32,023 nucleotides of DNA from Lacunisphaera sp. (GTDB lineage: Bacteria > Verrucomicrobiota > Verrucomicrobiia > Opitutales > Opitutaceae): the NCBI GenBank assembly GCA_029945855.1, contig JAQSDJ010000116.1:1-32023 (forward strand), given 5' to 3'. Below are positions 1-32,023 of the stretch, piece after piece; positions within the stretch are counted from its first letter, which is position 1, and each line of letters opens with the position of its first letter. The notes under the pieces were generated by a model. That model was given only the letters and a program-made list of their open reading frames with translations. It ran no database searches and was not told the origin of the DNA. A program made the translations under genes and the position numbers.

Positions 1-834
1 ATCATCGAGGGCGCGGACCGCTTCGGCCTGTCGCAGCTCTACCAGCTGCGCGGCCGCGTCGGCCGGTTCAAGCACCAGGCCTACGCCTACCTGCTGCTGC
101 ACCGGCACGCCCGGGTGCTGGACCTCGCCCGCCAGCGGTTGAGCGCCATCCGGCAGCACAACCAGCTCGGCGCCGGCTTCCGCATCGCCATGCGCGACCT
201 CGAGCTGCGCGGCGCCGGCAACCTGCTCGGCGCCGAACAGAGCGGCCACATCGTCGGCATCGGCTTCGAGCTTTATTGCCAGCTGCTGCGGCAGAGCGTG
301 GCCCGCCTGAAGGGCGAGAAACACGCCGCGCTCGTCCGGGCGAACGTGAAGCTGGACTTCGTCTTCGTCGGCGAGGGCGCTGAGACCGAGGCTCTCCGCA
401 GCGGGGCCACCGACAGCTACAGCGCCTTGCGGCAGGCCGAACGTCGCGAAGGCGAGATCGGAAAGATCCAGGCCCGGCTGCCTTCCAGCTACATCGGGGA
501 AACACGCCTGCGCATTGATTTTTACCGCCGCCTGGCCATGGCCGAGAGTCCCAAGCAGGTGAAGGAACTCGAGGCCGAGCTGCGCGACCGGTTCGGCAAG
601 TTCGGCGAGCCGGTCAAAGCCCTGCTCTTGGTCACGGAAGTGCGTGTCCGAGCGGAACAAAAGGGGGTTTTGTCCGTCGAAACCGAAGGCACCCGCCTGA
701 AATGCCTCCGCAACTCGGGCCGCCGCGACGATTTCATCCAACTCAGCAGCCGCTTTCCCCGCTTGACCGCCCCCACCCCCCTTGCAAGGTTGCGAGAGAT
801 AATTACCTTTTTGCACAATCTACCTGCTTCATGA
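1..834 (+). CDS. mfd: Transcription-repair coupling factor Mfd, C-terminal part (5' end outside window)
   Basis: This is the last 277 residues of Mfd, the SF2 translocase that removes stalled RNA polymerase from DNA lesions and recruits the UvrABC excision system. The reading frame is open from base 1, so the start lies upstream. Visible landmarks are the helicase motif VI region ([11 protein letters not shown] near residues 13-23), the RecG/Mfd-type motif [19 protein letters not shown] just after it, and a C-terminal regulatory domain containing [13 protein letters not shown] and LRDRFG. The TGA at 832-834 overlaps the ATG of the following peptidyl-prolyl isomerase by 4 bp, implying translational coupling. 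The family assignment is secure; only the missing 5' part limits the entry. Confidence 0.96.
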
Positions 835-1838
835 TTTACCGAGGTCTCCGTCCAGTTCTTGTCGCCCTGTCCGCCATCGCCGCGGTCTTGTCCGCCCGGG
901 CCCAACAGCCGGCCACCCCGGCCCAAGACAATCTTAACTTGCGCTACGCCAACGGGATCGTGGCCATCGCCGAAGACAAGGTCATCACGGTCGACGACGT
1001 CCGCCGCGAGGTCTCCCCGCTGATCCCTGAAATCCAGCGCCAGAGCCGCAGCGAGAAGGAATTCAACGAAAAGGTCGAGGCCCTGCAGGAAGATGTCGTC
1101 CAGAGCCTCATCGACCGCGTCCTGATCGTGAAAGATTTCTACAAGGACGAAAAGCGCCGCGTCCCGGCCAGCTACGTCGACAATGCTGTGGCCGAGACCA
1201 TCATCACGCAGTTCGACGGCGACCGCAGCAAGTTCCTCGCCTACCTGCGCTCCCGCGGCATCTCCCAGAAGGACTACCGCCGCGAACAGGAAGAGGACAT
1301 GATCTATGGCTACATGAAGGGCCAGCAGGCGAAGTCCTCGAGCACGGTCAGCCCGGTGAAGATCGAGGCCTTCTACGCCGAGAACAAGGACCGCTTTTAC
1401 CAGGAGGACAGCGTCCATCTGCGCCTCATCCAGATCAGCCGCGGGGAAGGCGAAACCGACGACACCCTGAAGGCCAAGGCCGACACGATCCTCACGCAGC
1501 TGAAAGCCGGCACCGAATTCGGCAATCTCGCCCGCCAATACAGCAACGACTCCCGCAAGGGCAAGGGCGGCGACTGGGGCTGGCAGCGCCGCTCCGACCT
1601 GCGCAAGGAATTCACCGACGCGATCTTCGCCCTTGAGAAAGGCCAGTATAGCCAGGCGCTCATCATGCCGGAAGGCGCCTTCATGTTCTACGCCGAGGAC
1701 CGCAAGCACGCCGGCGTGCTGCCGCTCGACGAGGTCCGCCCCGACATCGAGCGCACCCTCATCCAGCAGGGTTCCCGCCAGGCCACCGAGCGCTGGCTCG
1801 AGAAGCTCCGGCGCAACGCCTACGTGAAGCACTTCTAA
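831..1838 (+). CDS. SurA-like periplasmic peptidyl-prolyl isomerase (parvulin type)
   Basis: A 335-residue secreted chaperone/isomerase, expected to help fold outer-membrane proteins in the periplasm. The start chosen is the ATG at 831, which overlaps the mfd stop as ATGA and begins a clear signal peptide ([20 protein letters not shown], cleavage near SARA-Q). An open frame extends further upstream, but it lies inside mfd and would bury the signal. Residues about 40-110 resemble the SurA N-terminal chaperone domain ([16 protein letters not shown]). Residues about 195-300 form one PpiC rotamase domain ([36 protein letters not shown]). E. coli SurA has two parvulin domains and this protein has one, so it is SurA-like rather than a strict orthologue. 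It sits downstream of mfd in one transcription unit. Confidence 0.9.
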
Positions 1839-1881
1839 GCCACCGAGCTCGCGGGCCAGCGGGCGAAACCCCGAAGGCCCC

Positions 1882-2607
1882 GTGAACGACGATACAGCTT
1901 ACCAGCCGCTCCGGCTGAAGGATCTCGCGGTCAATGACCGCCCGCAGGAACGCCTTGAAAAACTCGGCCCGGCCGCGCTGAGCGATACCGAATTGCTCGC
2001 CATGCTGCTCCGCAGCGGCAGCAAGGGCCACAACGTCATCACCATCGCCCAACGGCTCATCGCCGAGGCCGGTTCGCTCCCCGCCTTGGTCCGGTGGAAC
2101 GAGTCCGATTTCCGCCGCCTGACCGGCATCGGCCGGGTCAAGGCCCTGCAACTGGTGACCGTCATGGAAATCGTCCGCCGCAGCCAGACGCGGGGCCCGG
2201 AGGCCGAGGAACAGGTGCTGAACCGGCCCGAGCTGATTCTGGCTCATTTCACGCCGCAGCTCGCCGGGCTGGCCGTGGAGAAATTCTGGGTGCTCTGCCT
2301 GAACCGCAAGAATCGCCTCCTCAAGCAGGTCGAGATCACCTCGGGCACCGCCACCAGCAGCCTCGCGCATCCGCGGGAGGTTTTCCGCGCCGCCATCCGC
2401 CATGGCGCCACCGCCGTCGTCTGCGTCCACAACCACCCCAGCGGCGACCCCGCGCCCAGCGCGGCGGACGTGCAGGTCACCCGGCAGCTCCGCGAAGCCG
2501 CCAAGGCCGTGGACATCGACCTGCTCGACCACGTCATCGTCGGCCGGCCCGCCGCCGACCCGCTCGGCCGCGGCTTCTACAGTTTTCGCGAATCCGGCGT
2601 GCTTTGA
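1882..2607 (+). CDS. radC: RadC family JAMM/MPN+ protein
   Basis: A 241-residue member of the RadC (UPF0758) family. The GTG start at 1882 gives the usual N-terminus with the family motif NDRPQERLEKLGPAALSD. A helix-hairpin-helix (LTGIGRVKALQL, about residues 80-91) is followed by the MPN+/JAMM metalloprotease-like domain. Its zinc ligands are visible as H183, H185 and D196 in HNHPSGDPAPSAAD, with E166 as the likely catalytic glutamate. The family's molecular role is still unsettled; the historical link to DNA repair is weak. The gene follows the SurA-like gene by 43 bp in the same direction. Its stop lies directly against a palindromic repeat that fills the whole gap to the convergent neighbour. 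Confidence 0.94.
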   Translation: MNDDTAYQPLRLKDLAVNDRPQERLEKLGPAALSDTELLAMLLRSGSKGHNVITIAQRLIAEAGSLPALVRWNESDFRRLTGIGRVKALQLVTVMEIVRRSQTRGPEAEEQVLNRPELILAHFTPQLAGLAVEKFWVLCLNRKNRLLKQVEITSGTATSSLAHPREVFRAAIRHGATAVVCVHNHPSGDPAPSAADVQVTRQLREAAKAVDIDLLDHVIVGRPAADPLGRGFYSFRESGVL

Positions 2608-2716
2608 GTAGCAGTGTAACCGCATCCGCGATGTAGGTCGGGGTTGACCCCCGACACGTCGGGCATAAAGCCCGACCTACGCAACGGCGGCGAATTCCCG
2701 AAACCACTTTGAGCGC
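2608..2716. repeat. Palindromic intergenic element, family A copy 1
   Basis: This fills the complete gap between the convergent stops of radC (2605-2607) and the transglutaminase-like gene (2719-2717). The 48 bp core at 2633-2680 is an interrupted inverted repeat: GTAGGTCGGGG and GTCGGGC on the left, GCCCGACCTAC on the right. Flanks match copy 2 (AGTGTAACCGCA on the left, GAATTCCCGAAACC on the right). It probably folds as a hairpin and could act as a bidirectional terminator. Confidence 0.85.
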
Positions 2717-4096
2717 TCAACGCTCCCGCCGCACCAGCGCCACGCCGCACAACAGCGTCGTGAGCAGCAGAGCCGCGAGCAATGACTGGCGCACCCGGTA
2801 GGTGCGCACCCCGTCGGTCGGCAGCAGCGAATAGGCCAGCGGCGGATCCCAGAGGTAGCGCTGGAAGTTCACCCAGACGAAGGTCCGGTCCTTGAGCAGC
2901 ATCGAGTAGACGTCGCGGACGTCCTCCACGTTAGACGGATGCCGGTATTTGATAATGGTCTGCGCGCCGAACTCCTGGCGCACGACCGCGTTCACCGCGG
3001 CGAAGGGCACCGTGACCGCGGTGAACGGCGCGGCGTCGACGGGCAGCGTTTTCCAGTGCCAGTCCTTGAAGATGCGGGCGGTGATGCCGTCGAAAGCGTC
3101 GTGCTGGCAGAGGTGGAGAATGTCGGCGGAGTTAAGCAGGCGGCCCTGCTTGTCCTGCACGGCGACGATGGACTGCGTGACGTCCACGTAGGTCCAGCGG
3201 CCCTGCTCCTTCACCCAGGACTCGCCCCACGAGTGGCCGTTGTAGATGATGACATCGTTCTGCGTGGTCGCACCGAAGACGAAGCGCGTGGGCACGCCGG
3301 CGCGGTTGGCGAGGAAGACGTAGATCTGCGCGTTCTGCGTGCACCAACCCTTGCCGGTGCCGGCGATCATCTCCTGGCACATTGCCCACGGATCCATCCA
3401 GCGGAAGTCGTCCTTCGGCACGCCGCCGGCGTTGGCGAGATGGGTCCGCATGTAGCGGACGACCTTCTCGATGCGCGTGAGCGTATCATCGGTGTCGCGC
3501 ACGCCCATGTCCTCGCGCACGGCCCGGTCGGCGGAGGCGAGCGCGTCGGCCCCCATGTAGCGGTAATCGTCCGCCCAGTGGCTCACCGGAAATCGCTCAA
3601 ATTTGCCCACCGGCATGGCGGTCTGCACGAGGTAGATGTCCTTCGCCCACTGCATGCCGCTTTTCCGATAAAACTCCGCCGCAATGCCCCGGACGGTGAA
3701 GTCCAGGTCGGGCCCGGTGCCCGCCGGCAGCGGACGGAGCCGGTAGCTGTGCTGAAAATCGGACAAGGGCGCGGCGGTTGAGCCGTCGAACAGCGGGCCT
3801 GTGAGTTGGAGCCGCGGCTTCGCTCCGGGGAAGGTCGGCCCGGGCTGGCCGTCAGTGAAGAGCTGCCATGACTCGGGCGTCTGGTTCCACGCGAGTTCGA
3901 GGTCGAGGAGATTGGGCCCCGCCACCTTCCACTCGCGCAGGCTGGGCACATCGAGCGGATGGTTGATGGTGGTGTAGTCGGCCGGCTGGAACGAATCCTC
4001 CCAGCCACGCGTGAAAAACACCCAGAGATTCGCCGCCAGCACGGCCACCAGGAGCGGTGCCAGCCAGCGGAGGGAACGGCGCGACGGCAGGTTCAT
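2717..4096 (-). CDS. Membrane-anchored transglutaminase-like domain protein
   Basis: A 459-residue protein with a membrane segment at each end (WLAPLLVAVLAANLWVFF near residues 12-30, and LLAALLLTTLLCGVALV just before the C-terminus), so the central domain probably lies outside the cytoplasmic membrane. The centre carries a transglutaminase/papain-like triad: C252 in GKGWCTQNAQ, H288 in NGHSWGES and D305 in YVDVTQ. In this superfamily such domains act as peptidases, amidases or cross-linkers; the substrate here is unknown. The ATG at 4096 is preferred over an upstream ATG at 4135, because it places the hydrophobic segment near the N-terminus. It is convergent with radC and divergent from the secreted protein at 4276. 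The fold is fairly certain, the function is not. Confidence 0.8.
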   Translation of the reverse strand: MNLPSRRSLRWLAPLLVAVLAANLWVFFTRGWEDSFQPADYTTINHPLDVPSLREWKVAGPNLLDLELAWNQTPESWQLFTDGQPGPTFPGAKPRLQLTGPLFDGSTAAPLSDFQHSYRLRPLPAGTGPDLDFTVRGIAAEFYRKSGMQWAKDIYLVQTAMPVGKFERFPVSHWADDYRYMGADALASADRAVREDMGVRDTDDTLTRIEKVVRYMRTHLANAGGVPKDDFRWMDPWAMCQEMIAGTGKGWCTQNAQIYVFLANRAGVPTRFVFGATTQNDVIIYNGHSWGESWVKEQGRWTYVDVTQSIVAVQDKQGRLLNSADILHLCQHDAFDGITARIFKDWHWKTLPVDAAPFTAVTVPFAAVNAVVRQEFGAQTIIKYRHPSNVEDVRDVYSMLLKDRTFVWVNFQRYLWDPPLAYSLLPTDGVRTYRVRQSLLAALLLTTLLCGVALVRRER

Positions 4097-4172
4097 GGCG
4101 CGAGGGTGCCCGGACCCCGGCGCACGGCAACGCACAAGCGGATCACTTCGCGCATTTCCGACGGGTCGGTCG

Positions 4173-4184
4173 CTGAAATTTCAG
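4173..4184. promoter_or_regulatory. Palindrome CTGAAATTTCAG, candidate operator or promoter element
   Basis: A perfect 12 bp palindrome in the 179 bp divergent gap between the transglutaminase-like gene and the secreted protein gene. It is followed 16 bp later by GGCATAATG (4201-4209), which could be a -10-like element for the + strand gene. A closely similar arrangement occurs at 6279-6318. The function is inferred only from position and recurrence. Confidence 0.35.
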
Positions 4185-4275
4185 TCACACCGGTCGGGGC
4201 GGCATAATGATTGAATGACGACCGGCCGCCGTCAGCTTGCGGACCAGGTCAGCAGGCCTATCCTGCGATCCCGTC

Positions 4276-5052
4276 ATGGCGACTTTCTCCCCTGCTCCCA
4301 CCTCTCCCGTCTCGCGGCTCCTCGTCGCCGCCGTCCTGCTGTTGGCGGCCGCCGCCCGCCTGCCGGCCGGATCCGGGGAAGCCTCCCCGCTGGTCGGCAT
4401 CGATGTGCGCTCGTCCGTGGACGAACGCTGGTCGGGCGTCCACAAGCTCGGCCCCATCGCGCACGGCAAGGTTTACGGGATCGCCTCCATCAGTGAAACG
4501 CCCTCGCAGGACAAGCTGGCCCGGCCGGTGGACGTGACCCGGCTGGCCCGGCAGCTGCGCACGGAGCTCAGCGCCCGGGGATTTGTCGAGATTGCCGCGG
4601 GACAGAAACCGGATGTCGTCCTCACCGTCCACTACGGCCGGGGCTTCCTGCGCAATCCCTACACCGACGGCATGATGCTGGCGGAGACCTCGGAAGGCTT
4701 GCAGACCGCCACCATCATCATGCCGGATCAGTTGTTCCGGCAGCGCGACGCGGGCTTCGAGTCCAAGCTGCAGGCCGCGCAGACGGAAAAACTCTTCATC
4801 CGCGTGACCGCCTGGAAATTCCCCGAGGTTCCGCAGGAAAGACCGGCGCAAATATGGCAGACGACGATGCTCGTCGATGATCCGGCCAACCGCGACCTGA
4901 ACGAGTTGTCCAGGGAAATGCTCGCGGCCGGGGCGGACTACTTCGACCGGACCATGAAGCGCGAGCAGGTCACGGTGAACCCGGCGGAGCGCAAGGGTCA
5001 GGTGAAGCTCGGGCCCCTGGAGATCATCGAGACCGTGCCGAAGGGGAAATAA
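4276..5052 (+). CDS. Secreted hypothetical protein
   Basis: A 258-residue protein with a probable signal peptide (RLLVAAVLLLAAAARLPAGS, about residues 14-33). An ATG at 4276 is preferred to one at 4237 because it gives the more compact signal. The mature part contains DVTRLARQLRTELSARGF followed by KPDVVLTVHYGRG, a pattern like envelope proteins of the DUF4136 type that bind no known ligand. No lipobox cysteine is visible, and I do not recognise the family with certainty. It stands alone: divergent from the transglutaminase-like gene, and convergent with the PhyH gene across a terminal-inverted-repeat element starting 31 bp after its stop. Confidence 0.7.
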   Translation: MATFSPAPTSPVSRLLVAAVLLLAAAARLPAGSGEASPLVGIDVRSSVDERWSGVHKLGPIAHGKVYGIASISETPSQDKLARPVDVTRLARQLRTELSARGFVEIAAGQKPDVVLTVHYGRGFLRNPYTDGMMLAETSEGLQTATIIMPDQLFRQRDAGFESKLQAAQTEKLFIRVTAWKFPEVPQERPAQIWQTTMLVDDPANRDLNELSREMLAAGADYFDRTMKREQVTVNPAERKGQVKLGPLEIIETVPKGK

Positions 5053-5083
5053 GTGGCTGGCCGCAAGGCCGACCCAGCCCCGG

Positions 5084-5204
5084 CTAGAGCGGTTTACGTT
5101 GAAGTGTAGCCGCAACGGCTATGTAGGTCGGGGTTTACGCCCGAAATGTCGGGCGTAAAGCCCGACCTACAAGAATCGCTGCGGAATTATTGAAACCGCT
5201 CTAG
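5084..5204. repeat. Palindromic element family A copy 2, with 12 bp terminal inverted repeats (MITE-like)
   Basis: This is the best preserved copy of the family. Perfect 12 bp terminal inverted repeats, CTAGAGCGGTTT (5084-5095) and AAACCGCTCTAG (5193-5204), enclose the 48 bp core palindrome at 5123-5170. It has no coding capacity. It lies between convergent genes, and its right end supplies the TAG stop codon of the PhyH gene (5203-5201 on the minus strand). No clear target-site duplication is visible. Confidence 0.85.
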
Positions 5205-6229
5205 TGTCCCGTGCGTGCGCCCGCCGCCTCGGCCGACTCGCGCCAGCGTTTGTAGGCGGAGAAATCCGACTTCGTCCGGTCGTAGAGTTCCCGGCGCCGG
5301 GCGTATTCGGCGTAGGTCGTGACCAGCTCCGGATGGAGTTTGCTGCTCACGAGAAAATCGGCCTCCGGCGGATAGCAGGCGACCGCCACCTTCTCGTAGA
5401 ACCGGGGCTCGGCCCGGCCCTCGGCATCGTGCGCCGCCGGCTCGAGTCCGACGTTGCTCGGTGTCTCGGCGGACTGGTAGCGCAGGTCGATGCTCCAGCG
5501 GATGTGGTCCGAGGTGTTGGGGGTCGAGCAATGCGGTGTGCGGTTGGTCATGAAGACCACGCCGCCCCGCGGGCAGGCCGCGGTGATGGCCTTGCGCGGA
5601 TCGTCGGGCAGATCCTCGTCCTTGATGACGAGGAAGCCGGCATTGCCGCCGGTGTAATGCTTGACGACCTTGCCGCCGTGGACCTTCGGGAGAATCTGCA
5701 TGCAGCCGTTCTCCACCGTCGCGTCCACCAGCGGGACCCAGCAGGTGATGATGAGCTGCGTGTCGCAATGCTCGGAAAAATAGCCGCTGTCCTGATGCCA
5801 CGGCACGACGCCGCGGCCGGAGTTCGGCAGCTTGGGCCGGATGCGATAGACGGAGGAGGCCACGACCTCCTCGGTCGCGAGGAGCGAGCTGACCTTGGCG
5901 ACCAGCTTCGGATGCGCGATGACGTCAAACATCTCGGGCGCGTGAAAGCCGCCGCCGCGCAGGCCCTCGAGGTGGCGGATGATCGCATCGCCGTTCTCCT
6001 TCGAGTCGAGGTGGAGCGCGGTGAGCCGCTGGTCGAAGCCGAGTTCCTCATGGAGGTTCTGCAGCTGGCCGTCGGCGTGCAGCGCGGCGGCCTTTTTCGC
6101 GATCTCGCGGTGCAGTTCCTGCCGGACCGGCTCGAGGTCGGCGGGATCGAACACATCGGGCACGATCAGGTATCCCTGCTCGTGGAAAAAATGGCATTGC
6201 GCGGGGCTTAGCGGCGTGGGGGTAAGCAT
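5201..6229 (-). CDS. Phytanoyl-CoA dioxygenase (PhyH) family protein
   Basis: A 342-residue Fe(II)/2-oxoglutarate-dependent oxygenase. The iron-binding facial triad is visible as H145 and D147 in PWHQDSGY and H233 in TPHCSTPN; R244 in DHIRWSIDLR is the likely 2-oxoglutarate-binding arginine. Bacterial PhyH proteins hydroxylate varied small molecules, and large paralogue sets occur in Planctomycetes and Verrucomicrobia, so the substrate cannot be assigned. The ATG at 6229 gives a normal N-terminus (LSPAQCHFFHEQGYLIVPD). The TAG stop lies inside the terminal inverted repeat of the adjacent element, so the C-terminus GARTGH may have been set by its insertion. It is divergent from the ferritin-like gene across a 246 bp gap. 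Confidence 0.9.
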   Translation of the reverse strand: MLTPTPLSPAQCHFFHEQGYLIVPDVFDPADLEPVRQELHREIAKKAAALHADGQLQNLHEELGFDQRLTALHLDSKENGDAIIRHLEGLRGGGFHAPEMFDVIAHPKLVAKVSSLLATEEVVASSVYRIRPKLPNSGRGVVPWHQDSGYFSEHCDTQLIITCWVPLVDATVENGCMQILPKVHGGKVVKHYTGGNAGFLVIKDEDLPDDPRKAITAACPRGGVVFMTNRTPHCSTPNTSDHIRWSIDLRYQSAETPSNVGLEPAAHDAEGRAEPRFYEKVAVACYPPEADFLVSSKLHPELVTTYAEYARRRELYDRTKSDFSAYKRWRESAEAAGARTGH

Positions 6230-6278
6230 CGGGCGGGATTTGTGATTACTTTTCCCGAGCCATGCAACGACCGAGCCA

Positions 6279-6318
6279 CTGAAATTTCACTGAACCGCGC
6301 GATTTTTCGGGCATAGTG
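6279..6318 (+). promoter_or_regulatory. Second TGAAATTTCA palindrome with GGCATAGTG downstream
   Basis: TGAAATTTCA (6280-6289) is followed about 20 bp later by GGCATAGTG (6310-6318), repeating the arrangement at 4173-4209 in the same orientation. It lies in the divergent gap between the PhyH gene and the ferritin-like gene. It may be a promoter for the latter or a shared operator; this is inference from two examples. Confidence 0.3.
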
Positions 6319-6410
6319 CTTGATGCGGTTTCGGTTCTCCCGTCATGTCGCCGCGTCCATGAGTCACCCCGCCGTGTTTTCTTCATGCCAGTATCCTCAA
6401 CCAAGGAACG

Positions 6411-6463
6411 GTAGGCCGCCCGCTTGCGGGCGCTGTTAAGGCGCGAGCAAGCTCGCTGGCCCA
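6411..6463. repeat. Double-hairpin REP-like repeat upstream of the ferritin-like gene
   Basis: Two adjacent perfect inverted repeats are present: CGCCCGC-TT-GCGGGCG (6417-6432) and GCGAGC-AA-GCTCGC (6443-6456). The outer bases GTAGGCC and GGCCCAC also resemble each other in inverse. The pair ends only 20 bp before the TTG start at 6476, so it would be in the leader of that gene and could hide the start in the mRNA. Confidence 0.6.
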
Positions 6464-6475
6464 CGAATTGCCAAA

Positions 6476-7933
6476 TTGAAAACACTACCCAAGCCGACCG
6501 TCCTCGTCGAGCCGCACACCAAGCAGCGGCCGCGCAACGTCGACCTGATGAACGACTGGCAATACGTCGAGCGGTCCATCCACCGCCTGCTTGCGGCGTG
6601 GGGCCGGGATGTCGCCGGGTGGGACGACAAGAGCGGCCTCCACCGGCACATCTGGGACCAGGCCGAATGCGTGCGCCGCCTGCGCGAGCGGGTCGAGCAA
6701 TTCCCCGGCGGCAAGGCCGACGCTCCCGTGTCGCCGCGACTGGAGGCGCTGGCCAACACGGCCCTCCTCGCCCCCTCGCTCGAGGATGCGCTGGATGCGA
6801 TCTATGAATTGCTGCTGAAGACCCTCGTCGGCGCCTACGGCGAATACATGGCCGGCGTGCACCCCGTGCACGACGCCCCGACCATCGCCCTGCTCCACGA
6901 GATCAACCAGATCAAGAGCCAGCAGTGGCTGTGGTATCGCGATTACCGACGCCGCCACCCGCACACCACCGACGCGGTGTTCCGCGCCCGCGTCACCGCC
7001 CAGTTGGAGGCATGCGGCCATCTGCGCGCCGCCCTGCCGGTCGCCGCCGGGACCGCGGCGCAACCCGCCGGCGTCACCACGGATTTCCGCCTAAGCCGGT
7101 TCAGCGCCCGCACCGCGCCCATCCGGCCCCGCATTCCGTTCATGGATTACGTCCGGGCGGATTTCGCGACCAACCTCGAGGCCCGCCGCCTGTTCTGGGC
7201 CTATGGTTACATGATGGAGAAGAACCTCCCCGACGACCAGCTGGCCTGGATCTATTACGGACACTACATGCCCTGGGCCTGGCAGCACGATGTCTCCCGC
7301 CACCTCTGGGATGAGTCCCGGCACGGCGATTCGGGCTATTCGCGCCTGCGCGACTTCGGCATCAGCCTGGAGGACGTCGGGTTTTCGGGCTACGATCAGG
7401 GCGCCCGCGAGACCGAACTCGCCAAACTCGCGGCTCAGCTAGGCCTCACGACCGACGAGGCCTTCGCCCGGCAGCGCGAGCTGCTGGCGCCGTTCAAGGC
7501 CGACCCGCTCACGCCGGCGCAGGTCTACGAAAATGTTTTCATGATCGGCCTCGTGGCCGAGACCGGCTACTTCGTCACGAAGAACGAAGGTTACGTGGAC
7601 TTCAAGGAAGGCCAGGACCTGGAGTCGGCCGAGATGATGCTCTTCGACATCATCGACGAGACGGCGCACGTGCAATACGCGCACAAGTGGCTGCCCTTGC
7701 TCGCGGAGTTCGCGGGCCTCGACAACAGCGGCTACCGTGAGCGGGGCGTGAAGATCCGCGAGGAATACCAGGCCAACGCGAACAAGAACGTGGCCGAGCT
7801 GCTGCGGACGCTGCCGCGCACGCCGGGGCATCCCGCGTTTGTTTTCTACCAGGACCTGCTGGCGCGGATCCGCGCCACGTGCCCGCTGGCCAACGCCGCC
7901 ACCTGCCCGCCGCGCTCACCGAAGCCGATGTGA
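6476..7933 (+). CDS. Ferritin-like (putative di-metal) protein of unknown function
   Basis: A 485-residue cytosolic protein, all helical in appearance, with two ExxH motifs typical of carboxylate-bridged di-iron four-helix proteins: E280-x2-H283 in WDESRHGD and E395-x2-H398 in DETAHVQYAHKW. Other acidic helix residues (NLEARRLF, LVAETGYF) could complete the site. It resembles the ferritin-like superfamily only in this motif sense, and I cannot name the family. The TTG at 6476 gives the full frame; an ATG at 6548 (MNDWQYVERSI) is a good alternative because the TTG lies 20 bp from a double hairpin. It is divergent from the PhyH gene, another iron oxygenase, which may hint at a shared pathway. 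Confidence 0.65.
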   Translation: MKTLPKPTVLVEPHTKQRPRNVDLMNDWQYVERSIHRLLAAWGRDVAGWDDKSGLHRHIWDQAECVRRLRERVEQFPGGKADAPVSPRLEALANTALLAPSLEDALDAIYELLLKTLVGAYGEYMAGVHPVHDAPTIALLHEINQIKSQQWLWYRDYRRRHPHTTDAVFRARVTAQLEACGHLRAALPVAAGTAAQPAGVTTDFRLSRFSARTAPIRPRIPFMDYVRADFATNLEARRLFWAYGYMMEKNLPDDQLAWIYYGHYMPWAWQHDVSRHLWDESRHGDSGYSRLRDFGISLEDVGFSGYDQGARETELAKLAAQLGLTTDEAFARQRELLAPFKADPLTPAQVYENVFMIGLVAETGYFVTKNEGYVDFKEGQDLESAEMMLFDIIDETAHVQYAHKWLPLLAEFAGLDNSGYRERGVKIREEYQANANKNVAELLRTLPRTPGHPAFVFYQDLLARIRATCPLANAATCPPRSPKPM

Positions 7934-7940
7934 TTTGCCT

Positions 7941-7992
7941 CGGTTTCGCAAAGCGAGAACCGTGGACACACCCCGGGTTGGCCGCAGCCAAC
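7941..7992. terminator. Two hairpins between convergent genes
   Basis: The 69 bp gap between the ferritin-like gene and the convergent TIM-barrel gene holds an imperfect stem, CGGTTTCGC with GCGAGAACCG (7941-7962), and a perfect 6 bp stem with a four-base loop, GTTGGC-CGCA-GCCAAC (7977-7992). There is no U-tract on either strand, so intrinsic termination is plausible but not proven. Confidence 0.45.
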
Positions 7993-8002
7993 AACAGTGC
8001 GC

Positions 8003-8842
8003 CTACGCCCGCGCCCAGGCCCGCGCCAGCTGGCTGCGCAGGATGACGGCATCGGGCCACGCCGGCGGCAGGCCGGAGATGTTGTAGCCGCCGCCCGCGG
8101 GCGCATACGGCCCCATCTCGGGACAGGCGAACATCGTCTTGCCCTTGTTGCCGCGGCCCTGCTTCCACAGCCGCATCAACGCCTCGACGAAGACCAGGTA
8201 GCTCTTCACCTCGGGAGTGAGCGATCCCTTGCAGGTGACCGGCACCTGGCAATGGTGGCCGTTGAACGGGCGGAAATGCACCTGCTCGCTGTTTTGCACC
8301 AACTCCGGGTGATCGAGCAGCCGCTCGATGTAATCGTCGGGGCTGAGGTGCTTGACGCACGCGAGGTGCGAGAAATCGAAGTTCATCTTGATCAGCCGGC
8401 CGGTGGCGCGGTGATAGCGCTCGGCAATCTCGTAGGTCTTCTCCGGGGTCTCGGTGCAGGTGTCGCGGTGCACCTCGAGGCAGACCACTACACCGCCGAT
8501 CTTCTCGGCCGCCTGCTCCAGCTGGAGCCAGTGTTTCGTCGCCAGCGCCGGCGGGGTGTCGTGGTCGTCGAGCTGCACGTTGATGTGGACCGCGCCCGCT
8601 TCCTTTTGCGACTTGATCAGCCGGGCGAAATCCGCGGGTTTCTGGGTGGAGACAAAACCGAGCAGGTGATGCAGGTCGTATTTCTCGGCGAGCCGCCGGT
8701 GCTCCGGCGTGAGCGCGGTCGTGATGCCGTCGAAGCCGGCGGCGGCGACGGCTTTGATCTTTTTCTCGAGGGACCACTCGGTCGCGGGCGAAGGATGCCA
8801 GCTGAGCGACCAGAGGTTGGCGATATGGGCGATGTGGGGCAT
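8003..8842 (-). CDS. Sugar phosphate isomerase/epimerase-like TIM barrel (xylose isomerase-like, AP endonuclease 2 superfamily)
   Basis: A 279-residue cytosolic TIM-barrel protein without signal peptide. The superfamily pattern is visible: KIKAVAAAGFDGI early in the barrel, the acidic strand ends CLEVHRDT and MNFDFSHL, then VHFRPFNGHH and a late CPEMGPY. These supply glutamate, aspartate and histidine ligands typical of the divalent metal site. Such proteins isomerise or epimerise sugars, or dehydrate inositol derivatives; the exact reaction is not readable. The start ATG at 8842 follows a pyrimidine-rich leader. It is divergent from the Nudix gene (91 bp gap) and convergent with the ferritin-like gene. 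Confidence 0.85.
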   Translation of the reverse strand: MPHIAHIANLWSLSWHPSPATEWSLEKKIKAVAAAGFDGITTALTPEHRRLAEKYDLHHLLGFVSTQKPADFARLIKSQKEAGAVHINVQLDDHDTPPALATKHWLQLEQAAEKIGGVVVCLEVHRDTCTETPEKTYEIAERYHRATGRLIKMNFDFSHLACVKHLSPDDYIERLLDHPELVQNSEQVHFRPFNGHHCQVPVTCKGSLTPEVKSYLVFVEALMRLWKQGRGNKGKTMFACPEMGPYAPAGGGYNISGLPPAWPDAVILRSQLARAWARA

Positions 8843-8933
8843 GGCGTGGGCGGATCAGGCGGGTTGGTGGAGCCCCCGGCTGTCGGTGCATTTGAATTTG
8901 CCCGAGCCTTCCCAAAGGTCACGCTCTTTTCCC

Positions 8934-9437
8934 ATGGCCCCCGCCCTGCCTTACAAAATCTCCGTCCTCGTCTTCATCGAAAATGCCGCCGGCGAACTGC
9001 TGCTCATGCTGCGGGCCAAGCAACCCAATCTCGGCGTGTGGTCGCCCATCGGCGGCAAGCTCGAGATGGCGACCGGCGAGTCGCCCTTCGAATGCGCCGT
9101 GCGCGAGACCCACGAGGAAACCGGCCTGAGCGTCGCCGGCGCGGACATGCATCTCTTCGCCATGATCGCGGAAAAAGCCTACCAGGGTGAAACCCACTGG
9201 CTGATGTTTCTTTTCCGCTGCAAGCAACCCATCACGGGACTGCCGCCGGACATCACGGAAGGCCGCTTTGCCTTTTATTCGCGGGATGCCATCCGCAACC
9301 TGCCGATTCCCGAGACCGACAAGGCGGCGCTATGGCCGATCTACGACCAATATCGCGAAGGCTTCGTCGCGCTGAAGGCCGATTGCACCCGCTCGCCCAT
9401 CACGGTGAGCGTCGAACAGATCACCGGCGGAACATAA
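8934..9437 (+). CDS. Nudix hydrolase
   Basis: A 167-residue Nudix-fold pyrophosphohydrolase. The Nudix box is present as GGKLEMATGE (40-49) followed by R57-E58-T-H-E61-E62-T-G64. Two extra residues lie between the first glycine pair and the first conserved glutamate compared with the common form. The RExxEExG part that binds the metal is intact. Substrate specificity (dNTP, ADP-ribose or another nucleoside diphosphate) cannot be inferred. The ATG at 8934 is chosen because the hydrophobic strand YKISVLVFIENAAGELLL then begins at the usual distance. A much longer open frame upstream overlaps the divergent TIM-barrel gene and was not used. Confidence 0.88.
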   Translation: MAPALPYKISVLVFIENAAGELLLMLRAKQPNLGVWSPIGGKLEMATGESPFECAVRETHEETGLSVAGADMHLFAMIAEKAYQGETHWLMFLFRCKQPITGLPPDITEGRFAFYSRDAIRNLPIPETDKAALWPIYDQYREGFVALKADCTRSPITVSVEQITGGT

Positions 9438-9449
9438 ATCTAGTGCTGG

Positions 9450-9516
9450 AGCGCTGAGCCCGCGGCCGGCTCGCCCGCGCACCAAGGGAAATGGAGCCCC
9501 GGCGACTTCGCCGGGG
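9450..9516. repeat. TGGAGC-headed palindromes, family B (intergenic)
   Basis: Two neighbouring units each begin with TGGAGC. The second is a perfect 9 bp inverted repeat with a 2-base loop, CCCCGGCGA and TCGCCGGGG (9497-9516). The first (9453 onward) is a looser GC-rich palindrome. The same TGGAGC-CGGCGA-TCGCCG unit occurs twice inside pdhC (12251 and 12542). A stem here may also terminate the Nudix transcript. Confidence 0.6.
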
Positions 9517-9524
9517 AGAATTCT

Positions 9525-9584
9525 GTAGGTCGGGGTTTACCCCCGACTTACGCGGCTGACTGTCGGTCATAAAGCCCGACCTAC
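9525..9584. repeat. Palindromic element family A, copy 3 (core with insertion)
   Basis: The core begins GTAGGTCGGGG and ends GCCCGACCTAC as in the other copies, but is 60 bp instead of 48 bp, with extra sequence at the centre. It lies in the 288 bp gap between the Nudix gene and pdhA, which are co-directional, unlike the three other copies. The remaining 140 bp up to pdhA is more AT-rich and probably holds the pdh promoter, but no clear -35/-10 pair was identified. Confidence 0.75.
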
Positions 9585-9725
9585 CACGAACCTCAGCCAC
9601 AGGCTCTGGTTGACGTTCTAACAGTTCGGCATTCGGTGACGTAACTTTCGCTTGTCTTCGCTTCGCTTTCACTAAAGACGGGATCCTGCGCTCCCGATAT
9701 TGCTTCAAACTCAAATCATTTCCTT

Positions 9726-10817
<1,092 letters not shown>

Positions 10818-10828
10818 GCCGCGCCACC

Positions 10829-10861
10829 TACTCACTACCCGCTACTCGCTACTCACTACTT
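10829..10861. repeat. Heptamer tandem repeat between pdhA and pdhB (TACTCAC type)
   Basis: Four to five consecutive 7 bp units, TACTCAC, TACCCGC, TACTCGC, TACTCAC and a partial TACTTCT, occupy most of the 53 bp spacer and run up to the pyrimidine-rich leader of pdhB. Confidence 0.85.
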
Positions 10862-10870
10862 CTCTCTCCC

Positions 10871-11848
10871 ATGCCCGTCATCACCTACCGCGAAGCCCTC
10901 CGGGCCGCCATGTCCGAGGAAATCGAACGCGATCCGAACGTCGTCCTCATGGGCGAGGAAGTCGCCCAGTTCAACGGCGCCTACAAGATCTCCGAGGGCA
11001 TGCTGGCCAAATACGGCCCCACCCGCATCGTCGACACGCCGATCAGCGAGGCCGGCTTCATCGGCATGGGCGTCGGCGCCGCCATGCTCGGCCTGCGCCC
11101 GGTCATGGAGCTGATGTTCTTCAGCTTCTACACCGTCGCCTTCGACCAGATCTTCAACAACGCGGCCAACATCCGCTACATGTCCGGCGGCCTGATCAAC
11201 TGCCCCATCGTCCTGCGCGGCCCGGCCAACGGCGGCACCAACGTCGGCGCCACCCACTCGCACACGCCCGAGTCCATCGCCGCCTATCATCCCGGCATCA
11301 AGGTTGTCGTCCCCTCCAACGCCTACGACGCCAAGGGCCTCATGAAGTCCGCCATCCGCGACAACGACCCGGTCATGTTCATGGAGAACACCATCCTCTA
11401 CGGCGAGTCGTGCGAGGTCCCCGAGGAGGAATACCTCGTCCCGCTCGGCTCGGCCAAGGTCATGCGCGAGGGCACCGACCTCTCCATCATCGGCCACGGC
11501 CGCGCCATCCAGCTGGCCCTCAAGGCCGCCGACCGGCTCAAGGAACTGCACAACATCAACGCCGAGGTCGTCGACCTGCGCTCGATCCGCCCGCTCGACG
11601 AGGAGACCATCCTCAACTCCGTCAAGAAGACCAGCCGCGCCCTCTACGTCGAGGAGTCCAAGCCCTTCTGCTCCGTCGGCGCCATGGTCGCCTGCATCAT
11701 CTCGGACAAGGCCTTCGATTATCTCGACGCCCCGGTGAAGCGCCTGACCTCGATCGACTCCCCTGCGATCTACTCCCCCCCGATGGAAAAGCTCCAGCTC
11801 CCGACGGTCGACCGCATCTACGAAGCAGCACTTGCAGTGCTGAAGTAG
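10871..11848 (+). CDS. pdhB: Pyruvate dehydrogenase E1 component, beta subunit
   Basis: A 325-residue transketolase-like E1 beta subunit that completes the E1 active site with PdhA. Typical segments are VVLMGEEVAQFNGAYKISEG (about 23-42), TPISEAGFIGMGVGAAM and RGPANGGTNVGATHSH near the middle, and the C-terminal transketolase-C domain from about residue 200 (IIGHGRAIQLAL, VVDLRSIRPLDEETI). The ATG at 10871 gives the standard N-terminus, ITYREALRAAMSEEI; an open frame further upstream lies in the heptamer repeat. Its TAG stop (11846-11848) lies inside the first unit of the next heptamer array. Confidence 0.95.
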   Translation: MPVITYREALRAAMSEEIERDPNVVLMGEEVAQFNGAYKISEGMLAKYGPTRIVDTPISEAGFIGMGVGAAMLGLRPVMELMFFSFYTVAFDQIFNNAANIRYMSGGLINCPIVLRGPANGGTNVGATHSHTPESIAAYHPGIKVVVPSNAYDAKGLMKSAIRDNDPVMFMENTILYGESCEVPEEEYLVPLGSAKVMREGTDLSIIGHGRAIQLALKAADRLKELHNINAEVVDLRSIRPLDEETILNSVKKTSRALYVEESKPFCSVGAMVACIISDKAFDYLDAPVKRLTSIDSPAIYSPPMEKLQLPTVDRIYEAALAVLK

Positions 11849-11959
11849 CGAGTAGTGGGTAGCGAGTAGCGAGCATCACGCTCCGAAAGCTGCCCACCTC
11901 ACTTGCACGTCCGCACCACTGATCTACTCACTACTCACTACTCGCTACTCACTACTTCT
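11845..11959. repeat. Inverted pair of heptamer arrays between pdhB and pdhC
   Basis: The left array (11845-11872) has four 7 bp units of the GTAGCGA type. The right array (11925-11959) has TACTCAC-type units, which is the same repeat in inverse orientation. GTAGCGAGTAG in the left array can pair perfectly with CTACTCGCTAC in the right one, enclosing a loop of about 60-70 bases in the transcript. The stop codon of pdhB is within the left array. Confidence 0.85.
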
Positions 11960-11965
11960 CCCCCC

Positions 11966-13318
11966 ATGTCCGACATCATCGAAATGCCCAAACTCAGCGA
12001 CACCATGACGGTGGGCACGCTGGTCAAATGGCTCCGCAAGGAAGGCGACGCCGTCAAGGCCGGCGACATGCTCGCCGAGGTCGAGACCGACAAGGCCACG
12101 ATGGAGCTCGAGACGTTCTTCACCGGCACGCTGCTCAAGATCTACGCCCCGGACGGCTCCCAGGTCGCCATCGGCGCCCCGCTCTGCGCGATCGGCCAGG
12201 TCGGCGAAGTTGTCCCCCCCGTGCTGGCCTCACCAGCTCCGAAATCCGACGCTGGAGCTGCGGCGACCCCGCCGCCGGCGCCAACCCCGATCGCTGCCGT
12301 TCCTGTAGCTGAGCCCGTCACGGCGCAGGCGCCCGCCGCGCCCGCTCCTTCGACCCCGTCCCCTGTCCTCCGTCCTCCGTCCTCTGACGCGCGTCTGCGC
12401 ATCTCCCCTCTCGCGCGCAAACTCGCCGCCGCCGAGAACATCGACGCCGCCCGCCTCACCGGCACCGGCCCGCACGGCCGCATCGTCCGGGCCGACGTCT
12501 TGGCCGCCGCAGCCAATCCGGCTCTCCTCAAGTCCACCGCTGCTGGAGCCACGGCGACCTCGCCGCAGTCTGCCTCCTCAGGTTTCAGGTCTCAGGTCTC
12601 AGGTTTCTCTGGATCGGGCAGCCCGATCCAGCCGGATCGCACCGTCCCCGCCTCCAACATGCGCGCCGTCATCGCCAAGCGTCTGCTCGAGGCCAAGACG
12701 CAGATCCCGCACTTCTATCTCGAACTCGAGGTCGACGCCGAGCCGCTGCTCGCCGTCCGCTCCCAGCTCAACACGGCCTTTGAGAAGGACGGCGTAAAGC
12801 TCTCCGTCAACGACTTCATCCTCAAGGCGAGCGCCGAGGCGCTGCGCCGTGTCCCGGGCGTCAACGCCTCGTGGGTCGGCACCGGCATCCAGTATCACGG
12901 CGCCGCGCACGTCTCCTTCGCCGTCGCCATCGAGGATGGCCTCATCACGCCGGTCATCCGCGACACGCACACGAAGTCCATCTTCGCGATCAGCGCCGAG
13001 GCCAAGCCGCTCGGCAAGCGCGCCAAGGAAAAGAAACTCAAGCCCGAGGAATTCACCGGCGGCACCTTCTGCGTCTCCAACCTCGGCATGATGGGCATTG
13101 AGCGTTTCTCGGCCATCATCAACCCGCCCAACGCCGCGATCCTTGCCGTCGGCACCACGGTCACCAAGCCCGTCGTGAAGAACGGGACGATCGTCATCGG
13201 CCAGACGATGGTGCTGACCCTCTCCTGCGACCACCGCGTGGTGGACGGCGCCCTCGGCGCCCAGTTCCTCGCCGCGCTCAAGGACCTGCTCGAGAAGCCG
13301 GCGCTGCTTCTGGTCTGA
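11966..13318 (+). CDS. pdhC: Dihydrolipoamide acetyltransferase (E2) of pyruvate dehydrogenase
   Basis: A 450-residue E2 that transfers the acetyl group from lipoate to CoA and forms the core of the complex. Domain order is lipoyl domain (residues 1-80, lipoyl lysine K43 in VETDKATMEL), Pro/Ala linker (about 85-140), E3-binding domain (about 143-181, ISPLARKLAAAENID and GTGPHGRIVRADVLA), second linker (about 182-225) and catalytic domain (about 226-450) with H423 and D427 in DHRVVDG. The ATG at 11966 gives a normal lipoyl N-terminus. Both linkers contain sequences matching the repeats found in the surrounding gaps: TGGAGC palindromes, two heptamer arrays and a perfect inverted repeat. No E3 gene follows; the complex must recruit one from elsewhere. 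Confidence 0.95.
   Translation: MSDIIEMPKLSDTMTVGTLVKWLRKEGDAVKAGDMLAEVETDKATMELETFFTGTLLKIYAPDGSQVAIGAPLCAIGQVGEVVPPVLASPAPKSDAGAAATPPPAPTPIAAVPVAEPVTAQAPAAPAPSTPSPVLRPPSSDARLRISPLARKLAAAENIDAARLTGTGPHGRIVRADVLAAAANPALLKSTAAGATATSPQSASSGFRSQVSGFSGSGSPIQPDRTVPASNMRAVIAKRLLEAKTQIPHFYLELEVDAEPLLAVRSQLNTAFEKDGVKLSVNDFILKASAEALRRVPGVNASWVGTGIQYHGAAHVSFAVAIEDGLITPVIRDTHTKSIFAISAEAKPLGKRAKEKKLKPEEFTGGTFCVSNLGMMGIERFSAIINPPNAAILAVGTTVTKPVVKNGTIVIGQTMVLTLSCDHRVVDGALGAQFLAALKDLLEKPALLLV
12251..12277 (+). repeat. Family B palindrome inside pdhC linker 1
   Basis: The unit reads GCTGGAGCTGCGGCGACC then CCGCCGCCG, matching the intergenic family B (TGGAGC, CGGCGA, then the inverse). It is in frame and encodes AGAAATPPP. 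The second copy at 12542 is in the same frame and encodes AGATATSPQ. Confidence 0.6.
12362..12387 (+). repeat. Heptamer array inside pdhC linker 1 (TCCGTCC type)
   Basis: Units CCTGTCC, TCCGTCC, TCCGTCC and a partial TCTGACG follow one another with 7 bp period, inside the coding sequence just before the E3-binding domain. Confidence 0.7.
12542..12629 (+). repeat. Compound repeat cluster inside pdhC linker 2
   Basis: Three repeats follow one another: a family B palindrome (12542-12568), four units of a TCAGGTT/TCAGGTC heptamer (12578-12605, exactly 28 bp), and a perfect 9 bp inverted repeat GGATCGGGC-A-GCCCGATCC (12611-12629). All are read through in frame between the E3-binding and catalytic domains. 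Confidence 0.75.
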
Positions 13319-13377
13319 GCCGGCTTTTCTTCCGCTCCGAGGATGAGCGCGTATTCAAGAATACCATGGCCGTTTCT

Positions 13378-13460
13378 GTAGGTCGGGCTTTACGCCCGAC
13401 ACGTCGGGGATAAACCCCGACCTACAAGAAGATCATGGCTACACTTCATTTTTAACCGCT
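13378..13460. repeat. Palindromic element family A, copy 4 (inverse orientation)
   Basis: The 48 bp core (13378-13425) is followed by CATGGCTACACTTCA and AACCGCT. In reverse complement these match the left arm of copy 2 (AGCGGTT, then TGAAGTGTAGCC). The right terminal repeat is not preserved. It lies between the convergent pdhC and GH123-like genes and may terminate both. Confidence 0.82.
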
Positions 13461-13477
13461 GTATCCCACTCGAACAT

Positions 13478-15208
13478 TCAGCCCTTGGCGAGCGGCGCCG
13501 CAGGCGGCGGGCAGGCATCGACGGCCTCCAGCAACGATTTCTTTGCCGCCCGGTAGGCGCCGACATCCTTGCTGTATTGGTCAAATCCCTGCACCACCTG
13601 CGCGATGATCGCCTGGGCGCGGGGCAGATCGTGCCGCTTGAGCTGCGCGAGTAGTTCCTGGTCCTCCATGCCGATGCGGTGCGCCTCGAAGCGGTGGCTG
13701 GAGAGCGGAATATCGCCCAAGGGATAAAAAACATGGGAGTCCCCGGCGGGCAGAAATTGTCCTTCCATATGAAACCGGACGAGTTCTTCAAAAGGTTTGG
13801 CCGTGTGGAAATTTCCGCCCCAGTGCAGGTAACCCTGCAGGTTGAACTTCGCGCACGCCCAAGCCATGTAAACCTGCCGGAGCCGCTCCTGGTCGAGGAG
13901 CCGGTTCAACCACGGCCCGCCCGGGGACAGGCAGGTGTAGACCCAGACCTGGTCACCGGCGGCCTGACGCCGGGCATAGAAGTCCTGATGTGCCTGGAAT
14001 TCCTGCACCTGAGGACACCAGATGTTCACGAGCCCGCTCACGTTCATCGTCATCGTCGCCTCGAGAATCCGGATGTCGGGCTTCACCTCGCGCAGAAGCG
14101 CGATGAGCACCCGGTAGCGCTCCACAAAGGGATCCTCGGGTTCGTCAAAGACGCCCTGCACCCAGGCCCCTTCCCAGTGATTCTCGCGCATCAGGGTGAC
14201 GACCCGCTGCGCCATCTGCGTGAGCATCCGCTGGCCCTTCGGCGACACCGCCTCCACTTCCTTGCCGTCCGCCGTCGGGACATAAAGCAGCATGTCCGTG
14301 ACGGTCCAGTTCCGGCGCCCGAACATCGGGGCGCCGTGGATCGTCGTGAGCCCGGCGTCGAGAAACACCCGGATATACCGTTCGAGCCGGTCGCGGCGGA
14401 AGTCCGTGACGTTGCCGTCCGCGTCGATCGTGAAGTAATCGGCCCAGCTGAACCAAAAGGCGTTCTGCCGCCCCCGGGCCATGAGCTGCGCGTAAAGCGC
14501 CAGCTTGGCCCAGAACGGTTCGCTCCACTTCTCCACGCCGTGCGCGCTGCAAATGTTGTCGATGCTGTGCCAGTTGATGTAGGCCATCGAGGATTGGCTC
14601 ACCGGCGGCACCAGCGCCGGGTGGACCACGACAACAAATTCCAGCAACTCGACCCGGTCGCCAAGATTGAGACGGAGCCGATGAATCTGCTCCCCGGGAG
14701 TGGCCGCCGCCCCGATCGGGATTTCCATCCGCAAGGCGAGCGTCGGGCCGGTGGCGGCGAGCGGTGAATTCACGGGCTCGATCGGATCATAAACGCGGAA
14801 CGGCGCCCGGCGGATGACGAACGGGTTGATCTTCCCGCTGTATTTTTCCGTGTTCCGGTCGAGCCCGGTGTTTTCGAGGACGGGAACGTCGATCAACCGG
14901 CCCCACCGGACACCCGGCGTCGGCTGACCGTTGCCGCCCGTCTCGGAGAACCGGATGCTCTCCGTGCCTTGGAGGCCCGTGAACATGACATGCACGCCGG
15001 CGATGGTATTCCTGGCCGCATGCACCGTGAGACGCTTCACCGGTTGCGGCAGCGTGGTGTCGGGATATAATTCCTGCACCTCATCAATGAGGCCGACCAC
15101 GGGTGTCGGTCGGGTTGTCGCCGGTTGCGGCAGATCCACCGCCCTGGTGGGCAAAACAGAAAAAACACTCAGGGCCACAAGCACCACGGGAAGGGGAAAG
15201 CATTTCAT
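13478..15208 (-). CDS. Secreted DUF4091 / glycoside hydrolase family 123-like protein
   Basis: A 576-residue exported protein with a signal peptide (MKCFPLPVVLVALSVFSVLP, cleavage near TRA). An N-terminal beta-sandwich-like region (about 40-210) precedes a TIM-barrel-like region containing AYINWHSIDN, FWFSWADYFTID and, at D355-E356, VFDEPEDP. The adjacent Asp-Glu pair is the catalytic arrangement of GH123 N-acetyl-beta-galactosaminidases, which use substrate-assisted catalysis. Further barrel features are VWVYTCLSPGGPWLNR and GYLHWGGNFH. Family-level recognition is good; GalNAc specificity is not demonstrated. The gene is monocistronic, convergent with pdhC and divergent from the YecH-like gene. 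Confidence 0.8.
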   Translation of the reverse strand: MKCFPLPVVLVALSVFSVLPTRAVDLPQPATTRPTPVVGLIDEVQELYPDTTLPQPVKRLTVHAARNTIAGVHVMFTGLQGTESIRFSETGGNGQPTPGVRWGRLIDVPVLENTGLDRNTEKYSGKINPFVIRRAPFRVYDPIEPVNSPLAATGPTLALRMEIPIGAAATPGEQIHRLRLNLGDRVELLEFVVVVHPALVPPVSQSSMAYINWHSIDNICSAHGVEKWSEPFWAKLALYAQLMARGRQNAFWFSWADYFTIDADGNVTDFRRDRLERYIRVFLDAGLTTIHGAPMFGRRNWTVTDMLLYVPTADGKEVEAVSPKGQRMLTQMAQRVVTLMRENHWEGAWVQGVFDEPEDPFVERYRVLIALLREVKPDIRILEATMTMNVSGLVNIWCPQVQEFQAHQDFYARRQAAGDQVWVYTCLSPGGPWLNRLLDQERLRQVYMAWACAKFNLQGYLHWGGNFHTAKPFEELVRFHMEGQFLPAGDSHVFYPLGDIPLSSHRFEAHRIGMEDQELLAQLKRHDLPRAQAIIAQVVQGFDQYSKDVGAYRAAKKSLLEAVDACPPPAAPLAKG

Positions 15209-15414
15209 AATCTGCGCGTTGTTAGTTCCATACTGCGGGGTAGCAGTCAGTTCCGATTCACTGTTACGCCGCCAAAACCAGATATGAAGCCAAAAGCAGA
15301 AATTCCCGCGGGTGATCCCGCCAGTCGGGCAGGCAATTGCCCCATGGAATCCTTGTGGCTGATGGCAAAAAGACAGTTCCCTTGGCGCGGAATGTCAGTT
15401 TCAGTTTAGCCCTC

Positions 15415-15657
15415 ATGCCCAAACAGATTCACGGTCACGATGTGCTCGACATGATGCTGGCCTCGCAGGAGGTCTACACCCGGGACTCGCTCCGGACGGC
15501 GATGAGCGCGAAGTTCGGCTCCGACGCCCGCTACCGGGCCTGCTCCGCGGAGAACATGAATGCCGCCACGTTGATCGATTTTCTCGCCAAACGGGGCAAG
15601 TTCACGGAACAACCCGGCGGCTTCACCCTCGACCCGGGCAAAGTCTGCCAGCATTGA
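15415..15657 (+). CDS. YecH family small metal-binding protein
   Basis: An 80-residue cytosolic protein resembling E. coli YecH (DUF2492) along its whole length. Shared landmarks are IHGHDVLDMM at the N-terminus, YTRDSLRTAMSAKFG, then CSAENM, the segment LIDFLAKRGKF, and the end KVCQH. The conserved histidines and cysteines (HGH, CSAE, CQH) suggest metal binding; the physiological role is unknown. The ATG at 15415 gives the family N-terminus and is preceded by a pyrimidine-rich stretch; an ATG at 15337 would add 26 unsupported residues. It is divergent from the GH123-like gene, with 206 bp between. Confidence 0.88.
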   Translation: MPKQIHGHDVLDMMLASQEVYTRDSLRTAMSAKFGSDARYRACSAENMNAATLIDFLAKRGKFTEQPGGFTLDPGKVCQH

Positions 15658-15716
15658 GCCGCGAGAGCGGGGATTATTTAGGATCATCCAGCGAAGCGAC
15701 AAAGGGAGGCTCACTG

Positions 15717-15811
15717 GGTAGGGCGAGTCGTCCCTGACGAGCCGCTCGGTAGCACGGCTCATCCGGCCTGTCCGCCATATGCTTGGCGACGGCGGAAGGA
15801 TGCACCCTACC
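15717..15811. repeat. Inverted element GGTAGGGCGAG ... GCACCCTACC
   Basis: The outer ends GGTAGGG and CCCTACC are perfect inverse matches. The interior is GC-rich with smaller stems (GACGAGCC, GGCTCATCC). One copy was seen in the window. Confidence 0.5.
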
Positions 15812-15906
15812 GACATCGTCACTTCTTTTCTGAAGTCGCACCTCCTAATATTAGTGGCCCCTCAGTGAAGATTAGTGGTTAAAAACTTCGTCTGTATCCC
15901 TCCGCC

Positions 15907-15970
15907 CTCTCCGTGTTCTCTGTGTTAAAAACTGGATTCATTCAACACAGAGACCGCAGAGATCGCAGAG
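15907..15970. repeat. Inverted CTCTGTGTT / AACACAGAG element
   Basis: The left arm ends TTCTCTGTGTT (15916-15926) and the right arm begins AACACAGAGACC (15944-15955), continuing with short CGCAGAG direct repeats. Similar CACAGAG-rich intergenic repeats are common in environmental bacterial genomes. Confidence 0.6.
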
Positions 15971-16021
15971 TCCGCCAAACCTATTTGCCGTATCAAGTCC
16001 TGGTTCTCCGCGCTGGAATGG

Positions 16022-16086
16022 GGGAGGGGCTTTATGCCCCGACGGAATAGCAGCGACATCTGCTCTCGGGACATAAAGTCCCTCCC
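16022..16086. repeat. Inverted element GGGAGGGGCTTTATG ... CATAAAGTCCCTCCC
   Basis: The arms at 16022-16042 and 16066-16086 are near-perfect inverse matches. The arm structure (GGGCTTTATGCCCCGA, TCGGGACATAAAG) resembles the core of family A, so it may be a relative. It ends 20 bp before the stop of the AraC-type gene. Confidence 0.65.
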
Positions 16087-16105
16087 ACACAAATGAAGAT
16101 ATGCT

Positions 16106-16939
16106 CTACATCTTCGCGGCCTGATCCGCCCATTTTTTCGGGGCCAGGCCGTGCCGCTGGCGGAACATGCGGTAGAAATGCGACAGGTCGTTGAAACCGC
16201 ACGAGAACATCACGCCGGTCACCGAGAGTTCGCCGGACCGGAGCAGCTTGGCCGCATGATCCAGCCGGCGGCCGTTGAGATAATCCCAGAAGGTCAGCCC
16301 CGCCTCCGCCCGGAACAGGTCCGTGAAGCGGTGCCGTGACAGGCCGGCGCGGGCCGCGGCCCGGTCAACGTCCCATTCGTCATGAAAGGTCTCGTCCACC
16401 TCGCGCAGGACCGCCGCCACACGTTCCGTGGCGGAGGCTCCCCCGCCCTCCGCCGGCAACCGCGCCAGCAGGACGAGCGTCTGCGCCGCCAGGGCGCGCA
16501 CCGTCACGGGTCCGCCGATGCGGGCATGCTGGGCTTCGACCATCGCCCGCCGCCACATGCCCTCCAGCCGCTGCCGGGTCGGCCGGCTGAGCACGACGCG
16601 GCGCTCCGGCAGCCGCGTGAAGGTGTTCCACAACCGGGCCAGATCCGCGTCGCCGCCGAGAAACTCGCCCTCGAGGCAGAGCAGCAGCAGCGTGGACGGA
16701 GCCAGGTCGGCGATTTCGTGCGTCACGTCCCGCGGGACGATCAGGATGCTGCCGGCCCCGGCCTCCACCACCTTGTTCCGGCGTTTTTCCCGATAAGCCA
16801 CCCGCCCGGCCAGCACGTAGATCAGCTTGTGAAAGCGGTCGGTGCGCTCGGCCATGCGGAATTCCGCCGTGTGGGCACTCTCGGCGAAGAGGACGCCATA
16901 GTCGGGCAGGGAAACCGTAATCGGGCCGGAGACGCGCAT
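16106..16939 (-). CDS. AraC family transcriptional regulator
   Basis: A protein of 277 residues from the ATG at 16939; a TTG at 16984 would add 15 residues but would place an inverted repeat typical of an operator inside the gene. The N-terminal half is cupin-like (HKLIYVLAGRVAYREKRRNKVVEAGAGS-type strand pattern, split at about residues 36-63, then VPRDVTHEIADL). The C-terminal 95 residues are the double helix-turn-helix domain (DRAAARAGLSRHRFTDLFRA, then GVMFSCGFNDLSHFYRMFRQ, ending HGLAPKKW). Such proteins sense small molecules, often sugars. It is divergent from the corrinoid methyl-transfer run, whose first gene begins 99 bp away, so it is the obvious candidate regulator of it. Confidence 0.9.
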   Translation of the reverse strand: MRVSGPITVSLPDYGVLFAESAHTAEFRMAERTDRFHKLIYVLAGRVAYREKRRNKVVEAGAGSILIVPRDVTHEIADLAPSTLLLLCLEGEFLGGDADLARLWNTFTRLPERRVVLSRPTRQRLEGMWRRAMVEAQHARIGGPVTVRALAAQTLVLLARLPAEGGGASATERVAAVLREVDETFHDEWDVDRAAARAGLSRHRFTDLFRAEAGLTFWDYLNGRRLDHAAKLLRSGELSVTGVMFSCGFNDLSHFYRMFRQRHGLAPKKWADQAAKM

Positions 16940-16957
16940 GGGGAAATCTGTTCCGAA

Positions 16958-16979
16958 CGATTGCCCGATCTGCCAATCG
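16958..16979. promoter_or_regulatory. Inverted repeat CGATTG-N10-CAATCG, candidate operator
   Basis: A 6 bp perfect inverted repeat with a 10 bp spacer lies in the divergent region between the AraC-type gene (ATG 16939) and the methyltransferase gene (17039). The arm-to-arm spacing is about two helical turns, suiting a dimeric regulator. No confident -35/-10 boxes were found. Confidence 0.35.
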
Positions 16980-17038
16980 AGCAAGCCCTAAGCGCCAAGA
17001 CACCGGCCCCGGAGATTTGCTAAGTTCATTGACCCCCC

Positions 17039-18103
17039 ATGATGCCCACCCCTCCCCATCCGACTGCGACCCGTGCTGAAGTGGAAAATATCCTGCGCTG
17101 TGGCCCGGCGCGCTCCGTCCCCCTTTTCCTGCCGGCGATCTATGAGCACAAGGCCTGGTTCATCCAGAGCACGCCATCCGCCATCTCCCGCGACGCCGAC
17201 CTTCTGACCCGCGCCCTGCTGGCCGAATACGAGGCGATCGGCCCCGACGCCCTCGCGATCGGCGTCGACGTCTACAACCTCGAGGCCGAGGCGGTCGGCT
17301 GCACCGTGACCTTCTACGAGGGCGACGACACCTCGATCCCGGGCATCAAGCCGGGCAACCACCTCCTCCACGCCGGCGACGACCTTTCGCAGCTCAAGCT
17401 GCCCAATCCGCTCAAGGACGGCCGCATGCCGGTGAACATTGCCGCCGCCCGCAACCTCCGGCGCGCCCTGGGCGACGACTACTGGCTGCGCGGGGCGATT
17501 TCCGGGCCCTTCTCGCTCGCGATCTCCCTCGTCGGCGCCGAGACCCTGTTCCTCGCCTGCCTCGACCAGCCCGACTGGGTCCGCGGCGTCCTCGATTACT
17601 CCGGCCGCCTCATCAAGGAGTTCGCCAAGGCCTACATCGACGCCGGCGCCGAGCTCATCGTGTTCGACTCCCAGGCCTCACCCGAACTGCTCTCGCCCGA
17701 GATGTATGAGGAATTCGTCCTGCCCGTGACGAAGGAACTCGTGCAATGGTCCGCTACCCAGGGTGTGCGTGACCTGCCGCTCATCATCGGCGGCAACACC
17801 GTGCCCATCGCCGGGCTGCTCGCGCAGACCGGGGCGAACAACCTGCTCTGCGACTTCACGGCCGACTTCGACGAGTGGTCCGCCGTCGCCCGCGAGCACG
17901 GCCGCTCGCTGCGCCGCAACATCTCCCCCCGCCTCATCGAGACCGGCACGCCCGAGGCGATCTACGAGGTCGCGCTGCGCGAACTCCGCCGCGGCCGCGA
18001 CCTGCCCGGCTTCATCATGGGCACGGCCGTCATCCCCTTTGGCACCCCCACCGCGAACGTCCTCGCCATCAAGCGGGCCTGCCTCGACGGCGCCCGCGCC
18101 TGA
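17039..18103 (+). CDS. UroD-family (MtaA/MtvB-like) corrinoid methyltransferase, zinc ligands apparently replaced
   Basis: A 354-residue protein of the uroporphyrinogen decarboxylase/methyltransferase superfamily. Followed directly by a corrinoid protein, it most likely transfers a methyl group from a substrate to that corrinoid (methyltransferase I), rather than acting in haem synthesis. Superfamily features are LIVFDSQASPELLSPEMYEEF (about 203-223), PLIIGGNTVPI (about 248-258), NISPRLIETGTPEAI and the C-terminal GTAVIPFGTPTANV. In zinc-dependent members the middle motif is HxCGNT and the last carries a cysteine before P-x-GTP. Here those positions read I, G and A, so the usual H, C, C zinc site seems absent. 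The ATG at 17039 is followed at once by a second ATG. It is the first gene of a long co-directional run; the substrate is unknown. Confidence 0.82.
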   Translation: MMPTPPHPTATRAEVENILRCGPARSVPLFLPAIYEHKAWFIQSTPSAISRDADLLTRALLAEYEAIGPDALAIGVDVYNLEAEAVGCTVTFYEGDDTSIPGIKPGNHLLHAGDDLSQLKLPNPLKDGRMPVNIAAARNLRRALGDDYWLRGAISGPFSLAISLVGAETLFLACLDQPDWVRGVLDYSGRLIKEFAKAYIDAGAELIVFDSQASPELLSPEMYEEFVLPVTKELVQWSATQGVRDLPLIIGGNTVPIAGLLAQTGANNLLCDFTADFDEWSAVAREHGRSLRRNISPRLIETGTPEAIYEVALRELRRGRDLPGFIMGTAVIPFGTPTANVLAIKRACLDGARA

Positions 18104-18121
18104 GTCCTTAAAACTTTCCCC

Positions 18122-18766
18122 ATGCCCGACTACGCCCAAATCAACCAGTATCTCTATGAAGGCAACGCCAAGGAGGTGGATCGCCTCGTGCGCGAAGCCC
18201 TCGCCGAGGGCCGCGCCGTCGACGAGGTGCTCAACCTCGGCCTGATCTCCGGCATGGCCGTCGTCGGCGAGGACTTCAAATACAACGTCCTCTACGTCCC
18301 CGAGGTCCTCGTCGCCGCCCGTGCCATGAAGGCCGGCATGGCCGTCCTCAAGCCCCTGATGCTGGCCGACGCCGCCAACAACCCGCCGCGGGGCACCGTC
18401 GTCATCGGCACCGTCAAGGGCGACCTCCACGACATCGGCAAGAACCTCGTGTGCATGATGGCCGAGGGGGCCGGCTTCAAGATCGTCGACCTCGGCGTGG
18501 ACCAGCCGGTGGAGAAATACCTCGAGGCCTGCCGCGCGCACAAGGCCGAGATCGTCGGCATGTCCGCCCTCCTCACCACCACCATGCCCTACATGAAGGT
18601 CGTCATCGACGCCTTCCAGGCCGAGCCCGACCTCGCCCACGTCAAGCTCGCCATCGGCGGCGCGCCGGTGAACAAGATGTTCGCCGACGAGATCGGCGCC
18701 GACGGCTACGGGCCCGACGCTTCCTCCAGCGTGGAATTGTTCCTCCGCTTCATCAACGCCGCCTGA
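18122..18766 (+). CDS. Corrinoid (B12-binding) methyl carrier protein
   Basis: A 214-residue carrier of the MtaC/MtvC/MtbC type. Residues about 1-85 form the helical cap domain (B12-binding 2 type), and about 90-214 the Rossmann-like cobalamin domain. The cobalt-ligating histidine is H103 in D101-L-H103-D-I-G106, the DxHxxG motif; SALLTTTM and GGAPVN are the other expected cofactor contacts. It shuttles the methyl group between the UroD-like enzyme 18 bp upstream and the pterin methyltransferase downstream. Length and motifs are complete. No sequence signal tells which methyl donor is used. Confidence 0.95.
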   Translation: MPDYAQINQYLYEGNAKEVDRLVREALAEGRAVDEVLNLGLISGMAVVGEDFKYNVLYVPEVLVAARAMKAGMAVLKPLMLADAANNPPRGTVVIGTVKGDLHDIGKNLVCMMAEGAGFKIVDLGVDQPVEKYLEACRAHKAEIVGMSALLTTTMPYMKVVIDAFQAEPDLAHVKLAIGGAPVNKMFADEIGADGYGPDASSSVELFLRFINAA

Positions 18767-18789
18767 GCGGCCGACCAATCCCCGCCGCC

Positions 18790-20385
18790 ATGACCCTGCG
18801 CGAAAAGATCGAAGGCACGCGGGATTTCGTCCTCGGCGTCGAGCTCGTCTCCACCCGGGGCACGGTCACCGAGACCCGCGCCGCCAAGACGGTGAGCTTC
18901 GCCGACGAGCTCTCCGCCGACGACCGCGTCGACTGGGTTTCGATCACCGACAACGCCGGCGGCAATCCCCAACTGGCCCCCGCCGCCCTCGGCGGGCTCA
19001 TCCGGGCCGCGGGCCGCGAGGTCGTCGTCCATCTCTCCTGCAAGGATTTCAACCGCAACGCGCTCGAGTCCGAGGCCTGGCATCTCTCGAGCCAGGGCCT
19101 GCACAACCTGCTCGTGCTCACCGGCGACTATTCCGGCGCCGGCATCCACGGCGGTGCCAAGCCGGTCTTCGACATCGATTCCATCGGGCTGCTCACGCTG
19201 CTGGCCGAGATGAACGCCGGCCTCGACGTCACCCGCCCCGGCGCGAAGAAGACCAGCCGTCTCGCCGGCACGGAGTTTTTCCCGGGCTGCGTCGTCACCA
19301 ACTTCAAGCTCCACGAGAACGAGGTCGTGCCCCAGCTGCTCAAGCTGGAGAAGAAGCTCCAGTGCGGCGCCCGCTGGGTCATCAACCAGATCGGCTACGA
19401 CTCGCGCAAGATCCACGAGCTCCTCGTCTGGCTCGCCGCCCGCGGCTGGGGCCACGTGCCCGTCATCGGCAACGTCTACGTGCTCAATCCCGGCGTCGCC
19501 CGCCTCTTTCGCACGCAGACCATCCCTGGCGTCGTCCTCTCCGACGAGCTCGCCGCCCTGTGCGAGAGCCATGCCGCGTCTCCCGATCGAGGGAAAGCCT
19601 TCTTCCTCGAGTTCGCCGCCAAGCAGCTCGCGATCTACCGCGGCTTGGGCTATCGCGGCGCCTACCTCGGCGGCGTCCACTCCATGGCGGATGTGGACCG
19701 CGTGCTGACGATTGAAAAAAGATTCGCCCCGGACGACTGGCGGCAGTTCGCGAAAGAAATCCGTTTCTCCCGCCCGGGTGAATATTTCGTCTACGCCGAG
19801 GATCCGGCCACCGGCCTGGCCGACCCCACCCGCGCCAGCGGGACCTCGGCGCCAGCGCGCACCGGCGGCGCGTTCACCTACCGTTTCTCCAAACTCGTGC
19901 ACGGCCTCATGTTCACCGAGGGGCGTGGCCTGTGGAATGCCGGCAAGAAGATCACCGGCGCCGCCCGCGACCCGCGGCAGGGCCCGGCCTGGCTGCGTTT
20001 CGCCGAGCACGCCGGCAAGTCCGTGATGTTCGGCTGCAAGGACTGCGGCGACTGCTCCCTCCTCGACATCGCCTACCTCTGTCCCGAGTCCGACTGCGCC
20101 AAGAACCAACGCAACGGCCCCTGCGGCGGCACCCGCGACGGCAAGTGCGAGGTCGCCGACTTTGATTGCATCTGGTCGCGCGCCTATGACCGCCTGAAGG
20201 CCGAGGGCCGGGCCGACGCCCTGCTCGCGCACGCCCCGGTGCTGCAGGACCAGAATCTCCGCGGCACCTCAAGCTGGGCCAACACCTGGCACCACCGCGA
20301 CCATCTCGCCCACCCGACCACCATTCCCCCGGCGCAGACGCCGATCCCCGTCACCGGTCGCCCGGCGAATCCTCCCCCCACATGA
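18790..20385 (+). CDS. Methylenetetrahydrofolate reductase (MetF) fused to an MTHFR_C cysteine-rich domain
   Basis: A 531-residue two-part protein. Residues about 1-310 are a MetF-like FAD barrel (ELVSTRGTVTETRAAK near the start, then VSITDNAGGNPQ, LLVLTGDYSG and GARWVINQIGYD). Residues about 370-490 match the MTHFR_C region, with cysteines between about 415 and 454 (CKDCGDCSLLDIAYLCPESD, then NGPCGGTRDGKCEV), suited to iron-sulfur or zinc binding. In acetogens this C-terminal type occurs in MetV, partner of MetF; here both appear in one chain. In this context the enzyme probably oxidises methyl-THF made by the next gene, although reduction is possible. The ATG at 18790 lies 23 bp after the corrinoid gene. 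The last 45 residues are Pro-rich and unconserved in appearance. Its TGA overlaps the next ATG. Confidence 0.88.
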   Translation: MTLREKIEGTRDFVLGVELVSTRGTVTETRAAKTVSFADELSADDRVDWVSITDNAGGNPQLAPAALGGLIRAAGREVVVHLSCKDFNRNALESEAWHLSSQGLHNLLVLTGDYSGAGIHGGAKPVFDIDSIGLLTLLAEMNAGLDVTRPGAKKTSRLAGTEFFPGCVVTNFKLHENEVVPQLLKLEKKLQCGARWVINQIGYDSRKIHELLVWLAARGWGHVPVIGNVYVLNPGVARLFRTQTIPGVVLSDELAALCESHAASPDRGKAFFLEFAAKQLAIYRGLGYRGAYLGGVHSMADVDRVLTIEKRFAPDDWRQFAKEIRFSRPGEYFVYAEDPATGLADPTRASGTSAPARTGGAFTYRFSKLVHGLMFTEGRGLWNAGKKITGAARDPRQGPAWLRFAEHAGKSVMFGCKDCGDCSLLDIAYLCPESDCAKNQRNGPCGGTRDGKCEVADFDCIWSRAYDRLKAEGRADALLAHAPVLQDQNLRGTSSWANTWHHRDHLAHPTTIPPAQTPIPVTGRPANPPPT

Positions 20386-21317
20386 CCACCATTCCCCGCA
20401 TTCGCATCATCGGCGAATTGATCAACAACGCCTACGCCCGCGCCCGCAAGTCCTGGGAGGCCCGCGATGTCGCCGGCTACCAGCTCCTCGCCAAGCTCCA
20501 GTCCGACGCCGGCGCCGATTACGTGAACCTGAATGTCGACGGCACGCAGCGCGTGTCCGTGCGCATCGGAGAGATGCTCGAATTCCTGCCCAAGGTCATC
20601 CCCGCCATCCAGGCCGCGACCGATGTGCCGATCAGCTTCGACAACCCGAACATCGAATACCACAAGGTCGCCCTTCGCCATTTCGACCGGTCCAAGTCCC
20701 GCGGCAAGCCGCTCTTCAACTCGCTGGCCGCCTCGCGCCAGGACCTGCCGGCCATGATCGAGCTCATCCGCGAGCACGACATGCGCTGCATCGTGATGGC
20801 CTCCGAATGTTTCCTGCCCAACGGGAAAACCAGCCAGAGCCTCGACCCGCAGCAAAGCTACCAGGCCGTGAAGCATTTCGCCGACCTGCTCGTCACGCAG
20901 GCGAACCGCACCCTCGACGACATCATCGTGGACCCCGGCCTCGCCCCCGTCGGCGCCGACACCTACGGCCTGGTCAACATCGGCCTCGACACCATGCGGC
21001 TGTGCACCGCCGACCCGCACCTGCGCGGCATCCACTTCTCGGTCGGGCTCTCCAACTTCGCCTGGGGCACGCCCAAGACCATCAAGCCGCTCCTCGAGCG
21101 CGCCTACCTCACCCTCGGCGCCCGCGTCGGCCTCGACTTCGCCCTCGCCAACGTCGAGGCCAATTCCCTCCCGCTGCCCGATGACCACCCGCTCGTGGAC
21201 AAGCTGGAGGCCGCGCTCCAGACTGGCCGCGTGATCAACGGCGAGTCCGTCGAGGATGCCGGCTACCGCCAGGCCTCCTCGATCATGGATCTGTGCTCCG
21301 AATACATCGAGCAATGA
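20382..21317 (+). CDS. Methyltetrahydrofolate:corrinoid methyltransferase (pterin-binding, AcsE/MtvA-like)
   Basis: A 311-residue pterin-binding (DHPS-like) TIM barrel, the family that transfers methyl groups between methyl-THF and cobalamin in carrier proteins. Expected motifs are IGELINN at the N-terminus, SDAGADYVNLNVDG (about 47-60), PISFDNPNIEY (about 84-94), DDIIVDPGLAPVGADTYG (about 179-196) and HFSVGLSNFAWG (about 218-229). It would act as methyltransferase II, moving the substrate-derived methyl group to THF. It starts with ATG overlapping the previous stop (ATGA) and its own stop overlaps the next start the same way, so it is translationally coupled on both sides. Dihydropteroate synthase is excluded by context and by these motifs. 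Confidence 0.92.
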   Translation: MTTIPRIRIIGELINNAYARARKSWEARDVAGYQLLAKLQSDAGADYVNLNVDGTQRVSVRIGEMLEFLPKVIPAIQAATDVPISFDNPNIEYHKVALRHFDRSKSRGKPLFNSLAASRQDLPAMIELIREHDMRCIVMASECFLPNGKTSQSLDPQQSYQAVKHFADLLVTQANRTLDDIIVDPGLAPVGADTYGLVNIGLDTMRLCTADPHLRGIHFSVGLSNFAWGTPKTIKPLLERAYLTLGARVGLDFALANVEANSLPLPDDHPLVDKLEAALQTGRVINGESVEDAGYRQASSIMDLCSEYIEQ

Positions 21318-22621
21318 GCGACCCGGCCGCCCCCGCCTCCCCCGCCGCTCTCGCTTCCGTCCTCGCGCCACACTCCGGCGCGGTGTGGCTGCGCGTCGGC
21401 CGGCTCTTCACCGGCCGCGACACCGCCATCCTGTCGGACGCGCACCTCGTCTACGACGGCACGCGCATCCTCCACGCCGGCACCGCTGCACCCGCCGCCG
21501 GTTTGCTGCGTCCCGGCCAAACCGCGCCCGACCTCCACCTGCCCGCGCACACCGCCCTGCCCGGCCTGATCGACGCGCACACCCATCTCTTCCTCGAGGG
21601 GGGCGAGGAAAATCCTGCCGCCCGCGCCGACTACCTGAAGCTGCCCGAGGCGGAATTCCATGTCCGCGCCACCGCCCGGCTCGCCCGGCTCGTCGCCTTG
21701 GGCGTGATCGCGGTCCGCGAGGCCGGCGACAAGGCCGGCGTCGGTCTCGCCCTGCAGGCCCGCTGGCGTTCCGCCGCCCGCGGCGTCATGCCCTATGTGG
21801 ACGCGCCCGGCGCCGCCATCAACCACCAGGGCCGCTACGGCTCGTTCATGGCGCGACCGACCGAGGAGCAGGGCTCGCCCGAGGCCACCGTCGCCGAGCG
21901 CAGCGCCGCCGGCGCGCACCGCATCAAGCTCCTGGCCACGGGCATCATCAATTTTGAAAAAGGCGCCGTCACCGCCAAGCCCCAGATGCCCCCGCCCGAA
22001 CTGACGCAGTTCGCCGACGCTGCCCGGGCCCACGGCAGGCAGACCATGGTCCACTGCTCCGGCCACGACGGCGTGGCCAACTGCATCGCCGCCCGCGTCG
22101 ACTCGATCGAGCACGGCTACTTCATCGACGACGACCAGCTCGCGCAGCTGCGCGACCTCGACCTCGCCTGGGTGCCGACCTTCGCGCCCGTCCAGTATCA
22201 GGTCGACCACGCCGCTGCGCTCGGCTGGAGCGATCTCATCCGCGACAATCTCCGCCGCATCCTCGAGGGCCACGCCCGCAGCCTCGCCCGCGCCGGCGCC
22301 CTCGGCGTGCGCCTCGTCGCCGGCAGCGACTCCGGCTCGCACGGCGTGCCGCACGGCTGGGGCTTGATCAAGGAACTGGAACTCATGCAGCAGGCCGGTC
22401 TCACCGCCGCACAGGTGCTGCACAGCGCGACCGGCGCCAGCGCCGCGCGCCTGGGCTACGCGGAGGAATTCGGCACGCTCACCGCCGGCGCCCGGCCGCG
22501 CTTCCTGCTCACTGCGCACGCGATCCTCCACGACGTCGGCCACCTGCGCCGCCCCAAGGCCGTGATTTTTGATGGCGTCATCCACCCCGGCGGGGACGAT
22601 CCCGCCGTGCCCGGACTCTGA
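21314..22621 (+). CDS. Metal-dependent amidohydrolase
   Basis: A 435-residue amidohydrolase-superfamily enzyme of the imidazolonepropionase/prolidase-like branch. The metal site looks complete: H89 and H91 in DAHTH, a lysine in HRIKLLATG, histidines in MVHCSGHD and SIEHGYF, and an aspartate in VAGSDSGSHG. The N- and C-terminal strands form the usual small beta-sandwich. It would hydrolyse a C-N (amide or ring) bond in the cytoplasm. Its place inside the corrinoid run, with ATGA overlap at its start, suggests it prepares or processes the methylated substrate or product; nothing in the sequence reveals which. The start at 21314 is chosen for this overlap. Confidence 0.85.
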   Translation: MSDPAAPASPAALASVLAPHSGAVWLRVGRLFTGRDTAILSDAHLVYDGTRILHAGTAAPAAGLLRPGQTAPDLHLPAHTALPGLIDAHTHLFLEGGEENPAARADYLKLPEAEFHVRATARLARLVALGVIAVREAGDKAGVGLALQARWRSAARGVMPYVDAPGAAINHQGRYGSFMARPTEEQGSPEATVAERSAAGAHRIKLLATGIINFEKGAVTAKPQMPPPELTQFADAARAHGRQTMVHCSGHDGVANCIAARVDSIEHGYFIDDDQLAQLRDLDLAWVPTFAPVQYQVDHAAALGWSDLIRDNLRRILEGHARSLARAGALGVRLVAGSDSGSHGVPHGWGLIKELELMQQAGLTAAQVLHSATGASAARLGYAEEFGTLTAGARPRFLLTAHAILHDVGHLRRPKAVIFDGVIHPGGDDPAVPGL

Positions 22622-22642
22622 GCCACCACCGCGCCCCCACCG

Positions 22643-24289
22643 ATGCCCGTCACCGTCTCCATCAACTCGCAGGTCGCCGTCTTCCCGGCGGGCGTGTCGC
22701 TGTTCGAGGCCGGCGAGAGCCTCGGCCTGAACGTCCCGTCTTCCTGCCACAAGCTGGGCAAGTGCCGCGAATGCCTGATGGAGGTCATCGAGGGCATGGA
22801 CCACCTCACCCCGCGCGTCGCATCCGAACAGCACCTGAAGGGCGAGTTCCGCCTCTCCTGCTGCAGCCGCCTGCTGGGCGACACGGGCACGGTGCGCGCC
22901 CACACCCTCCGCCGCGCCACGATGCACATCGAGGATGGCGCGATGAACCTGCCCCCGCAGGCGCGGCTTGAGCGGCCCGATCCCGCCGTCACCCGCGACG
23001 GCGACCGCATTCTCCTCGACGGCCGGGAAATCTCCCGCGTTCCCGGTCCGCTCCTCGGTCTCGCCCTCGACCTCGGCACCACGACCGTCGTCGTGCGCGC
23101 CCTGGACCTGGAGTCCGGCCGCATCGTGGCGAGCACCTCCTTCGAGAACCCGCAGCGTTTCGGCGGCACCGACGTGATGGCGCGCATCCAATACGACACC
23201 GACCATGCCGGCCGCCTGCTCCAGCGGACGCTCCTCGGCTACCTTTCCCGCGCCATCGCCGGGCTGCCCATCGATCCGCTCCGCATCTTCGAGATCGTCG
23301 CGGTGGGCAACACCACCATGCGCGACCTCTTCCTCGGGCTCGATGTCCGCAGCATCGGCCAGCGACCCTATTGGTCGGGAACCGAGCAGGCTTACCGTGC
23401 CGGCACGGCCACCACGACCGCCGTCACGCTCCGCGCCCGCGACCTGCGCCTGCCCTGCCATCCGGAGGCGCGGCTCTACGCCCTGCCGCTGGTCGGCGGC
23501 CACGTCGGCGGTGATGCCGCCGCCTGCCTCCTCGCGGTGGCGCCCCACCTGGGCGACGAGATCGTCGCGATCATGGACATCGGCACGAACACCGAGCTGT
23601 TCATGGGCAACCGCCACAAGCTCCTTGCCGCCTCCTGTCCCGCCGGCCCGGCCTTCGAGGGCCGCGCCATCAGCTGCGGCATGCCCGGTCTCGACGGGGC
23701 CATCGAGAAGATCCGCCTCCACGACGACGACACCCCGCCCGAGATCCGCGTGATCGGTGGCCTGAAGCCCGAGGGCGTCTGCGGCTCCGGCTTGATCGAC
23801 CTGCTGGGCGAACTGCGCCGCACCGGGCGCATGAACGAATACGGCCGCTTCGAGGACGGCTCGGCCGAGTTCACCGTCCACGCCGAAACCGGCCTCACCT
23901 TCCACGAGAGCGACATCAACGAGCTCGCCCAGGCCAAGGGCGCCAACGTCGCCGGCCTCCTCACCGTCGCCAAGACCTACGGCATCACGCTCGGCCAGCT
24001 CGACCGCTTTTATCTCGCCGGCGGCTTCGGCCGCCACCTCGACCTCGCCGCGGCCAAACGCATCGGGCTCATCCCGGACCTGCCCGACGACAAGATCGTC
24101 CAGGTCGGCAACGCCGCGATCGAGGGCGCCTGCCTCGCCCTCCTGTCCGTCACCCGCCGCCGCAGTCTCGAGGAACTGGTGAAGGGCATCCGCCATGTCG
24201 AGTTGGAGACCGACCCGGGCTTCTTCGATCATTTCGTGCTGGGCTGCCAGTTCAACCCGGTCGGCTCGGCCCCGGAGGCGCGGTCATGA
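22643..24289 (+). CDS. RACo-type reductive activator of corrinoid proteins (2Fe-2S ferredoxin + ASKHA ATPase, DUF4445)
   Basis: A 548-residue protein that would use ATP and a low-potential electron to reduce inactive Co(II) in the carrier back to Co(I). The N-terminal ferredoxin domain has the plant-type cluster pattern C35-x5-C41-x2-C44, with C73 or C74 as the fourth ligand. The rest is the RACo/RamA-like domain: ALDLGTTTVVV (phosphate 1 of the ASKHA fold, about 146-156), VAVGNTTMRDLFLG, VGGHVGGDAAACLLA, IMDIGTNTELF (about 312-322) and YLAGGFGRHLDL. Such activators occur with corrinoid O-demethylases and the Wood-Ljungdahl pathway. It follows the amidohydrolase by 21 bp, and its stop overlaps the next start. 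Confidence 0.92.
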   Translation: MPVTVSINSQVAVFPAGVSLFEAGESLGLNVPSSCHKLGKCRECLMEVIEGMDHLTPRVASEQHLKGEFRLSCCSRLLGDTGTVRAHTLRRATMHIEDGAMNLPPQARLERPDPAVTRDGDRILLDGREISRVPGPLLGLALDLGTTTVVVRALDLESGRIVASTSFENPQRFGGTDVMARIQYDTDHAGRLLQRTLLGYLSRAIAGLPIDPLRIFEIVAVGNTTMRDLFLGLDVRSIGQRPYWSGTEQAYRAGTATTTAVTLRARDLRLPCHPEARLYALPLVGGHVGGDAAACLLAVAPHLGDEIVAIMDIGTNTELFMGNRHKLLAASCPAGPAFEGRAISCGMPGLDGAIEKIRLHDDDTPPEIRVIGGLKPEGVCGSGLIDLLGELRRTGRMNEYGRFEDGSAEFTVHAETGLTFHESDINELAQAKGANVAGLLTVAKTYGITLGQLDRFYLAGGFGRHLDLAAAKRIGLIPDLPDDKIVQVGNAAIEGACLALLSVTRRRSLEELVKGIRHVELETDPGFFDHFVLGCQFNPVGSAPEARS

Positions 24290-24855
24290 GCGTCCTCTGG
24301 CAAACCACCAACGATCATCCGATCGTCGGCCAGCGCGACTACAAGCGCTTCCTGCGTTTCCCGCCCAGCCGCACCTTCGAGGGCCCGATGGCCGACAACG
24401 CCGCCTGGGCCCGCGACTGGTTCGCCGCGCACGCCCGCCCGTGGTCCGCCGCGATCCGCGCCGATGACACCGTGCGCACCCTGGCCGCCCCGCACTTCCC
24501 GGGCGTCACCGTCCTGACCCTCCTCGTGGCCAGCGCCGGGCCCGAGGCGGAGGCCGAGGCCGCCGTCCGCTGGGCCGCGCACGAACCCGACCGGTATTAT
24601 TTCCTGGAGTGCTACGCCGCCGCCACGGTCGAGGCTCTGCTCGCTGCCGGCCGCCGCCGCGTCGGCGCGGACAAGCATCTCTGCCCCGGCTACCCGGGCT
24701 GGCCCATCACCGACAACCACGCGCTCCTCGCCGCCCTGCGCGTCGCGAACGCCTTGCCCGGCCCGCTCACCGTGCTGCCCTCCGGCATGCTCAGTCCAAA
24801 AAAATCCCAGCTCGCCGTCTGCGCCCTGTGCACCGAACCGGTTTCCGCCCGATGA
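24286..24855 (+). CDS. Small protein resembling the MetH reactivation domain
   Basis: A 189-residue cytosolic protein. The segment YYFLECYAAATVEALLAAG (about 105-123) and then LCPGYPGWPITDN (about 132-144) and PSGMLSPKKSQLAVCAL (about 165-181) resemble the SAM-binding activation domain of cobalamin-dependent methionine synthase, which has a helix rich in ExxxxxxVE, an R-x-x-PGY segment and an S-x-x-M-x-P-x-x-S segment. I infer a stand-alone relative that may bind SAM or dock on the corrinoid protein. This is recognition by pattern only. It is coupled to its neighbours by 4 bp overlaps on both sides. Confidence 0.55.
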   Translation: MSVLWQTTNDHPIVGQRDYKRFLRFPPSRTFEGPMADNAAWARDWFAAHARPWSAAIRADDTVRTLAAPHFPGVTVLTLLVASAGPEAEAEAAVRWAAHEPDRYYFLECYAAATVEALLAAGRRRVGADKHLCPGYPGWPITDNHALLAALRVANALPGPLTVLPSGMLSPKKSQLAVCALCTEPVSAR

Positions 24856-25337
24856 CCCCGCCCGCCACCACCAGCATACCTGTCGTCTCCCCCTATGTGT
24901 TTCCCGCACGCGCCCTGCGCCGCTGGGCCGGCGAAAACCTGACCCTCACCCCGCGCCCCGACGGTGGTCTGGAGGCTGTCTTCCGGCTGGAGGGCAGCAC
25001 CTGCGCCAACATCGCGTTTTTGCTCCTCTACCGCGTCACCCTCGCGCCCGCCGCCGCCGGCCGCCGGATCGAGGCGATGAACTGCGCGCCCGCCCCCTAC
25101 GACGAGGGCCACACCCGCATGTGCAGCTGGCAGGAAAACGCCGAGGCCATCGCCGCCACGATGCGCGACGAGACCCCGCTTCTCGGGCTGCCGCTCGACA
25201 CCGTGCTCGCCTGGCGTCCGCAAAAATCTCCCGCCGGCTGCTTGTGTGCCCAACCCAGCCGCCACTACAAATGGCAGGCGGTGCTCGAGACCCTCCATTT
25301 CACCCTCCACCAAACCCCCGCCGCTCCCTCCTCATGA
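24852..25337 (+). CDS. Conserved-context hypothetical protein with five cysteines
   Basis: A 161-residue protein that I do not recognise. It has no signal peptide or membrane segment. Cysteines occur in STCANIAF, MNCAPAPYDEGHTRMCSW and GCLCAQPSRHYKW, together with histidines close by, so metal or cluster binding is possible. The start at 24852 overlaps the previous stop as ATGA, and its stop overlaps the following ATG, so it is clearly an integral member of the run even though its function is unknown. Base composition matches its neighbours. Confidence 0.6.
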   Translation: MTPPATTSIPVVSPYVFPARALRRWAGENLTLTPRPDGGLEAVFRLEGSTCANIAFLLLYRVTLAPAAAGRRIEAMNCAPAPYDEGHTRMCSWQENAEAIAATMRDETPLLGLPLDTVLAWRPQKSPAGCLCAQPSRHYKWQAVLETLHFTLHQTPAAPSS

Positions 25338-25690
25338 AAATCGAACTCGCCCCTGAAAATCCCGCCGCCCCCGACATGCTGCGTCCCGAGAAGAACGATC
25401 GCTCCGGGGTCGGTGTGCATTACGTGGAGGCCTACCTCAAGCCCCTCAAGGCCGGCATCGTCCTGCCTGACGGCGTGAAATTCTCCGCCAAGCGCCGCGG
25501 CCTGAAGGTCACCTTCGCCCTCGGCACCGCCAAGGGCGAAGGCCTCATGCGCCGGCTCGACGTGAGCAAGGATCCCGTCGTCATGCTGCGCGCCGCGCTC
25601 GACGAGGCCGGGGCCAAGCTCGGCGTCAAGCTCACCGCCGAGAACGGGAAGCTGGTGCTCGAGTATACGCCGGCGGTCCCGCAGGCCTGA
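25334..25690 (+). CDS. Small hypothetical protein in the corrinoid run
   Basis: A 118-residue soluble protein of alpha/beta appearance without cysteine. Notable stretches are GVGVHYVEAYLKPLKAGIVL and VKFSAKRRGLKVTFALGTAK. The family is not recognised. Its ATG overlaps the previous stop (ATGA), and its TGA at 25688-25690 overlaps a possible CTG start of the MFS gene (25687). Position suggests a role with the methyl-transfer system, but nothing in the protein states it. Confidence 0.6.
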   Translation: MKIELAPENPAAPDMLRPEKNDRSGVGVHYVEAYLKPLKAGIVLPDGVKFSAKRRGLKVTFALGTAKGEGLMRRLDVSKDPVVMLRAALDEAGAKLGVKLTAENGKLVLEYTPAVPQA

Positions 25691-26997
25691 TCCCCCAACC
25701 TGCCCCGCCTCCCATTACAACCTCGCCCACCTCCAAGATCCGCGGCCTGCGCTGGTATATCGTCGCCCTGCTGGCGCTCGCCTCCGAGCTGAACTACCTC
25801 GACCGGCAGGCGCTGTCGGTGCTCGCGCAGACGATCCAGGACGAACTCGGTTTCACGACGATCGAGTATTCCTACATCACCTCGGCGTTTCTGCTGAGCT
25901 ACACGGTGATGTATCTGGTGAGTGGCCGGCTGGTGGACTGGCTCGGCAGCCGCCGGTCGTTCTCGATCTTCGTGAGCGGCTGGTCGGTCGCGACGATCCT
26001 GCATTTTTTCGCCCGCACGCCCTTTCAGTTTGCCTCCTGCCGGTTCCTGCTCGGCGCCACCGAGCCGGCCAATTTCCCGGCCGGGGTCAAGGCGGTCTCG
26101 GAATGGTTCCCCATGCGCGAGCGGGCGCTGGCGGTGGGACTGTTCAACGCCGGCACCGCCGTCGGCGCCGGCCTGGCGGCCCCCGTGGTCTCGTTCATCG
26201 CCCTCACCCTCGGCTGGCGCTGGGCCTTTGTCGTCACCGGCGGGCTCGGGTTCATCTGGGTCATTGTCTGGCATTTCTTTTACCACGCCCCGCAGGATCA
26301 TCCGCGCCTCTCCGCGGAGGAAAAAACCCTGATCCTCGACGGCCGGTCCGCGGATGCCCCGCCGGTGCCGATGCTCGGCTGGTCGAAAATCCTGCGTATG
26401 CGCGCCACCTGGGCCTGTGTGATCGCCCGTATGCTGACCGACCCGATCTCCTATTTCTTCATCTTCTGGACGCCGAAATACCTCCAGCAGGAGCAGGGTT
26501 TCAACCTGGCCGACATCGGCAAGTTCAGCTGGATCCCCTTCGTCGCCTCGGCCCTGGGCAACATCTGCGGGGGCCTCGTGCCCAACCGTCTCGTGCGCAT
26601 GGGCTGGACCGTCAACCGCGCCCGCATGTCGGTCATGCTGCTGGCCTCGCTCGCGATGCCCGTTCTCTGCTTCTCGATCGCCCGCGCCACCGTCCCGGCC
26701 CTCGCCCTGACCTGCATCAGCCTCGCCATGTTCTGCCACGCGGCCTGGGCCAACATGACCTTGCCCGCCGAGATCTTGCCAAGCAACGCGATCGGATCGG
26801 TGACCGGCCTCGCCGGCGCGATGGGCGGCGTGATGGGCATCCTCACGCAGACCGCCATCGGTTGGACGGTGCAGAACCTTTCCTTCACCCCCGTCTTCGC
26901 GGTGGCCGCCTTCATGCACCTCACCGCCCTGGCTTCCGTCACCTTGCTGATCAAAAGAATCGGCCAGCGCCCGCCGGAAGTCAGCTCCGCGACCTAA
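25687..26997 (+). CDS. MFS transporter, ACS (hexuronate/anion:cation symporter)-like, non-standard start
   Basis: About 427-436 residues with 12 predicted membrane helices. The motif LNYLDRQALSVL in helix 1 is typical of the ACS family (ExuT-like, sugar acids and related anions). GRLVDWLGSRRSF between helices 2 and 3 is the MFS signature. No in-frame ATG, GTG or TTG precedes helix 1; the first is a GTG at 25819, which would cut off the conserved helix 1 (RWYIVALLALASELNYLDRQ). Translation therefore probably begins at CTG 25687, overlapping the previous stop (CTGA), or at ATT 25714. The CTG form is used here. nagB-like and nagA-like genes follow closely, suggesting import of a sugar-derived acid or amino sugar; the solute is not established. 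Confidence 0.82.
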   Translation: MIPQPAPPPITTSPTSKIRGLRWYIVALLALASELNYLDRQALSVLAQTIQDELGFTTIEYSYITSAFLLSYTVMYLVSGRLVDWLGSRRSFSIFVSGWSVATILHFFARTPFQFASCRFLLGATEPANFPAGVKAVSEWFPMRERALAVGLFNAGTAVGAGLAAPVVSFIALTLGWRWAFVVTGGLGFIWVIVWHFFYHAPQDHPRLSAEEKTLILDGRSADAPPVPMLGWSKILRMRATWACVIARMLTDPISYFFIFWTPKYLQQEQGFNLADIGKFSWIPFVASALGNICGGLVPNRLVRMGWTVNRARMSVMLLASLAMPVLCFSIARATVPALALTCISLAMFCHAAWANMTLPAEILPSNAIGSVTGLAGAMGGVMGILTQTAIGWTVQNLSFTPVFAVAAFMHLTALASVTLLIKRIGQRPPEVSSAT

Positions 26998-27021
26998 ACC
27001 GGATCCCCCTCTCTGAACGCC

Positions 27022-27807
27022 ATGTCGCACGAAGCCCTGCCCAAAATCGAAATTCACCCCACCCGCACCGCGATGGGCGCCGCCTCGGCGCAGCATTTTC
27101 TCACCCAGGTCCGCCGCGTGCTCGCGACGAAGCCGGTCTGCCGGGTCATCTTCGGCTGCGCGCCCTCGCAGGATGAATTCTTCCAAGGCCTCCTCGCCGC
27201 GACCAAGGCCGAGCCGGCGCTCTGGTCCCGCGTGGAGGTTTTTCACATGGATGACTACGTCGGCCTGACGGAGCAGGCCCCGCAAAGTTTCCGCCATTAC
27301 CTGCGCACCCACTTCCTCGACCACGTGACCGTGGCGCGCTTTCATCCCATTGTGGGCGAAGCGCCCTCCGCGGACGCCGAGGCCGCCCGCTACGGCCAGT
27401 TGCTGGGCGAGGCGCCCATCGACGTCATCGGCATGGGTTTGGGGGAGAACGGCCACATTGCCTTCAACGACCCGCCGGTCGCGGACTTCGCCGACCCCCA
27501 ACTGGCCAAGGTGGTCGCGATGGACCAGACCTGCCGGCAGCAGCAGGTGAACGACGGTTGTTTCCCCGATCTTGCCGCGGTGCCGCGCCTGGCCATCACG
27601 ATCACGGTGCCGGTCTTCGCCCGCGCCGGCAGCCTCGTCTGCACCGTCCCCGACAGCCGCAAAGCCTGCGCCGTGCGGGGCGCGCTGACCGACCCGGTGG
27701 GACCGGCCTGTCCCGGCACTCTCTTGCGCATTCACCCGAATGCGGCACTGTTCCTCGACCGCGATTCGTCTGTGCTGCTTGATGCCCTGACCATCCCGGA
27801 CGCCTAA
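27022..27807 (+). CDS. Glucosamine-6-phosphate deaminase-like protein (NagB family)
   Basis: A 261-residue NagB/6-phosphogluconolactonase-fold protein. Family motifs are VFHMDDYVGL (D77/D78) and GMGLGENGHIAFNDPP (137-152), with the catalytic histidine H145. Compared with E. coli NagB, the aspartate two residues before the histidine (D141) is N143 here and the glutamate after it (E148) is D150. It therefore belongs to a divergent clade, and deaminase activity is probable rather than certain. It would convert a hexosamine phosphate to a ketose phosphate. It starts 24 bp after the MFS gene, and its TAA shares one base with the nagA-like ATG. Confidence 0.82.
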   Translation: MSHEALPKIEIHPTRTAMGAASAQHFLTQVRRVLATKPVCRVIFGCAPSQDEFFQGLLAATKAEPALWSRVEVFHMDDYVGLTEQAPQSFRHYLRTHFLDHVTVARFHPIVGEAPSADAEAARYGQLLGEAPIDVIGMGLGENGHIAFNDPPVADFADPQLAKVVAMDQTCRQQQVNDGCFPDLAAVPRLAITITVPVFARAGSLVCTVPDSRKACAVRGALTDPVGPACPGTLLRIHPNAALFLDRDSSVLLDALTIPDA

Positions 27808-28757
27808 TGCTTAAACGCTCCGCCCCCACCCGACCGCGCCAGCCCCCCGCCGGTTACTTCGACCTGCAGGTCAACGGATTCGCCGGAGTCGATTTCCAAC
27901 AGGAGAACCTGAAGGCCCGCGACCTGCGCAAAGCGGTCACGGCCCTCCATGCGCACGGCACGAGGCGGATTCTGCTGACCCTCATCACGGACAGCATCGA
28001 CCGGCTTTGCGCCAAGCTGGCGAACCTCGAGGTTATTTTGCTGCAGCATCCCGACCTCGCGCAGACCGTCGTCGGCTATCATCTGGAAGGCCCCTACCTG
28101 CTACCCGAGCCAGGCTACCACGGCGCGCACAATCCACGCTGGATGCATGCGCCGAGTCTGCGGGAATTCGAGCGGCTCTGGCAGGCGGCCCGCGGCCGGA
28201 TCCACCTGGTGACCCTCGCCCCCGAATGGCCCGGCTCGCCCCGCTTCATCCGGCAACTGGTGGCAAAGGGCGTGCGCGTGGCCATCGGGCATTCCAATGC
28301 CAGCGCAGACCAGATCGACGCGGCGATCGCCGCGGGCCTCAGTCTGTGCACGCACCTCGGCAACGGCGTCCCGCTGCAACTGGACCGCCACGACAACGTC
28401 ATCCAGCGCCTGCTCGCCCGCGACGAGCTTTTCGCCGCCTTCATTCCCGACGGCCATCACCTGCCCCCGCACGTCCTGCGCAATTTCGTCCGCGCCAAGC
28501 CCCGCGACAAGGTCCTCTTCACCACGGACTGCATGGCCGCGGCCGGCGCGCCCCCCGGCCGCTACCGGCTCGGCTCTCTGCTCACCGTGGCGGGCGCCGA
28601 CGGCATCGTGCGCCAGCCGGGCGAGAAGCGCTATTTCGCCGCCTCCTCGCTCACCATGGACGCCGCCGCCGCCAATGTCATCGCCATGACCGGCCTGCTG
28701 CCATCCCAGGCACTCGCCGCCTGCTCCTCCCGGGTCGCAGCTTATCTCGGCTTTTGA
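27807..28757 (+). CDS. N-acetylglucosamine-6-phosphate deacetylase-like amidohydrolase (NagA family)
   Basis: A 316-residue protein, clearly shorter than typical NagA (about 380). It lacks most of the N-terminal beta-sandwich strand set, beginning almost at the barrel motif YFDLQVNGFAGVDF (about 17-30). Metal and catalytic motifs are HLEGPYL, AIGHSNA, CTHLGNG, FIPDGHH and FTTDCMAAAG (catalytic aspartate). It would remove the acetyl group from an N-acetyl-hexosamine phosphate before the NagB-like step. The ATG at 27807 overlaps the preceding TAA by one base. It ends soon after VAAYLGF, so the C-terminal strand is also short. It is the last gene of the run. Confidence 0.85.
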   Translation: MLKRSAPTRPRQPPAGYFDLQVNGFAGVDFQQENLKARDLRKAVTALHAHGTRRILLTLITDSIDRLCAKLANLEVILLQHPDLAQTVVGYHLEGPYLLPEPGYHGAHNPRWMHAPSLREFERLWQAARGRIHLVTLAPEWPGSPRFIRQLVAKGVRVAIGHSNASADQIDAAIAAGLSLCTHLGNGVPLQLDRHDNVIQRLLARDELFAAFIPDGHHLPPHVLRNFVRAKPRDKVLFTTDCMAAAGAPPGRYRLGSLLTVAGADGIVRQPGEKRYFAASSLTMDAAAANVIAMTGLLPSQALAACSSRVAAYLGF

Positions 28758-29168
28758 GTAGCTCCGTGATCCGGGTGCCGGGCATCGACGATCGGTTGCC
28801 GGGTGAGTGAGACGAATAAGCCCATGACCGGGCTTACGGTCGCGCTCCTCCCCAGACGAGCGCTGGCCCGCGCGCATGCCCTGCCGGTCCGGCGCCATGC
28901 TTGGCTGGGTCCATTCAGCAGGTGGCTCCGAAAGACCGGCGGGCCGGGAGTAGCGTCGCAAAGGCACAGATTTTTTCTTTTATCAAAAAGTCGCCATCCG
29001 GCCACGATCGCGGGAATCAGCGCTAACTTCACTCAGGAGACCCGGCATTATTCCCGAGATAAGTTCCCCTTCGCCATAGCCGCCCATCGGGCGCGAGAAA
29101 TATAGCGATTGAACCGCACCCATGCTTGTTGCGTGCTCGCGCTGGAAGCTCAGCTCAGCCCCTCGAAA
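28758..29168. other. 411 bp gap with no gene; probable promoter region of the next operon
   Basis: No supported reading frame is seen. A short inverted repeat, AAGCCC-N6-GGGCTT (28817-28834), could terminate the preceding run. The AT-rich stretch around 28968-28992 (TTTTTTCTTTTATCAAAAAG) stands out from the GC-rich surroundings and could hold the promoter for the symporter gene, but no clear boxes were identified. Confidence 0.5.
28817..28834. terminator. Short inverted repeat after the nagA-like gene
   Basis: AAGCCC (28817-28822) and GGGCTT (28829-28834) can form a 6 bp stem with a 6-base loop, 60 bp after the nagA-like stop. It has no following U-tract. Confidence 0.3.
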
Positions 29169-30935
29169 ATGCAACCCCTCCACTGGATCGACTACACGAT
29201 CATCGGCACCTACCTGGCCGTGTCACTGGGCATTGGCCTGAAGATGAGCAAACGGGCCGGGCGTGACAGTGAGAGCTACTTTCTCGGCAGCCGGAGCATG
29301 CCGTGGTGGGTCAATGGCATATCGCTCGCCGCCACCAGCTTTGCCTCCGATACTCCGCTGGTCGTTACCGAAATGGTGCGCGGGCGCGGCTTGCAGCGGC
29401 TGTGGTGGCTGTTTGCCGGGGTGCTGGCACTGACCGTGGCCGTCTACCTGTTCTCCCGTCTCTGGCGCCGACTGGAGGCGATGACCGATGCCGAGTTCTG
29501 CGAGCTGCGCTACGACGGCCGACCCGCCGCCGTGCTCCGCGGCGTGCGCGCCTTCATGAGCGGCGTGGTTGGCAATCTCATTACCATGGCTTGGGTGACC
29601 CTCGGCATGGCCAGCATCATCACCGTGATGATGCCCGTGGACAAGTGGACGGCCGTCGGTCTTGCGATGGGCGTGACCCTGATCTACACGATGTTCGGCG
29701 GATTTTTCAGCGCCGTGCTGACCGATGTCTTCCAATTTGCCATCGCCGTCGGCGCCATGCTGCTGCTGGCCGTGATGGCCGTGTGGCAGTTTGGCGGCAT
29801 GGCGGCCGTGCTGGACGCCGTCCGCGCCTCGCCCGCGCATGGCGAGCGAACCCTGGCACTGTTCCCCGACTTCGCTCATGCCAATCTGGACCTCGCCTGC
29901 TTCCTGATTCTCCTCGGGCTGTGGTGGACCGACTCCGGGGCTTATGTCACGCAACGCATGAGCGCCTGCCGCAACGAACGGGACGCCGCGAAGGCCATGA
30001 TGTTTTTCGCCCTCTGGCAGGCGATCCGCCCGTGGATGTGGGCGGTCGTGGCGCTCGTCTCCATCGCGCTGTTTCCCGTCCTGACTCCGCCGCTCAACGA
30101 CACCTCGGCCTACCCGATGGTGATGAACCACTATCTGGGGATCGGCCTGCGGGGCCTGTTGATCACGGCGTTTTTAGGGGCCTTCATGTCCACCATCACG
30201 ACGCAGCTCAACTGGGGCGCCTCCTACCTGATGCGGGATGGTTACTGCCGGTTTCTGCGCCCGCAGGCGCCGGAGCGCGAGCGGGTTTTGGTTTCCCGGG
30301 TGATGACCGTGCTGCTCGCCATCGCGGGCATCGGGCTGACCCCGCTGCTCAGCTCCGTGACGGAGGCCTGGGAATTCCTGGCTCTGCTCATGGCGGGTGG
30401 AGGGATCATCGGCGTCTTCCGCTGGTTTTGGTGGCGGATGAACGCCTGGACCGAACTCGCGGCCATGGGCTCCGGGCTGGGCTGCGCGCTGTTCAACATC
30501 GGGCTGCAGATCATGGCCCCCCGCCTGCCCGTGTTCGGCCTCGCGTGGGCGGACTGGCGTTTCGAGCTGAAGCTGTTGTTGTTCACTGTCGTCGCGCTCG
30601 TGGCCAGCGCAGTCGCCACCTACGCCACCCGGCCGGTCGGCATGGAAAAGCTCCGCGCCTTCAACCGCAAGGTCCGACCCGGCGGCTGGTGGGCCCCCGT
30701 GGAGAACGGCGAGGATCTCAGTCAATTGCCCCCGCCCGTGCTCACCCGGCGGACGGCGCTCGATGTCCTCGGCGGTCTGGCCCTGTGCCTCGGCACGACG
30801 GTCGGGATCGGCTTGGCTGTTCTCCTGCGCCCCGGTCCGTCCGCCCTGGCGTTCGCCGTTGCGTTGCTGGGGGCGGTGGCGGTTTATCGCTGGTTCCAGC
30901 GCGACAAACTCTTCACGACTGCCGGAAAGCCTTGA
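29169..30935 (+). CDS. Sodium:solute symporter (SSS family)
   Basis: A 588-residue integral membrane protein with about 13-14 helices. It starts like other SSS proteins with DYTIIGTYLAVSLGIGL (helix 1) and then SESYFLGSRSMPWW, and the second helix ISLAATSFASDTPL contains the sodium-site serine/threonine pattern. LITMAWVTLGMASII and LLITAFLGAFMSTITTQLNW are further family landmarks. The ATG at 29169 (MQPLHWIDYT) is chosen; a TTG at 29109 would add 20 residues without support. The C-terminal part is longer than in the shortest members, with a final helix pair at about 535-580. It is coupled to the GH3 gene (TTGA overlap), so it probably imports the sugar released by that enzyme, though the sugar is unknown. 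Confidence 0.88.
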   Translation: MQPLHWIDYTIIGTYLAVSLGIGLKMSKRAGRDSESYFLGSRSMPWWVNGISLAATSFASDTPLVVTEMVRGRGLQRLWWLFAGVLALTVAVYLFSRLWRRLEAMTDAEFCELRYDGRPAAVLRGVRAFMSGVVGNLITMAWVTLGMASIITVMMPVDKWTAVGLAMGVTLIYTMFGGFFSAVLTDVFQFAIAVGAMLLLAVMAVWQFGGMAAVLDAVRASPAHGERTLALFPDFAHANLDLACFLILLGLWWTDSGAYVTQRMSACRNERDAAKAMMFFALWQAIRPWMWAVVALVSIALFPVLTPPLNDTSAYPMVMNHYLGIGLRGLLITAFLGAFMSTITTQLNWGASYLMRDGYCRFLRPQAPERERVLVSRVMTVLLAIAGIGLTPLLSSVTEAWEFLALLMAGGGIIGVFRWFWWRMNAWTELAAMGSGLGCALFNIGLQIMAPRLPVFGLAWADWRFELKLLLFTVVALVASAVATYATRPVGMEKLRAFNRKVRPGGWWAPVENGEDLSQLPPPVLTRRTALDVLGGLALCLGTTVGIGLAVLLRPGPSALAFAVALLGAVAVYRWFQRDKLFTTAGKP

Positions 30936-32023
30936 CCGCTACCCTGCCTTTTCGCAACGCCGACCTTCCGCTGGCTGAGCGGATTGAAGACCTGAGGTCA
31001 CGCCTCACCTTGGCCGAGAAAATCGGCCAATTGATGCACGACAATCCTCCGGTGCCCCGTCTCGGCCTGCCGGCCTACAACTGGTGGAATGAGGGTTGCC
31101 ACGGAGTCGGCCGCAACGGCCGCGCCACGGTCTTCCCCCAGACCATCGCGCTGGGCGCCACCTTTGATCGCGAATTGGTGCGCCGGATCGGCGATGCCAT
31201 CGCCACGGAAGCAAGGGCCAAGCATCACGCCGCCGCCCGCGCGCAGGATGGGGCGTCGCAACAGTATCAGGGGCTGACCTTCTGGGCGCCGAACATCAAC
31301 CTATACCGCGACCCTCGCTGGGGCCGCGGGCAGGAAACCTTTGGCGAAGACCCGGTGCTGACCGGCGAACTCGGGGCGGCCTTCCTCCACGGACTCCAAG
31401 GCGACCACCCGCACTATCTTAAAACCGCCGCCTGCGCCAAGCATCTCGCCGTCCACAGCGGACCGGAAAGCTTGCGCCACGGCTTCGACGCCCGGGTCAG
31501 CGAGCGCGATCTGCGTGAATCCTATCTGCCCCACTTCGAGCGACTGGTCCGGGCCGGGGTCGAGGCCGTGATGGGCGCCTACAATCGCACCAACGGCGAG
31601 CCCTGCTGTGCCAGTTCGAACCTGCAACGCATCCTGCGGGACGAGTGGGGTTTCTCCGGGCACTTCGTCTCCGATTGTGGCGAGGTGGATGATTTTCACC
31701 GCGGTCACCAAGTCACCCCGGGGCCCGTGGAGTCCGCCGCACTCGCGCTCAACCACGAGTGCGATCTCAATTGCGGCTGCACCTATAATGATCTCACCGA
31801 GGCGCTGCGCCGCAACCTTGTGACTGAGTCAGAAATTGACCGCTCGCTCCGACGCCTGCTGCGCACGAAATTCCGGCTGGGCCTGTTTGACCCCCCGGAG
31901 CGAGTGCCCGGCGCGGCCACCCCTCCTGAGGCGGTTAATTCCGCGGCTCATCGTGCCCTCGCCCGACAAGCCGCCGTAAACTCAATCGTCCTCCTAAAAA
32001 ATAACGGGGTGCTCCCGCTCGCG
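30932..32023 (+). CDS. Glycoside hydrolase family 3, beta-xylosidase/beta-glucosidase-like (3' end outside window)
   Basis: The first 364 residues of a GH3 enzyme; the frame is still open at the end of the window. A TTG at 30932 overlaps the symporter stop (TTGA) and gives MTATLPFRNADLPLAERIED, a normal GH3 N-terminus. Landmarks are YNWWNEGCHGVG (about 50-61), FWAPNINLYRDPRWGRGQE, TAACAKHLAVHSGPE and the nucleophile region FVSDCGEVDDFH with D248. The second domain begins near QAAVNSIVLLKNNGVLPL. KHLAVHSGPE and SDCG are typical of the xylosidase/glucosidase branch rather than NagZ, which has a KHFPGHG motif. No signal peptide is visible, so it probably acts in the cytoplasm on imported oligosaccharides. 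Confidence 0.9.
   Translation, partial: MTATLPFRNADLPLAERIEDLRSRLTLAEKIGQLMHDNPPVPRLGLPAYNWWNEGCHGVGRNGRATVFPQTIALGATFDRELVRRIGDAIATEARAKHHAAARAQDGASQQYQGLTFWAPNINLYRDPRWGRGQETFGEDPVLTGELGAAFLHGLQGDHPHYLKTAACAKHLAVHSGPESLRHGFDARVSERDLRESYLPHFERLVRAGVEAVMGAYNRTNGEPCCASSNLQRILRDEWGFSGHFVSDCGEVDDFHRGHQVTPGPVESAALALNHECDLNCGCTYNDLTEALRRNLVTESEIDRSLRRLLRTKFRLGLFDPPERVPGAATPPEAVNSAAHRALARQAAVNSIVLLKNNGVLPLA

Follow-up and report, generated by a model that had tools for sequence, protein, structure and literature searches.

From which compound would a corrinoid system in the Opitutaceae take its methyl groups? The question is raised by nine consecutive genes in a 32,023-nucleotide stretch of Lacunisphaera sp. 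DNA (hereafter the window), which are probably a conserved set by which soil and water Opitutaceae remove methyl groups from plant-derived compounds via vitamin B12. Most known examples of corrinoid O-demethylation are from anaerobes. The corrinoid systems presented in two published accounts come from anaerobes (PMC8630106, PMC13222342), and a literature search with most subscription journals outside its scope found no paper on corrinoid O-demethylation or on demethylation of methoxylated aromatics in Verrucomicrobia.

The nine-gene run

The nine frames lie on the forward strand at 17039-25690, where an ORF check of the window found all of them open. Neighbouring genes overlap by 4 bp (ATGA) at five of the eight junctions, and gaps of 18, 23 and 21 bases separate them at the remaining three. 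A preliminary description of this DNA had proposed nine consecutive genes joined mostly by such overlaps; both points stand, and the domain families were confirmed. Reverse-strand ORFs at 21263-24232 and 25432-27735 were read as shadow frames of GC-rich sequence because the forward-strand frames hold the families.

The first gene (17039..18103) encodes a UroD-type methyltransferase of 354 aa (UroD-1), the predicted MT1, with 135 bits to Pfam URO-D and 120 bits to NCBIfam mtaA_cmuA, under its cutoff of 235; the NCBIfam HemE equivalog model gave 42 bits where 303 are required, which fails to place it as HemE. The corrinoid carrier (18122..18766, 214 aa) has B12-binding and B12-binding_2 domains (Pfam), matches PDB 1y80 at 198 bits and keeps the D-x-H-x-x-G cobalamin motif intact (DLHDIG at residue 101). 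A MetF-like domain (Pfam MTHFR, 35 bits) is fused to an MTHFR C-terminal Cys domain (DUF5981, 88 bits) in the third gene (18790..20385), for which ATG 18790 is the sole in-frame start codon found nearby; the CxxCxxC of its tail is intact, and phmmer found no PDB relative at 1e-3. The pterin-binding methyltransferase (20382..21317), predicted to act as MT2 between the methyl-carrier and tetrahydrofolate (THF), is supported by Pfam Pterin_bind (44 bits), NCBIfam and PDB matches including MetH 1q7m and 4o0q. Next come an amidohydrolase (21314..22621), prolidase/ochratoxinase-like (Pfam Amidohydro_1, 86 bits; HxH motif intact), and a RACo-type corrinoid activator (22643..24289) with RACo middle and C-terminal domains and a [2Fe-2S] domain (Pfam Fer2, C-x5-C-x2-C intact), likewise matched in NCBIfam. 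At family level, MT1, carrier, MT2 and activating enzyme are thus encoded together, which is the gene content of Mtv/Odm/Mto-type systems. Judged by sequence, the run encodes a full corrinoid methyl-transfer chain of UroD-type methyltransferase, B12 carrier, folate methyltransferase, RACo and MetF fusion; the proposal of a complete set feeding tetrahydrofolate is borne out in that all component families were found with Pfam, NCBIfam, PDB and motif searches.

The last three genes matched no Pfam or NCBIfam family. The first of these, g7 (24286..24855), is a free-standing protein that by phmmer has no PDB relative in sequence (best E 0.8). Its AlphaFold model (pLDDT 95.6) has the T. maritima MetH activation domain 1j6r as top Foldseek match (E 1.4e-10, TM 0.77), and its PGYP motif aligns with that of the MetH activation domain at low probability. 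The predicted fold thus confirms that g7 is MetH-activation-like, as first suggested. Cys-rich g8 (24852..25337) has four invariant Cys and a confident model with no Foldseek match in the PDB at E <= 0.001. VIA-align placed 6 IscU/SufU rows among 50 (Z 3.1-4.3; other rows up to Z 6.5), and the first Cys motif aligns with IscU/SufU at low probability; g8 is perhaps IscU/SufU-like. Matches of the g7 and g8 alignments to single proteins of their own genome were weak (hhalign). Finally, g9 (25334..25690) is a small accessory protein recognised by its conservation.

Downstream lies a gene for an MFS transporter of galactonate type by domain search (25714..26997, forward strand), whose N-terminus is readable upstream of the first GTG (25819), with a possible ATT start. 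It is possibly cotranscribed with the run in this genome, and none of the 48 mapped UroD neighbourhoods showed a homologue. The window also holds GH123, GH3 and NagB/NagA-like genes.

Conservation, regulator and exchanged demethylases

A UroD-1 homologue occurs in 52 of 252 Opitutaceae genomes; four of these (G138, G210, G212, G215) lie outside the mapped neighbourhoods, the latter three being three of the five distant-clade genomes. Nineteen copies in 18 genomes have all nine genes on one contig in the same order, a count that leaves out L141 and L142 as repeats of L100 and L078 and includes L099 and L100, in which a contig end cuts the UroD gene. The order is therefore not a matter of chance, and the possibility raised at the outset that homologues never co-occur in it falls away. 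Six further, split runs are each inferred from contig ends to be one operon. All 44 genomes tested have a heme-copper oxidase. In one genus (5 loci), a formate-dehydrogenase-like gene (TIGR01701, 924 bits, cutoff 582) stands one gene beyond g9.

Divergent from the run is an AraC-family regulator (16106..16939, reverse strand; Pfam HTH_18 at 79 bits, plus AraC_binding and Cupin), which 16 of the 19 complete copies have next to UroD. Its ORF is readable from TTG 16984, with ATG 16939 as an alternative start; the ATG appears to fit better because the operator then stays intergenic and the letters preceding it recur in several relatives. The putative operator (16963..17000, forward strand) was recognised in a scan of 44 genomes as the pattern GCCCRAWNTNCMAA-N18/19-CCAAGA upstream of the UroD gene. 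Single sites were found in each of 28 genomes (27 upstream of UroD-1, one beside a MetF-LigM operon), and the reversed pattern as a control gave 3 sites in the 44. By class, the nine-gene genomes have the pattern in 14 of 25 cases, those with LigM in 9 of 9, those with a Rieske gene in 2 of 3 and those with UroD alone in 1 of 5. G193 and G095 complete the count, the G095 site separating AraC from a MetF-LigM operon that has no UroD. No exact match was found in 11 of the 25 nine-gene genomes, in three of which the contig ends there.

Sister lineages have other genes in place of the corrinoid part, with the AraC gene unchanged and the operator mostly so. Among 48 mapped loci, UroD-MetF-LigM stands beside AraC in nine, and UroD accompanies a Rieske/VanA_C (VanA-like) gene in three. 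The LigM-like protein of L034 scored 439 bits over its length against the LigM structure 5x1i, and 567 and 525 bits against the DesA and LigM models, under their equivalog cutoffs of 800 and 580. MetF accompanies the corrinoid and LigM forms and was not found in two of the three Rieske loci; the former two would yield methyl-THF and the Rieske form formaldehyde. In the UroD tree, which omits L139, L140, L141, L142 and L150, 20 of 56 inner branches have under 80% support, which makes the count of at least three swaps approximate. The substrate class had been left blank in the preliminary description. It can now be filled in provisionally, since the exchange for a LigM/DesA-type O-demethylase or a Rieske gene, with AraC and mostly also the operator retained, points to methoxyaromatics; the LigM/DesA group, in the source consulted, is characterised on vanillate and syringate (PMC5547118). 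L077, a double cupin encoded close to some of the LigM loci, was considered as a gentisate dioxygenase and gained no support from NCBIfam, so ring cleavage is not claimed. For FAA hydrolases near LigM loci, sugar-acid and aromatic-pathway models score alike, under cutoff.

A paralogous set in xylan loci

The eight genes other than UroD-1 recur as a paralogous set with a different UroD (UroD-2), which matched CdmB (PDB 9rui) by phmmer. This set sits in GH115-UxuA glucuronoxylan loci, once with GH10, and its position predicts a UroD-2 system for 4-O-methylglucuronate demethylation. The amidohydrolase is mostly found together with the pterin methyltransferase, and in two UroD-2 loci it is truly missing beside the pterin gene. 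The amidohydrolase and the three accessory proteins had been noted as foreign to the standard set; they are not extras specific to one cluster, and their recurrence with UroD-2 therefore argues for a shared chassis rather than substrate enzymes. Since the sister set lies among wood-sugar genes, methylated sugars may be a further substrate of this machinery. We tentatively propose, as a reading with a real though less than even claim, that Opitutaceae combine one portable corrinoid chassis of eight genes, for carrier, MetF fusion, folate methyltransferase, amidohydrolase, RACo, free MetH-type reactivation domain, g8 and g9, with exchangeable heads, UroD-1 for methoxyaromatics and UroD-2 for 4-O-methyl-D-glucuronate freed by GH115. 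The same literature search found no pairing of methylglucuronate terms with corrinoids, and no bacterial enzyme for 4-O-methylglucuronate demethylation was apparent from the titles it returned.

Proposed function and its alternatives

On balance, the operon is moderately likely to encode an O-demethylase that depends on a corrinoid and brings along the first part of C1 oxidation, acting most likely on a methoxylated aromatic acid, a substrate class that we infer from neighbours. AraC would sense the substrate and open the operon from the operator at 16963-17000, and UroD-1 would move the methyl group of the ether to Co(I) on the 214-aa carrier. To judge from their families, the pterin-binding enzyme would pass the methyl group to tetrahydrofolate and the MetF fusion would then oxidise methyl-THF. 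RACo and g7, perhaps with S-adenosylmethionine, would bring oxidised cobalt back to Co(I), with the amidohydrolase, g8 and g9 belonging to the chassis shared with the xylan loci.

Several observations on UroD-1 count against this reading. Its nearest PDB relative is MtaA, whose zinc ligands are H-x-C plus a later C; at these positions all 11 family alignment rows have I/V-x-G and T. L146 and L149, distant rows of a residue comparison, do carry C at the third of these positions but lack H-x-C. By this motif UroD-1 would fall outside the MtaA/MtbA zinc methyltransferases. The UroD-1 profile did not find CdmB, which is closely related to the O-demethylase MtoB, among PDB matches at E <= 0.01, though CdmB was in the searched set. 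The likeness to MtvB therefore depends on gene order: mtvBCA runs UroD, carrier and pterin methyltransferase, and the resemblance to it noted earlier holds for the order here (UroD, carrier, MetF, pterin methyltransferase). In the residue comparison, leaving out the long-branch rows L147, L152 and L153, which the tree kept, UroD-1 of LigM loci keeps 1187 of 1260 cells at nine-gene-invariant positions (94%) and that of Rieske loci 394 of 420 (94%), although no carrier is linked there; in the nine LigM genomes the sole carrier found lies elsewhere, at 48-52% identity. Outside the Opitutaceae, four of 12 more distant homologue loci (L138, L143, L144, L154) pair a carrier with an MtaB-like gene, a combination suggestive of methanol-type chemistry at those loci, and the other eight (three of them short) show neither.

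Three other readings have to be weighed. An O-methylated sugar or sugar acid could supply the ether in place of an aromatic, as the paralogous chassis in GH115/UxuA xylan loci (once with GH10) and the window's GH123, GH3, galactonate-type MFS and NagB/NagA-like genes would allow, together with a weakly enolase-superfamily-like gene (L075, 25 bits, Pfam cutoff 29) near six nine-gene loci in two genera. We consider this unlikely, given the LigM/DesA-type enzyme, of a group described on vanillate and syringate (PMC5547118), at the same AraC and operator, and given that a comparison of flanking genes, grouped at >= 38% identity, found no sugar-acid gene as a regular neighbour of the nine. The constancy of UroD-1 and AraC while the demethylase type varies, the strong conservation of UroD-1 across all arrangements and its missing zinc motif would also suit a UroD-1 that always carries out a second step on one and the same compound, with the ether cut by LigM, a Rieske enzyme or, in the nine-gene form, another member of the run. 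However, the run holds no other plausible methyl-donor enzyme (Pfam, NCBIfam), the paralogous chassis likewise pairs a UroD with its carrier, a carrier is also near the four distant homologues mentioned, and G095 lost UroD yet retains MetF-LigM, all of which make such a role less probable still. A methylamine, betaine, thioether, chloromethane or methanol donor seems the most doubtful. The UroD superfamily does include haloalkane methyltransferases, as described in PMC13222342, the carrier's top NCBIfam matches are glycine-betaine and methylamine corrinoid proteins (under cutoff), and MtaB-like genes stand near the four distant homologues. But methylamine, betaine and MtaB methyltransferase genes were not found in the run (Pfam, NCBIfam; for MtaB also BLAST across the whole window), the zinc motif for thiol chemistry is missing from UroD-1, and the LigM swap occurs at the same operator.

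Several known systems are close to the run. LigM/DesA occurs with a metF neighbourhood in Sphingobium SYK-6, where O-demethylation likewise leads to methyl-THF and then MetF; LigM/DesA works without a corrinoid, and the nine-gene run lacks the LigM-type gene that substitutes for the corrinoid part in sister lineages. Mtv of Moorella, Odm/Vdm of Acetobacterium and Mto of Methermicoccus and Archaeoglobus are described as clustering a UroD-superfamily MT1 with a small carrier, MT2 and activator (PMC8630106, PMC8359953), as here. The run differs in five added conserved genes (MetF fusion, amidohydrolase, MetH-activation-fold protein, g8 and g9), the divergent AraC, a UroD-1 without CdmB match in the PDB and its heme-copper oxidase genomes. 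Type 1 mlp clusters share UroD proteins, a corrinoid protein and an activator with it, but are defined, as presented in PMC10418091, by several Mlps and no H4folate methylase within 20 kb, whereas the run has one UroD and a pterin-binding methyltransferase inside, which rules out that assignment. A type 1 mlp look-alike was seen at G000:C264. The Cdm chloromethane system has UroD MT1, carrier and MT2 for a different substrate (PMC13222342); its CdmB matched UroD-2 and was not listed for UroD-1. MetH has carrier, pterin domain and activation-domain fold in common with the run, which has these modules as separate proteins plus RACo and a UroD donor enzyme. MtgBCD of aerobic marine bacteria demethylates glycine betaine in a cobalamin-dependent glycine betaine/methionine system, with an N-methyl donor and, in the account given, no UroD, amidohydrolase, g8 or g9 (PMC12478193); corrinoid demethylation in oxygen-respiring hosts is therefore not new in itself.

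What the Opitutaceae add is a conserved form with accessory proteins outside Pfam and NCBIfam families, in genomes with heme-copper oxidases. The natural swaps between corrinoid, folate-dependent and Rieske enzymes at one regulator offer a comparison of three ways to break one type of bond. If the chassis reading is true, sister lineages exchanged the aromatic head's chassis for LigM or Rieske enzymes with the regulator unchanged, and the extra proteins would keep Co(I) alive in oxygen-respiring hosts. It would also mean corrinoid demethylation of sugar ethers in bacteria able to respire oxygen, and the sister system is a testable proposal for 4-O-methyl removal from glucuronate, a common decoration of hardwood xylan.

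Nine adjacent genes and their recurrence in Opitutaceae

Nine open frames adjoin one another on the + strand from 17039 to 25690, as the preliminary description had held. The first, from 17039, encodes UroD-1, the predicted MT1 (Pfam URO-D), and is followed on the same strand by a corrinoid carrier (B12-binding and B12-binding_2), a MetF fusion starting at ATG 18790 (MTHFR and DUF5981), a pterin methyltransferase (Pterin_bind), an amidohydrolase (Amidohydro_1) and a RACo activator (RACo middle, RACo C-terminal and Fer2). A Pfam scan of the last three products, g7, g8 and g9, found no family. Key motifs of the run's products are intact, and the junctions are mostly 4-bp ATGA overlaps, as described earlier (five of eight, the other three being gaps of 18, 23 and 21 bases). 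An AraC-family gene lies divergently upstream. Downstream, at 25700-25830, an MFS transporter frame extends upstream of its first ATG/GTG/TTG, with ATT as a possible start codon. The genome comprises 5.0 Mb in 330 contigs (completeness 99.1%).

UroD-1 is present in 52 of 252 Opitutaceae genomes (profile search, E <= 1e-90); 48 stretches around its genes were mapped first and further ones added later. The order proved to be conserved across genomes: a scripted count found the complete nine-gene order on a single contig 19 times in 18 genomes, this window among them, after two of 21 listed loci were dropped as repeats of a contig; in two of the copies (L099 and L100) a contig end truncates the UroD gene. 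The divergent AraC gene adjoins 16 of the 19. Gene families and co-inheritance are observed. Besides the 18 genomes with the full run, the 52 include one with eight of the nine genes (G204, where the amidohydrolase was not found), six in which the run appears to be split across contig ends, nine that carry a LigM-type and three a Rieske gene, one (G193) with UroD-MetF-amidohydrolase-g7, eight without linkage to any of the other eight genes, and five that form a distant clade, two of which were mapped and show 39-41% identity; this breakdown combines several locus maps and counts G138, which was left out of neighbourhood mapping.

The label of g7 as MetH-activation-like agrees with its predicted fold, that of a MetH activation domain. 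A C-terminal CxxCxxxxC motif occurs in seven of 21 aligned g7 versions (L033, L077, L086, L087, L088, L091 and L094), and g7 homologues occur in four of the nine LigM loci and in L091, the G193 locus, with a linked carrier in none. Among 24 g8 sequences four cysteines are invariant and a fifth nearly so; the predicted g8 model is confident (pLDDT 92.9), a Foldseek search of it against the PDB gave no match at E <= 0.001, and structure alignment with motif comparison points only weakly to an arrangement like that of IscU/SufU. g9 is conserved among relatives. Heme-copper oxidase subunit I was found in 44 of 44 genomes tested. These hosts are therefore probably capable of oxygen respiration, in which case a second way of reactivating cobalt, which oxidises readily, would be reasonable.

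In one genus (L076, L082, L083, L169 and L171), two further genes follow g9, one for an unassigned 282-aa protein and one resembling formate dehydrogenase, the latter called from L169, the other four loci being 79-89% identical; in L169 this pair occupies 7451-10702, and the second product is of the FdhF/YdeP molybdopterin oxidoreductase type. The window encodes a protein related to this 282-aa product (43% identity) at 8003-8842 on the - strand, some 8 kb before the run.

Putative alternative demethylases and a putative shared operator

At nine loci the gene order is AraC - UroD - MetF - GcvT-family protein. In L034, the one of the nine scanned with family models for the LigM-type assignment, this protein scores below the equivalog cutoffs of the syringate O-demethylase model (567 bits, cutoff 800) and the vanillate/3-O-methylgallate model (525 bits, cutoff 580), and matches the solved LigM structure 5x1i over its full length (439 bits). 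At three further loci a Rieske protein lies close to UroD, and that of L037, the one of three scanned, has a vanillate O-demethylase C-terminal domain. In a tree of 59 UroD-1 proteins, the LigM loci form one group of eleven with L084 and L091, adjacent to nine-gene loci; Rieske loci occupy two separate places. The three arrangements require a minimum of three changes, many branches being weak.

Two loci depart from these arrangements. L184 (G095), at 9480-14120, carries an AraC - MetF - LigM operon that shares the operator described below, includes a g8 homologue and lacks UroD; it is an example of the corrinoid route lost. L091, at 4793-9920, has UroD - MetF - amidohydrolase - g7; carrier, pterin methyltransferase and LigM are absent, and its source of methyl-THF is not obvious.

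A conserved element, GCCCRAWNTNCMAA-N18/19-CCAAGA, precedes the UroD gene and in the window forms a putative AraC site at 16963-17000. A slightly looser pattern, searched with zero mismatches in 44 whole genomes (some incomplete), has exactly one site per genome in 28 and is absent from the other 16. The 28 are 14 of 25 nine-gene genomes, nine of nine with LigM, two of three with Rieske, one of five with unlinked UroD, plus G193 and G095. The reversed pattern gave three sites in total. By comparison with UroD-1 profile matches, 27 sites lie directly 5' of UroD-1, as expected, since the pattern was derived from these very regions. The informative points are that none of the 44 genomes, some of them incomplete, yielded a second exact site, and that the 28th site, in G095, lies between AraC and the MetF-LigM operon. 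From the three arrangements and this operator we conclude that a single regulator governs alternative demethylases acting on one compound class, and the presence of LigM points to methoxyaromatics as substrates.

A sister system with UroD-2 and a common chassis

Several of the 52 genomes, this one included, encode a second carrier (66-71% identity), and several a second RACo (57-64%). The sister locus has the order GH115 alpha-glucuronidase - LacI - UxuA - RACo - g7 - g8 - g9 - UroD-2 - carrier, UroD-2 being a different UroD; genes for homocysteine methyltransferase, SDR, MetF, pterin methyltransferase and amidohydrolase follow the carrier in varying combinations. Of 27 sister loci mapped, 19 have UroD-2, and these 19 contain UxuA in 13 and GH115 in eight, several stretches stopping short of that point. 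Such GH115/UxuA glucuronoxylan loci with UroD-2 are L155, L157-L168, L188-L191 and L193, and in this genome L156 (G000:C124). In L161 a GH10 xylanase adjoins GH115, in L164 the GH115 gene also has a glucuronoyl-esterase domain, and in L162 the order is rearranged. This paralogous system is predicted to act by corrinoid O-demethylation of 4-O-methyl-D-glucuronate.

The amidohydrolase occurs in ten of 12 UroD-2 loci with the pterin methyltransferase and in none of seven without it, and so tracks the folate branch more than the substrate; in the two exceptions, L167 and L193, none was found in 9 and 5 kb further on, respectively. The g8 profile matches 47 of 252 Opitutaceae genomes and nine of 387 spread over the phylum, seven of the nine within Opitutaceae. 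Within the phylum, to which the search was confined, the chassis, that is, the run's genes other than UroD-1, is nearly private to the family.

Proposed mechanism and the role of UroD-1

The best reading of the run is that it works like a corrinoid O-demethylase. UroD-1 would catalyse Ar-O-CH3 + Co(I)-carrier -> Ar-OH + CH3-Co(III)-carrier, the pterin enzyme CH3-Co(III) + THF -> CH3-THF, and the MetF fusion CH3-THF -> CH2-THF, each step being inferred from named families, among them the Mtv/Mto systems (PMC8630106, PMC8359953) and LigM (PMC5547118). UroD-1 may belong to the MtvB/MtoB group; in the one comparison made, a PDB search with the UroD-1 profile, CdmB was not among the matches at E <= 0.01.

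Some observations sit badly with UroD-1 as the ether-cleaving enzyme. Of the positions that never vary in nine-gene UroD-1 proteins, 94% are retained in UroD-1 of the LigM and Rieske loci, and in LigM genomes the sole carrier lies elsewhere (48-52% identity) and resembles that of L039, an mlp-like locus in this genome; UroD-1 there either borrows such a carrier or has some additional role. Of 12 loci with distant homologues (L138, L143-L149 and L151-L154), a carrier and an MtaB-like gene, of the methanol methyltransferase type, occur in four (L138, L143, L144 and L154) and neither in eight. The L143 gene scores 418 bits, below the cutoff of 720, and the other three are 50-69% identical to it; the four hosts belong to Methylacidiphilales, Ignavibacteria and Bacteroidota, and genes for hexose kinase and glycerate kinase are also present in L154. 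Alignment shows the MtaA zinc motif to be missing from UroD-1, which does not exclude methyl transfer, since zinc was found neither in CdmB nor in the Moorella O-demethylase in the account cited (PMC13222342).

L039 (G000:C264, 10253 bases) has several UroD-like frames, a corrinoid carrier (49%) and a RACo-like activator (33%), and resembles type 1 mlp clusters. These are reported, in the account cited, from obligate anaerobes only (PMC10418091), whereas this genome carries heme-copper oxidases.

The earlier observation was right, and its interpretation right in outline. To a substrate then called unknown the comparison now adds a likely class. It also contributes a regulator with a probable site, a chassis shared with a second system, and a predicted counterpart acting on a sugar ether.
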